From contig CAISYC010000008.1 of NCBI GenBank assembly GCA_903889565.1, positions 1 to 64,000 on the forward strand: a stretch of DNA of 64,000 nt, written 5' to 3'. This document shows positions 1 to 64,000 of the stretch, one piece after another. The DNA comes from an uncultured beta proteobacterium (GTDB taxonomy: Bacteria; Pseudomonadota; Gammaproteobacteria; Burkholderiales; SG8-41). Position 1 is the first letter of the stretch. Each line of letters opens with the position of its first letter. Made by a program: the position numbers and the translations under genes. Below the pieces are notes generated by a model that saw only the letters and a program-made list of their open reading frames with translations, was not told where the DNA came from and searched no databases.

Positions 1-150
1 GCTTGTGGCGCGCCCGAATGCCGTTCTCACGCATGAGCCGTTCGACCCGCGGCTTGCTGGCCGGAAATCCGCGCGCCCGAAGCTCACGCACCATGCGCGG
101 CGAGCCGTAGGCGCTTTTGAGTTCCTTGTGAATGGCCCGGAGGGGTGGAG
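1..150 (-). mobile_element. IS3-family transposase OrfB remnant (partial, runs off the window edge)
   Basis: Minus-strand translation reads ...LRAIHKELKSAYGSPRMVRELRARGFPASKPRVERLMRENGIRARHK, typical of the HTH_21 region of IS3 OrfB. Similarity is lost upstream of about 145. Confidence 0.75.
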
Positions 151-275
151 GCAACACCACTTCGTATATGTAGGTGGTATGCGCTGCTAACGACCGATTT
201 CAGAAGCCGCAGATTCCACTAGCTCGGCACCAAGGAGAAAATCTTCGTCCACGTTTTCTCACCCGTAAACCCGAA

Positions 276-307
276 TAAAAAAGACCCCTCTCTGGGGGAG
301 AGGTCTT
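276..307 (-). terminator. Putative rho-independent terminator (minus strand), probably for nnr
   Basis: Minus strand reads AGACCTCTCCCCCAGAGAGGGGTCTTTTTT: hairpin followed by T6. Confidence 0.55.
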
Positions 308-329
308 GCAAGCTACTGCCCGGCCAGTA

Positions 330-659
330 CTACGAGGAAGAAACAACATACTAGCCCTTTCAGGCGACCATTTGAATTCGATCCACAGGCCGGTCACGAT
401 CAAGTTGGGCATCGTTCTGCGCGGGTCATCAGCCCCACACAATGCCGGCCTGATGGTCTGTTGCCCGATGAATTCCAGAATAAAAGAGCATCCCTTTGAG
501 GTGTTGGTCGCAGTTGGCGGAGTCGCCGGCGCCGTTTTGTCTGATCGGCTGCGTTCGTTGGACTGGAAAGTGCGCTGCGCGAGAGAGAAAGACATGGTGC
601 CAGCCGCGACCATGGCTGAAGTCCGCGCAAAAAACCGGGCGTTGCTCGCGGTCAGATAA
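330..659 (+). pseudogene. Decayed mazF/pemK-type endoribonuclease toxin gene
   Basis: From 371 one frame reads FEFDPQAGHDQVGHRSARVISPTQ. A second frame continues NAGLMVCCPMNSRIKEHPFEV...GAVLSDRLRSLDWKVRCAREK...MAEVRAKNRALL, ending at TAA 657-659. Together they match the MazF N- and C-terminal pattern, split by a frameshift near 435. Stops appear further upstream. Confidence 0.7.
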
Positions 660-674
660 ATTGCGACGAGCGAA

Positions 675-2159
675 TCAAAGTTCGCTGTTCAGCAACGCTC
701 GCGCCTGCGGAATCAATTCACCGGCAGTGAGACCAACAGGCCCCGTGCCCGCAGCGACCAGCGCGTCGGCCGCAGCGCCATGCAGATGAACCGCCGCCAG
801 CAATGCTGTTTGCGGATTGGCACCTTGCGCCAGCAAGGCCGCGATCATGCCGGTCAGCGCATCGCCCATGCCCGCACTCGCCATGCCGGGATTGCCGCTG
901 GTGTTGATGAACCAATGACCGTCAGGCGAAGTGCAAACGCTGCCCGAACCTTTGACAACGACATGACTGTTGAATCGCTCGGCCAGCGCGCAGGCGGCAG
1001 CGACGCGATCGTTTTGAATATCCGCGGTGGTCGATTGCAGCAGACGCGCAGCTTCGGCCGGATGGGGCGTCAGGATAGACGGGAGCTTGCGCGCGCGCAG
1101 TACTGCTCCGAGTTCGGCGTCGCCTGCAATCAGATTCAATGCATCAGCATCGATCACGAGTGAAGGCGCGCGATCAATCGCCATCGCCACGTAATGACGG
1201 GCTTCGCCGGAGGTGCCCAGCCCGGGGCCGATTGCCAGACAATCCAGATGATCGATTGCCCATAAATCATCGATGGCGCGCAGCATCAGTTCCGGCTGAA
1301 CGAAATCGACGCGTGGTGCGCTTGCATCGAGCACACCGGCATAGACGCGCCCGGCGCCCAGATGCAGCGCGGCGCGACCGGCCAACAGAGCCGCGCCGGC
1401 CATTCCCGCTGCGCCGCCAATGATGCCGACGCTGCCATAACTGCCTTTGTGACTGTTGGCGCGCCGCGGCGGCAATACCGTGCGCAGAATGTTGCTGCCG
1501 ATCACGGCGCCGCTGGCTGGCAACAAACCAGTGACATCGACAGCGAGCGGGCAGACGTGGATGCGTCCGCAGTAATCGGCGGCGTCGCCGGTCAGCAGCC
1601 CCGGTTTCAAAGCAATGAAAGTCGCGGTGTGATCGGCGCGAACCGCGCTGCCCAATACGCGCCCGCTGTCAGAGGCAAGGCCGCTTGGCAGATCGAGCGC
1701 CAGCACCGGTGCGTTTATCGCATTGATCGCGGCGACGAGTTCCGCATAACGACCGCCGATGGCGCGTTGCAAGCCGATGCCGAATAGGCCGTCGATCACA
1801 AGATCGTATCGACGATCGGGAATGTCGATTTTGAGATCGCCGGCGCCGGCACGCCACGCCGCCAATGCAGCCGTAGCATCTACAGGCAGCTTGGCCGCAT
1901 CGCCCGCGAACAAGAGATCGACGTCGAACCACCAGCTCTTCAGATGACGCGCGACGACGAATGCATCGCCGCCGTTGTTGCCGGGGCCGGCAAACACCAG
2001 CACACGGCCGCCGGCCGCAAGCGTGCGCGCGAGTTCTGCTGCCTCTAGGCCTGCGCGTTCCATCAAACCGGGCGGCGCCAGCCCCTCGGCGGCCTTCGCT
2101 TCCAGCGTGCGGATTTCCGCCGTCCGGTATACCGGTGCGCTGCAGGGCGTCGAATACAT
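675..2159 (-). CDS. nnr: Bifunctional ADP-dependent NAD(P)H-hydrate dehydratase / NAD(P)H-hydrate epimerase
   Basis: 494 aa. N-terminal epimerase motif [20 protein letters not shown]-terminal dehydratase motifs [29 protein letters not shown] and [24 protein letters not shown]. Confidence 0.93.
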
Positions 2160-2251
2160 GGGGCCAGTTTACTCCGATGGCTGGCTGCGCCACGCTGCGA
2201 ATGCTCAACGTTTCGGTTAAAATTCGGCTTTACGGACATTGCGCTGTCTTC

Positions 2252-5200
2252 ATGACGCAGATCCTCAGTTTGCCCGGGCGCGATGCCCTCTCCGAGTTCC
2301 GGGTTGCAAAGCTCACTGAAGCCTTGACGCGCGCCGGTCTGCGGCTCGCTTCGATTTCCGCCGAATTCCACCATTTCGCCAGCGTCCGGCGTGCCTTGAG
2401 CAGTGCGGAACAGGCCACGCTCGAACGCATTCTGACCTACGGGCCGGCTGCCGCCGAGCCCGATCATCGCGGTGAACTGTTTTTGGTGGTGCCGCGTCTC
2501 GGCACCATTTCGCCGTGGGCGTCGAAGGCGACCGATATCGCGCGGCAATGCGGACTCGACATGGTCGAGCGCATCGAGCGCGGTACCGTGTGGCGGGTGA
2601 CCAGGCAGGATGGCGGAACGCTGACCGCCCCGGAACTCGAGCAGTTGCTGCCACTGATCCACGACCGCATGACTGAAACGGTGCTGCGCGATCTCGCGCA
2701 GGCCGGCGCACTGTTTCACCACGTCGAGCCGCAACCGCTCAAGACGGTCGATCTTATCAAGGGCGGCGTAACTGCGCTGCAAAGTGCCAACCGCAGCATG
2801 GGCCTCGCATTGTCGGACGACGAGATCGACTATCTGTGCCGCAATTTCACGCGCATCCGCCGCAACCCGACCGATGTCGAGTTGATGATGTTCGCGCAGG
2901 CCAATTCTGAACATTGCCGGCACAAGATTTTCAACGCCGACTGGGTGATCGACGGCCAGCCGCAGCCGCAGTCGCTGTTCGCCATGATTCGCCACACCCA
3001 CGCGCAGCATCCGCAGGGCACGGTGGTGGCGTATTCCGACAATTCATCGATCATCGAAGGCGCGCGCGTCAAACGTTTTTATCCTCGCGCGGGCGGCGCC
3101 TATGAATTCGTCGAGGATGACACTCACATCCTGATGAAGGTGGAGACGCATAATCATCCGACGGCGATTTCGCCGTTTCCGGGCGCGGCGACCGGCGCCG
3201 GCGGCGAAATCCGCGACGAAGGCGCAACCGGTCGCGGCTCGCGGCCGAAGGCGGGGCTGACCGGCTTCTCGGTGTCGAATCTCGACATCCCGGATTTCCG
3301 TCAGCCGTGGGAAGGCGGCGGTATCGGCCGCCCCGCGCATATCGCTTCCGCGCTGCAGATCATGCTCGATGGTCCGATCGGTGGCGCAGCCTTCAACAAT
3401 GAGTTCGGTCGACCGAATCTGTGCGGTTATTTCCGTACCTTCGAGCAACAGGTCAGCGGCGAAATGCGCGGCTATCACAAGCCGATCATGTTGGCCGGCG
3501 GGTTGGGCAACATCGCCGCACGCCATTCATTCAAGCAATCGATTCCGGTTGGCGGCCTGCTGATTCAACTGGGCGGTCCCGGCATGGCGATCGGCCTCGG
3601 CGGTGGCGCGGCGTCGAGCATGCAGACCGGCGCCAATATTGCCGATCTTGATTTCGATTCGGTGCAGCGCGGCAATGCCGAGATCCAGCGCCGCGCGCAG
3701 GAAGTGATCGATCGTTGCTGGGCGCTGGGTGATGCCAATCCGATCCTGTCGATCCACGATGTCGGCGCCGGCGGGCTGTCGAATGCCTTGCCGGAACTCG
3801 TGCATGGCGCCGAGCGCGGTGGCAACTTCGATTTGCGCGCAGTGCCGAGCGAAGAGCCTGGCATGTCGCCGCTGCAGGTCTGGTGCAATGAATCGCAGGA
3901 ACGCTACGTGCTGGCGATCGCGCCGCAAAGCCTCGAAACTTTTCGCGCCATCTGCGAACGCGAGCGCTGTCCGTTCGCGGTGGTCGGCACGGCGACGGCG
4001 GAAGATCGCCTGACCCTGCGTGACGCGGTATTCGATAACGCGCCGGTGGATATGGAACTGTCGGTGCTGCTCGGCAAGCCGCCGAAAATGCTGCGCGATG
4101 TCGCGCATCGTACGAACAATTTGTCGGCGCTGGATTTGAGCGGCATTGCGCTTGCCGAAGCGGCGCAGCGGGTTCTGCGCATGCCTTCCGTAGCAGATAA
4201 AACCTTCCTTATTTCAATCGGCGATCGAACCGTCGGCGGCATGACGGCGCGCGACCAGATGGTCGGTCCGTGGCAGGTGCCGGTGGCCGATGTGGCGGTG
4301 ACGCTGCTGGGCTTCGATGAATACCGCGGCGAAGCGATGGCGATGGGCGAGCGCACGCCGCTGGCACTGATCAATGCCGCAGCCTCCGGCCGCATGGCGG
4401 TCGGCGAAGCGATCACCAATATCGCCGCTGCGCGCATCGAACAAATCGGCGACATCAAGCTGTCGGCCAACTGGATGGCGGCGGCCGGGCATCCCGGCGA
4501 AGACGCTGCGCTCTACGACACGGTGCGCGCAGTCGGGCTTGAACTGTGTCCGCAGCTCGGCATCAGCATTCCGGTCGGCAAGGACTCGATGTCGATGAAA
4601 ACGCGCTGGCAGGTCGACGGCCAGCCGCGCGAAGTGACCTCGCCGCTGTCGTTGATCGTGTCGGCGTTTGCGCGCGTGGTGGATGCGCGCAGGACGCTGA
4701 CGCCGCAACTGCGCAGCGATTGCGGCGATAGTGAATTGATCCTGATCGACCTCGGTGGCGGTCGCAACCGCCTCGGCGGTTCCGCGCTGGCGCAGGCCTG
4801 GGGCCGCACCGGCAATAGCACGCCGGACCTTGACGATCCGGCGGTGCTGAAGGGCTTTTTTGCCGCGATCCAGAAACTGAATGCCGGTAACAAATTGCTC
4901 GCCTATCACGACCGTTCCGACGGCGGCCTGTTCGCAACGTTATGCGAAATGATGTTTGCCGGACGCTGTGGAATTGATCTCGAACTCCCATCATCGGATG
5001 ACGTGCTGGCGGCGTTGTTCAGTGAAGAACTGGGGGCGGTGGTGCAGACGCGGCGCAGCGAAACGGCGGCGGTGCTTGCTGTCCTGGCGGCGGCCGGCCT
5101 TTCCGCAATGACGCATTGCATCGGTACGGTTGCTGCGCATGGGCGGATGACGATCAGTGCCGGCGGGCGCGAGCTTTATTCAGCGCCGCGAATTGAACTG

Positions 5201-6124
5201 CACCGCGCGTGGTCGGCAACAACCTTCCATATGCAGCGCCTGCGCGACAACCCGCAGTGCGCGCAGCAGGAATATGACCGCCTGCTCGACGCGGAAGACC
5301 CGGGCATCTCGCCCGTGCTCAAAATTGACAGCGACGTTGCGGCGCCGTTTGTGGGCACCGCGCGCCCGCGCGTCGCAATCCTGCGCGAGCAGGGCGTCAA
5401 TGGCCAGATCGAGATGGCGGCCGCGTTTGAGCGTGCCGGGTTCGATTCCTTTGATGTGCATATGAGCGACATCATCGCCGGTCGCGTCAGCCTCGATGGC
5501 TTCAAGGGGGTTGCGGCCTGCGGCGGCTTCTCCTACGGCGACGTGCTCGGCGCAGGCGAGGGCTGGGCCAAATCGATCCTGTTTAATCCGCGCGCGCGCG
5601 ACCAGTTCGCGGCATTTTTCAGGCGCAGCGACACCTTCGCACTTGGCGTCTGCAACGGCTGCCAGATGATGAGCAATCTGCACGAAATCATTCCCGGCGC
5701 CGAAGCGTGGCCGCATTTCGTGCGCAACCGCTCGGAGCAGTTCGAGGCGCGTTTTGTCACCGTCGAAGTGCTGCCATCACCGTCGCTGTTCTTCAGCGGC
5801 ATGGCCGGCAGCCGTCTGCCGGTGGTGGTAGCGCACGGCGAAGGCTATGCCGAGTTCCGTGATGATCAGCAGCGCGCGGCGGCGCTGGTGGCGTTGCGCT
5901 TCGTCGATAACCGCGGTGCGGCGACCGAAACCTATCCGCTCAATCCGAACGGGTCGCCTGCCGGCATCACGGGTTTGACCACGGCCGACGGACGCTTTTC
6001 GATTCTGATGCCGCATCCGGAGCGGGTGTTTCGCAGCGTGCAGAATTCGTGGCATCCGGAAGGCTGGCCGGAAGACGGGCCGTGGCTGCGCATGTTCCGC
6101 AATGCGCGGCGCTGGGTGGGGTGA
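2252..6124 (+). CDS. purL: Phosphoribosylformylglycinamidine synthase
   Basis: About 1290 aa from ATG 2252 ([16 protein letters not shown]). PurL motifs include [33 protein letters not shown] and the glutaminase region [22 protein letters not shown]...GVCNGCQMM. The ORF-track start at 1961 is an over-extension. Confidence 0.97.
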
Positions 6125-6152
6125 TGAACAAGGAGATCGCGGATTGAACAAT

Positions 6153-6184
6153 AAAAAACGGCGCACCGCGGTGCGCCGTTTTTT
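6153..6184. terminator. Bidirectional rho-independent terminator between purL and ppiC
   Basis: Perfect palindrome AAAAAACGGCGCACCGCGGTGCGCCGTTTTTT between convergent genes. Confidence 0.92.
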
Positions 6185-6202
6185 ATTCGAACCTGGAAAC
6201 CC

Positions 6203-7000
6203 TTATTCCACTTTGGCTTTCGCGCGGAAGTCGGCGATGGCTTTCTGCACAGCCGCCTGTTGCATTTGCTGCTGGATGTTGTTCTTGATGTCTTCGAACG
6301 GCGGGATCTTGGTTGCGCGTTCGTCATCGAGGCGGATGACATGCCAGCCGTACTGGGTTTGCACCGGCGGATCGGTGATCTGGCCTTTCTTCAGCTTGGT
6401 CAGTGCATCGCCGAAGGGCTTGACGTAACGGGCCGGCGCGCCCCAGTCGAGGTCGCCACCGCGGTTTTTAGAGCCCGTGTCTTCGGATTTTTCCGCGGCC
6501 AGTTTTTCAAAGGCGCCCGGGTTCTTTTTGAGGGTGGCGACAATCTGTTTGGCCTCGGCTTCGTCCTTGACGAGAATATGACGCGCCTTGTATTCCCTGG
6601 CACCGGCCGACTTCGCGCTTTCGTATTCCTTGCGCATCGCATCGTCGGAAATCGGATTGGAGCGCGCGTAATCCTGCAGGAACGCGTTGATGATGATGCC
6701 CTGGCGCTGCAGTTCGATCTGGCTCAGGATATCGGCATTTTTGTCGATGCCTTTCTTGGCGGCTTCCTGCAGCAGCACTTCGCGCGTGATCAGTTCGTCG
6801 CGGATGCGTGCGCGCAACTCCGGAGAATCCGGCTGGCCCTGGGCGGCGGCGCCTTTAAGCATGGCGTCGAGGCGGCTTTGCGGGATCGCCACGCCGTTGA
6901 CCTTTGCGATCGGATCGGCCGCCTGCGCATAGGCGAAGGACGAGAGTCCGGCAACCAGCAGCAACGCCGCCAGCGGGCGAAAAACGGGGTTCTTTTTCAT
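6203..7000 (-). CDS. Peptidylprolyl isomerase, parvulin (PpiC) type, exported
   Basis: Signal peptide MKKNPVFRPLAALLLVAGLSSFAYAQA; parvulin core ARHILVKDEAEAKQIVATLKK...GGDLDWGAPARYVKPF...VQTQYGWHVIRLDD. Confidence 0.92.
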   Translation of the reverse strand: MKKNPVFRPLAALLLVAGLSSFAYAQAADPIAKVNGVAIPQSRLDAMLKGAAAQGQPDSPELRARIRDELITREVLLQEAAKKGIDKNADILSQIELQRQGIIINAFLQDYARSNPISDDAMRKEYESAKSAGAREYKARHILVKDEAEAKQIVATLKKNPGAFEKLAAEKSEDTGSKNRGGDLDWGAPARYVKPFGDALTKLKKGQITDPPVQTQYGWHVIRLDDERATKIPPFEDIKNNIQQQMQQAAVQKAIADFRAKAKVE

Positions 7001-7019
7001 CAAAATTCCTCGGGTCGGA

Positions 7020-7304
7020 TTAAATTTCGTCGGGAGTATACGCCTTGATCGCAATGGCGTGTATCTCCCGCTCAAGCATGTCGCCGAGTGCGGCGTGAAT
7101 CAGCCGGTGGCGGGCCTGGCGCGACTTGCCTTCGAACTGCGACGACACGATGATCAGTTCGAAATGTCCGCCGCCGCCCTTGGCGCCTTCATGGCCGGCG
7201 TGTTTCGCCGAATCGTCGGTCAGCTCGACGCTGTCCGGATTGAGAATCGCCAGGCGCTGTTCGATCCGTTCGACGACATCGTGGTGGATGTGGGTGTTGG
7301 GCAT
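7020..7304 (-). CDS. BolA-family protein
   Basis: 94 aa: IEQRLAILNPDSVELTDDSAKHAGHEGAKGGGGHFELIIVSSQFEGKSRQARHRLIHAALGDML. Confidence 0.9.
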   Translation of the reverse strand: MPNTHIHHDVVERIEQRLAILNPDSVELTDDSAKHAGHEGAKGGGGHFELIIVSSQFEGKSRQARHRLIHAALGDMLEREIHAIAIKAYTPDEI

Positions 7305-7311
7305 GGCGCAT

Positions 7312-7842
7312 TTATTCCGTTTCGACGTGGCGGGAAATCATCATGGCCTGGATCACGACGAAAACGAACATCAGACCCATGCCGCCGAACAGCTTGAAGT
7401 TGACCCAGACGTCGAGCGGATAGTTGAAGGCGACGTAGAGATTGAGGCCGCCCATGACGGCGAAAAAGCCGGTCCAGCTGAACAACAGGCGCAGCCACAC
7501 GGGGTCGGGCAGGGCCATCTGCTTGTCCATCATTGCGCGCACGAGGTTGCGGCGGAAGCCGAAGTGCGCGACCAGCAGCGAAATTGCAAACAACCAGTAA
7601 AGTATCGTCGGCTTCCATTTGATGAAGGTTTCGTCGTGCAGCAACAGGGTGAGGCCGCCGAACACGACGATCACGCCGAAGCTGACCCACAGCATGCCGT
7701 CGACCTTGCCGTGACGGTACCAGACCCACGCGACCTGGACGACGGTGGCGGCGATTGCCACCGCAGTCGCGACGAACACGCCGAAAAACTTGAAGGCGAT
7801 GAAAAAGAGAATGACCGGGAAAAGATCGAAGAGAAATTTCAT
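7312..7842 (-). CDS. yciB: Septation protein A family (YciB/IspA) inner-membrane protein
   Basis: [33 protein letters not shown]...[12 protein letters not shown]; several hydrophobic segments. Start corrected from 7977. Confidence 0.92.
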
Positions 7843-7903
7843 GCGGCCATTTTCGGGCAATCCGCAGGCAAAGTCCATGCGGCGGAACAACGCCGCATGA
7901 AGC

Positions 7904-8299
7904 CTATTGCTTGTCGAACTTGAGCGATGCCGAATTGATGCAGTAGCGCAGCCCGGTCGGTTGCGGGCCGTCCTCAAAGACGTGGCCGAGATGGGCGTCG
8001 CAGTTCCGGCAGATCACCTCGGCGCGGCGCATGAACAGGCTGTTGTCCTCCTCGGTGGCGACGTTGTCGTTCACCGCCGGCCGGTAAAAACTCGGCCAGC
8101 CGGTGCCGGAATCGAATTTGTGATCGGATCTGAACAATTCGGCGCCGCAACAGACGCAACGATAGACGCCTTTTTCCTGGTGGTCCCACCAGGCGCCGGT
8201 GAAGGCGCGCTCGGTGCCTTTTTCACGCGCCACATGATATTGCTCGGGCGTCAGTTCCCGTTTCCATTCCTGCGCGGATTTGACGATCTTGTCGGCCAT
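7904..8299 (-). CDS. msrB: Peptide-methionine (R)-S-oxide reductase
   Basis: [31 protein letters not shown]...[38 protein letters not shown]; zinc CxxC pairs present. Confidence 0.96.
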
Positions 8300-8366
8300 A
8301 TCAAACTCCTGAGGTGCGCGCATAATCGCGCGGATCGCGGCGGTTGACCAAACCTTGCAGTGTTGA

Positions 8367-9800
8367 CTACAGAATTTTGCCCGGATTCATCAGGCCGCGC
8401 GGGTCGAGCGCCTGTTTGACCGAGCGCATCAATTCGAGTTCCAGCGGTTGCTTGCAGCGCGCAAGTTCGGCGCGCTTGGAGACGCCGATGCCGTGTTCCG
8501 CACTGATGCTGCCGCCCATGCCGGTGACGACGTCATGCACCACGCAGTTGACGTCGATGGCCGCGCGCGCCGCCGGATCGGCGAGATCGCGGCCCGGCAC
8601 GAAGGCGTTGTAATGCAGATTGCCGTCGCCGAGATGGCCGAAGCAGATTACGCGCGTGCCGGGAAAGCGCGCTTCCAGCGCGGCACCGGCCGCGCGGATA
8701 AAGTCCGGAACCTTGCTCACGGCAACCGAGATATCGTGACGGTAGATGAGCCCGGCGATGCGCGCGGCGTCCGGAATCGATTCGCGCAGCTTCCAGAACG
8801 CGGCGGCCTGCGCGCCGCTGGCGGCGATCGCGGCATCGAGCACGCCGCCGGCTTCGGCCGATTCGGTTAACGCCGCCTCGACGCGTGATTGCAATGCGGC
8901 GTCGTCGCCGGCATCGCCGAGTTCGGTCAATACATACCAGTCATGTCGATCGCCCAGCGGATCGCGCGTGGCCGGAATGTTTTTGAACACGAGGTCGAGG
9001 CAGGGCCGCGAAATCAGCTCGAAGGCGGTGACGGCGTCGCCGCAGCGCGCGCGCAGCATGGCGAGCAGCGCCACCGCTGCATCCGGACTTTCGATCGCGG
9101 CGAAGGCCACCACCTGCGAGCGCGGCCGCGGTTGCAGTTTCAGCACCGCGGTACTGATGATGCCGAGCGTGCCTTCGGCGCCGATGAACAGCTGCTTGAG
9201 GTCGTAACCGGTGTTGTCCTTGCGCAGGGAACGCAGGCCATTCCAGATGCGACCGTCGGCGAGGACCACCTCGAGTCCCAGCACCTGATCGCGCGTATTG
9301 CCGTAGCGCAGCACATTGACGCCGCCGGCATTGGTGGAAAGGTTGCCGCCGATCTGGCAGCTGCCTTCGGCGCCCAGCGATAACGGAAACAGGCGGCCGA
9401 CTGCGGTGGCGGCCTGCTGGATATTGGCGAGTATGCAGCCGGCTTCCACCGTCATCGTATTGTTCAACGCATCAACGTCGAGAATGCGGTTCATGCGCGA
9501 CAGGCCAATCACGATCGCGTGAGCGCCGGCGGCCGGGGTTGCCGCACCGCACATGCCGGTGTTGCCGCCCTGAGGGACGATGCTGATGTTGTGCGTCGCG
9601 CACAATGCGACCACACGGCTCAGTTCATCGACGTTGGCCGGGCGCACTACGGCAATTGCGTTTCCCGTGTAGATGCCGCGCCAGTCGCGGAGGAATGGCG
9701 CCATATCGTCGGCCGCGGTCAGGAGTCCCGCGCCGACGATGGTGGCGAGTTGCGCATGGATGGCGGTGAAGTCGGATTTCAACGGTGTGTGTGTGTTCAT
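8367..9800 (-). CDS. FAD-binding oxidoreductase (D-2-hydroxyacid dehydrogenase / GlcD-like)
   Basis: FAD_binding_4 motif [87 protein letters not shown] at 9800 ([11 protein letters not shown]). Confidence 0.93.
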
Positions 9801-9809
9801 GGGAGCCCG

Positions 9810-9838
9810 ATTATATCGGTGCGGCGGCGGCGGCCCAA
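9810..9838 (-). promoter_or_regulatory. Putative sigma70 promoter immediately upstream of the FAD-oxidase start codon
   Basis: Minus strand TTGGGC - 17 nt - TATAAT (perfect -10). The -10 ends about 9 nt before the ATG at 9800. Confidence 0.5.
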
Positions 9839-9873
9839 AAAAACAGGCCGTCATCTTGTGAATGACGGCCTGC
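9837..9873 (-). terminator. Strong rho-independent terminator (minus strand) with no annotated upstream gene
   Basis: Minus strand CAGGCCGTCATTCACAAGATGACGGCCTG TTTTTTT: 11-bp stem, 7-nt loop, U7. Confidence 0.85.
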
Positions 9874-9969
9874 AGGGTTTGCGCGGCCGGGTAGGCTGCG
9901 CATGTTCGAATTGGCGCGGATATTTTTGGCGATTCCGCTGAACGCCGCCCGAGTGGTTCAGGCAATTGC
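9837..9969 (-). ncRNA. Candidate small RNA (or terminated leader), about 130 nt
   Basis: Promoter-like TTTACA (10005-10000) - 18 nt - TAAAAT (9981-9976) on the minus strand, followed by a short non-annotated stretch ending in the 9837-9873 terminator. Confidence 0.4.
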
Positions 9970-9975
9970 GGGCGC

Positions 9976-10005
9976 ATTTTAGCGGCGCGGCGCGTTTTCT
10001 GTAAA
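9976..10005 (-). promoter_or_regulatory. Putative sigma70 promoter driving the candidate small RNA
   Basis: TTTACA - 18 nt - TAAAAT; 5/6 match to each consensus hexamer. Confidence 0.5.
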
Positions 10006-10184
10006 GTCGGCGCGATGGGCCGCGCGGGCGGTGGCTGCTGCATCCGCTGGCCGCCGTTGGCGCGCCGGCGCAGGGTAGGTCGTGAGACATGCGCATGTTA
10101 TGATCAGAGTTCATTATTGACGCGCCGGCACGGCTTGTTCTGCGTGCACCGCCGGCGTGAATTCATCCGGAAAGCCTGTTTGCC

Positions 10185-11798
10185 GTGCCGAAGACCGCGG
10201 ACATCATTGCGCATGCGCTCTACGACGAAGGCGTCCGCCACGCCTTCGGCATTCCCGGCGGCGAAGTGCTCGAATTGCTCGAGGCTTTTCGCAAAACCGG
10301 CATCAAATTCGTCCTCACCAAGCATGAGATGGGCGCCGGCATCATGGCCGAGGCGAGTTATCAGCTGACCGGCCGGCCCGGCGTGCTGGTGGCAACACTG
10401 GGACCCGGTATCGCCAATACCGCGGTCGCGGTGGCGCAGGCCATGCTCGACCGCTCGGCTTTGATTGTGATCACTGGTGAAATCGCGGCGGCGCTGAAGC
10501 CGCTGTATACGCATCAAATCTTCGATCAGGAGTCGCTGCTGCGGCCGCTGGTCAAGTGGACGACCACGGTGGCACCGGCCCATGCGTTCGAGCAGGTGCG
10601 CAAGGGGCTCGCCATTGCGCGGGCGCCGATGCCCGGCCCGGTGCATTTCAATCTGCCGACCGATGTTGCGGCGGCCGAGCAGACCGATGCGCGCAAATTC
10701 GCGCCGGTCGCCGTGCGCACGCTGCCGAAACGCGACGACCGCGCGGCGATCGAAGCGTGGCTGAAGAAGGCGAATCGTCCGCTCGCGCTGGTAGGGCTCG
10801 GCGTGCAGGTCGATGGGGCCGAACGCGAACTGCGGCGATTTCTCGAGGCGTGGCGGATTCCGCTGGTCACCACCTACAAAGCCAAGGGCGTGGTGCCTGA
10901 GGATCACAACCTCAGCGTCGGCGCCACCGGCTTGAGTCCGGTGGTGGACAAGATACACATGGCGCAGGTGCGCGAAGCCGATCTGGTGCTGACCATCGGT
11001 TTCGATCCGGTCGAACTGCGCGCCGACTGGATCGCGCCGTGGGACGAGCGCAAGGCCACGGTCAATATCGATCTGCTGCCGAACACCCATCACGTGTTTC
11101 GCAGCGCGGTCGAGTACGCCGGCAGCATCGGCGGCTGTCTGCAGACCCTGACCCAGGCGGCGCCCAAACGCACGCCGTCGCGCTGGCTGGATGCCGATCT
11201 TGATCGCTATCGCCGCACCATCATGCATGCGATCGAGAGCGCGCCGGTAAAAGGCATGGGCCCCTACCAGGCGGCCTGTGCGCTGCGCGAGGTGTTTCCG
11301 CGCGACACCATCGCCACCATCGACACCGGCGCGCATCGCATTCTGATCAACCATGTGTGGCAGGCGTTCGAGTCGCGGCGTCTTTTGCAATCGAATGGTC
11401 TGGGCACCATGGGGTATGCGCTGCCATCGGCGATTGCGGCGAGCCTGCATTTTCCGAAGCGGCCGGTGCTGGCGATGATGGGCGAGGCCGGTCTCGACAT
11501 GGTGATCGGCGAAATGGCGCTGCTCGCGCACCACAAGCTCGCGCTGACCATCGTCGTCTTCCGCGATGACACGCTGTCGCTGATCAAGCTCAAGCAGCAG
11601 CGCATGAAGCTCACCGAAACCGGCGTCGCCACCGGCAGCCCGGATTACGTCATGATCGCCGAGGCCTACGGCGGCAACGGCTTTGTCGTCAACAACGCGG
11701 CCGAACTGAAGAAGGTCGCGCGCGTCGCGCTCAACAGCAAACGCTTTACGCTGATCGAGGCGCGCATCAACCCCGCCGAGTATCGGAGCCAGATGTAA
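10185..11798 (+). CDS. Thiamine-diphosphate-binding protein, acetolactate synthase / 2-oxoacid decarboxylase family
   Basis: GTG start. IPGGEVLELLEAFRKTGIKFVLTKHEMGAGIMAEASYQLTGRPGVLVATLGPGIANTAVAVAQA typical of the TPP_N domain. The C-terminal TPP motif is atypical (see findings). Confidence 0.85.
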   Translation: MPKTADIIAHALYDEGVRHAFGIPGGEVLELLEAFRKTGIKFVLTKHEMGAGIMAEASYQLTGRPGVLVATLGPGIANTAVAVAQAMLDRSALIVITGEIAAALKPLYTHQIFDQESLLRPLVKWTTTVAPAHAFEQVRKGLAIARAPMPGPVHFNLPTDVAAAEQTDARKFAPVAVRTLPKRDDRAAIEAWLKKANRPLALVGLGVQVDGAERELRRFLEAWRIPLVTTYKAKGVVPEDHNLSVGATGLSPVVDKIHMAQVREADLVLTIGFDPVELRADWIAPWDERKATVNIDLLPNTHHVFRSAVEYAGSIGGCLQTLTQAAPKRTPSRWLDADLDRYRRTIMHAIESAPVKGMGPYQAACALREVFPRDTIATIDTGAHRILINHVWQAFESRRLLQSNGLGTMGYALPSAIAASLHFPKRPVLAMMGEAGLDMVIGEMALLAHHKLALTIVVFRDDTLSLIKLKQQRMKLTETGVATGSPDYVMIAEAYGGNGFVVNNAAELKKVARVALNSKRFTLIEARINPAEYRSQM

Positions 11799-11888
11799 TC
11801 GCGCGCGGCGCAATGCCGGCGGTCGGTGGTAAGATGCGGCTTCCCCGCACCCATAAAAACAATCTGCTCCAACTCCGGGAGACCGCCG

Positions 11889-12365
11889 TTGCTGACCGAT
11901 AAAATCATCCTTGCGCTGACGCTGTTGCTGGCAGCGGTATATTTCTACGCAACCGCGCAGATCCCGTCGCTGGAAATCGGCGATCCGCTGGGGCCCAAGG
12001 CCTTTCCGATTCTGCTCGGCGTGATTCTGGTGCTGGCCTGCGTGTTGCTGGCGGTGGAAATCATCCGTGCCAAGCCGCAGCCGGCGGTGGAAAAAGATGC
12101 CGCCAGCGCCGACAGCGCGGAGAACGCGAAACACCTGTGGCAGATCGGCGGCGTGGTGGTGTGGACGGCGTTTTACTTCTGGATGTTCGACCGCGCGGGC
12201 TATATCGCGACGACGACGGTTTATCTGCTGGCGCTGACGATTGTATTTAATCGCGGCAAGTGGCTGGCGAATATCCTGACGTCGGTCTTTTTCACCATCG
12301 GCAGCTATGTGCTGTTCGCCAAGATTCTCGGCGTCGTGCTGCCGACGGGTCTTGTAAGCTTCTAG
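11889..12365 (+). CDS. Tripartite tricarboxylate transporter, small membrane subunit TctB family
   Basis: About 158 aa with four hydrophobic segments: LLTDKIILALTLLLAAVYFYATAQIPSLEIGDPLGPKAFPILLGVILVLACVLL. Directly precedes tctA. TTG start inferred; the ORF track begins at 11826. Confidence 0.85.
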   Translation: MLTDKIILALTLLLAAVYFYATAQIPSLEIGDPLGPKAFPILLGVILVLACVLLAVEIIRAKPQPAVEKDAASADSAENAKHLWQIGGVVVWTAFYFWMFDRAGYIATTTVYLLALTIVFNRGKWLANILTSVFFTIGSYVLFAKILGVVLPTGLVSF

Positions 12366-12375
12366 GAAAAACGCG

Positions 12376-13887
12376 ATGGATACCCTCGGCCACATCATGA
12401 ACGGCTTCAACGTCGCGTTGATGCCGGTCAACCTCTGGTACACCTTTCTCGGCTGCCTGATGGGCACGGTCATCGGCGTGCTGCCGGGAATCGGACCGGC
12501 CGCCGGCATCGGTCTTTTGATACCGGTCACCTACGGCATGAACCCGACTTCGGCGCTGATCATGATGGCCGGCATTTATTACGGCGCGATGTACGGCGGC
12601 TCGACCACCTCGATTCTGATCAACACGCCCGGCGAGGCCTCTTCAGTGATGACCGCGCTCGACGGCTATCAGATGGCGAAGAACGGCCGCGCCGGCGCGG
12701 CGCTCGCAGTGTCCGCGATCGGCTCGTTTCTCGCCGGGACCTTCGGCATCGTCGCGCTGACCATCCTGGCGGTGCCGCTGGCGGCCTATGCGCTCAAATT
12801 CGGCCCGGCCGAATATTGCTGCCTGATGCTTTTTTCGCTTGCCGCGGTGTCATCGCTGACCGGCAAGTCGGTCGCCAAAGGCATTATTTCCACCGTGCTC
12901 GGATTGATGATCTCAACCATCGGCATCGATCTGCAAAGCGGGCAGCCGCGCTACACCATGGGCGTGCCGGAACTGCAGGACGGCGTCGGCTTCCTGGTCG
13001 TCGTCGTCGGATTGTTCGCCATGGGCGAGGTCTTCAGCAACCTCGAGGATCACATCAAGGGCAAGGCGGAGATCATCAAGTTAAGCGGCCGGCTGTGGCT
13101 GACGCGCGAGGAATGGAGCCGCTCGATCATGCCGATTGTCCGCGGCGGCGTGATCGGGTTTTTCAAAGGCGTGCTGCCGGGTGCGGGTGCGACCATCGCG
13201 ACCATGTTGTCGTACACGGTCGAGAAGCGCATTTCAAAAACGCCGGAGAAATTCGGCAGCGGCATGATCGAAGGCGTGGCCGGACCCGAGGCAGCCAACA
13301 ATGCCGCCACCTGCGGTTCGATGGTGCCGCTCCTGACGCTGGGCGTGCCGGGTTCCGGCTCGACCGCGGTGCTGATGGGTGCGTTCATCATGTACGGCAT
13401 CCAGCCGGGGCCGCTGTTGTTCGAGAAGCGCCCCGATCTGGTGTGGGGACTGGTCGACAGCATGTACATCGGCAACATCATGCTGCTGATCCTGAATCTG
13501 CCGCTGATCGGCATTTTCGTGCGCATACTCTATATTCCGACCGGAATATTGTTGTCGCTGATTCTTGCAATCTCCGCGATCGGCGTCTATTCGATCAACG
13601 GCAATGTGCTCGAATTGCAGATGGCGCTGATGTTCGGTGTGCTGGGCTATCTGTTCCGCAAGTGCGACATCCCGCTGGCGCCGATGGTGCTGGCACTGGT
13701 GCTGGGCGGCATCATGGAACAGTCGTTCCGTCAGGCGATGACCATATCGGGAGCGGATCCCACGGTATTCGTCAAGAGCGGTATCTGCATCACGCTCCTG
13801 GTGTTCACGGTCATCATGGTATCACTGCCGGTGATTCTGCCGCGTCTGCGCGAGTGGACCAGCGGTCCCGAAGACGTTGATTCTTGA
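12376..13887 (+). CDS. Tripartite tricarboxylate transporter, large permease TctA family
   Basis: GCLMGTVIGVLPGIGPAAGIGLLIPVTYGMNPTSALIMMAGIYYGAMYGGSTTSILINTPGEASSVMTALDGYQMAKNGRAGAAL is diagnostic of TctA. Confidence 0.97.
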   Translation: MDTLGHIMNGFNVALMPVNLWYTFLGCLMGTVIGVLPGIGPAAGIGLLIPVTYGMNPTSALIMMAGIYYGAMYGGSTTSILINTPGEASSVMTALDGYQMAKNGRAGAALAVSAIGSFLAGTFGIVALTILAVPLAAYALKFGPAEYCCLMLFSLAAVSSLTGKSVAKGIISTVLGLMISTIGIDLQSGQPRYTMGVPELQDGVGFLVVVVGLFAMGEVFSNLEDHIKGKAEIIKLSGRLWLTREEWSRSIMPIVRGGVIGFFKGVLPGAGATIATMLSYTVEKRISKTPEKFGSGMIEGVAGPEAANNAATCGSMVPLLTLGVPGSGSTAVLMGAFIMYGIQPGPLLFEKRPDLVWGLVDSMYIGNIMLLILNLPLIGIFVRILYIPTGILLSLILAISAIGVYSINGNVLELQMALMFGVLGYLFRKCDIPLAPMVLALVLGGIMEQSFRQAMTISGADPTVFVKSGICITLLVFTVIMVSLPVILPRLREWTSGPEDVDS

Positions 13888-13920
13888 ACCCGCGGCAGGT
13901 TTGATAGCGGAAGGGCAGGC

Positions 13921-14949
13921 ATGCATCGCATCAGTCTGATCCCGGGCGACGGCATCGGCCCGGAAGTTTCAGCGGCCGCGCAGGCCGTGGTCGCCGCCGC
14001 CGGCGCCGCGGTGGAATGGGAGGTCGTCGAAGCCGGCATGGCGGCGGGCGAGCGCGGCGGCCATCCGCTGCCGCCGCCGGTGTTCGAATCGATTGCGCGC
14101 AACAAGATCGTGGTCAAGGGACCGACGCAGACGCCGTTTGGTGACGCCTATCCGGTGCAGGTCGGCGAGCGCATTTACCCGAGTGTGGCGATCGCGCTGC
14201 GCAAGGAACTCAAACTGTTCGTCAATGTGCGTCCGGCGCGCAACTGTCCCGGCATCAAGTCGCGCTTCGATCACGTTGATCTGGTGATTTTCCGCGAGAA
14301 CAGCGAGGATCTGTATATCGGACAGGAACGCATGATCGATGCCGACACCGCCGAGGCGGTGAAGATCATCACGCGCGGCGCCAGCGAACGCGTCACGCGC
14401 TTTGCCTTCGACTACATGCAGCGCACCGGCCGGCGGAAGCTGACCGCGGTGCACAAGTCGAATGTGCTGAAGCTCACTGACGGGCTTTTTTTGAAATCGG
14501 CGCAGGCGGTGGCGAAGGAATACCCGCAGTTCGGATTCGATGCGCGGGTGGTCGATGCGCTGTGCATGGAACTGGTGGTGAAGCCGGAATCCTTCGATTG
14601 CCTGGTGTTGCCGAACCTCTATGGCGACATCGTGTCCGATCTTGCCGCCGGACTCGTCGGCGGACTCGGCGTCGCGCCGGGCGCCAATATCGGCAGCGAC
14701 TGCGCGATGTTCGAAGCCGTGCACGGCAGCGCGCCGGACATTGCCGGCAGGGATCTGGCCAATCCGATGGCGATGATCCTGTCGGTGGTCATGATGTTGC
14801 GTTATATCGGCGAGAGTGCGGCAGCCGACCGTATCGATGCCGCACTGGCGGCGGTATTGACTGAAGGTCGCGCAGTCACCCGCGACCTCGGCGGCGTGGC
14901 GGGCACGCGCGGCATGACGCAGGCGATCGTCGAACAAATCAAAGCCTGA
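13921..14949 (+). CDS. Isocitrate/isopropylmalate dehydrogenase family protein
   Basis: ISLIPGDGIGPEV; FRENSEDLYIGQE; LPNLYGDIVSDLAAGLVGGLGVAPGANIGSDCAMFEAVHGSAPDIAGRDLANP. Confidence 0.92.
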   Translation: MHRISLIPGDGIGPEVSAAAQAVVAAAGAAVEWEVVEAGMAAGERGGHPLPPPVFESIARNKIVVKGPTQTPFGDAYPVQVGERIYPSVAIALRKELKLFVNVRPARNCPGIKSRFDHVDLVIFRENSEDLYIGQERMIDADTAEAVKIITRGASERVTRFAFDYMQRTGRRKLTAVHKSNVLKLTDGLFLKSAQAVAKEYPQFGFDARVVDALCMELVVKPESFDCLVLPNLYGDIVSDLAAGLVGGLGVAPGANIGSDCAMFEAVHGSAPDIAGRDLANPMAMILSVVMMLRYIGESAAADRIDAALAAVLTEGRAVTRDLGGVAGTRGMTQAIVEQIKA

Positions 14950-14967
14950 AAGGCAGGGAGAACGCAG

Positions 14968-15963
14968 ATGAAATTGCTACGCTACAGCCGCAAGGGACAG
15001 AAAGCTGCACAGGCGCGGCTCGGGGTGCTGGTCGGTGACAACATGGTGGCCGATCTGCGCGCCGGTTATTCGCGCTACCTGATCGAGGAAATCGGCAATC
15101 CGAAGGGCCGCGAACTGGCGGGAATTTTCCTGCCGCCCTACGTGGCGCAGTTTCTGCACGTCGGCGCGCCGGCATGGGAAGCGCTGTCCGAGGCCTACGG
15201 CTGGCTGTCCGATCTTGTCAAAGCCGAGCCGGCAGCAACGGGTCTTACCGGCGAAGACCTGTTCATGCCCTTGTCTGAAGCGCGGCTGTATGCGCCGGTG
15301 CGCGGCAGCAAGATCATCGCGGTTGGCCGCAATTACCCGGGTTACAACAAAAATCCGGGCCGTCAAGGCGGCAAGGTGCCGGCCGGCTTCGTCAAGGTGC
15401 CGTCATGTATCGTCGGCCCCGGCCGCGATATTCTCAAGCCGGTGATGTCGAAACGGCTCGATTGCGAAACCGAACTGGCGATCGTCATCGGCAAAAAATG
15501 CAAGCACGTGCCGGAAGAGCGCGCCTATGACGTGATCGCCGGCTACACCATCCTCAACGATGTCACTGCGCGCGATATTGCCGACATCGAACGCGATGCT
15601 GGCCATCCGCTGCTGGGCAAGACCTTCGACACCTTCGCGCCGATGGGGCCGTGGCTGGTGACCAAGGTCGAGATCACCGATCCGATGAATCTACGCATTC
15701 AGACGCGCGTCAACGGCGAACTGCGGCAGGACGGCAACACCAGCGACATGATTCATGCGATTCCGAAGCTGGTGTCCTATATGTCGCAAATGACGCTGAT
15801 GCCGGGCGACATCATATCGACCGGTTCGCCGGGCGGCGGCGGACTCGCCAATCCCGACTGGTATCTGAACGCTGGCGATGTCATCGAGTGCGAAATCGAG
15901 AAAATCGGCACGCTGGTCAATGCGGTGGTCAATGAACCGCGGCTCGGCGCCATCCACAAATAA
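14968..15963 (+). CDS. Fumarylacetoacetate hydrolase (FAH) family protein
   Basis: IIAVGRNYPGYNKN; DCETELAIVIGKKCKHVPEERAYDVIAGYTILNDVTARDI; FDTFAPMGPWLVTKVEI; MTLMPGDIISTGSPGG. Confidence 0.93.
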   Translation: MKLLRYSRKGQKAAQARLGVLVGDNMVADLRAGYSRYLIEEIGNPKGRELAGIFLPPYVAQFLHVGAPAWEALSEAYGWLSDLVKAEPAATGLTGEDLFMPLSEARLYAPVRGSKIIAVGRNYPGYNKNPGRQGGKVPAGFVKVPSCIVGPGRDILKPVMSKRLDCETELAIVIGKKCKHVPEERAYDVIAGYTILNDVTARDIADIERDAGHPLLGKTFDTFAPMGPWLVTKVEITDPMNLRIQTRVNGELRQDGNTSDMIHAIPKLVSYMSQMTLMPGDIISTGSPGGGGLANPDWYLNAGDVIECEIEKIGTLVNAVVNEPRLGAIHK

Positions 15964-15976
15964 CGCGGAGTGCGGC

Positions 15977-17383
15977 ATGGCGCTGACGATGTTTGAAAAA
16001 ATCTGGGCGCGCCATGTGGTGACCATCGACGAAGGCGAGGCGTTACTCTACGTCGATCGCGCGCTTATCCACGAGGGTTCGTCGCACGCTTTCGATTCGC
16101 TGCGCGAACAGCAGCGCGCGGTGTTCCGGCCGCGGCAGATCTTCGCCTTTAACGATCATTACGTGCCGACGACCGGTCGCGACAAGGGGGCGGCGGGCAT
16201 CGCCAACCCGGATATCCGCGACATGGTGCTGAGGCTCGGCGCCAATGCGGCGGCACACGACATCACGCTCTTCGGCATCGATCATCCGCAGCAGGGCATT
16301 CTGCATATCGTGCCGCCCGAGCAGGGCATCACGCAGCCCGGATTGCTGATGGTCGGCGCCGATTCGCATTCCTCGACGCACGGCGCCTTCGGTTGCCTGT
16401 CGTTCGGTGTTGGCGCCTCGGAGATGTTTCATGTGATGGCCACACAGACCATCTGGCAGCGCAAGCCGAAGACCCTGCGCATCGTGCTCGAGGGCGCGCC
16501 CGGTTTCGGTGTTTCGGCCAAAGACCTGATACTTGCCATCATCGCCAGGATCGGCGTTGGCGGCGGTGTCGGCCATGTGATCGAATATGCGGGTTCCACC
16601 GTGCGCGGGTTGAGCATGGAGGCGCGCATGACCATCTGCAACATGACCATCGAAGCGGGCGGCCGCGCCGGCATGATGGCACCGGATGAAACGACCTTTA
16701 CCTATATTGCAGACCGGCCCTATGCGCCCAAAGGCGCGGTGCGCGATGACGCACTGGCGTTTTGGAAAATGCTGCCGTCGGATGACGGCGCCGTGTTCGA
16801 CAAGACGGTGACGCTGGATGCGGCCGCGGTGGCGCCGATGGTGACCTGGGGCACCAATCCGGAACAGGCGCTGCCGATCACAGAAACCGTGCCTGATCCG
16901 CGCGATGCGCGCGACGAAGTACAACGCGCCGAATACCAATCAGCAATCGATTACATGGCGCTGGCGCCCGGAATGGCGCTGTCCGGCATCAAAATCGACC
17001 GCGTGTTCATCGGCTCATGCACCAATGCGCGCATCGAAGACCTGCGCGCGGCTGCCGCGGTGGCGAAACTCGGCAGGGCGCAGGTGCCGGCGTGGGTGGT
17101 GCCCGGTTCGCGCAGCATTCAGCATCAGGCCGAACAGGAAGGCCTCGACAAGATTTTCACCGCCGCCGGCTTTGAGTGGCGAGAACCCGGTTGTTCACTG
17201 TGCACGGCGTTGAACGGCGATCAACTGCAGCCAGGCGAACGCTGCGCGTCGACCTCGAATCGCAACTTCAAGGGACGCCAGGGCACCGGCGGCCGCACTC
17301 ATCTGATGAGTCCGGCGATGGCGGCGGCGGCGGCCCTGCGCGGACGCTTTACCGATGTGCGCGAACTGGCGGCAAAGGGGTAA
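15977..17383 (+). CDS. LeuC-like hydro-lyase/isomerase large subunit (aconitase superfamily)
   Basis: VGADSHSSTHGAFGCLSFGVGASEM; FIGSCTNARIEDLRAAAAV; EPGCSLCTALNGDQLQPGERCASTSNRNFKGRQGTGGRTHLMSPAMAAAAAL. Start corrected from 15878. Confidence 0.93.
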   Translation: MALTMFEKIWARHVVTIDEGEALLYVDRALIHEGSSHAFDSLREQQRAVFRPRQIFAFNDHYVPTTGRDKGAAGIANPDIRDMVLRLGANAAAHDITLFGIDHPQQGILHIVPPEQGITQPGLLMVGADSHSSTHGAFGCLSFGVGASEMFHVMATQTIWQRKPKTLRIVLEGAPGFGVSAKDLILAIIARIGVGGGVGHVIEYAGSTVRGLSMEARMTICNMTIEAGGRAGMMAPDETTFTYIADRPYAPKGAVRDDALAFWKMLPSDDGAVFDKTVTLDAAAVAPMVTWGTNPEQALPITETVPDPRDARDEVQRAEYQSAIDYMALAPGMALSGIKIDRVFIGSCTNARIEDLRAAAAVAKLGRAQVPAWVVPGSRSIQHQAEQEGLDKIFTAAGFEWREPGCSLCTALNGDQLQPGERCASTSNRNFKGRQGTGGRTHLMSPAMAAAAALRGRFTDVRELAAKG

Positions 17384-17386
17384 TCG

Positions 17387-17992
17387 ATGAAACCGTTCAC
17401 CACGCTGACCGCGATCGCCGCGCCCTTCGATCAGCCCAATATCGATACCAACCAGCTGTGCCCGACGCGTTTCAACAAGGTGCCTCGCGGTCCCAGGTAC
17501 GCCGCAGTGCTGTTTCACGATCTGCGTTTTAACGCTGACGGCAGCGAGAAGGATTTCGTGCTCAATCGCGAGCCGTATCGCAGTGCCGGGATCATTGTTG
17601 CCGACCGCAATTTCGGTTGCGGATCATCGCGTGAAAGCGCCGTCTACGCCTTGTATGAATTCGGCATCAGTTGTGTGATCGCGCCAAGTTTCGGCGACAT
17701 TTTTGCCAACAACTGCGGCAAAAACGGCCTGCTGCCGGTGATGCTGCCGACTGCGGAGGCAGACGCGATCCGGCGTCAGTTGAATGCCAACGTTGGTGCC
17801 ACGCTGACGGTTGATCTCGCCGCGCAGACCGTCACCGACGTCGAAGGTGAGGTGCATCGCTTCGACATTCATCCGGTGCGCAGGAAGTGCCTGCTCGAAG
17901 GGCTGGATGACGTCGATCGGACGCGCCAGTATCTGCCGGCAATCGAAGCCTTTGAGACTTCATATAGACGTGAACGTAGCTGGCTTTATTAG
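17387..17992 (+). CDS. LeuD-like hydro-lyase/isomerase small subunit
   Basis: 201 aa: NIDTNQLCPTRF...DFVLNREPYRSAGIIVADRNFGCGSSRESAVYALYEFGISCVIAPSFGDIFANNCGKNGLLPVML. Starts 3 nt after the leuC-like stop. Confidence 0.93.
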   Translation: MKPFTTLTAIAAPFDQPNIDTNQLCPTRFNKVPRGPRYAAVLFHDLRFNADGSEKDFVLNREPYRSAGIIVADRNFGCGSSRESAVYALYEFGISCVIAPSFGDIFANNCGKNGLLPVMLPTAEADAIRRQLNANVGATLTVDLAAQTVTDVEGEVHRFDIHPVRRKCLLEGLDDVDRTRQYLPAIEAFETSYRRERSWLY

Positions 17993-18000
17993 AGCCGGTT

Positions 18001-18135
18001 CGTCCTTCCGGTGAAGGCGGGTATCCCCTTCCCCCGCTTGCGGGGAAGGCAGGATGGGGGCAATCGCCCTATGAATTTTTGATGACGCGTATTTGATGCC
18101 CAATTCCCGGGCCCCCGCCTTCGCGGGAGCGACGA
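18001..18135. repeat. REP-like palindromic intergenic module
   Basis: CCGGTGAAGGCGGGTATCC (18008-18026), TTCCCCCGCTTGCGGGGAA hairpin (about 18029-18048) and an oppositely oriented CCCGGGCCCCCGCCTTCGCGGGAGCGACGA (18106-18135). Confidence 0.55.
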
Positions 18136-18144
18136 CGTCGTTAT

Positions 18145-19119
18145 TTATTCCAGCTTGATGCCGGTTTCGCGCACGAGCTTGTTCCACTTGGTGAGATCGT
18201 CGCGCAAAAACCGCGTGAATTCCTCTGGGGAACTCTCCAGCGTCTCGGCGCCGAAGCGCGCGAAGCTGTCGCGCGTCGTCTTCAGCCGCAGCACCTTGAG
18301 CAGGGCGGCATGCACTTTTGCGGTGATTTCGGGCGGCGTCGCCGCCGGCAGCACGATGCCGGTCACGGTGCTGGCATCGAAACCCGGCACGCCCGATTCG
18401 TTGACCGTCGGAATCTCCGGCGCGTAGGGCGAACGCTTGAGTGTTGTGACCGCGATCGCCCGCAGTTTACCCGACTGCAGATAACCAAACGACGAAGACA
18501 GCTGATCGAAAAACACATCGACCTGGCCGCCCATCATGTCGATCAGCGCGGCGCCGCTGCCTTTGTACGGCACGTGGATCAGCCGCGTGTCCGACGCCTT
18601 CTGGAACAACGCGCCGGCGAGGTGGTTGCTGCTGCCGCTGCCGGCGGAGGCCATGGTGATGCGGTCCGGGCGCGCTTTCGCCAGCGCGATGAATTCGCGC
18701 ACCGTCTTCGCCGGCACCGACGGGTGCGCTTCCAGTACCATGGGCACCACGGTGGTCATCGAGGTGGCGGCGAAATCCTTCAGCGGGTCGTAACCGAGTT
18801 TCGGATACAACGCCGGTGCATTGGTCAGCGTGCCGCTGGAACCGAGCAGCAGCGTGTAGCCGTCGGCGGCTGCTTTCGCCGCGACCTCGGTGCCGATGGT
18901 GCCGCCGGCGCCGCCGCGGTTCTCGACCACAATCTGCGCGCCGAGGTATTCGCCGAGCGCAGGTGCCAGTGTGCGCGCCGTGATGTCGATATTGCCGCCG
19001 GGCACGTAGGGCACGATGATGCGAACGGCGCGATCCGGGTAGGCGGCTGCGGCGCTCGCCGCCAGCGCGAACAGCCAAAGTGCATTGAAGGTCCTGCGCA
19101 ACATGTCTGCCTCCGGCAA
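18145..19119 (-). CDS. Tripartite tricarboxylate transporter substrate-binding protein (TctC/Bug family)
   Basis: YPDRAVRIIVPYVPGGNIDITARTLAPALGEYLGAQIVVENRGGAGGTIGTEVAAKAAADGYTLLLGSSGTL; signal peptide at the N-terminus. Confidence 0.97.
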   Translation of the reverse strand: MPEADMLRRTFNALWLFALAASAAAAYPDRAVRIIVPYVPGGNIDITARTLAPALGEYLGAQIVVENRGGAGGTIGTEVAAKAAADGYTLLLGSSGTLTNAPALYPKLGYDPLKDFAATSMTTVVPMVLEAHPSVPAKTVREFIALAKARPDRITMASAGSGSSNHLAGALFQKASDTRLIHVPYKGSGAALIDMMGGQVDVFFDQLSSSFGYLQSGKLRAIAVTTLKRSPYAPEIPTVNESGVPGFDASTVTGIVLPAATPPEITAKVHAALLKVLRLKTTRDSFARFGAETLESSPEEFTRFLRDDLTKWNKLVRETGIKLE

Positions 19120-19202
19120 TCGGGTCGGCGCATGTTAGAACAGGCAGTGAGGCGGGCGCAAATTCAGTAAAATCGGCGGCGACCATCAACACGGGCCTGA
19201 TC

Positions 19203-20081
19203 ATGATTCCGTCCGAACGACTCAAGTATTCCGCGATCATCGATCGCGCACCGCTCAAACTGCCGCGCGGCATCCGCATGATCGTGTGGCCGATCGTCAA
19301 TGTGGAGGTGTGGGACATCGGCCGCGCGATGCCGCGCCAGGCGCTGCCGCCGCCGACCGGTGTGACGCAACTGCCGGATGTGCCGCACTGGGCGTGGCAC
19401 GAATACGGTAATCGCGTCGGCTTCTGGCGCATGAAGGCGGTGCTCGACCGCCTGAAGATCACGCCGTCGCTGTCGGTCAATGCGCGGGTCTGCCAGGATT
19501 ACCCGCGGATTGCCAAGGCCTGCCTCGATGCCGGCTGGGAATTCATGGGCCACTCCTACGACCAGCGGCCGATTCACCTTGAGCCCAATCAGCGCGCGAC
19601 CATCCGCAAGGCGGTCAAGGTGATCAAGGCCTACACCGGCAAGCAGCCGGTGGGCTGGCTGGGGCCGGGATTTACGCAGACGCTGGACACCCCGGAACAT
19701 CTCGCCGAGGCCGGCATCCGCTACATCTGCGACTGGCCGCTCGACGACGAGCCGGTCGAAATCAAGACCAGAAAGGGCCCGCTGCTGGCGCTGCCCTACA
19801 GCATCGAGCTCAACGATATTTCGATCATGATCGTGCGCAGCCAGCCGGCCCAGGAGTTTTACACGCGCTGCATGGACTATTTCGACCGTTTATACGCGGA
19901 ATCGAAGCACAGCGCGAAAATCATGTCGATCGCGGTCCATCCGTATATCTCGGGCGTGCCGTACCGCATCAAATATTTCGAACAGGTGTTCGAAACCCTG
20001 CGCAAAAAGCCCGGCGTCGCCTTCTGGACGGGCGAACAGATCATGGACTGGTATCTCGGCAGCCGCGGCAAGCGGGGCTGA
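19203..20081 (+). CDS. Polysaccharide deacetylase family protein (PuuE-like NodB fold)
   Basis: RLKITPSLSVNARVCQDYPRIAKACLDAGWEFMGHSYDQRPIHLEPNQRATIRKAVKVIKAYTGKQPVGWLGPGFTQTLDTPEHLAEAGIRYICDWPLDDEP. Confidence 0.85.
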   Translation: MIPSERLKYSAIIDRAPLKLPRGIRMIVWPIVNVEVWDIGRAMPRQALPPPTGVTQLPDVPHWAWHEYGNRVGFWRMKAVLDRLKITPSLSVNARVCQDYPRIAKACLDAGWEFMGHSYDQRPIHLEPNQRATIRKAVKVIKAYTGKQPVGWLGPGFTQTLDTPEHLAEAGIRYICDWPLDDEPVEIKTRKGPLLALPYSIELNDISIMIVRSQPAQEFYTRCMDYFDRLYAESKHSAKIMSIAVHPYISGVPYRIKYFEQVFETLRKKPGVAFWTGEQIMDWYLGSRGKRG

Positions 20082-20172
20082 ACGGGCGGCTTTCACCGCC
20101 TGCGGCGGTTTGGGGTAAAATCCCGCCACCCCGCGCAACCGGCTTTACCGCCGGGATTCGACGCCGCTTGTT

Positions 20173-20218
20173 GGCGCCGGATTCCGGCGCGAGACACGCA
20201 TTATCCAGACGGCGCCGG
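20173..20218 (+). promoter_or_regulatory. Putative bistable 5' leader structure upstream of the HMGL-like gene
   Basis: GGCGCCGG (20173-20180), CCGGCGC (20184-20190) and a second GGCGCCGG (20211-20218). The middle element can pair with either copy. Confidence 0.4.
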
Positions 20219-20270
20219 CAGGACCTCAGGTTCGCTCAGTTACGTTATTTTTTATCAAGGAGTTTTTCCC

Positions 20271-21506
20271 ATGGCAAATCAACCCTGGAAGACCAACGAC
20301 TGGTTCGTCAGCGAGTGGAACTACGCTGACGAAGTCACCAAGGATTTCAAATTCGCGAAGAACGTGAAGATTCACGACATCACGCTGCGCGACGGCGAAC
20401 AGCAGACCGGCATCATCATGACGCTGGACGACAAGATCCGCATCGCCGAGGGCCTCGCCGAAGCCGGCGTGCACCGCATCGAAGCCGGTATGCCGATCGT
20501 CTCGCCGTCGGATGCCGAGGCGATCAAGGCCATCGTCAAGCGCAACCTCGGACCGCAGATTTTCGCGTTCTCGCGCTGCATGAAAGAAGACGTGCAACGC
20601 GCCATCGACACCGGCGTCAACGGCATCGTGATGGAAATCCCGTCGAGTCTGCATATGGTGGACATCGCCTACCGCTGGCCGATGGAAAAAGCCATCGAGA
20701 CCTCGATCGAGGCGACCAAGTTCGCGCGCGACAACGGGCTCGAAGTGGTGTTTTTCCCGATCGATTTCTCGCGCGCCGAAATGCACTGGGTGCTCGACCT
20801 GATCGACCGCGTCGCCACCGAAGGTCACATGGACGCGCTGGCGCTGGTTGACACCTTCGGCGTGGTTTCGCCGCATGCGATGCAGTATTTTGTGCGCGCG
20901 GTGAAGAAGCGTATCAACAAGCGCCTCGAAGCGCACTTCCACCAGGATTTCGGCATGGGGGTCGCGAACACCATCATGGCGCTGGCCGAAGGCGTTGAAG
21001 TGGCGCATACCACGGTGCTGGGCGTCGGCGAACGCGCCGGCAACACGCCGATGGAAGAAACACTGATGGCCTTGCGTACCATGTACAACATCGATACCGG
21101 CATCGACCTCACCAAGCTGACCTCGCTGGCCCGCCTGGTCGAGCAGATCACCGGCGTGCTGGTGCCGACCAACAAACCGGTCGTCGGCAGCCAGTTGTAT
21201 CAAATCGAGTCGGGCATCATCGCCAGCTGGTTCAAGAACTGCGGCGACAAGTTCGCGACCGAACTGTTCCCGGTGCGCTGGAGCGCCGTCGGTCAGCCGG
21301 CCGCCACCGTCGTCATGGGCAAGGGTAGCGGCATCGACTCGGTCAAGATGTGGCTCGAAGAGTCGGGCATTGAGGCGAGCGACGAAGAAGCGCTGGCCAT
21401 CACCCACGAAGTCAAGAAGTACTCGCTCGGCACCAAGAAGCTGCTGACCGAAGGCGAATTCCGCACCATCGCCAAGAAGGTTGTCGGCCAGCGCGCCAAC
21501 GCCTAA
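20271..21506 (+). CDS. HMGL-like / 2-isopropylmalate-homocitrate synthase family protein without a LeuA regulatory domain
   Basis: HDITLRDGEQQTGIIMTLDDKIRIAEGLAEAGVHRIEAGMP; HFHQDFGMGVANTIMALAEGVEVAHTTVLGVGERAGNTPMEETLMALRTMY; 411 aa. Confidence 0.9.
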   Translation: MANQPWKTNDWFVSEWNYADEVTKDFKFAKNVKIHDITLRDGEQQTGIIMTLDDKIRIAEGLAEAGVHRIEAGMPIVSPSDAEAIKAIVKRNLGPQIFAFSRCMKEDVQRAIDTGVNGIVMEIPSSLHMVDIAYRWPMEKAIETSIEATKFARDNGLEVVFFPIDFSRAEMHWVLDLIDRVATEGHMDALALVDTFGVVSPHAMQYFVRAVKKRINKRLEAHFHQDFGMGVANTIMALAEGVEVAHTTVLGVGERAGNTPMEETLMALRTMYNIDTGIDLTKLTSLARLVEQITGVLVPTNKPVVGSQLYQIESGIIASWFKNCGDKFATELFPVRWSAVGQPAATVVMGKGSGIDSVKMWLEESGIEASDEEALAITHEVKKYSLGTKKLLTEGEFRTIAKKVVGQRANA

Positions 21507-21521
21507 GCACGGCAACGTAAT

Positions 21522-21557
21522 AAAAAAGCCCGCGGATAAACCCGCGGGCTTTTTTTC
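21522..21557. terminator. Rho-independent terminator, possibly bidirectional
   Basis: AAAAAAGCCCGCGGATAAACCCGCGGGCTTTTTTT downstream of the HMGL-like gene and convergent to the SMP-30 gene. Confidence 0.9.
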
Positions 21558-21579
21558 GTGCGGCGTTTGCCGCGTCTGC

Positions 21580-22500
21580 TTACGCGTGCGAGTAGAGCAG
21601 CTTGCCTGCCACGGGCATCGTCGCAGTCAGCACCTCGCCGCTGTACGAATCGACCATGTATAGCGTTTTACCATCCGGCCCGCCGTAGGCCATGTTGGTC
21701 ATGCGGCTGTTTTTGCTCGCACTTTGTATCTGCAGCAGCGGCATGCCGATCGGGTCGAACAGCCAGACGATGCGCACGCGCGGATGCGCCACCGCCAAAT
21801 TGCCGTCGGCATCCATCGCCAGCCCATCGGGCCCGTGCATGCCGGGCAGCAGGGCGAACACGCCGACCTTGGCGACACCGCCGCCGGGTTTCAGCGGCGC
21901 ATGCCACATGCAGTTGGCGCGTGTCATCGCCACGAACAGCACCTTGTCTTGCGGATCGAGCACGATGCCGTTGGGGCTGTTGCCGTTGTTGATCAGGCAG
22001 TCGATACGGCCGTCGGTGGTCACCCGGTAGACGCGGCCCGTCGGATCGTGCGAACCGGTCTGGCCCTGATCGGTGAAATAGAGGTCGCCGTTCAACGCAA
22101 AGGTCAGATCGTTGACGCCCTTGAAGCTTTCGGAAAAACAATGCGTGAGCCAGGGTTCGACTTTGCCGGTTTTCGGATCGAGCACCATGATGCCGTGTTT
22201 GTAATCGGCGATGAAGATGCGGCCGTCCTTGTGGATCGCCAGGCCGTTGGGCCAGCCGTCGTATTCGGCGGTGACATCGAACTCGCCCTTCGGCGACATG
22301 CGAAGAATGCGGCCGAACGGAATATCGACTATGTAGAGATTGCCGGCGCGGTCGAAGGCGGGGCCTTCGAGAAAACAATCGATGCCGGAACCCGGATGAT
22401 TGGCATCGATCCAACTCGCAGGCTGGCCTTTTTTGCGCAGTGTGTCCGGAACGCGCGCGAACACCTCGGCGTGAACAACCGGCGGCGCTTGATAAAACAT
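21580..22500 (-). CDS. SMP-30/gluconolactonase/LRE family protein
   Basis: CFLEGPAFDRAGNLYIVDIPFGRILRMSPKGEFDVTAEYDGWPNGLAIHKDGRIFIADYKHGI...GNSPNGIVLDPQDKVLFVAMTRAN. Start at MFYQAP. Confidence 0.9.
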   Translation of the reverse strand: MFYQAPPVVHAEVFARVPDTLRKKGQPASWIDANHPGSGIDCFLEGPAFDRAGNLYIVDIPFGRILRMSPKGEFDVTAEYDGWPNGLAIHKDGRIFIADYKHGIMVLDPKTGKVEPWLTHCFSESFKGVNDLTFALNGDLYFTDQGQTGSHDPTGRVYRVTTDGRIDCLINNGNSPNGIVLDPQDKVLFVAMTRANCMWHAPLKPGGGVAKVGVFALLPGMHGPDGLAMDADGNLAVAHPRVRIVWLFDPIGMPLLQIQSASKNSRMTNMAYGGPDGKTLYMVDSYSGEVLTATMPVAGKLLYSHA

Positions 22501-22604
22501 GTCGATACTCCTGCAGAAGATGCGGATGAATTGAGCGTGCGATTCTAACAGGGGCAGAGGCAGCGGTTGCGGCAACCCCGCCGCTTGTGCATGATCAGCA
22601 GTCC

Positions 22605-23876
22605 ATGGCCAAACGCATCCTGCTCACCACCTTCGGCTCGCTCGGCGACGTGCATCCGTACATTGCGCTGGCGCTGGAACTGCAACGGCGCGGTCACACG
22701 CCGGTGATCGGGACCTTCGATCTGCACCGGCCGGTGGTGGAGAGTGCTGGCATCGAATTCCAGGCAATCCGGCCCGGACTTGACGTATTCGGCGACATGG
22801 AAACGGTCGCGCAAAAACTGTTCGGCTCGTGGCGGGGGCCCGAATACATGATTCGCGAGATTTTCATGAAGCATCTGCGCGATAGTCATGCCGACACCCT
22901 GGCCGCGGCTGAGAACGTCGATCTGCTGGTGACACATCCGCTGACGTTCGGCGGGCGCCTCGTCGCCGAGCAGAAAAACCTGCCATGGGTCTCAACCGTG
23001 CTGGCGCCGCTCAACTTGTTGTCGGCGGTGGAGCCGCCGTTGTTTCCCGGCGGAGCGCCGTTGCGCGGGCTGCGGCGGTTTGGCGTGGCGCCCTATCGTA
23101 TGGCGTTCGATCTGATCAAACGCATGATTGCGCATTGGGAGCGGCCGCTGCATGACTTCAGACGCGACCTCGGATTACCGCGAATGCGCGGGTCGGCCCA
23201 GTTCGAAGGCCAGTTTTCGCCTCTACTCAATCTGGCGCTGTTTTCGCCGCTGTTGAGCGCGCCGCAATCCGACTGGCCGGCAAACACGGTCATGTGCGGA
23301 TTCGGGCAGTACGACGGACCTGCGTCGGCGAACGCGGAACTGGAGGCGTTTCTGGCGGCGGGCGAGGCCCCGATCGTGTTTGCGCTGGGCTCTTCTGCGG
23401 TGTTGATTGCCGGCGATTTCTGGCGCCATGCGGCAGCCGCCGCGGCAGCACTCGGCAAGCGTGCCATTTTGCTGACCGGCATGCCGCCGTCACGATTGCC
23501 ATCGTTGCCGGAAGGTATTCGGGCCTTTCAATACCTGCCGTATTCACAGGTTTTTCCGCGCGCTTCGGCCATCGTGCATCAGGCCGGTATCGGCACGCTG
23601 GCGCAGGCGCTGGCGGCGGGGCGACCGCAATTGATCGTGCCAGTGGCTTTCGATCAGCCGGATAATGCGCGACGGGCGCAAAACATCGGTGTGGCGCGGG
23701 TGCTGCCGTTCAAGGAGGTTACCGCTGTGAAACTCGTGGCGGAATTGCGCGCCTTGCTCAGCCAGCCGGCGCATGCCGCGCGCGCGCGTGAGCTTGCGGT
23801 CGTGCTTGCCGCCGAAAACGGGCCGCGTTGCGCCGTCGATGAAATCGAGCGCGTATTCGCGCCCGTCGGCCGGTAA
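22605..23876 (+). CDS. GT1-type glycosyltransferase (UGT/MGT-like)
   Basis: MAKRILLTTFGSLGDVHPYIALALELQRRGHTPVIGTF; C-terminal ASAIVHQAGIGTLAQALAAGRPQLIVPVAFDQPDNARRAQNIGVAR. Confidence 0.9.
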   Translation: MAKRILLTTFGSLGDVHPYIALALELQRRGHTPVIGTFDLHRPVVESAGIEFQAIRPGLDVFGDMETVAQKLFGSWRGPEYMIREIFMKHLRDSHADTLAAAENVDLLVTHPLTFGGRLVAEQKNLPWVSTVLAPLNLLSAVEPPLFPGGAPLRGLRRFGVAPYRMAFDLIKRMIAHWERPLHDFRRDLGLPRMRGSAQFEGQFSPLLNLALFSPLLSAPQSDWPANTVMCGFGQYDGPASANAELEAFLAAGEAPIVFALGSSAVLIAGDFWRHAAAAAAALGKRAILLTGMPPSRLPSLPEGIRAFQYLPYSQVFPRASAIVHQAGIGTLAQALAAGRPQLIVPVAFDQPDNARRAQNIGVARVLPFKEVTAVKLVAELRALLSQPAHAARARELAVVLAAENGPRCAVDEIERVFAPVGR

Positions 23877-23984
23877 CGCGGGCCGGCGCCCGCGGCTTGC
23901 TATAATGCGCGCCATTCCCGCCGCCCGCCGACGTCTGGCCGGCGGTTTTTGTTTGCCATGTATGACAGCGGAAAAACGCATCCA

Positions 23985-25604
23985 ATGAACGCGCCGAACG
24001 TAGCCGCCGATCTGCTGCGCGATGTCGCCCGCCGGCGCACTTTCGCCATTATTTCCCACCCCGACGCGGGCAAGACCACGCTGACGGAAAAGCTGCTGCT
24101 GTTCGGCGGCGCCATTCAGCTTGCCGGCACCGTAAAGGCGCGCAAGAGCGCGCGGCATGCCACGTCTGACTGGATGGAAATCGAAAAGCAGCGGGGAATC
24201 TCGGTAACGAGCTCGGTCATGCAGTTCGACTACGCCGGCCACACCATCAACCTGCTCGACACGCCGGGGCACGAAGACTTTTCGGAAGACACTTATCGCG
24301 TGCTGACCGCGGTGGATGCGGCGGTGATGGTGATCGATGCGGCCAAGGGCGTGGAAACGCAGACCATCAAGCTGCTTGAAGTCTGCCGGCTGCGCAATAC
24401 GCCGATCATTACCTTCGTCAACAAGATGGACCGCGAAGTACGCGAACCGGTCGCGCTGCTGGAAGAAATCGAGGCGGTGCTGAAAATCGACTGCGCGCCG
24501 ATCAGCTGGCCGATCGGCATGGGCAAGAGCTTCCGCGGCGTCTACGATCTCATGCAGGACCGTCTGGTACGATTTACGCCTGGCGAGGAGCGGCGCAACG
24601 ACGACAGCGAGCATATCGCCGGACTCGACAACCCGCGGCTCGACGAATTGTTCCCGGACGAAATGCCGGCGTTGCGGCGCGACGTCGATCTCATTCGCGG
24701 CGCCAGTCCGCCGTTTGATTTGGCGGAATTCCTGGCCGGCCGCCAGTCGCCGGTATTTTTCGGTTCCGGCATCAACAATTTCGGCGTGCAGGAAATTCTG
24801 CAGGCACTGGTTGATTGGGCGCCGCCGCCGCAACCGCGTGCGACCGCTACACGCATTGTCGAAGCGGCTGAAGCCGCATTCAGCGGTTTTGTATTCAAGA
24901 TCCAGGCCAATATGGATCCCAAACACCGTGACCGCATCGCCTTCTTTCGCGTCTGTTCCGGGCGCTATACGCCGGGCATGAAGGTCATGCATGTGCGCGC
25001 CGGACGCGAAATGAAACTCGCCAACGCGCTGACATTCATGGCCAACGAACGCGTGCGCAGCGAAGATGCCGTCGCGGGCGATATCATCGGCATCCACAAT
25101 CACGGCCAGTTGCAGATCGGCGACACGTTGACCGAGGGGGAATTGCTCGGTTTCAAGGGCATTCCGTATTTCGCGCCGGAAATGTTCCGTATCGGGCGCC
25201 CGCGTGATCCGTTCAAGGCTAAGCAATTGCAGAAGGGGCTGAAGGAGCTGGGCGAGGAAGGCGCGATCCAGGTGTTCGATCCGGGCTCGGGCAACATTCT
25301 TCTGCTCGGCGCTGTCGGCGCGCTGCAGTTCGAGGTGGTCGCCCAGCGGCTGCAGAGCGAATACAAGGTTGACGCGGTTTACGACAATGCCAATATCTAC
25401 ACCGCGCGCTGGCTGACCTTTCCCGACGAAAATGTGCAGCGCAATTTCGAGAAAGAACTCGCCATCAACATGGCGCGCGATGTCGACGACAATCCGGTCT
25501 ATCTGGCGCCCAACAAATATAATCTGCAACTGGCGATGGAACGCTGGCCGCAGGTCGGCTTTCACGACACCCGCGAGCACGGGCAGCAGCTCGCGCACAG
25601 CTAG
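23985..25604 (+). CDS. prfC: Peptide chain release factor 3
   Basis: [96 protein letters not shown]. Confidence 0.97.
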
Positions 25605-25623
25605 CAATCACGGCATCGCGGCG

Positions 25624-26712
25624 ATGCAACTCGGATTTTTCACCATGCCGATGCATCCGCCGGGACGCAATTACACGCAGACCCTGCAGGAAGACCGCGC
25701 CGCGGTGATTCTTGCCGACCGGCTCGGATACTGCGAAGCCTTCATCGGCGAACACTCGACCGACCGCTGCGAGACGATCCCGTCCTGTCTGGCGTTCATC
25801 GCGAGCCTGGCGAGCGAAGCAAAACAAATCAAACTCGGTAGCGGCACAGTCAACCTGCCGAACAACCATCCGGCGCAGGTCGCGGCCACGGTGGCCATGA
25901 TCGACCATCTGCTCGAAGGCCGTTTCATTTTCGGTATCGGCCCGGGCGGCTTGAAATCGGACATGGAAATGTTCGGCAATCTGGAGGCCGACCGTAATGC
26001 CATGTTCGTCGAGGCGATCGATCACATCCTCGCGTTATGGTCTGGCGATGCGCCGTACAGACGGACCGGCAAATACTGGAATCTGAGCACCGAGCGCACG
26101 CTGCTGCCCGAAGCCGGGCAGGGCGTCATGCTCAAACCCTACCAACAGCCTCATCCGCCGATCGTGGTGACGGCAGTAGTGCCGCATTCAAAGGGATTGC
26201 AGGCGGCGAGCGCGCGCGGCTGGCAGCCGATCACGGCGAATTTTCTGCAGCCGGCGTGGGCGGCGACGCATTGGCCCATGGTGGAGCGCGGTTGCGCGCA
26301 AGCAGGATTGACGGCCGATCGACGGCACTGGCGCGTGTGTAAAAGCGTGTTTGTCGCCGACGACGACGCAACGGCGCGGCGCTATGCGCGGGACCCGAAC
26401 GGTCCGTACGGTTTCTATTACTGGAACCTGCTGGCCAAACGCAGGAGCGGCGGCGGCAGCGCGGATATTTTCAAACACGATCTCGCCATGGCCGAAGCGG
26501 CCGTGACCGTCGAATATCTGCTCGATACGCTGGTAATTTGCGGCAGCGTTGAACGCGTGGTCGAGCAGATACTGGAATTCCGCGAAACGGTCGGCGAGTT
26601 CGGCACGTTGCTCTATGCCGGACACGACTGGGCTGAGCCTGCGCTGGCACGGCGTTCGATGGAATTGATGGCGGAGAAGGTGATGCCGGCGGTGAATGCG
26701 GCAATCGGTTAG
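25624..26712 (+). CDS. LLM-class flavin-dependent oxidoreductase
   Basis: MQLGFFTMPMHPPGRNYTQTLQEDRAAVILADRLGYCEAFIGEHSTD...KLGSGTVNLPNNHPAQVAATVAMIDHLLEGRFIFGIGPGG. Start corrected from 25432. Confidence 0.92.
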   Translation: MQLGFFTMPMHPPGRNYTQTLQEDRAAVILADRLGYCEAFIGEHSTDRCETIPSCLAFIASLASEAKQIKLGSGTVNLPNNHPAQVAATVAMIDHLLEGRFIFGIGPGGLKSDMEMFGNLEADRNAMFVEAIDHILALWSGDAPYRRTGKYWNLSTERTLLPEAGQGVMLKPYQQPHPPIVVTAVVPHSKGLQAASARGWQPITANFLQPAWAATHWPMVERGCAQAGLTADRRHWRVCKSVFVADDDATARRYARDPNGPYGFYYWNLLAKRRSGGGSADIFKHDLAMAEAAVTVEYLLDTLVICGSVERVVEQILEFRETVGEFGTLLYAGHDWAEPALARRSMELMAEKVMPAVNAAIG

Positions 26713-26747
26713 GTTGCCAATAGTTGTAAACAATTCACATGAACGGC

Positions 26748-26781
26748 AAAAAGAAACCCCGCCGGAGCGGGGTTTCTTTTT
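26748..26781. terminator. Bidirectional rho-independent terminator
   Basis: AAAAAGAAACCCCGCCGGAGCGGGGTTTCTTTTT between convergent genes. Confidence 0.92.
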
Positions 26782-26802
26782 GCTGCAAACTGCAGTCTAC
26801 TT

Positions 26803-29490
26803 TTAGGCGGCCATCAACTCGCGAAGAACATACGGCAGGATGCCGCCGTGTTTCAGATACTCGACCTCGATCGGTGAATCCACGCGGAGGGTGACGGTAA
26901 CGTTCTGCGACGTGCCGTCCTTCCGGTGGATGACCAGCGTCACGTCCTGCAGCGGCTTGACGTTGCCGCCGGCGACGCCGATGAGATCAAAGGTTTCGCT
27001 GCCGTCGATCTTCAGCGACTGGATGGTGTCATCACCCTTGAACTGGCAGGGCAACACGCCCATGCCGACGAGGTTGGAGCGGTGAATGCGCTCGTAACCG
27101 CGTGCGACGACGACCTTGATGCCGAGCATTTGCGTGCCCTTGGCTGCCCAGTCGCGGGAGGAGCCAGTGCCGTAGGCTTCTCCGCCGAAGACGAACAGCG
27201 GCACGCCTTCCTTCTGGTATTGCATGGAGGCTTCGTAAATTGTTGTCTTGGCACCGTCGGGCTGGTGCAGCGTGACGCCGCCTTCGCTGCCCGGAATCAT
27301 CAGGTTCTTGATGCGCGGGTTGGCGAAGGCGCCGCGCACCATGACTTCATGATTGGTGCGGCGTGAGCCGAAGCTCGACAGGTCGGTGCTGCCGGCGGCG
27401 ACCAGCCAGTCACCGGCCAGCGTGCCCTTGCGGATCGGGGCGACGGGGCTGATGTGGTCGGTGGTCAGCTTGTTGCCGAAGAGACCCAGCGCGCGGCCGC
27501 CTTTGACATCGGTGATTTTCGGCAGCGCCTTCTTGAAGCCTTCGAACAGCGGCGGCTCGAGCAGATAGGTCGATTTCGAATCCCAGTCGAACAGCGCGCC
27601 CTTGGCTTCCGGGATCGCGTCCCACAGGTCCTTGGCGCCGTCCAGATTGCCGTATTCGCGCTTGAAGTTCGCCGGGTTGGTGGCGAATTTCATCACGGCA
27701 TCGACTTCCGCCGGCGTCGGCCAGAGGTCTTTCAGGAACACCGGTTTGCCGTCCTTGTCGTTGCCGAGCGGATCGGTTTCGATGTTCTTCAGGACGGTGC
27801 CGGCCAACGCAAACGCGACCACCAGCGGCGGGCTCATCAGGAAGTTGGCTTTCAGGCTCTGATGCACGCGCGCTTCGAAGTTGCGGTTGCCGGAGAGCAC
27901 GGCGGCGGAAATGACGTCGTTCTTGACGATGGACTCTTCAAGATCCTTGTCGAGCGGGCCGGCCAGACCCATGCAGGTGGTGCAGCCGTAGGCGACGACA
28001 TAAAAACCGAGTTGCTCGAGATAGGGCAGCAGGCCCGCATCCTTGAGATAGGCGGTGACGACTTTCGAGCCCGGCGCCAGCGACGTCTTCACGCGCGGAT
28101 GCGGCTTCATGCCGCGCTCGACTGCCTTTTTCGCAAGCAACCCGGCGGCCAGCAGCACCCATGGGTTGGACGTATTCGTGCAAGAGGTGATGGCGGCAAT
28201 GCCGATATCGCCATGGCCGACGTCGCCGATCTTTGCATTGGCAACGGGGAAGCGTTTCGACAGATCAGCGGTCGGTTTGTTGTAGCCGCTTTCAGCCACC
28301 GGCTTGGAGAACAGTTCGGTGAAGCGGGCGCCGATGCCCTCAAGGTTGATGCGCTCTTCGGGTTGTTTCGGACCGGATACGCTTGGACGCACCGTCGACA
28401 GATCGAGTTCGACGACCTGCGAGTAATCGATTTCGCCTTTTTTCGGAATGCCGTACATGCCCTGCGCCTTGAGGTAGGACTCGATGGCATCGACATGCTG
28501 TTCGCGGCCGGACATGCGGTAGTACTCGAGGGTCTTGTCGTCAATTGCGAAGAAGCCGCAGGTCGCGCCGTAATCGGGCGCCATGTTGGAGACGGTGGCG
28601 CGGTCGGTCGGCGTCAGCGAAGCGGCGCCTTCGCCGAAGTACTCGACGAACTTGTTGACCACGTTCGTTTTGCGCAGCAGTTCGGTGACGGTCAGCACGA
28701 GGTCGGTGGCGGTGACGCCGGGGTTCAGCTTGCCGCTCATGTGCACGCCGACGACGTCCGGCTCGAGGAAGTAGTAGGGCTGACCGAGCATGCCGGCTTC
28801 GGCCTCAATGCCGCCCACGCCCCAGGCCAGCACGCCGATCGCATTGACCATGGTGGTGTGCGAGTCGGTGCCGACGGTGGAGTCGGGATAATAAATGCCG
28901 TCTTTTTCCCACACGCCGCGCGACAGATATTCGAGATTGACCTGGTGGCAGATGCCGTTGCCCGGCGGCACCACGCGGATGCCGGAGAAGGCGGCCTTCG
29001 CCCACTTCAGGAAGGTGTAACGCTCGCCATTGCGCTCGAATTCGATTTCCATGTTCTTGCGAAGTGCGCCCGCCGAGTCGCTGACGTCAACGACGACGGA
29101 GTGGTCAACCACGAGGTCGACTGGCACCAGCGGCTCGATTTTGGTCGGATCGTAGTTCTGGCGCTTGGCTTCGGCGCGCATGGCGGCAAAGTCGTTCAGC
29201 GCGGGGAAGCCGGCCATGTCCTGCAGCATGATGCGGGCGAGCACGAACGGCAGTTCCTGCGTGCGCGCGCCGTTCGGTTTCCAGGCGGCCAGCGCCTTGA
29301 CCGCATCTTCGGTGACCCGCTTGCCGTCGCAATTGCGCAGGACGGACTCAAGCACTACGCGCAGGCTGACCGGCAGGCGCGAGACCTTGCCGAGGCCGGC
29401 TTTTTCCAGCGCGGCCAGCGAATAATATTTGCCGGTCTTGCCCGACTTGAGCTTAAATTCCTGCAGCGAGTTGAACAGATTGTGCGGCAT
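26803..29490 (-). CDS. acnA: Aconitate hydratase, AcnA family (copy 1 of tandem pair)
   Basis: 895 aa; [62 protein letters not shown]. Confidence 0.93.
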
Positions 29491-29553
29491 TGCGGTTCTC
29501 CGTTTGGATTAACAGTGTTAACAATATTAGCGGTGTTGTGCGGATGGCAGGGA

Positions 29554-32253
29554 TCAGGCGGCTTCGGCCAGAATCTGGCGCAGCACGTAGGGCAGAATGC
29601 CGCCGTGTTTGAGGTAATCGACTTCGATGACGGTGTCGATGCGCAGCGTCAGCGGTACTTTCTGCGTGCTGCCGTCGGCGCGTGTGACGGTCATCGTCAC
29701 ATCCTGCAGCGGCTTGACATTGCCGCCTTCAAGGCCTTCGATGGTGAAGGTTTCGCTGCCATCGATACCGAGCGTCTTGACGTCGGTGCCGGGCTTGAAC
29801 TGCAACGGCACCACGCCCATGCCGATCAAGTTGGCGCGGTGGATGCGCTCGAAGCTTTTGACAATGACGGCCTTGACGCCGAGCAACTGCACGCCTTTGG
29901 CCGCCCAGTCGCGCGACGAGCCCATGCCGTAATCGTCGCCGCCGAAAATAACGCAGGGCGTGCCGGCTTTTTGGTACAGCTCGGAGGCCTCGAATATCGT
30001 CATCTGTGCGCCGTCGGGCATGTGCTTGGTGATCGGGCCCTCGGTCCCCGGTGCGACCGCATTTTTCAGGCGCACGTTGGCGAAAGTGCCACGCACCATC
30101 AATTCGTGGTTGCAGCGGCGAACGCCGAAGTGGCCCCACTCGGACGGCGGAACGCCATAGGGCTCGAGCCATTTGCCGGCCGGCGTGCCCGGCTTGATTT
30201 TGGTTGACGGGCTGATGTGGTCGGTGGTGATCGAATCGCCGAGAATCGCCAGCGCGCGCGCGCCCTTGATGTCGCTGACCTTGCCGAGCTGGCGGGTCAC
30301 GCCTTCGAAAAACGGCGGCTCCTTGATGAAGGTCGATTTGGGATCCCACTCATAGACGGCGCCCTTGATGGTCGGGATCGCATCCCACAGTTTCTTGTTG
30401 CCCGAGAGGTCGCCGTATTCCTTGCGGAAGTGATCGGCGTTCGACGCAAACTTCATGAGTGAGGCCACTTCGGCGTCGCTCGGCCAAACGTCCTTCAGAT
30501 AAACGGGCTTGCCGTCGCTGCCGGTACCCAGCGGATCCTTGGTCAGATCGGTGCGCACGGTGCCGGCGATGCCGTAGGCCACCACCAGCGCCGGGCTGGC
30601 GAGGTAATTTGCGCGCAGATTGGCATGCACGCGCGCTTCGAAGTTGCGGTTGCCGGAGAGCACGGCGCAGGTGACGAGGTCTTTCGACACCACAGCCTCT
30701 TCGATTTTCGCGTCGAGCGGACCGGCGGCGCCCATACAGGTGGTGCAGCCGTAGGCAACCACACCGTAGCCGAGTTTTTCGAGATAGGGCAGCAGCCCGG
30801 CGTCGCGCAGGTAATCGGTGACGACCTTGGAGCCCGGTGCCAGCGAAGTCTTGACGCGTTTGTTGACGGCGAGGCCTTTCTCAACCGCGCGCTTGGCGAG
30901 CAGGCCGGCAGCGATCAGCAGCGCGGGGTTGGACGTATTGGTGCACGACGTAATCGACGAAATCAGCACGTCGCCGTGACCGACATCGAATTCAGCATGA
31001 CCGCTGGATTCGCGACGGTTTAGATCAGCGGCCGCGCGCGCATAACCGTTCTTGTCGGTTGGCGCCGAAAACAACGCGTCGAAACCACGACCCAGATCCT
31101 GCAAATTCACGCGATCCTGCGGGCGCTTCGGACCCGACAGGCTGGGCACGATGCTGCCGAGATCGAGCTCAACCACCTGCGAGTAATCGATGTCGCCGGG
31201 TTTCGGCATGCCGAACAGGCCCTGCGCCTTGTAATAAGCTTCGATCGCCTCGACCTGTGCCGGCTCTCGACCGGTGGTGCGGAAGTATTCAACCGTTTTC
31301 GCATCGACCGGAAAATAGCCCATGGTCGCGCCGTATTCCGGCGCCATGTTGGCGACCGTGCAACGATCAGCGGCAGTCAATGCTGCGGCGCCTTCGCCAT
31401 AGAACTCGACGAACTTGCCGACGACCTTGGTTTTGCGCATGAGTTCGGTGACGGTGAGTGCGAGGTCGGTGGCGGTGACGCCTTCGCGCAGCTTGCCGGT
31501 GACGTGGCAGCCGACGACGTCAGGCGTGAGGAAGGCATTCGGCTGGCCGAGCATGCCGGCCTCGGCTTCAATGCCGCCGACACCCCAGGCAACGACGCCG
31601 ATGCCGTTGACCATCGTCGTGTGCGAGTCGGTGCCGAACACGGTGTCCGGGAACCAGACGCCGTCTTTTTCCCACACGCCGCGCGACAGGTATTCCATGT
31701 TGATCTGGTGGATGATGCCGTTGCCCGGCGGCACCACGCGGACGGTCTCGAATGCGCCCTGCGCCCATTTGACGAAGCGATAACGCTCGGCGTTGCGCTT
31801 GAATTCGATTTCCTGATTGCGTTGCACGGCGTCCGGCGTGTTGTAGACGTCGATTTCGACCGAGTGATCGACCACCACATCGACCGGCACCAGCGGCTCG
31901 ATCTTGCTGGCGGCCAAGCCCTGGCGCTCGGCGGCGGCACGCATCGCCGAGAGGTCGTTCAGTGCGCCGAAGCCGATCAGGTCCTGCAGCACGATGCGCA
32001 CGACGATGAATGGAATCTCGGCGGTGCGCTTGCCGTTGGGCTGCCACGCGGCGAGGTTGCGCACGTGCTCTTCGGTGACGCGCTTGCCGTCGCAGAAACG
32101 CACCAGCGATTCGAGCACGATGCGAATGCTGACCGGCAGGCGCGAAATTTTGCCGAGGCCGGCTTTTTCCAGCGCCGCCAGTGAATAGTATTTGCCGGTC
32201 TTGCCGGCAGACGGTTTGAATTCGGCGAGCGAGTCAAAAAGGTTATGTGGCAC
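29554..32253 (-). CDS. acnA: Aconitate hydratase, AcnA family (copy 2 of tandem pair)
   Basis: 899 aa; [62 protein letters not shown]. Clearly paralogous to the adjacent copy (both begin MPHNLF...[19 protein letters not shown]). Confidence 0.93.
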   Translation of the reverse strand: MPHNLFDSLAEFKPSAGKTGKYYSLAALEKAGLGKISRLPVSIRIVLESLVRFCDGKRVTEEHVRNLAAWQPNGKRTAEIPFIVVRIVLQDLIGFGALNDLSAMRAAAERQGLAASKIEPLVPVDVVVDHSVEIDVYNTPDAVQRNQEIEFKRNAERYRFVKWAQGAFETVRVVPPGNGIIHQINMEYLSRGVWEKDGVWFPDTVFGTDSHTTMVNGIGVVAWGVGGIEAEAGMLGQPNAFLTPDVVGCHVTGKLREGVTATDLALTVTELMRKTKVVGKFVEFYGEGAAALTAADRCTVANMAPEYGATMGYFPVDAKTVEYFRTTGREPAQVEAIEAYYKAQGLFGMPKPGDIDYSQVVELDLGSIVPSLSGPKRPQDRVNLQDLGRGFDALFSAPTDKNGYARAAADLNRRESSGHAEFDVGHGDVLISSITSCTNTSNPALLIAAGLLAKRAVEKGLAVNKRVKTSLAPGSKVVTDYLRDAGLLPYLEKLGYGVVAYGCTTCMGAAGPLDAKIEEAVVSKDLVTCAVLSGNRNFEARVHANLRANYLASPALVVAYGIAGTVRTDLTKDPLGTGSDGKPVYLKDVWPSDAEVASLMKFASNADHFRKEYGDLSGNKKLWDAIPTIKGAVYEWDPKSTFIKEPPFFEGVTRQLGKVSDIKGARALAILGDSITTDHISPSTKIKPGTPAGKWLEPYGVPPSEWGHFGVRRCNHELMVRGTFANVRLKNAVAPGTEGPITKHMPDGAQMTIFEASELYQKAGTPCVIFGGDDYGMGSSRDWAAKGVQLLGVKAVIVKSFERIHRANLIGMGVVPLQFKPGTDVKTLGIDGSETFTIEGLEGGNVKPLQDVTMTVTRADGSTQKVPLTLRIDTVIEVDYLKHGGILPYVLRQILAEAA

Positions 32254-32375
32254 GTTTGCTCCTGATTAAAACGTTGTGTTGTGAACCGGTAATTTTACTT
32301 GCAGTCGCCCGATGCAGCACAGGGGCCGGTGAGCGGCTGCAAGCGCAATGCGGGATAAGCATGGGTCGGATCGGC

Positions 32376-33818
32376 TCAGACGCTGAAAAGATCGACAAAC
32401 TCGTTGACCGGCGTGTTTTCCAGCCGCCGCTGGTCGGCGCACAGGTCGAGTATGGCAGCCTGCTGTTTGCCGGCAAAGCGCCGTGCCAGGTTGGTCTTGA
32501 ATTTTGCCTCAAGCAGGGGAATGCCGTCTTTGCGGCGACGGCGGTGGCCGATCGGGTATTCGACCGCAATATCGGCAGTCTTGCTGCCGTCCTTGAAGAA
32601 TACCTGCACGGCGTTGGCGATCGAGCGCTTGGTCGGGTCGAGATAGTCGCGGCTCCATGCCTTGTTTTCGACGCACACCATTTTTGCGCGCAGCGCATCC
32701 ACCCGCGGGTCGCCCGCAACATCGTCTTCGTAGTCGGCCGCAGTGAGATTGCCTTTGAGCAATCCAATGGCGGTCATGTATTGGATGCAGTGATCGCGGT
32801 CGGCCGGATTGCCGAGCGGGCCCTGCTTGTCGATGATGCGAATCGCCGATTCGTGCGTGGTGATGACGATCTTTTTGATCTGGTTGATGCGGTTCTTCAC
32901 CCCGTCGTGCAGCCGCACCGCGCATTCGACCGCCGTCTGCGCATGAAACTCGGCGGGGAAGGAAATCTTGAACAGCACGTTTTCCATCACATAGGAACCG
33001 TACTTGCGCTGGAAGCGGAAAGGCTCGCCGTCGAACAGCACATCGTAAAAGCCCCAGGTCTTGGCGGTCAGCGCGGAGGGATAGCCCATCTCGCCCTTGA
33101 GCGCCATGAGTGCGAGGCGCACTGCGCGGCTGGTGGCGTCACCGGCCGCCCACGACTTGCGCGATCCGGTGTTGGGCGCATGACGATAGGTGCGCAGCGA
33201 CTGGCCGTCGATCCATGCGTTCGACACGGCGTTGATCACTTCGTCGCGCGTGCCGCCGAGCATGGCCGTAACCACCGCGGTGCTGGCGACTTTGACCAGC
33301 AGCACATGGTCGAGGCCGACGCGGTTAAAACTGTTTTCGAGCGCGATGACGCCCTGAATCTCGTGCGCCTTGATCATGCCGGTCAGCACGTCGCGCATGA
33401 CCAGCGGCTTTTTGCCGGCGGCAACGTTATTGCGCGAGATCCAGTCCGCCGTGGCGAGAATGCCGCCGAGGTTGTCGGAAGGGTGGCCCCATTCGGCGGC
33501 GAGCCAGGTGTCGTTGAAGTCGAGCCAGCGGATCATGCAGCCGATGTTGAAGGCGGCGGTCACCGGGTCGAGCACGTAGGGCGTTCCGGGCACTTTGGCG
33601 CCGTTGGGCACGACAGTGCCAGGCACCACCGGCCCCATCAGCTTGGTGCAGGCCGGGTACGACAGCGCTTCGAAACCGCAGCCCAGCGTGTCGATCAGGC
33701 ACAGGCGCGCGGTCGCGTAGGCTTCGCTGCTCTTGATCGCGTATTTAAGCGCGTAGTCGGCGATGTCGGTGATGACCTTGTCGGGTTGCGGGCGGTTATT
33801 GGAGATGGCGGAGGACAT
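32376..33818 (-). CDS. prpD: 2-methylcitrate dehydratase PrpD (MmgE/PrpD family)
   Basis: [24 protein letters not shown]...[31 protein letters not shown]...[53 protein letters not shown]. Start corrected from 33911. Confidence 0.93.
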
Positions 33819-33841
33819 GTTTTTTCCGTTAGAAGAGGCGG

Positions 33842-34192
33842 TCAGAGTTTGAGACCGAAGGCAGCGCCGAGTTTTACCATGCCGACGTAGAGCAACGCGG
33901 TCAGCGCGCAATTGATGGCGAGCGCCAGGTAAAAGCCCGTGCCGTGGCGCAGCAGCGCAGGCAGCAGCAGAAACATCGGCAGCGACGGCAGCACCAGCCA
34001 GAAGGTGGCGTCAGCATAGTCGGCGATGCGCGGGATATCGCCGGTTTCCTCGTAAATCCACACCATGCCGAGTAGGGAGACCAGAGGCAATGAAGCAACC
34101 AGCGCCGCGAATGGCGGGCTGCGTTTGGCGATCTCGGACACCGCGGCGATGATTGCCGCGGATATGAGAACCTTGATGGCGGTAAACAGCAT
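33842..34192 (-). CDS. DUF3147-like small membrane protein
   Basis: 116 aa with four hydrophobic segments: [52 protein letters not shown]. Confidence 0.75.
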
Positions 34193-34210
34193 GTCGTGTC
34201 GGTCGGTCGA

Positions 34211-35374
34211 TCAGGCTGCGCCACGTTGCTCGAGCGGCACGAAGGCGCAGCCCTCGGGGCCGGTGTAGTTCGCAGTCGGCCGGATGATCTTGCCGTCAAT
34301 CCGCTGTTCGATGACGTGCGCCGACCAGCCGCTGGTGCGCGAAATCACGAACAACGGCGTGAACATCGCCGTCGGCACGCCCATCTTGAAATAGGATACC
34401 GCTGAAAACCAGTCGAGATTGGCGAACATTTTCTTTTCGCGCATCATCACCGCCTCGATGCGGTCGGCGATGTTGAACATCGCCATGTCGTCCGATTCCG
34501 CCGACAGGGTGCGCGCGACTTCCTTGATCACTTTGTTGCGCGGATCCGCGATCGTATAGACCGGGTGGCCGAAGCCGATCACGGTTTCTTTTCTCGCAAT
34601 GCGGGCGATGATGTCCTGCTCCGCATCGTCTGCGCTGTTGTAGCGGTTCATGACTTCGAAGGCGACTTCATTGGCGCCGCCGTGTTTCGGTCCGCGCAGC
34701 GCGCCGATGCCGCCGGTGATCGCGGAGTAGATGTCCGCGCCGGTGCCGGTGACGACGCGGCAGGCGAAGGTCGAGGCGTTGAATTCGTGTTCGGCGTAGA
34801 GATTGAGCGAGGTATGCATGGCGCGCACCCAGGAGGGACGCGGCGCCTTGCCGTGCAATACGTGCAGAAAATGACCGCCGATCGAATCGTCGTCGGTTTC
34901 AAGTTCGACGCGGCGTCCGTTATGGCTGAAGTGGTACCAATAAAGAAGCATGGAGCCGAACGAGGCCATCAGACGGTCGGCAATATCGCGCGCGCCGGGC
35001 GCGTTGTGATCGTCTTTTTCCGGCAGCACGGTGCCGAGGACCGAACAGCCGGTGCGCATGACGTCCATCGGATGTGCGCTGGCAGGCACGCATTCCAGTG
35101 CCGCTTTCACCGCCTGCGGCAGGCCGCGCAGCGATTTGAGTTTGAGCTTGTAGTTGGCGAGTTGCGCGGCGTTCGGCAATTTGCCGTGGACCAGCAGACA
35201 GGCAATCTCTTCGAATTCGCAGCTGTCCGCAATCTCGAGTATGTCGTAACCGCGGTAATGCAGATCGTTGCCGCTGCGGCCGACGCTGCACAGCGCGGTA
35301 TTGCCCGCCGGCACCCCGGACAGGGCGACCGATTTTTTCGGTTTGAAACCGCTCGCGGCATCACTCGTATTCAT
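34211..35374 (-). CDS. prpC: 2-methylcitrate synthase (citrate synthase family)
   Basis: [55 protein letters not shown]...[18 protein letters not shown]...[14 protein letters not shown]; adjacent to prpD. Confidence 0.92.
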
Positions 35375-35461
35375 GGCATTCCCCTCCTGCTGCGTGATGA
35401 AAGCACAAAAAAAGGGCGGCGCCGTCTCCGGTCGTCCGCCCCGTTTCGTCATGGCGCGATT

Positions 35462-36451
35462 TCAGCCCAGCAGATGCTTGATGCTGTCGCGCTCTTCCTG
35501 CAGTTCTTTCAGCGTGGCCTGTATGCGCGCCTTGCTGAATTCGCTCAACTCGATACCCTGCACGACCGTGTACTTGCCGTCCTTGCAGGTGCAGGGATAG
35601 CCGAACATGGTCCCTTCGGGGATGCCATAGCTGCCATCGGCGGGCACGCCCATGGTCACCCAGTCGCCCGCGGCGGTGCCGAAGGTCCAGGTGCGCATGT
35701 GTTCGATCGCCGCGTTGGCCGCGCTCGCGGCGGACGACAGTCCGCGCGCATCGATGATGGCGGCGCCGCGTTTCTGCACCACCGGGATGAAGGTTTTTTC
35801 CAGCCACTCCTGATCGTTGATTTGCGGCCAGACTTTCTTGCCGTCGGCCTCGACCTGGAAAATATCCGGATACTGCGTCGCCGAGTGATTGCCCCAAACG
35901 GTCAGCTTTTTGATGCTGGCGACGGGTTGGCCGATTTTCTGCGCAATCTGCGTCTGCGCGCGGTTGTGATCGAGGCGCATCATCGCGGTGAACTGCGTCG
36001 GCTTCAGCTTTGGCGCGTTTTTCATCGCGATCAGGCAGTTGGTGTTGGCAGGATTGCCGACCACCAGCACCTTGACGTCGCGGCTGGCGACTTCGGAGAG
36101 GGCTTTGCCCTGCGGTCCGAATATCTTGCCGTTGGCTTCGAGCAGGTCTTTGCGTTCCATGCCCGGACCGCGCGGACGCGCGCCGACCAGCAGCGCGTAT
36201 TCGACATCCTTGAAGGCGACCATCGGATCGCTGGTCGGCACCATGCCGGCCAGCAGCGGGAACGCGCAGTCGTCGAGTTCCATCATCACGCCGCCAAGCG
36301 CCTTCTGCGCTTTTTCGTCGGGAATCTCCAGCAGTTGCAAAATGACCGGCTGGTCTTTGCCGAGCATTTCGCCGGAGGCGATACGGAACAACAGGCTGTA
36401 GCCGATCTGACCGGCGGCGCCGGTGACGGCCACGCGAACAGGACGTTTCAT
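35462..36451 (-). CDS. mdh: Malate dehydrogenase
   Basis: [82 protein letters not shown]. Confidence 0.97.
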
Positions 36452-36830
36452 CTCTGGGACTCCCGGGAGCAATTGGAAAAAATCAATTTAACGACGCGAA
36501 CACTGATTATCGGACGGCGGGCGCTTGCGCCGGAATGGGTGTCTCGGGGCGCGCATGCGAGCGATCAAGGACTCGGATAATAGCGAATCGGGTCGTCAGG
36601 TGTCAAAGCGGCGCGGCAAATACGCAAGCGCAAATTTGCATTGTCGATGGATGCAAGCGGGTGCGCAGTGTCTGTCGCGATTGACACTGCCGCTTTCATC
36701 GCGCGATGAATTGCGCAGGTTCTCTTTATGCGTCGCAGCAATTGCTGTTAAAATCGGCACAGCAATTCAAATTTCCCTTAAGAAGTTTGCGCATTGCCTG
36801 CCGTCCGCCGGCATCGCAGTGCAGAGAATT

Positions 36831-37223
36831 ATGATCTCTACCGGACACCACATGCACAGTCGACCGAAATTCCTCACGCTTACCCAGATCAAGATGCCGA
36901 TGCCGGCGATTATTTCGATCATGCATCGCGTCAGCGGCGCCGCGCTGTTTTTTGCGCTGCCGCTGTTGCTGTGGATTCTTCAGCAAAGCCTGTCCTCGTT
37001 CGGCGCGTTCAACGAGATGCAGGGGTTTTTCGCCAATCCGCTCGTCAAACTGATTGCGCTGGGTTTGCTGTGGGGATTTTTTCATCACTTGTGCGCCGGC
37101 ATCCGCTTTCTTGCGCTTGACCTGCACTTCGGCAGCGATCTTGAGACGGCGCGCGCAAGCAGCCGCGCCGTGCTTGCCGGCGGTATCGTGCTGACGCTGC
37201 TCGCGGGGTGGCAATTATGGTAA
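36831..37223 (+). CDS. sdhC: Succinate dehydrogenase cytochrome b556 subunit
   Basis: HSRPKFLTLTQIKMPMPAIISIMHRVSGAALFFALPLLLWIL...LLWGFFHHLCAGIRFLALDLHFG; heme-ligand region HHLCAGIR. Confidence 0.95.
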   Translation: MISTGHHMHSRPKFLTLTQIKMPMPAIISIMHRVSGAALFFALPLLLWILQQSLSSFGAFNEMQGFFANPLVKLIALGLLWGFFHHLCAGIRFLALDLHFGSDLETARASSRAVLAGGIVLTLLAGWQLW

Positions 37224-37564
37224 ATCGAATCGTCGTCGGCGCCCATTACGGATTGCGCGACTGGCTCGCCCAGCGCGTCACCGCGGTCATCATCGGGCTG
37301 TATACCTTTCTCTCCATCGGTCTGTTGCTGACCGGTCCGAAAATCGATTTTGCGACCTGGCGCCTGCTGTTCACGCCGCAGTGGATGAAGTTTGCGACGC
37401 TGCTGTTCCTGTTCAGCGTGTTCGTCCACGCGTGGATCGGCGTGCGCGACATCGTGATGGACTACATCAAGCCGACCGGTCTGCGCCTGGCGCTGTATTC
37501 GGTGTTCATTGTCGCGTTGATTGTCTATGCGGCGTGGTCGGTGCGAATTCTCTGGGGACTATAG
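37217..37564 (+). CDS. sdhD: Succinate dehydrogenase membrane anchor subunit
   Basis: MVNRIVVGAHYGLRDWLAQRVTAVIIGLYTFLSIGLLL...FSVFVHAWIGVRDIVMDYIKPTGLRL; overlaps the sdhC stop. Confidence 0.95.
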   Translation: MVNRIVVGAHYGLRDWLAQRVTAVIIGLYTFLSIGLLLTGPKIDFATWRLLFTPQWMKFATLLFLFSVFVHAWIGVRDIVMDYIKPTGLRLALYSVFIVALIVYAAWSVRILWGL

Positions 37565-39325
37565 ATGGCGATCGCCAAACGGCAGTTTGATGCAGTGGTC
37601 GTCGGCGCGGGCGGTTCCGGCCTGCGCGCGGCGCTCCAGCTTTCCGAAGCGAATCTCAAGGTGGCGGTGCTGTCGAAGGTGTTTCCGACGCGCTCGCATA
37701 CGGTGGCCGCGCAGGGCGGGGTGGCCGCCTCGCTCGGCAACGACGGCGAGGACAACTGGCACTGGCATATGTTCGATACCGTCAAGGGCTCGGACTATCT
37801 GGGCGACCAGGACGCGATCGAATTCATGTGCCGCAAGGCCAACGAAGCGGTCTACGAACTCGAACACTTCGGCATGCCGTTCGACCGCACGCCCGACGGC
37901 AAAATTTATCAGCGCCCGTTCGGCGGCCAGACCCGCAATTACGGCGAAGGCCCGGTCAAGCGCTCCTGTGCCGCCGCCGACCGCACCGGTCATGCCATGC
38001 TGCACACGCTGTATCAACGCAACGTGCGCGCGCACACCCAGTTTTTTGTTGAGTGGATGGCGCTTGATCTGATTCGCGACCAGCACGGCGATGTGCTTGG
38101 CGTGGTGGCGATGGAAATGGAAACCGGCGAAGTGATGATTCTGCAGGCCAAGGCGACACTGCTCGCCACCGGCGGCGCAGGACGCATCTATTCGGCCAGC
38201 ACCAACGCCTTCATCAATACCGGCGACGGTCTCGGCATGGCGGCGCGCGCCGGCATTCCGCTCGAAGACATGGAGTTCTGGCAGTTCCATCCGACTGGTG
38301 TTGCCGGTGCCGGCGTGCTGATCACCGAAGGCGTGCGCGGCGAGGGCGGCTTTTTGCTCAACAAAAACGGCGAGCGCTTCATGGAGCGTTACGCGCCGAC
38401 GGTGAAAGATCTCGCGTCGCGCGACGTCGTCTCGCGCGCGATGGCCACCGAAATCAAGGAAGGCCGCGGCGCCGGCAAGGACGGCGAATACATTCTGCTC
38501 AAGCTCGATCACCTCGGCGCCGAGGTCATCGACAAGCGCCTGCCCGGCATTCGCGAGATCGCGATGAAGTTCGCGAACGTCGATTGCACCAAGGATCCGA
38601 TTCCGGTGGTGCCGACCTGCCATTATCAGATGGGCGGCATTCCGACCAATTACCACGGTCAGGTCTATGTTAATGACGGCGACGGCGAAAAAGTCGTGCG
38701 CGGCCTCTACGCGGCGGGCGAATGCTCCTGCGTTTCGGTGCACGGCGCCAACCGCCTTGGCACCAATTCGCTGCTCGACCTGCTGGTATTCGGCAAATCG
38801 GCGGCGGAGCAGGTGATCCGCGACATCGGCGGCGACACGGCGCAAAAAGATCTGCCGGCCGATGCGGCCGACCGTCCGCTGGCGCGGCTGGCGCGGCTCG
38901 ACAATGCGACCGGCGGGGAAAGCGTGTCGGAAGTCGGCGCCGAAATGCGTCGCACCATGCAGCTGCATTGCGGTGTGTTTCGTTTCCCCGACAGCCTCGC
39001 TGAAGGCGAGCGCAAGATGCTGGCGGTGGCCGAGCGCGTCAAGAACACCTTCATCAAGGACAAGAGCAAGGTGTTCAACACCGCGCGCATCGAGGCGCTG
39101 GAGCTCGACAATCTGGTCGAGACCGCGTTGTCGACCATGGTCTCCGCGCACGCACGCCAGGAAAGCCGCGGCTCCCACGATCGCAGCGATTTCCCGGATC
39201 GCGATGATGCCAAATGGCTGAAACATACCTTCTGGTCGAAGGAGGGGAACAAGCTTTCCTACAAGGCGGTCAAACTGAAACCGCTGACGGTCGAAACCTT
39301 CCAGCCCAAGAAACGCGTTTACTAG
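37565..39325 (+). CDS. sdhA: Succinate dehydrogenase flavoprotein subunit
   Basis: RQFDAVVVGAGGSGLRAALQLSEANLKVAVLSKVFPTRSHTVAAQGGVAASLGN...GECSCVSVHGANRLGTNSLLDLLVFGKSAAEQ. Confidence 0.98.
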   Translation: MAIAKRQFDAVVVGAGGSGLRAALQLSEANLKVAVLSKVFPTRSHTVAAQGGVAASLGNDGEDNWHWHMFDTVKGSDYLGDQDAIEFMCRKANEAVYELEHFGMPFDRTPDGKIYQRPFGGQTRNYGEGPVKRSCAAADRTGHAMLHTLYQRNVRAHTQFFVEWMALDLIRDQHGDVLGVVAMEMETGEVMILQAKATLLATGGAGRIYSASTNAFINTGDGLGMAARAGIPLEDMEFWQFHPTGVAGAGVLITEGVRGEGGFLLNKNGERFMERYAPTVKDLASRDVVSRAMATEIKEGRGAGKDGEYILLKLDHLGAEVIDKRLPGIREIAMKFANVDCTKDPIPVVPTCHYQMGGIPTNYHGQVYVNDGDGEKVVRGLYAAGECSCVSVHGANRLGTNSLLDLLVFGKSAAEQVIRDIGGDTAQKDLPADAADRPLARLARLDNATGGESVSEVGAEMRRTMQLHCGVFRFPDSLAEGERKMLAVAERVKNTFIKDKSKVFNTARIEALELDNLVETALSTMVSAHARQESRGSHDRSDFPDRDDAKWLKHTFWSKEGNKLSYKAVKLKPLTVETFQPKKRVY

Positions 39326-39346
39326 AGAGCTTTTCAGGAAACCGCC

Positions 39347-40042
39347 ATGAGATTTTCTGTCTATCGCTACAACCCTGACGCCGACGCAGAACCGCGCATG
39401 CAGGATTACGACATCGCGCTCGAGCCGACCGACCGCATGCTGCTCGACGCGCTGGTGCGCATCAAGGAGCATGACGATTCCCTGTCGCTGCGCCGTTCCT
39501 GCCGTGAAGGCGTGTGCGGTTCGGATGCCATGAACATCAACGGCCGCAACGGCCTCGCCTGCATCACCAAGCTCGCCGATCTCAAGGAGCCGGTGGTGCT
39601 GCGCCCGCTGCCGGGCCTGCCGGTGATCCGCGACCTCATCGTCGACATGTCGCAGTTCTTCAAGCAGTATCATTCGATCAAGCCCTACCTGCAGAACGAC
39701 ACGCCGGCGCCGGAAAAGGAACGCCTGCAGTCGCCGGAAGATCGCGAAGAACTCAACGGTCTCTACGAATGCATTCTGTGCGCCTGCTGTTCGACCTCGT
39801 GCCCGTCGTTCTGGTGGAATCCGGACAAGTTCGTCGGTCCCGCGGGTCTCCTGCAGGCCTATCGTTTCATCGCCGACACGCGCGACGAAGCGACCAACGA
39901 TCGCCTCGACAATCTCGAAGACCCGTACCGGCTGTTCCGCTGCCATTCGATCATGAATTGCGTCGATGTCTGCCCCAAGGGTCTCAACCCGACCAAGGCC
40001 ATCGGCAAGATCAAGGACCTGATGGTCAAGCGCACCGTTTAG
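39347..40042 (+). CDS. sdhB: Succinate dehydrogenase iron-sulfur subunit
   Basis: RRSCREGVCGSDAMNINGRNGLACITKL; YECILCACCSTSCPSFWWNPDKFVGPAGLLQAYRF; CHSIMNCVDVCPKGLNPTKAIGKIK. Confidence 0.98.
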   Translation: MRFSVYRYNPDADAEPRMQDYDIALEPTDRMLLDALVRIKEHDDSLSLRRSCREGVCGSDAMNINGRNGLACITKLADLKEPVVLRPLPGLPVIRDLIVDMSQFFKQYHSIKPYLQNDTPAPEKERLQSPEDREELNGLYECILCACCSTSCPSFWWNPDKFVGPAGLLQAYRFIADTRDEATNDRLDNLEDPYRLFRCHSIMNCVDVCPKGLNPTKAIGKIKDLMVKRTV

Positions 40043-40058
40043 GCGCGCGGGATCTGCT

Positions 40059-40292
40059 GTGGCAAACCTCGATCACGTCCGCTGGCATTGCCGGAGGGGG
40101 CTGCTCGAACTGGACCTGATACTCGAACGATTCAACCAGCGCCATCTCGCGGCGCTGGGCGCGGCGGAACTGGAATTATTCAAGGAATTGCTGGCTTTGG
40201 ACGATAACGATTTGCTCGATCTGATCATGGAGCGAATGCCGCTTAGCGACCAACGCCTTGCACCGGTATTGTGCATGCTGCAGACGGTTTGA
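40059..40292 (+). CDS. sdhE: Succinate dehydrogenase assembly factor 2 (FAD assembly factor SdhE)
   Basis: 77 aa: VRWHCRRGLLELDLILERFNQRHLAALGAAELELFKELLALDDNDLLDLIMERM; contains the RRG motif. Confidence 0.93.
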   Translation: MANLDHVRWHCRRGLLELDLILERFNQRHLAALGAAELELFKELLALDDNDLLDLIMERMPLSDQRLAPVLCMLQTV

Positions 40293-40331
40293 CGCATGCG
40301 GGCACCGGCTTTCAGCGGCATCCGATTGACG

Positions 40332-40337
40332 TATAAT
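40332..40337 (+). promoter_or_regulatory. Putative -10 element (TATAAT) upstream of gltA
   Basis: Perfect TATAAT in the sdhE-gltA intergenic region, about 37 nt before the gltA ATG. The matching -35 (CTTTCA, 17-nt spacer) is weak. Confidence 0.4.
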
Positions 40338-40373
40338 CATTCGTTCTAAGTTCAAGAATCGACGGAGATTTCC

Positions 40374-41672
40374 ATGGCAGAGAAGCTGGCGACACTTTCC
40401 TTTACCGACGGCACGCCGTCGATCGACTTCCCGGTTCTGAGCGGTTCGGTCGGTCCCGACGTGATTGATATCCGGCCGCTCTACGCGAAGACCGGCAAGT
40501 TCACCTACGACCCGGGATTCATGTCGACGGCGAGCTGCCGCTCCACCATCACCTACATCGATGGCGACAAGGGCATCCTGATGTATCGCGGCTATCCGAT
40601 CGAGGAACTCGCCGAGCATTGCGATTTTCTGGAAACCGCTTATCTGATCATGTATGGCGAATTGCCGAATCCGGCGCAGAAAGACGAATTCGTCAACACG
40701 GTAACGCACCATACGATGGTGCATGAGCAGCTGGCGCGCTTCTTCCAGGGTTTCCGCCGCGACGCGCACCCGATGGCGGTGCTGTGCGGCGTGGTCGGCG
40801 CCTTGTCGGCCTTCTATCACGACGCGCTCGACATCAACAATCCGCGTCATCGCGAGATCACCGCGTTCCGCCTGATCGCCAAGCTGCCGACCATCACCGC
40901 GATGGTCTACAAGTACAACCAGGGCCAGCCGTTCATGTATCCGAAGAACGAATTGTCCTACACCGAAAATTTCCTGCAGATGATGTTCGGCACGCCCTGC
41001 GCGCCGTGGAAATCGAGCCCGACCATCACGCGCGCGCTTGATCGCATTCTGATACTGCATGCCGATCACGAACAGAATGCCTCGACCTCGACGGTGCGCA
41101 CTGCCGGTTCGTCGGGGGCCAATCCCTACGCCTGTGTCGCCTCGGGTGTCGCCAGTCTGTGGGGCCCGGCCCACGGCGGCGCCAATGAGGCAGTGTTGAA
41201 GATGCTGGCCGAAATCGGCGACGTCGATCACATCGGCGCCTACATCAAACGAGTCAAGGAAAAAGACAATCACGCAATGCTCTACGGCTTTGGCCACCGC
41301 GTTTACAAAAACTACGACCCGCGCGCCAAAATCATCCAGAAAACCTGCCACGAAGTGCTCGACGAACTCGGCCTCAAGGACGACAAGTTGTTCAAGCTGG
41401 CGATGGCGCTCGAAAAGATTGCGCTTGAGGACGAATACTTCGTCACGCGCAAACTCTACCCGAACGTCGATTTCTATTCGGGCATCGTCTACAAGGCAAT
41501 CGGTATTCCGGTATCGATGTTCACCGCATTGTTCGCGGTGGCGCGCACCGTTGGCTGGATTGCACAGTGGAACGAAATGATCGGCGATCCCGAGCAAAAA
41601 ATCGCCCGTCCACGCCAGCTCTTCACCGGTGCTGCAAAACGCGGTTTCGTGCCGATCGACAAACGCAAGTAA
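40374..41672 (+). CDS. gltA: Citrate synthase
   Basis: [106 protein letters not shown]. Confidence 0.98.
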
Positions 41673-41696
41673 ACAGGGAAAGGTCAGGATAGCCAG

Positions 41697-44549
41697 ATGT
41701 TCGACGAGTTACGCGGCAATTCCTACCTGTTCGGCGCCAACGCCCCGTTTATCGAGGCGTTGTATGACCGCTATCTCGAAGATCCTTCGTCGGTCGAATC
41801 GCGCTGGCGCAGCTATTTCGACGAACTGCAGAGGCTTGACGACGGCGCGCGAGACGTTTCCCACGCCGCGGTGCAGGAGAGTTTTGCGCAGCTTGCGAAA
41901 AACCGCGCGGTATCCGGGCCGGCGGCCGGCGGCCCGGCCAAGCCGCAGCTCAGCGAAAAACAATTCGCGGTGCTGCAACTGATCAGCGCCTACCGTTTTC
42001 AGGGCACGCGTCACGCCGAGATTGATCCGCTGAAGCGCCAGGAAAAGCCGCACATTCCCGAACTGGATCCCGCCTTTTACGGGCTGACCGAGGCCGACCG
42101 CCAGACGGTGTTTTCCACCGGTTCGCTGGTGGGGCCGCGCGAAATGAAATTTGCCGATCTGCTGGATTTTCTCCAGGAGACCTATTGCCGTTCAGTCGGC
42201 TACGAATACATGTACATGAACGATATTCCGCAGAAGCGCTGGTTTCAGGAGCGCGTGGAAAGCATTCGTTCCCAACCGAGTTACGCCGCGGACTACAAAA
42301 AGCACATTCTCGAACGGCTGACGGCTGCTGAAACGCTGGAGCGCTATCTGCACACGCGCTACGTCGGCCAGACGCGCTTTTCGCTCGAAGGCGGCGACAG
42401 CCTGATCCCGATGCTCGACAACCTGCTGCAGCGCGCCGGCACCGCGGGCGTGCAGGAAATGGTCATCGGCATGGCCCACCGCGGGCGCCTGAATGTGCTG
42501 GTGAATACGCTGGGCAAAATGCCGAAGGATCTCTTTTCCGAATTCGACGGCAAGCAGGACACCTCGGTGCTCGCCGGCGACGTCAAATACCACGACGGGT
42601 TTTCATCCAACGTGATGACGCCGGGCGGGCCGATGCACGTTTCGCTCGCATTCAATCCGTCGCATCTGGAAATCGTCAACCCGGTGGTGGTCGGTTCCGT
42701 GCGAGCGCGCCAGCACCGCCGCCGCGACGCCGAAGGCAAACAGGTATTGCCGGTGATGATCCACGGCGACGCCTCGTTCTCTGGTCAGGGCGTGGTGATG
42801 GAGACGCTGAATCTGGCGCAGACGCGCGGCTTCGGCACCGGCGGCACCGTTCACATCATCATCAACAATCAGATCGGCTTCACCACGTCGGATCCGCGCG
42901 ACGCGCGCTCCACGTTGTACTGCAGTGACATTTCGAAAATGCTCGAAGTGCCGATCCTCCATGTAAACGGCGACGATCCGGAGGCGGTCTGTTTGGTCAC
43001 CGAAATCGCGCTCGATTACCGCATGAAGTTCGGCCGTGACGTCGTCATCGATCTGGTTTGCTACCGCCGGCTCGGCCACAACGAGCAGGATGAGCCGATG
43101 GTGACGCAGCCGCTGATGTACAAGGCGATTCACCAGCATCCGACCACGCGCAAGATTTACAGCGACCGGCTGGCCGCCGAAAAGGTCATCGGCGCCGACG
43201 ACGGCGACGGCCTGATCAAAACCTTCCGCACCGCGCTCGACGGCGGTTACCACACCAACAAGACCATCCTGTCGAATTACAAACCGCCATTCGAAGTGAA
43301 CTGGAAGCCGTTCATCGGCACCAAATGGAACGAGAATGACGACACGCGGCTGCCGCTGGAACATCTGCAGGCGCTGGGGCGCAAGATCGCCGAGGTGCCG
43401 CCGAACTTCAAGCTGCACCCGCGCGTCGAAAAAATCATGGCCGACCGCAAGCTGATGGCCGAGGGCAAGCTGCCGCTCGACTGGGGCATGGCGGAAAATC
43501 TCGCCTACGCGACGCTGCTCGACGAGGGCTATTCGATTCGCCTTGTCGGCCAGGACGCAGGTCGCGGCACCTTTTTCCACCGTCACGCCGTGTTGCACGA
43601 CCAGAATCGCGAGAAATGGGATCAGGGCATCCACATTCCGCTGCAGCATCTGGGCAACAAGCGGGGAGAGTTCCTCGTCATCGACTCCGTGCTGTCCGAA
43701 GAGGCGGTGCTTGGTTTCGAATATGGTTATGCCACTTCCAGTCCGGATGAGTTGGTGATCTGGGAGGCGCAATACGGCGACTTCGTCAACGGCGCACAGG
43801 TTGTGATCGACCAGTTCATCGCCTCCGGCGAGGTGAAGTGGGGCCGCCTGTGCGGGCTCACGATGATGCTGCCGCACGGCTATGAAGGCGCCGGCCCCGA
43901 ACACTCGTCGGCACGCATCGAACGCTTCATGCAGCTCTGTGCGGACTACAACATGCAGGTCTGCATCCCGGCCACGCCGGTGCAAATGTACTACCTGCTG
44001 CGCCGGCAGATGATCCGGCCCTATCGCCGGCCGCTGATCATTTTTTCGCCGAAAAGCATACTGCGCCACAAGGAATCGGTATCGCCGCTTGAGGAGTTCG
44101 CGAACGATAAGTTCATTCCGGTCAACGAGGAATGGGATGACAACATCGACCCGAAAAAGGTCAAGCGCGTGGTGTTCTGCAGCGGCAAGGTGTTTTACGA
44201 CCTGCGCGCGGGCCGGCGCGAGCGCGGCATCGACGATATTCCGCTGATGCGCATTGCCCAGCTTTATCCGTTCGCGCACGACGACTTCAAGAAACAGATC
44301 GAAAAATACAAAAACGCCACCGAAATCGTGTGGTGTCAGGAGGAGCCGCGCAATCAGGGCGCGTGGCACCGCATCCAGCATTATCTGCAGCGGCATCTGT
44401 TGCCGCACCAGAAGCTGACCTATGCGGGCCGCGATTCCTCGGCAACGCCGGCAGCGGGCTACAAGGCGCTGCATGAACAGCAGCAAAAGGAACTGGTCAA
44501 TCTGGCATTGACGCCGGGGGCCGCCTCGCGTGCCGACGGCATACGCTAG
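41697..44549 (+). CDS. sucA: 2-oxoglutarate dehydrogenase E1 component
   Basis: YMYMNDIPQKRWFQERVES; MAHRGRLNVLVNTLGKMPKDLFSEFDG; DVVIDLVCYRRLGHNEQDEP; LLPHGYEGAGPEHSSARIERFMQLCADYNMQV. Confidence 0.98.
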   Translation: MFDELRGNSYLFGANAPFIEALYDRYLEDPSSVESRWRSYFDELQRLDDGARDVSHAAVQESFAQLAKNRAVSGPAAGGPAKPQLSEKQFAVLQLISAYRFQGTRHAEIDPLKRQEKPHIPELDPAFYGLTEADRQTVFSTGSLVGPREMKFADLLDFLQETYCRSVGYEYMYMNDIPQKRWFQERVESIRSQPSYAADYKKHILERLTAAETLERYLHTRYVGQTRFSLEGGDSLIPMLDNLLQRAGTAGVQEMVIGMAHRGRLNVLVNTLGKMPKDLFSEFDGKQDTSVLAGDVKYHDGFSSNVMTPGGPMHVSLAFNPSHLEIVNPVVVGSVRARQHRRRDAEGKQVLPVMIHGDASFSGQGVVMETLNLAQTRGFGTGGTVHIIINNQIGFTTSDPRDARSTLYCSDISKMLEVPILHVNGDDPEAVCLVTEIALDYRMKFGRDVVIDLVCYRRLGHNEQDEPMVTQPLMYKAIHQHPTTRKIYSDRLAAEKVIGADDGDGLIKTFRTALDGGYHTNKTILSNYKPPFEVNWKPFIGTKWNENDDTRLPLEHLQALGRKIAEVPPNFKLHPRVEKIMADRKLMAEGKLPLDWGMAENLAYATLLDEGYSIRLVGQDAGRGTFFHRHAVLHDQNREKWDQGIHIPLQHLGNKRGEFLVIDSVLSEEAVLGFEYGYATSSPDELVIWEAQYGDFVNGAQVVIDQFIASGEVKWGRLCGLTMMLPHGYEGAGPEHSSARIERFMQLCADYNMQVCIPATPVQMYYLLRRQMIRPYRRPLIIFSPKSILRHKESVSPLEEFANDKFIPVNEEWDDNIDPKKVKRVVFCSGKVFYDLRAGRRERGIDDIPLMRIAQLYPFAHDDFKKQIEKYKNATEIVWCQEEPRNQGAWHRIQHYLQRHLLPHQKLTYAGRDSSATPAAGYKALHEQQQKELVNLALTPGAASRADGIR

Positions 44550-44574
44550 GCCGTAACAATTTCGGGGGCAGTAC

Positions 44575-45789
44575 ATGTTAGTCGAAGTGAAAGTGCCGCA
44601 ATTGTCGGAATCGGTCGCCGAGGCGACGCTGGTTTCCTGGCACAAAAAAGTCGGCGAGTTCGTCAAACGCGATGAAAATCTCGTCGATATCGAAACCGAC
44701 AAGGTTGTGCTGGAAACGCCGGCCCCGGATTCGGGCGTGCTGGTCAAGGTCATCAAGGGCGACGGCGGCCTGGTAACGAGCAAGGAAATCATCGCCACCA
44801 TTGATACCGACGGCAAACCCGCCACGGTTGCGGTGGCCGAAGCAGGCGCAGCCGCGCCGGCGATACCGGTGCCCGCCGCGGCCAAAGCCGGCGGCGTGAT
44901 GCCGGCGGCGCAAAAAATTGCTGCTGACAACAAAGTCGATACTGCCGCCATCAGCGGCAGCGGTCGCGGCGGCCGCGTCACCAAGGGCGACGTGATTGGC
45001 GCATTGCAGGGCGCAACCCAGACGGCTGCTCCGGCGGCGGCGACGGCGCGCGCAGCGGCCGCGCCGGTCGAACTCGGCGCGCTGGGCGAGCGGCCCGAAC
45101 AACGCGTGCCGATGTCGCGCCTGCGCGCGCGCATCGCCGAACGCCTGGTGCAATCGCAATCCACTGCAGCGATTCTCACCACCTTCAACGAAGTCAACAT
45201 GCAGCCGGTGATGGAGTTGCGCAACCGCTACAAGGACAAGTTCGAGAAGGAGCACGGCGTCAAGCTGGGTTTCATGTCGTTCTTCGTCAAGGCGGCGGTG
45301 GTGGCGCTCAAGCGTTATCCGGTAGTCAATGCCTCGATCGACGGCAACGACGTCATTTACCACGGCTATTTCGACATCGGCATCGCGGTGGGTAGCCCGC
45401 GCGGACTCGTGGTGCCGATTCTGCGCAACGTTGATCAGCTGTCGCTGGCCTATATCGAGAAGCAGATTGCGGAGTTCGGCAAGCGCGCGCAGGACGGCAA
45501 ACTCGGCATCGAGGAATTGACCGGCGGCACCTTCTCAATTTCAAACGGCGGCGTGTTCGGCTCGATGCTGTCCACACCCATCATCAATCCGCCGCAAAGC
45601 GCGATTCTCGGTGTGCACGCGACCAAGGAGCGCGCCGTGGTCGAAAACGGCCAGATCGTAATCCGGCCGATGAATTATCTGGCGCTGTCGTACGATCATC
45701 GCATCATCGACGGCCGCGAGGCGGTACTGGCGCTGGTCGCCATGAAGGAAGCGCTCGAAGATCCGGCGCGTATGCTGCTCGATATCTAA
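44575..45789 (+). CDS. sucB: 2-oxoglutarate dehydrogenase E2, dihydrolipoyl succinyltransferase
   Basis: Lipoyl domain [23 protein letters not shown]; catalytic [36 protein letters not shown]. Confidence 0.97.
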
Positions 45790-45862
45790 GCGAGACCGGC
45801 CGCAGGATCAGCCCGGCTTGCCGCGACGCCGGAGATTGCTGCGGCCGTTTTAATTTGAGGTC

Positions 45863-47293
45863 ATGAACATGGCAGATACTTTCGATGTCGTCGTCATCGG
45901 CGGCGGCCCCGGCGGTTATATTGCGGCCATACGCGCGGCCCAGCTGGGTTTCAAAACCGCCTGCATCGACGAGTGGAGCAACGCGGCAGGCAAACCGGCG
46001 CCTGGCGGCACCTGCACCAACGTCGGCTGCATTCCGTCGAAAGCATTGCTGCAATCCTCGGAACATTTCGAGCATGCCGGTCATCAGTTCGCGGACCATG
46101 GCATTGCGGTCAAGGGTCTCGATATCGACGTTGCGAAAATGCTCGCCCGCAAGGACAAGGTGGTGCAGCAGAACAATGACGGCATTCTGTTTCTGCTCAT
46201 GAAAAACAGGATCGAGTTTTTTCACGGCCGCGGCAGTTTCGCCGGCAAAGCCGGCGAAACCTGGCAGATCAACGTTACGGGCAAAACACCGCAAACGCTG
46301 ACAGCGCGTAACGTCGTGGTTGCAACCGGTTCGACGCCGCGCGCGCTGCCGGGCGCCGCGTTCGACGAAAAGCTGATTCTGTCGAATACGGGCGCCCTCG
46401 CGATTCCCGACGTGCCGAAAAAACTCGGTGTCATCGGTGCCGGCGTGATCGGGCTTGAAATGGGCAGCGTGTGGCGCCGTCTGGGCGCCGAGGTGACCAT
46501 ACTCGAGGCCTTGCCGGTATTTCTCGGCGCCGCCGACGAGCAGATTGCCAAAGAGGCGGTCAAGATTTTCGCCAAGCAGGGCCTTGCCGTGCAGACGGGC
46601 GTCAAGATCGGCAAGGTCACGGCGAAGAAGAATGTGACGGTCGAATATACCGATGCCGCCGGTGCGGCACACAGCGCCAGCTTCGACAAGTTGATCGTGT
46701 CGATCGGGCGCGTGCCGAATACAGAGGGACTTAACGCGGCCGGCGTCGGCCTTGCGCTCGATGAACGCGGCTTCGTCAAGGTCGACGATGATTGCCGGAC
46801 CAATCTGCCCAACGTATGGGCGGTCGGCGACGTCGTGCGCGGTCCGATGCTCGCGCACAAGGCCGAGGAAGAGGGCGTTGCCGTGGCCGAACGCATCGCC
46901 GGGCGCCATGGCCACGTCGATTTCAACACGGTGCCCTGGGTGATCTACACCGCGCCGGAAATCGCCTGGGTCGGCAAGACCGAACAGCAACTCAAGGCGG
47001 ATGGCGTCGAATATCGCGCCGGCAGCTTTCCATTCATGGCCAACGGCCGCGCGCGCGCGCTTGGCGACACCACCGGCATGGTCAAGATGCTGGCGGACGC
47101 CAAAACCGATCGCATACTCGGAGTGCATATCATCGGGCCGATGGCCTCGGAACTGATCGCCGAGGCCGTGGTGGCGATGGAATTCGGCGCCTCGTCGGAA
47201 GACATTGCGATGATCTGCCACGCCCATCCTTCACTGTCGGAAGCCATGAAGGAAGCAGCCCTGGCGGTAGACAAGCGCACGCTGAATCTTTAG
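45863..47293 (+). CDS. lpdA: Dihydrolipoyl dehydrogenase (E3)
   Basis: [29 protein letters not shown]...[62 protein letters not shown]. Confidence 0.97.
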
Positions 47294-47306
47294 TCCGGCC
47301 GGATTC

Positions 47307-48446
47307 GTGAGCAACGAAACGCGCGCCGGCGAACCCAACCGTTACGGCCATTTTGCGCTGCCGAAAGACAGCTCCGATATCGTCGAGTGGGTGCGCCAGC
47401 ACGCCGCCGAGCACGGCTTCGCGCCGGACGCGGCCCAACTCAACGCGCTCCAGCATTTTCAGCGACTCTATGAGGACGTCGCCGGCCTCGAGCGCCTCGA
47501 AGCCTCGCTGATCCGCCTGCTGGCGCGCCGGCGCACGGTGCCCGGACTTTATCTGTGGGGCGGCGTCGGCCGCGGCAAGAGCTTCCTGATGGACAGCTTT
47601 TTCAACTGCGCGCCGGTGGCACGCAAGCGGCGCATCCATTTCCACCGCTATATGCAGGAAATTCATCATGCGCTGAACCGGCATCAGGGCGAGGAGGATC
47701 CGTTGCGCATCATCGCGCGCGAGATCGCCCGCGATACGCGCTTGTTGTGCATTGATGAATTTCATGTCACCGACATCACCGACGCCATGTTGATGCGGCG
47801 GCTGCTCGAGGGCCTGTTCGAACACGGCGTCGTGCTGGTGACCACCTCCAACCAGCATCCCGACGAACTGTACCAGCACGGCCTGCAGCGCAGCCAGTTC
47901 CTGCCGGCGATCGAATTGATCAAGCAGAACCTCGAGGTCATCAACGTCGATCAGGGTATCGACTACCGGCTGCGCGAACTCGAACGCGCCGGTGTCTATC
48001 ACACCGGCGAAGGCGCGAATGCGCGGCTGGCAGCAGCGTTCGAAAACATCGCCCGCCACGAATCGAACGAGGACACCGCGCTGGAAATCGAGGGGCGGGT
48101 GATTCACGCGCGGCGGCTCGGGCGCGGCGTGGCGTGGTTCGATTTCGCCGAACTTTGCGACGGCCCGCGCGGCAAGGCCGACTATATCGAATTGGCGCGG
48201 CGCTATCACACCATGGTGATCTCGGACATCCCGCGCTTCGGCTTCAACAATGCCGATGTGGTGCGCCGTTTCACCTGGCTGATCGACGAATTCTATGACC
48301 GGCGGGTGAAATTGATCATGTCGGCGGCAGACGTGCCCGAAGCGCTGTATCCTATGGCCGAAGGTGGCGACCAGTTTTTGCGCACCGTCAGCCGCCTCAC
48401 CGAAATGCAGACGCATCAGTATCTGAGCGAGCCGCATCTGCCGTAG
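47307..48446 (+). CDS. zapE: Cell division protein ZapE (AFG1-like ATPase)
   Basis: GLYLWGGVGRGKSFLMDSFFNCAPVARKRRIHFHRYMQEIHHAL...LLCIDEFHVTDITDAMLMRRLLEGLFEHGVVLVTTSNQHPDELYQHGLQRSQFLPAIELI. GTG start. Confidence 0.95.
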   Translation: MSNETRAGEPNRYGHFALPKDSSDIVEWVRQHAAEHGFAPDAAQLNALQHFQRLYEDVAGLERLEASLIRLLARRRTVPGLYLWGGVGRGKSFLMDSFFNCAPVARKRRIHFHRYMQEIHHALNRHQGEEDPLRIIAREIARDTRLLCIDEFHVTDITDAMLMRRLLEGLFEHGVVLVTTSNQHPDELYQHGLQRSQFLPAIELIKQNLEVINVDQGIDYRLRELERAGVYHTGEGANARLAAAFENIARHESNEDTALEIEGRVIHARRLGRGVAWFDFAELCDGPRGKADYIELARRYHTMVISDIPRFGFNNADVVRRFTWLIDEFYDRRVKLIMSAADVPEALYPMAEGGDQFLRTVSRLTEMQTHQYLSEPHLP

Positions 48447-48466
48447 GTTTCAATCAGGGGGAGAGC

Positions 48467-49453
48467 ATGGAAAAATTCCGCGCCTACCGGATTTTCGAGG
48501 ATGGCGGCAAGGGCCGCGGCCGCCTGGTCGAGATGACCGCCGATGAACTCGATCCCGGCGAGGTCGTCATCCGCACCGCGTACTCCAGCGTGAATTTCAA
48601 GGATGCCTTGACCGGCACCGGTGCCGGCAAGGTGGTGCGCCGATTTCCCTGCGTCGGCGGCATCGACGGTTGCGGCACCGTGCTGTCATCCAGCGATCAG
48701 CGGTTCAAGGCCGGTGACGAAGTCATCTGCACCAGCTACGACCTCGGAGTAGCCCACGACGGCGGCTATGCCGGACTCATGCGCGTGCGCGCCGACTGGG
48801 TGGTGCCGCTGCCGCAGGGACTGTCGCTGTTCGACGCGATGGCGCTCGGCACCGCCGGTTATACCTCGGCGCTGGGCATACACCTGCTTGAACACAACGG
48901 CATGACGCCGGCCGGCGGCAAGGTGGTCGTCAACGGCGCCACCGGTGGTTGCGCCAGCCTTGCCATCAGCATGCTGGCGCAGCGCGGCTACACCGTCACC
49001 GCCGTAACCGGCAAAAATGATCAGCATGATTACCTGAAATCGATCGGCGCCAGCGAGGTGCTCGGTCGCGACGCCCTGCCGGCGGGCAACCGTCCGCTCG
49101 AAAAATCGCTGTGGGCCGCGGCCTTTGATTCGGTGGGCGGCGATCAGCTCGCGGCAATGATACGGAGCATGCAGCAGCATGGCGTGATTGCCAGTTTCGG
49201 CAATGCCGGCGGCATCGAGTTGCACACGACGGTGCTGCCGTTTATTCTGCGCGGTGTGCGCCTGATCGGCGTTGATTCAGCGGCCACCCCCATGCCGCTG
49301 CGCAAGGCCGTGTGGGCGCGTCTCGCCGGCGATCTGAAGCCGCCGCATCTGGCGGATATCGCGCAGTTGATCACGCTCGACGAACTGCCGTCGGCTTTCG
49401 ACAACATGCTCAAACAGCAGGCGCGCGGCAGGACAGTTGTGAAAATTCAGTAG
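48467..49453 (+). CDS. Acryloyl-CoA reductase AcuI / YhdH-family quinone oxidoreductase
   Basis: FEDGGKGRGRLVEMTADELDPGEVVIRTAYSSVNFKDALTGTGAGKVVRRFPCVGGIDGCGTVLSS; VVVNGATGGCASLAISMLAQRGYTVTAVTGK. Confidence 0.9.
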   Translation: MEKFRAYRIFEDGGKGRGRLVEMTADELDPGEVVIRTAYSSVNFKDALTGTGAGKVVRRFPCVGGIDGCGTVLSSSDQRFKAGDEVICTSYDLGVAHDGGYAGLMRVRADWVVPLPQGLSLFDAMALGTAGYTSALGIHLLEHNGMTPAGGKVVVNGATGGCASLAISMLAQRGYTVTAVTGKNDQHDYLKSIGASEVLGRDALPAGNRPLEKSLWAAAFDSVGGDQLAAMIRSMQQHGVIASFGNAGGIELHTTVLPFILRGVRLIGVDSAATPMPLRKAVWARLAGDLKPPHLADIAQLITLDELPSAFDNMLKQQARGRTVVKIQ

Positions 49454-49511
49454 GCTTCACCACGGGCGCCGCAGGCCCTGCGGCGGCGGGTTCACATGCG
49501 AAGGGGGAGGC

Positions 49512-51416
49512 ATGGCCACATACCGCGAATTTCATCAACGCTCGATCGACGATCGCGAAGGCTTCTGGCGCGACGAGGCGGCCGCCATTGACTGGCAGGC
49601 GCCGTTCGATCAGGTTCTCGATTACAGCCGGCCGCCGTTCGCGCGCTGGTTCGTCGGCGGCACCACCAATCTTTGTCACAACGCGGTCGACCGGCATCTG
49701 CCAACGCGCGCCGGGCAGAAAGCACTGATTTACATTTCGACCGAAACCGGACAGGCCAGAACCTATACGTTCGGGGAACTGCACGCAGAGGTCAACCGCT
49801 GTACGGCAGTACTGCGTTCGCTCTGCCTCGGCCGCGGCGACCGCATGCTGATCTACATGCCGATGGTGCCGGAGGCGGTGTTCGCCATGCTCGCCTGCGT
49901 GCGGCTAGGTGCAATTCACTCGGTGGTGTTCGGCGGTTTCGCTTCGCACAGTCTGGCCTCGCGCATCGATGATGCAAAACCGAAACTGCTGTTTACCGCG
50001 GATGCCGGCATGCGCGGGGGCAAAGCGCTGCATTACAAGGGTTTGGTCGATGAGGCGATCCGGTTGTCGGCGCATCCGCCGGAGCATGTGGTGCTGTTCA
50101 ATCGCGGCATCGATAAAAATCCCGCGATGACTGCGGGACGCGATCTCGATTACGCGGCACTGCGCGCGCAGCACATGGATGCGCAGGTGCCGGTGACCTG
50201 GCTTGAATCCAGCGAGCCCTCGTACATTCTGTATACCTCCGGTACCACCGGCAAACCGAAGGGCGTGCAACGCGACACCGGTGGCTACGCGGTTGCTCTG
50301 GCCGCCTCGATGCAACACATCTACTGCGGCAAGCCGGGCGAAACCATGTTCACGACGTCGGACATCGGCTGGGTGGTTGGCCACTCCTACATCGTCTACG
50401 GTCCGCTGATTCACGGCATGGCCACGGTGCTCTACGAAGGCCTGCCGATCCGGCCCGATCCCGGCATCTGGTGGCAGATCGTTGCCGAGCACAAAGTGAG
50501 CGTTATGTTTTCTTCGCCCACCGCGGTGCGCGTGCTGAAAAAGCAGGATCCCAGGTATCTGGGACAGCATGATGTCAGCTCGTTACGTCATCTGTTTCTC
50601 GCCGGCGAACCGCTGGATGAACCGACTGCGCGCTGGATATCGGAGGGATTGGGTGTGCCGGTGCTCGATCACTACTGGCAGACGGAAACCGGCTGGGCGC
50701 TGCTGTCGAGCCTGCCCGGCGTCGAAGCCACACCGGTCAAATACGGTAGCCCGAGCTTTCCGGCCTACGGTTACGACGTGAAGCTGCTGCACGAGGCGAG
50801 CGGAGCGGAGGTCGGAGCGAACGAAAAAGGCGTGGTCACCGTGGTGCCGCCGCTGCCGCCGGGCTGCATGTCCACCGTGTGGGGGCAGGACGATCGTTTC
50901 GTACAGACTTATTTCAGCAGCTTCAAGGATAAGCTCGTATACACGACGTTCGACTGGGGCATCCGCGACGACGACGGTTATTACTTCATTCTCGGCCGCA
51001 CCGACGACGTGATCAACGTGGCCGGCCACCGTCTTGGCACGCGCGAAATCGAGGAGGCCGTCAGTGCGCATCCGAACATCGCCGAGGTCGCCGTCGTCGG
51101 CGTGCATGACGCCATCAAGGGCCAGGTGCCGATGGCATTTGCGGTGCTCAAGGACGCTTCCATGCTGGCGACGCCGGCGGGGCGCCGCGCGATGGAACAG
51201 GAAGTCTTTGCCGTCGTCGACAAGGCGCTCGGCCCGGTCGGGCGGCCCGCGCGCGTGCACTTCATTGCATCGCTGCCGAAAACGCGTTCAGGCAAGGTGC
51301 TGCGCAGAAGCATACAGGCCATCGCCGAGGGACGCGACCCGGGTGATCTGACCACGCTCGACGATCCGGGCGGCATCGATCAGGTGCGCGGTGCCGTGAC
51401 TGGAGTGCAAGAGTAG
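49512..51416 (+). CDS. prpE: Propionyl-CoA synthetase-like acyl-CoA synthetase (PrpE type)
   Basis: [114 protein letters not shown]. Confidence 0.88.
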   Translation: MATYREFHQRSIDDREGFWRDEAAAIDWQAPFDQVLDYSRPPFARWFVGGTTNLCHNAVDRHLPTRAGQKALIYISTETGQARTYTFGELHAEVNRCTAVLRSLCLGRGDRMLIYMPMVPEAVFAMLACVRLGAIHSVVFGGFASHSLASRIDDAKPKLLFTADAGMRGGKALHYKGLVDEAIRLSAHPPEHVVLFNRGIDKNPAMTAGRDLDYAALRAQHMDAQVPVTWLESSEPSYILYTSGTTGKPKGVQRDTGGYAVALAASMQHIYCGKPGETMFTTSDIGWVVGHSYIVYGPLIHGMATVLYEGLPIRPDPGIWWQIVAEHKVSVMFSSPTAVRVLKKQDPRYLGQHDVSSLRHLFLAGEPLDEPTARWISEGLGVPVLDHYWQTETGWALLSSLPGVEATPVKYGSPSFPAYGYDVKLLHEASGAEVGANEKGVVTVVPPLPPGCMSTVWGQDDRFVQTYFSSFKDKLVYTTFDWGIRDDDGYYFILGRTDDVINVAGHRLGTREIEEAVSAHPNIAEVAVVGVHDAIKGQVPMAFAVLKDASMLATPAGRRAMEQEVFAVVDKALGPVGRPARVHFIASLPKTRSGKVLRRSIQAIAEGRDPGDLTTLDDPGGIDQVRGAVTGVQE

Positions 51417-51478
51417 CGCAGGCGACCCGCCTGCATCAGTCCGCTACGCAGCGGTGAGTCCGGCCCATCCGCCGAAGG

Positions 51479-53269
<1,791 letters not shown>

Positions 53270-53337
53270 GGTGGGTGCGGTGCGGGCGGTATCGCGCGGT
53301 GAGATGAGGTCTAAGTCATCGCCGCGGCGAAACTTTG

Positions 53338-53724
53338 CTAACCGAGCAAGCCCCGCTCTTCGAGGTAGCGGAGGCCTTTGTGCAGAATCGTGTAGGGCTT
53401 GCCAGCCGCGGCGGGCGCGCGGACATAGTGGTGATTCGACAGATACTTCAGGTAGGAGTCGGCGATATTGAGGTGCACACCGTTACCCTTGGCGACCTCT
53501 TTTGGAATCGCCGTCTTGTGACGCGAGAGATACATCAGCGCCTTGACGGCATCGCCGTCGAGCGTTTCCCATTTTTCGATGTATTGCTCGAGTTCGGTCT
53601 TGAGCTCGGCGTTTTCCGCTTCGAGCGCGGCGATCTTCAGCTTGAGTTTTCCGACCGCGGCGGACGGCGCCGGCTTTTTCTTCGCGCGGCTGGCGACTTT
53701 TGGCATGGGCTGTTCCTGTGTCAT
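53338..53724 (-). CDS. Conserved hypothetical protein: basic N-terminus, short coiled coil, probable winged helix
   Basis: [128 protein letters not shown]. The track start at 53841 runs through the tRNA. Confidence 0.7.
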
Positions 53725-53759
53725 AAACGGAAACGCCCCACGCGGGGCGTCTCGTCGGT

Positions 53760-53851
<92 letters not shown>

Positions 53852-53913
53852 GGGGAGGCGAATTCTATCAGATCAACGCCTGTCCCGAAGCGGCAGTACA
53901 GCCGGGTGTGTTG

Positions 53914-55887
53914 CTACTGAACACCCTCCTTTAGTTGCTGGAGAATGGCGGGATTTTCGAGCGTGGAAACGTCCTGCGTGATTTCCTCGCCCTTGGCAAT
54001 CGAGCGCAGCAGGCGGCGCATGATTTTGCCTGAACGCGTTTTCGGCAGGTTCTCGCCGAAACGGATGTCCTTCGGCTTGGCGATCGCGCCGATTTCCTTG
54101 CCGACCCAGTCCTGCAGCTGCTTGACGATTTTCTTCGCCTCGTCGCCGGTCGGGCGCGCCTGCTTGAGCACGACAAACGCGCACACTGCCTCGCCGGTGA
54201 GATCGTCGGGCCGGCCGACCACAGCGGCCTCGGCCACCAGCGGATTGGCGACCAGCGCCGATTCGATTTCCATCGTCCCTAGGCGGTGGCCCGACACATT
54301 CAGCACGTCGTCAATGCGGCCCATGATCCAGAAGTAGCCGTCGAGATCGCGATTGGCGCCGTCGCCCGCCAGATAGTATTTGCCGTGAAAGTCTTCCGGA
54401 TAATAGGACTTCTTGAAACGCTCCGGATCGCCCCAGATGGTGCGGATCATCGACGGCCACGGCCGCTTGATCACCAGAAAACCGCCTTTGCCTTTTTCGA
54501 CATCGTGACCGGCCTCATCGACGATCGCGGCCATGATGCCGGGCAGGGGCAGGGTGCAGGAACCCGGCTTGGTGCTCACCACGCCGGGCAGCGGCGTGAT
54601 CATGTGGCCGCCGGTCTCGGTTTGCCACCAGGTATCGACAATCGGGCAACGTTGCTGGCCGACGGTTTCGTGGTACCACATCCAGGCTTCGGGATTGATC
54701 GGCTCGCCGACGGTGCCGAGCAGGCGCAGCGACGAAAGATCGAATTTCTTCGGCAGATCGGCGCCGAGTTTGATCAATGAACGGATTGCGGTCGGCGCGG
54801 TGTAGAAAACGCTGACCTTGTGGTCCTGGATCATGCGCCAGAAGCGCGTTGCGTCGGGATAGGTCGGCACGCCTTCGAAAATCAATTGCGTGGCGCCGAC
54901 CGCGAGCGGGCCGTAGCAGACATAGGTGTGGCCTGTAATCCAGCCGACATCGGCGGTGCACCAGAAGACGTCGTCCGGCTTGTAGTCGAACGTCCACTTC
55001 ATCGTCAGTGTCGCGTGCAGGATGTAACCGCCGCTCGAATGCTGCACGCCTTTCGGCTTGCCGGTCGAACCCGACGTGTAGAGAATGAATAGCGGATGCT
55101 CGGCCCCGACCCATTCCGGTTCGCAGGTTTCGGCCTGCCCCTTGAGCAGGTCGTGCAGCCAGATGTCGCGTTGATCGTCCCATTGCACCTTGCCGCCGGT
55201 GCGCTTGAATACGGCGACGGTTTTGACGCTTTCGCAGCCGCCCATCGCCAGCGCTTCATCGACCGCCGCCTTGAGCGGGATTGCGCGGCCGCCGCGCATT
55301 TGTTCGTCGGCGGTCAGCACCGCCACCGCGCCGGCGTCGAGGATGCGTTCGTGCACGCTCTTCGCCGAGAAGCCGCCGAACACCACCGAGTGAATCGCCC
55401 CGATGCGCGCGCAGCCCTGCATCGCGACCACCGCCTCGATCGACATCGGCATGTAGATCAGGACGCGGTCGCCCTTGTTGATTCCGCGGCTGCGCAAGGC
55501 ATTGGCCATGGCGCAGACGCGCTTGTGCAGATCGCGATAGCTGATTTTGGTCAGTGCACCGTCATCGGCCTCGAAGATGATCGCGGTCTTTTCCGGCTGC
55601 GTTTGCAGATGGCGGTCGAGACAGTTGTACGACACATTGAGTTTGCCGTCGGCAAACCATTTGAAAAACGGCGCGTTCGATTCGTCTAGGATCTGCGTGA
55701 ACGGCTTTTGCCACAGCAGGTGTTCGCGCGCGAGGCGCGCCCAGAATCCGGTGAAATCCTGTTCCGCCTCGGCGCACAGCTTGTCGTAGGCGGCCATGCC
55801 CGAGATGGTCGCCTTGCTGACGAAGGCGGGGGCTGGCGCAAACGTGCGGGTCTCATGCAGCACCGATTCTATGCTTGTGTCCGACAT
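53914..55887 (-). CDS. acs: Acetyl-CoA synthetase
   Basis: 657 aa: [97 protein letters not shown]. Confidence 0.97.
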
Positions 55888-56036
55888 TCCTTTTCTCCTC
55901 GGCAGACGCTCGATTTATTTGGAAAAATTGTAGCATGCGCGGTCACTGCGCCGCCCCACAACATGGACTCGCCCGCGCGCGGGCTTACAGGCATAATGCA
56001 GCCTGACCCGCGGGCCTAAACCGCCGGCAGGTCAAA

Positions 56037-56134
56037 TGGCGGGCCCCCCCGCATTGCAAGGTAGTGAACCTGGTCAGGTCCGGAAGGAAGCAGCCAAAGC
56101 TATTTACTGCAAGTGCCGGGGATCAGGCTCGCCA
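56037..56134 (+). ncRNA. ffs: Bacterial signal recognition particle RNA (4.5S)
   Basis: Hallmark GTGAACCTGGTCAGGTCCGGAAGGAAGCAGCCAAAGC with closing stem TGGCGGGCC/GGCTCGCCA; located upstream of dnaX. Confidence 0.95.
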
Positions 56135-56194
56135 CCCTATTTCTTTTGCGTTATCATCGCGATATCGCAATTTTTTTGGTCTGCCGAGGAAACC

Positions 56195-56755
56195 ATGCGC
56201 ACAATTCTGTCGATTCTGACCGCCGCACTGCTGTTTGCCAGTTCCGGCGCTTTTGCCGTTGACGGCTACTCGTTTGAATATGGCAAGTCGGATTCCTCGA
56301 ATTCCAGCGTCAATCTGTACCGGCTGGGCATGCAGTGGGATTGGAACAAGAAACTGATCGAATACGGCGGCTGGCATATCGGCGGGTTCTGGGATATCGA
56401 TCTGGGTTACTGGGATAACAAAAGCCCGTTTCAGACCGGCGGCTATTCGACCTCGAACATCGCGGAAATCGGCCTGACCCCGACGTTCCGCCTGCAGCAG
56501 AACACCATCTCAGGATTTGCGCCGTATGCGGAGCTGGCGGTCGGCTTCCATTTCCTGTCGCATACATTTGTCGATGCACAACGCCAGTTCGGCACCAGTT
56601 TCCAGTTCGGCGACCACGTCGGCGCCGGTTTTCGCTTTGGCGACAAGGGCCAGTACGATATCGGCTACCGCTATCAGCACCTGTCGAATGGCAGCATCAA
56701 GGGGCCGAATCAGGGTATCAACTACAACATCGTCCGTCTGCAATATCACTTCTAG
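56195..56755 (+). CDS. Lipid A 3-O-deacylase (PagL-like, acyloxyacyl hydrolase family)
   Basis: Signal peptide MRTILSILTAALLFASSGAFAVDG; outer-membrane beta-barrel pattern ending in F; H-x-S-N motif in YRYQHLSNGSIKGPNQGINYNIVRLQYHF. The track start at 56036 falls inside ffs. Confidence 0.85.
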   Translation: MRTILSILTAALLFASSGAFAVDGYSFEYGKSDSSNSSVNLYRLGMQWDWNKKLIEYGGWHIGGFWDIDLGYWDNKSPFQTGGYSTSNIAEIGLTPTFRLQQNTISGFAPYAELAVGFHFLSHTFVDAQRQFGTSFQFGDHVGAGFRFGDKGQYDIGYRYQHLSNGSIKGPNQGINYNIVRLQYHF

Positions 56756-56830
56756 GGCGGCAGGCCGGCCGGCGGCGCTCCGAATTCACTGGCCGCGCGC
56801 TGTGGCTCGCCGACCCGGCATTGATCCCAC

Positions 56831-58396
56831 GTGACCCAAGTTCTCGCCCGCAAGTGGCGGCCCAGATCGTTTGCCGAACTGGTCGGTCAGGAGCATGTCG
56901 TCAAGGCGCTCTCCAACGCGCTGACCCAGCAACGGCTGCATCACGCCTACCTGTTTACCGGCACGCGCGGCGTCGGCAAAACGACCATCGCGCGCATCAT
57001 CGCCAAGGCGCTTAACTGCGAAACCGGGATTACGGCGACCCCTTGCGGCGTATGCCGCACCTGCACTGACATCGATGCGGGGCGTTACGTCGATCTGATC
57101 GAACTCGATGCGGCGTCGAATACGCAGGTAGACAGCATGCGCGAATTGCTCGAAAACGCGCTCTATGCGCCGACCGCCGGCCGCTTCAAGGTCTACATCA
57201 TCGACGAAGTGCACATGCTGTCGCGCAGCGCTTTTAATGCGATGCTGAAGACGCTCGAAGAGCCGCCGGGTCACGTCAAGTTCATTCTCGCCACCACCGA
57301 TCCCCAGCGCATTCCGGTGACGGTGCTGTCGCGCTGCCTGCAATTCAATCTCAAACAGATTCCGCAGCCGCAGATTCGCGCCCAGCTTGCAAAGATTCTG
57401 GATCTCGAAAAAATCGAATTCGAAGACGAGGCGCTGGCGCTGCTCGCGCGCGCGGCGCGCGGCAGCATGCGCGACAGTCTCTCGCTGCTCGATCAGGCAA
57501 TTGCCCATGGCGGCGGACGCGTAGAAACCCCCGGCGTGCGCGCCATGCTGGGCAGTGTGGAGCAGGAGTATCTGCGCGACATCCTGAACGCGCTGCGGGA
57601 CGCCGACGGCGCGGCACTTCTGGCGGTGGCCGATCGCATGGCCGAACGCAGCCTCGCATTCGATAACGCCCTGCAGGATCTTGGCACACTCCTGCACCGT
57701 GTCGCGCTCGTGCAGGCGATTCCGTCGGCCGTGACCACGGACGATCCGGAGCACGCCGTGTCGACGAATCTGGCTGCCGCATTCAGTGCCGAGGACATCC
57801 AGTTGCTTTATCAAATCGTCATTCAGGGGCGCCAGGACATTGGCTACGCGCCGGACGACTATGCCGGCTTCACCATGACGCTGATGCGCATGCTTGCCTT
57901 CGTGCCGGCCGGCGCCATTGAGCCCGCGCCGCGCAGGCCGGCCGCCGCGGTGTCGGCACGACCGGTTGCAGCGTCAACCGCGGCAGTCGAAACAGCCGCA
58001 AAAAAAAAGACCGCGCTTGACGGCGACTGGCCTGCCTTCATTGCCGGCCTGCCGCTCGCCGGCATGGAGCGCATGCTCGCGCACAACTGCGAGCTGGTGT
58101 CATGGCAGGACGGCAAGCTCGAACTGCGTGTCGCGCACGCGCAGCGACATCTCAACAGCCGCGCCTATCAGGATCGTTTGCAGCAGGTGCTCGAACAGCA
58201 TCTGGGCACGCGGATCCGGCTTGAAATCACGGTCGGCGCGGTCGATGGCAAGACCGTCGCCGCGGTGCGCGACCGCGAGGAAAAACAGCAGCTGAGCGCG
58301 GCTGCCAGCGCCATCGAAGGCGATCCCTTCGTGCGCGACGTGATTGCAAATTTCGACGGCCGCATCGTGCCGGATTCGATCAAACCCACGAACTAG
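56831..58396 (+). CDS. dnaX: DNA polymerase III subunits gamma/tau
   Basis: GTG start; LARKWRPRSFAELVGQEHVVKALSNALTQQRLHHAYLFTGTRGVGKTTIARIIAKALNC...DELDAAS-like ELDAASNTQVDSMRELLENALYAPTAGRFKVYIIDEVHMLSRSAFNAMLKTLEEPPGHVKFILATTDPQRIPVTVLSRCLQFNL. Confidence 0.97.
   Translation: MTQVLARKWRPRSFAELVGQEHVVKALSNALTQQRLHHAYLFTGTRGVGKTTIARIIAKALNCETGITATPCGVCRTCTDIDAGRYVDLIELDAASNTQVDSMRELLENALYAPTAGRFKVYIIDEVHMLSRSAFNAMLKTLEEPPGHVKFILATTDPQRIPVTVLSRCLQFNLKQIPQPQIRAQLAKILDLEKIEFEDEALALLARAARGSMRDSLSLLDQAIAHGGGRVETPGVRAMLGSVEQEYLRDILNALRDADGAALLAVADRMAERSLAFDNALQDLGTLLHRVALVQAIPSAVTTDDPEHAVSTNLAAAFSAEDIQLLYQIVIQGRQDIGYAPDDYAGFTMTLMRMLAFVPAGAIEPAPRRPAAAVSARPVAASTAAVETAAKKKTALDGDWPAFIAGLPLAGMERMLAHNCELVSWQDGKLELRVAHAQRHLNSRAYQDRLQQVLEQHLGTRIRLEITVGAVDGKTVAAVRDREEKQQLSAAASAIEGDPFVRDVIANFDGRIVPDSIKPTN
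58000..58020 (+). promoter_or_regulatory. Putative dnaX frameshift/slippage site (A9G with -1 frame stop)
   Basis: GCA AAA AAA AAG ACC contains A AAA AAG in the zero frame. The -1 frame then reads GAC CGC GCT TGA, with the stop at 58018-58020. Confidence 0.65.
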
Positions 58397-58408
58397 AAGG
58401 AGCCGGAC

Positions 58409-58738
58409 ATGAACATGAAGGGCGGTCTTGCAGGGCTGATGAAACAGGCCCAACAGATGCAGGAAAACATGAAACGCATGCAGGAGCAATTGGCAACGGT
58501 CGAGGTCGAGGGGCAGGCCGGTGCCGGCATGGCCAAGGTGGTGATGACCTGCCGCTACGACGTCAAGCGCGTTGTCATCGACGACAGCCTGCTCAAGGAC
58601 GACAAGGAAATGTTGGAAGACCTCGTGGCCGCCGCTTTCAACGACGCCGTGCGCAAGGTCGAGGCCACCACTCAGGAGCGGCTCGGCGGCATGACGGCGG
58701 GCATGGGATTGCCGCCCGGATTCAAACTGCCGTTCTGA
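58409..58738 (+). CDS. ybaB: YbaB/EbfC nucleoid-associated protein
   Basis: [54 protein letters not shown]; dnaX-ybaB-recR synteny. Confidence 0.96.
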
Positions 58739-58772
58739 GCGAAGGCGGTCGCTTCAGTCGCGACCACCGCAG

Positions 58773-59381
58773 ATGAAAAATCCATCCAGTCTGGAAGAAC
58801 TGATCGACGCTTTGCGCTGTCTCCCCGGCGTCGGGCCGCGGTCGGCCCAGCGCATGGCGTATCATCTGCTGCAGCGTGACCACAAGGGGGCCGCGCGTCT
58901 GGCGGCCGCGCTCGGCAGCGCGCTCGAACTGATTCACCATTGCGAACGTTGCAATACTTTTACCGAGGAAACCGTATGTACGCTTTGCCGCTCGCCGCGT
59001 CGCGATGCCCGTCTGCTGTGCGTGGTTGAAACGCCCGCCGACATGCTGATGATGGAGCAGGCGGGCGCCTACGCCGGACTTTATTTTGTGCTGATGGGGC
59101 GGCTGTCGCCGCTCGACGGCGTCGGCCCGAAGGATATTCACCTCGACAGGTTGCTGGCACGCGCCGGCGACGGCGAAGTTGAGGAGGTGATTGTCGCCAC
59201 CAACTTTACCGTTGAGGGCGAGGCCACCGCGCATTATGCCGCCGAGCTGCTGCTCGCGCGCGGTCTCAAGGTCAGCCGCATCGCGCGCGGTCTGCCGGTC
59301 GGCGGCGAACTCGAACACGTCGATAGCGGAACCCTGGCACAGGCCGTGATCGAACGGCGCGCTGTCGGGACGACCTCATGA
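58773..59381 (+). CDS. recR: Recombination mediator protein RecR
   Basis: [84 protein letters not shown]. Confidence 0.97.
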
Positions 59382-60274
59382 CGCGCAAGGGCGGTTTCGG
59401 ACCGCGCGGCAAGGTGGAACCGGCGCCGCGCCGCCAACGGCCGACCACGCGCAGCCAGCGCGGCGACACTGCGGCAGTGGCAGAAGACGGTTCCGGCACC
59501 CAAAAACTGCAGAAAATTCTTGCGCAGGCCGGGCTAGGCTCCCGGCGCAACATGGAAGAATGGATCAGCGGCGGGCGCGTCACGGTCAACGGCAAACCGG
59601 CGACCCTCGGTATGCGCGTCGGCGCTGGCGACCAGATCAAGGTCGGCAACCGCGTGATCCGCGCGCGGCCCGATACCGGCACCCCGCGCGTGCTGGTTTA
59701 TCACAAGCCCGAAGGCGAGATCACCAGCCGCAACGACCCGCGCGGCCGTCCGAGCGTGTTCGACCGTCTGCCGAAAGTATCGGGCGCGCGCTGGATCAAT
59801 GTCGGCCGGCTCGATTTCAATTCCTGCGGTTTGCTGTTGTTTACGACGTCGGGCGAACTGGCCAACCGGCTGATGCATCCGCGCTTTGAAATCGAACGCG
59901 AGTACGCGGTGCGCATCATGGGTACTTTGCGTGATGATCAGACGGACAAGCTGCTTGAGGGTATCCAGCTCGAGGACGGTGTGGCGCACTGCGAAAGTGT
60001 GTCGGCGCGCGGCGGCGAAGGTTCGAACCACTGGTATCACGTGGTACTGCGTGAGGGCCGTAATCGCGAGGTACGGCGCATGTTCGAGAGTCTCGGTTTT
60101 ACGGTCAGCCGCCTGATGCGGGTGCGCTATGGTCCGGTCGAACTGCCGGCGCGAGTCAAACGCGGCCAGAGTTACGAACTTGATCCGGATGAGACACGGC
60201 GTTTCATCAAATGGCTCGACGCCGCGCAGGCCGCCGCCGAAGCGCCGCCGGCATCAGCAGGTCGGCGCGGCTGA
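59378..60274 (+). CDS. rluB: 23S rRNA pseudouridine synthase (RluB/RsuA family)
   Basis: S4 domain [104 protein letters not shown]. Confidence 0.92.
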
Positions 60275-61160
60275 GCACGAATACGCAGTCGTCGCCGCCG
60301 CTGGTTTCAGGCCACAAGAACGGCAGACGCGGGTAGGTTGCCTCGAGGCGACGGCGGTGATGCCCGATTTCGACCACCAGCAGTCCATCAGCGGAAAGAT
60401 GGCCGGCGGCACGTCTGAGTATTCCATCGACAAGATCGAAACCGTCGGCGCCACCGGCCAGCGCGAGCGCCGGTTCGCGCCGATATTCCGGCGGCAGTCG
60501 TTTCATGGTGGATGACGTCACATAGGGCGGGTTGCTGATGATGAGATCGTAGCGGCGGTCGGCCAGCGCCGAAAATAAATCTGATTCGACGAGCCGGATG
60601 CGGCGGCCAAGCCGGTATTGCGCGACGTTGCGTCGCGCAACCGCAAGCGCAGCGACCGACAGGTCGACCGCATCGATTCGTGCGCGCGGGAACATTTTCG
60701 CCATGATGATCGCAAGGCAGCCCGAGCCGGTGCAGAGATCCAGTGCGGTCTTGATGCGGTTTGGCGCGGCAAGCCACGGTGCAAACTGCTCGCCGAGCAG
60801 TTCGGCTATGTAGGAGCGCGGCACGATCACGCGCTCATCGACATGGAAGCGCAGGCCCTGCAGCCACGCCTCGTTGGTCAGATAGGCGGCGGGCACGCGC
60901 CGTTGAATGCGTAGGTCGATCAGGGCGAGCGCTTTTTTCGCGGCGGCGTCGGTGACCGGCCGGCGCAGTGCGGCGGCATCGCCGCTGCCCATCCGCAGGC
61001 CCAGCGCGTGCTGGACAAGACAGACCGCCTCGTCCTGCGCGTTGAGGGTGCCGTGGCCGTAGCTCAGTTTGGCGTGCGCCAGACGCCGCGCCGCCTTTGA
61101 AAACAGCGCAGCAAGCGTAAGCGGAGCCGGGGAGCGGCGCGGGCGCGGGACGGCGCTCAC
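60207..61160 (-). CDS. prmB: Ribosomal protein uL3 glutamine methyltransferase (PrmB/HemK family)
   Basis: VPRSYIAELLGEQFAPWL...ALDLCTGSGCLAIIMAKMFPRARIDAVDLSVAALAVARRN...YDLIISNPPYVTSSTMKRLPPEYRREPALALAGGADGFDLVDGILR. Confidence 0.92.
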   Translation of the reverse strand: MSAVPRPRRSPAPLTLAALFSKAARRLAHAKLSYGHGTLNAQDEAVCLVQHALGLRMGSGDAAALRRPVTDAAAKKALALIDLRIQRRVPAAYLTNEAWLQGLRFHVDERVIVPRSYIAELLGEQFAPWLAAPNRIKTALDLCTGSGCLAIIMAKMFPRARIDAVDLSVAALAVARRNVAQYRLGRRIRLVESDLFSALADRRYDLIISNPPYVTSSTMKRLPPEYRREPALALAGGADGFDLVDGILRRAAGHLSADGLLVVEIGHHRRRLEATYPRLPFLWPETSGGDDCVFVLSRADLLMPAALRRRPARRRAI

Positions 61161-62323
61161 ACCATGTCGAGATTCAGTTTGATGCTGCTTAAATCGTCGC
61201 CGCCGGTGCCCGAAACCGGCGCATCGGAAGAGGAATTGCCGGCTTTTTCATCGCTGCCCGGATGTTTGCCCGCGTTGTTGATCAGCCAGTGGAGGTTGGT
61301 CGCCGAATCGGCGTTGGCGAGCGCGTTTTCGATCGTGATCTGGCCGCTCGAATAAAGATGGTAGAGCGCTTGCTCGAAGGTCTGGCTGCCGGGCGCAAGG
61401 CTTTGCTCCATCGCGTCCTTGATCTGGTTGATTTCGCCTTTTTTGATCAGCTCAGCGATATGCTGGGTGTTCTGCATGATTTCGATTGCTGGCACGCGAC
61501 CGCCGTCCTTGCTGCGGACCAGCCGTTGCGAGATCACGCAGCGCAGACTGATGGCGAGGTCGGCGAGCAGCGCCTCGCGCGCCTCGCGCGGAAAAAAATT
61601 GATGATGCGGTTCAGCGCGTGATAGCTGTTGTTGGCGTGCAGCGTCGACATGCACAGGTGGCCGGTCTGCGCGAACAGCAAGGCGCTTTGCAGCGTCGGT
61701 TTGTCGCGAATTTCCCCGATCATCAGCAGGTCCGGCGCTTCGCGCATGGCGCTGATCAGGGCGTCGTCATAAGTGTGCGTGTCCATGCCGACTTCGCGCT
61801 GGTTGACGATCGATTTCTTGTGCTTGTACGAGAACTCCATCGGATCTTCGATCGTCAGGATGTGCCCGGTCTTGGTCGCATTGCGGTAATCAATCATCGC
61901 CGCCATCGACGAGGATTTGCCGGAGCCGGTCGAGCCGACGATGATGATCATGCCGAGCTTTTCCATCACGATCTCTTTGAGCACCGCGGGCAGCTTCAGC
62001 TGTTCGATGGTCGGAATCTCGGGCTTGATGAACCGGATCACCATGGCGACGGCGCCGCGCTGGCGGAAGATGTTGACGCGGAAGCTGCCGAGTTCGGCGC
62101 GGCCAACCGCGAAATTCATCTCGAGCTTGGATTCGAAGTCGCTAACCTGCTGCTCGGACATCAGTTCGTAACAGATTTTTTTGCAGGTCGGCGAATCCAG
62201 CACCTGCGCATTGACCGGCATGACCACGCCGTTGATCTTGATCTGGATCGGGGCGCCGACCGTGAAAAACATGTCCGACGCCTGCTTGTCGGCCATCAGT
62301 TTGAACAGCGGATCGACGAACAT
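61157..62323 (-). CDS. pilU: PilT/PilU-family type IV pilus retraction ATPase (PilU-like)
   Basis: KLMADKQASDMFFTVGAPIQIKINGVVMPVN; IIIVGSTGSGKSSSMAAMIDYRN; AMREAPDLLMIGEIRDKPTLQSALLFAQTGHLCMSTLHANNSYHALNRIINFFP. Confidence 0.93.
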   Translation of the reverse strand: MFVDPLFKLMADKQASDMFFTVGAPIQIKINGVVMPVNAQVLDSPTCKKICYELMSEQQVSDFESKLEMNFAVGRAELGSFRVNIFRQRGAVAMVIRFIKPEIPTIEQLKLPAVLKEIVMEKLGMIIIVGSTGSGKSSSMAAMIDYRNATKTGHILTIEDPMEFSYKHKKSIVNQREVGMDTHTYDDALISAMREAPDLLMIGEIRDKPTLQSALLFAQTGHLCMSTLHANNSYHALNRIINFFPREAREALLADLAISLRCVISQRLVRSKDGGRVPAIEIMQNTQHIAELIKKGEINQIKDAMEQSLAPGSQTFEQALYHLYSSGQITIENALANADSATNLHWLINNAGKHPGSDEKAGNSSSDAPVSGTGGDDLSSIKLNLDMV

Positions 62324-62331
62324 GGGCGCTG

Positions 62332-63162
62332 TCAGCGTTTGAGAATGGACTTGATGCTGCCGAGGAAACTCTTCGTCGGATCGCTGATATCGTCCATCGG
62401 CGACGCGGTGGGCGGCGCCGGATCGACGGGGTACTGGTGCAGCGGCGCTTCGCCGGCAGCGCGCGGCGGTCGGGTCGATGTGGCGCGCAGCGCTTCCTGA
62501 TGGCGGCCCAGGGTGCGGAAGTTGTTCGGCTTGGCGATGATCACCTTGCCCAATTCCTCGAGTATCTCCTTGCCGAACTCGTCAAAGTCGTAGACGTTGG
62601 TGTACTCGCCGAATTTTTCGAGATTCTTGGCGACGATCTTGATGCGGCCGTTTTCAAGGTCGCCGACCATCGTCACCATCACCGGCACTTCGCACGGTAT
62701 GGTGAAAATGCCGCGCTCGACGTAGCCGCGGTCGTTGCGGATTTCCTTGAGATCGAACTTGATATTGTTCGTCCACAGGTGCTCGCGCATGCGCGTCACA
62801 ACCGGGTCGGTCTGTTTTTCGACGGTCAGTTTCTGTTCCGTGGCGCAGCGGAAGCGCAGCACGATGGCCTCGATATAGTCTTTGTGATCAAGCGTCAGCC
62901 GGCGGCCGTTCACGTTGTAGTCGGACTGGCGGAGGTTGTCCATCCGCGTGGCGCCGCCCTCCAGGTAGTAGACCCGCGAAATCTGCGGCTTGATCACGTT
63001 CAGGGAATTGAACAACTCGACCCAATAATGCAGCGCATCTTTCAGCTTGGCGTGCGCCAGCAACAGGTTCTGGCTGATTTCCTCCTGGGAAACCTGCTCT
63101 TTCTGCCTGAGAGTGTCGGCCTGTTGTTTTAAATCGTCGAGTAAGCCCATCGCCGCCTGCAA
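62332..63162 (-). CDS. Conserved hypothetical protein upstream of pilU
   Basis: 276 aa intact ORF: MGLLDDLKQQADTLRQKEQVSQEEISQNLLLAHAKLKDALHYWVELFNSLNVIKPQISRVYYLEGG. The pilU start follows closely. Confidence 0.75.
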   Translation of the reverse strand: MQAAMGLLDDLKQQADTLRQKEQVSQEEISQNLLLAHAKLKDALHYWVELFNSLNVIKPQISRVYYLEGGATRMDNLRQSDYNVNGRRLTLDHKDYIEAIVLRFRCATEQKLTVEKQTDPVVTRMREHLWTNNIKFDLKEIRNDRGYVERGIFTIPCEVPVMVTMVGDLENGRIKIVAKNLEKFGEYTNVYDFDEFGKEILEELGKVIIAKPNNFRTLGRHQEALRATSTRPPRAAGEAPLHQYPVDPAPPTASPMDDISDPTKSFLGSIKSILKR

Positions 63163-63227
63163 CTCCTGTCAAATCAAAGGCTATTGTGCCTATTTTTGAA
63201 CGACTTGGAAAGCGCGGTCGCGGCGCG

Positions 63228-64000
63228 CTAATCGCTGCGCAAAAGATCGTTAATGCTGGTTTTGGCGCGCGTCTTGGCGTCCACCCGCTTGACGATCACT
63301 GCGCAATACAACTGGCATTTGCCGTCGGCTGACGGCAGCGAGCCGGAAACAACCACCGAGCCTGCCGGAACGCGTCCGTAGATCACCTCGCCGCTTGCGC
63401 GGTCATAAATCTTGGTGCTCTGGCCGATGAACACGCCCATCGAAATGACCGAACCCTCCTCAACGATGACGCCTTCGACGATTTCCGAACGCGCGCCGAT
63501 GAAGCAGTTGTCTTCGATGATGGTTGGATTGGCCTGCAAGGGCTCAAGCACGCCGCCGATACCGACGCCGCCCGACAGATGAACGTTTTTGCCGATCTGC
63601 GCGCAGGAACCGACCGTTGCCCAGGTATCGACCATGGTGCCTTCATCGACATAGGCGCCGATATTCACATACGAGGGCATCAGTATCGCGTTCTTGCCAA
63701 TGAAGGCGCCGCGCCGCACCATCGCCGGCGGCACCACGCGAAAGCCGCCGCGCGCAAAGTCTTCGCGCGAATAATTCGTGAACTTGCCCGGCACTTTGTC
63801 GAAATACTGGGTGGCGGCACCCGGCAGGGGCTGGTTGTCCTCGACACGGAAGGACAACAGGACTGCTTTTTTTATCCATTGGTGAACGACCCATGCGCCA
63901 TCGATTTTTTCGGCTACGCGCAGGGTGCCCGCGTCGAGGCCGGCGATAACTTCCTTGATTGCGGCGCCGATTTTGGCCGGCGCGGTGCCCGGCGCCAGTT
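63228..64000 (-). CDS. dapD: 2,3,4,5-tetrahydropyridine-2,6-dicarboxylate N-succinyltransferase (5' part beyond the window)
   Basis: Frame stays open to the window end (...[31 protein letters not shown]). Hexapeptide-repeat core [106 protein letters not shown]. Confidence 0.96.

Follow-up and report, generated by a model that had tools for sequence, protein, structure and literature searches.

A promoter-terminator pair between two betaproteobacterial genes is very probably the scar of a deleted acnA gene

Stem-loops in an aconitase 3'UTR have been described in E. coli. According to reports cited in PMC10380284, the E. coli enzyme binds such structures within the 3'UTR of its own gene; those of acnB are reported to be bound by the apo-enzyme and lie beside a U-rich stretch. 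The SELEX of that paper did not itself recover the acnB 3'UTR. Small RNAs can also derive from a structured 3'UTR that ends in an intrinsic terminator. As sources of small RNAs, PMC8557413, citing an earlier review, names de novo emergence, duplication and horizontal transfer. A literature search on acnA 3'UTR small RNAs and on orphan terminators after gene loss returned nothing specific.

The locus described here lies in a 64,000-nt stretch of DNA from an uncultured betaproteobacterium, which was analysed as a whole and is called the window. It shares with E. coli acnB the aconitase 3'UTR stem-loops beside a U-rich stretch, although the aconitase is of a different type and the sequence is unrelated. 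It shares with 3'UTR-derived small RNAs a structured 3'UTR ending in a U-run, but here the host gene is gone; both likenesses are drawn from sequence. At curated thresholds, Rfam gives no small RNA or riboswitch family in the promoter-terminator region. The best permissive matches, suhB/mmgR (RF00519) and AsxR (RF02703), show weak local likeness in a GC stem with U-run or a short hairpin and reach 17.9 and 18.9 bits where 41 and 63 are required; the window is a member of neither. The acnA promoter and 3'UTR terminator of related betaproteobacteria sit at the same locus and on the same strand as the pair in the window and have the same neighbours; the promoter block is homologous, and so is the 3'UTR with its two hairpins. 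The difference is that the coding sequence is missing in the window. We consider it very probable that the promoter-terminator pair is the scar of a deleted acnA gene, with the promoter fused to the terminator. The pair appears to share ancestry with acnA and not with a conserved small-RNA gene. The features are as follows.

8367..9800, minus strand: FAD-linked oxidase of GlcD type, downstream neighbour (TIGR00387, E 8.5e-84, below the curated cut-off)
9810..9815, minus strand: -10 (TATAAT) of the FAD oxidase's own promoter (GATATAAT kept in relatives)
9837..9873, minus strand: probable intrinsic terminator of the lost acnA, 13-bp stem plus T7 (terminator scan, RNA model R1)
9881..9901, minus strand: hairpin 1 of the acnA 3'UTR, GCGCAGCC-UACCC-GGCCGCGC (consensus structure)
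9894..9912, minus strand: left edge of the recognisable acnA 3'UTR, AATTCG...GCGCAGCC (local alignment to the G007 acnA 3'UTR)
9913..9975, minus strand: leftover stretch between promoter and acnA 3'UTR, holding the CTGAAC/GTTCAG repeat (no detected relative)
9976..10006, minus strand: probable relic acnA promoter, C-TTTACA-18-TAAAAT (31-nt block in five genomes of the genus)
10185..11798, plus strand: TPP-dependent enzyme, acetolactate-synthase-like (NCBIfam matches below cut-off)
about 26806..32253, minus strand: two tandem full-length acnA paralogs (Pfam aconitase domains for 26806-29490; tree)

The terminator reads GCAGGCCGTCATTCACAAGATGACGGCCTG-TTTTTTT on the minus strand (9873..9837). A GC-rich hairpin with U7 had been proposed here and is present; its 11-bp stem was slightly short, as the fold gives 13 pairs. 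For the complete 139-nt strand, the predicted folding energy is -57.7 kcal/mol (z = -4.7 relative to shuffled sequence), a value driven by the terminator, which is strong. Blastn in 60 relatives, which uses no model, finds little beyond the terminator and the roughly 25 nt preceding it; the body gives a single weak match. The window 3'UTR is 82% identical to those of genomes G035 and G031. Each terminator match lies at the end of a gene with homologs at window positions 26806-32253, which Pfam identifies as aconitase, acnA. The segment 9894..9912 aligns to G007 just past its duplicated acnA tail. We built a covariance model, R1, from an alignment of eleven 3'UTRs, the window among them. In this alignment, four of the eight pairs of hairpin 1 show two-sided compensatory changes, and five of the 13 pairs of the terminator stem show compensatory changes, including a G-C to U-A change in the window itself. 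Searched against 74 genomes of the family, R1 matches 17 sites at E ≤ 2.4e-6, one of them in the window. The 16 others all lie directly behind acnA (in 15 other genomes), and six of these were not used in model building. The window matches at 9835-9910 with E 7.6e-19 and no acnA adjoins, none being present between 9912 and 10185. Because no acnA lies directly before it, unlike the 16 others, we call the window terminator a relic; it appears to be acnA's own terminator without its gene. The preliminary description had argued that it must end some other minus-strand transcript, and in relatives it does end one, acnA. In a sample of 300 genomes of the order, the other R1 matches score far lower and lie mostly elsewhere, as expected for generic terminators. 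The exception is G046 (E 2.7e-7), where the match is behind acnA and adjoins msrB. The terminator loop (9852-9864, minus strand), CACAAG, hardly varies among genera, whereas the stem covaries; this is unusual for a plain terminator.

The promoter has a -35-like TTTACA at 10005-10000, an 18-nt spacer and a -10-like TAAAAT at 9981-9976, matching the consensus at 10 of 12 positions. It stands on the minus strand at 10005..9976, just as first described. Two sites of this quality are seen in the 64-kb window, compared with 1.3 expected in Markov sequence, and the consensus match alone puts the promoter no higher than chance. It is convincing solely because the same block precedes acnA in relatives. 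Where matched, in G008, G013 and G003, the acnA promoter is this block, CTTTACAGGAAATG...TAAAAT. Upstream of the locus acnA we find CTTTACAGGAAATGCGCCAAGCGGCTAAAAT in G008 and CTTTACAGGAAATGTGGCGGGCGGTTAAAAT in G003, and the window counterpart is CTTTACAGAAAACGCGCCGCGCCGCTAAAAT. We searched with a pattern built from the G008, G003 and window blocks, allowing two mismatches and using the reversed pattern as control. The pattern was drawn to take in the window's own letters; the G013 promoter is an independent match. Exactly one match occurs in each of five genomes of the genus (G000, which is the window genome, G003, G008, G009 and G013), and the reversed control gives zero. The CTTTACAGRAAAYG...TAAAAT block between the divergent TPP or tct gene and acnA matches with zero mismatches in the window, G008, G013 and G003. 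It is directly upstream of acnA in the last three, and in G009 it lies in a TPP-FAD gap without acnA. In all five genomes carrying it, the block is confined to the TPP/acnA/FAD locus. The acnA promoters of G007 and of other genera are unlike the window block, which counts against the scar reading. The window block nevertheless appears to be acnA's own promoter without its gene. The earlier view that promoter and terminator are real and form a pair holds, as they are the two ends of acnA in relatives. The promoter pattern and R1 were both partly built from the window, and we put the stress on the six independent 3'UTRs, the G013 promoter and the model-free blastn.

In relatives, a full acnA with the terminator in its 3'UTR lies between a divergent TPP enzyme gene and the FAD-oxidase gene. 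The order in G035 is TPP enzyme (divergent), acnA, terminator, FAD oxidase and msrB. The core order from TPP enzyme to FAD oxidase is also found in G060, G007 and G080, and G021 has tct genes instead of the TPP gene. The TPP gene is divergent to acnA in G007, G008, G013, G035, G060, G080 and G032, and the FAD oxidase follows the acnA terminator in G035, G031, G060, G081, G084 and others. In the tree, the locus acnA genes form one clade with support 1.0, and this clade has no member from the window genome, G001, G005, G006 or G012. The two tandem acnA genes of the window, about 64% identical to each other, fall in other clades. The second has its own, different terminator at about 26780-26747 (CCCCGCTCCGGCGGGG plus T-run). 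A tandem pair is also found in G005 and G007, and G007 has the locus copy as well. As the locus clade holds no window member and G007 holds both kinds, the window genome appears to have lost the locus copy and kept the paralogs. Insertion of a 17-kb block (10185-26806) between a remaining acnA and the terminator was considered and rejected, because the tandem genes fall in other clades and have their own terminator, and because of the pair plus locus copy in G007. The origin of terminator and promoter, the ancestral gene order and the absence of the acnA copy are thus established by comparison, at the level of sequence, with relatives that are mostly draft assemblies.

Some loci with acnA show further rearrangement. 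In G007, G013 and G008 (loci L160, L161 and L146), the last acnA codons are repeated after the first stop and before the terminator, as if the gene end had been duplicated or the gene replaced. An apparent gene for a transporter substrate-binding protein ends directly before the FAD oxidase in G007, G013, G004, G002 and G008 (L116, L119, L113, L115 and L118). This places it, in G007 and G013, between the terminator of acnA and the FAD oxidase. In G014 (L114) and G008 (L118), only its tail end is seen.

Genomes without the locus acnA show different degrees of decay. The sisters G012 and G005 have a TPP-FAD gap of about 200 nt with an eroded terminator and without the promoter stretch. G012 gives an R1 match at the orthologous place with E 0.0096, and G005 keeps GGCCGTTA...GACCGCATTTTTGGG of the terminator. 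The gap in G009 retains the promoter and lacks the terminator. The gap in G014 has neither, and the end of a transporter-type gene is there instead. Because TPP-FAD adjacency without acnA recurs in the separate assemblies G005, G012, G009 and G014, the window gap is unlikely to be an assembly error. The losses in G009 and G014 are likely separate events, since G007, G008 and G013, which are closer by FAD-oxidase identity, keep acnA. Those in G000, G005 and G012 may be one event or several. The terminator is intact in the window but has decayed in similarly diverged sisters; continued selection is therefore conceivable, which counts against a pure relic. The intact stem, with the G-C to U-A change in the window, is compatible both with a loss not long ago and with a terminator that still serves as an insulator. 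The genomes range from promoter plus terminator, through a promoter by itself, to a decayed terminator without promoter, and form a small natural series of decay in which one can ask whether such leftovers ever get put to use.

The stretch between promoter and 3'UTR (9913-9975, about 63 nt) has no convincing blastn match in the 60 relatives and is absent from the sisters G005 and G012. It matches neither acnA leader nor acnA coding DNA; the deletion junction, which is within it, therefore cannot be placed to the base. In G032 alone, a regulator gene of HxlR type weakly resembles 9913-9951 (E 3e-4); the likeness was set aside as probable chance. No protein-coding gene is recognised from the terminator to 9975, in agreement with the original view that promoter and terminator enclose none. 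A CTGAAC/GTTCAG stem had also been pointed out. The repeat is there (9956-9961 and 9938-9943), but not as a structural stem: the minimum-energy fold pairs GCCUGA with UCGGGC instead, and a 6-bp inverted repeat of this kind occurs in 13% of shuffled 70-mers. The repeat is at chance level.

We propose that in the ancestor an acnA gene of about 2.7 kb stood on the minus strand between the divergent TPP-enzyme gene and the FAD-oxidase gene. It had a promoter of its own, and its 3'UTR formed two hairpins, the last an intrinsic terminator. In the window genome its body would have been lost from somewhere in or after the leader to about the stop codon, leaving promoter and terminator about 100 nt apart and bounding a transcript of about 130 nt. 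A short untranslated RNA may still be made from the old promoter to the old terminator. Such an RNA would consist of leftover leader-side sequence and the acnA 3'UTR, would stop just before the FAD-oxidase promoter and would probably have no dedicated regulatory role. The terminator may still shield this promoter. Loss of the gene was presumably tolerable because two tandem acnA paralogs remain. The unit is most likely a relic, at best still insulating the next gene.

The 130-nt transcript that had been suggested is thus plausible, with promoter and terminator at this spacing. The independent conserved small-RNA gene also suggested does not hold up, as the body is unconserved and the conserved parts are the acnA promoter and 3'UTR. 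A homology search of the interval, as had been recommended, finds these two parts in relatives and not the body. A real small RNA gene, in which the old acnA promoter drives transcription of the unit and the hairpins of the 3'UTR have a function in trans, is improbable. It could be newly recruited after the deletion, or a 3'UTR-derived RNA already functional in acnA. Intact promoter and terminator agree with it, and so do the pairing kept in hairpin 1 and terminator by compensatory changes across genera, the nearly invariant CACAAG loop and a terminator that is perfect in the window and decayed in G005 and G012. However, termination alone makes terminator stems covary, 9913-9975 is conserved nowhere among the relatives searched, the sisters lost the promoter or most of the stem, G009 retains the promoter only and no Rfam family reaches threshold. 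With a 63-nt body without relatives and a unit not maintained in sisters, nothing supports a trans role of the leftover RNA. There is a slim chance of a small RNA in the making, in which the deletion fused the promoter to a structured 3'UTR and selection maintains the RNA here, perhaps because it regulates the remaining aconitases or serves them as a decoy, while it decayed in the sisters. A decoy role toward aconitase is imaginable by analogy with E. coli. If the RNA were shown to act, promoter-terminator fusion through a deletion would count as a simple kind of de novo emergence. What remains after a gene is lost can thus look just like a small-RNA gene, both to someone reading the sequence and to automatic small-RNA prediction, and gene order in relatives settles whether it is one.

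The pair could instead belong to an attenuated 5' leader of the FAD oxidase, with transcription from about 9969 and the terminator deciding on continuation. We find this highly improbable. Promoter, terminator and FAD oxidase are on the same strand, and the terminator is about 37 nt before the start codon, but this terminator ends acnA in relatives, the predicted fold shows no antiterminator in competition with the 13-bp stem and Rfam gives no riboswitch match. The GATATAAT after the terminator is conserved in G001, G005, G006 and G012, and also in G035; with its own conserved -10 there, the FAD oxidase should need no attenuated leader. The attenuated leader of the preliminary description is not supported, and a leader or attenuator role appears unlikely. 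A possible -35 of the FAD oxidase, TTGGGC at 9833-9838, overlaps the end of the T-run. The T-run end (9831-9841, minus strand) may thus double as a -35 (TTGGGC-17-TATAAT); this could account for the survival of the T-run beyond that of the stem in G005 and G012. A chance promoter-like site beside an unrelated terminator agrees with the near-expected number of 10/12 matches and is hardly credible, as five genomes each hold a single copy of the 31-nt block, in every case at this locus, and the window terminator is homologous to that of acnA.

Within the 64-kb window, the only curated RNA families found are a bacterial small SRP RNA (56038-56136, plus strand) and a tRNA gene (53763-53851, minus strand). 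A catabolic block on the plus strand (13921-17992) contains isocitrate/isopropylmalate-dehydrogenase-like and fumarylacetoacetate-hydrolase-like genes and a split aconitase-family enzyme (large subunit 15878-17383, small subunit 17387-17992). Beside it, at 11826-13887, is an apparent tripartite tricarboxylate (Tct-type) transporter pair.
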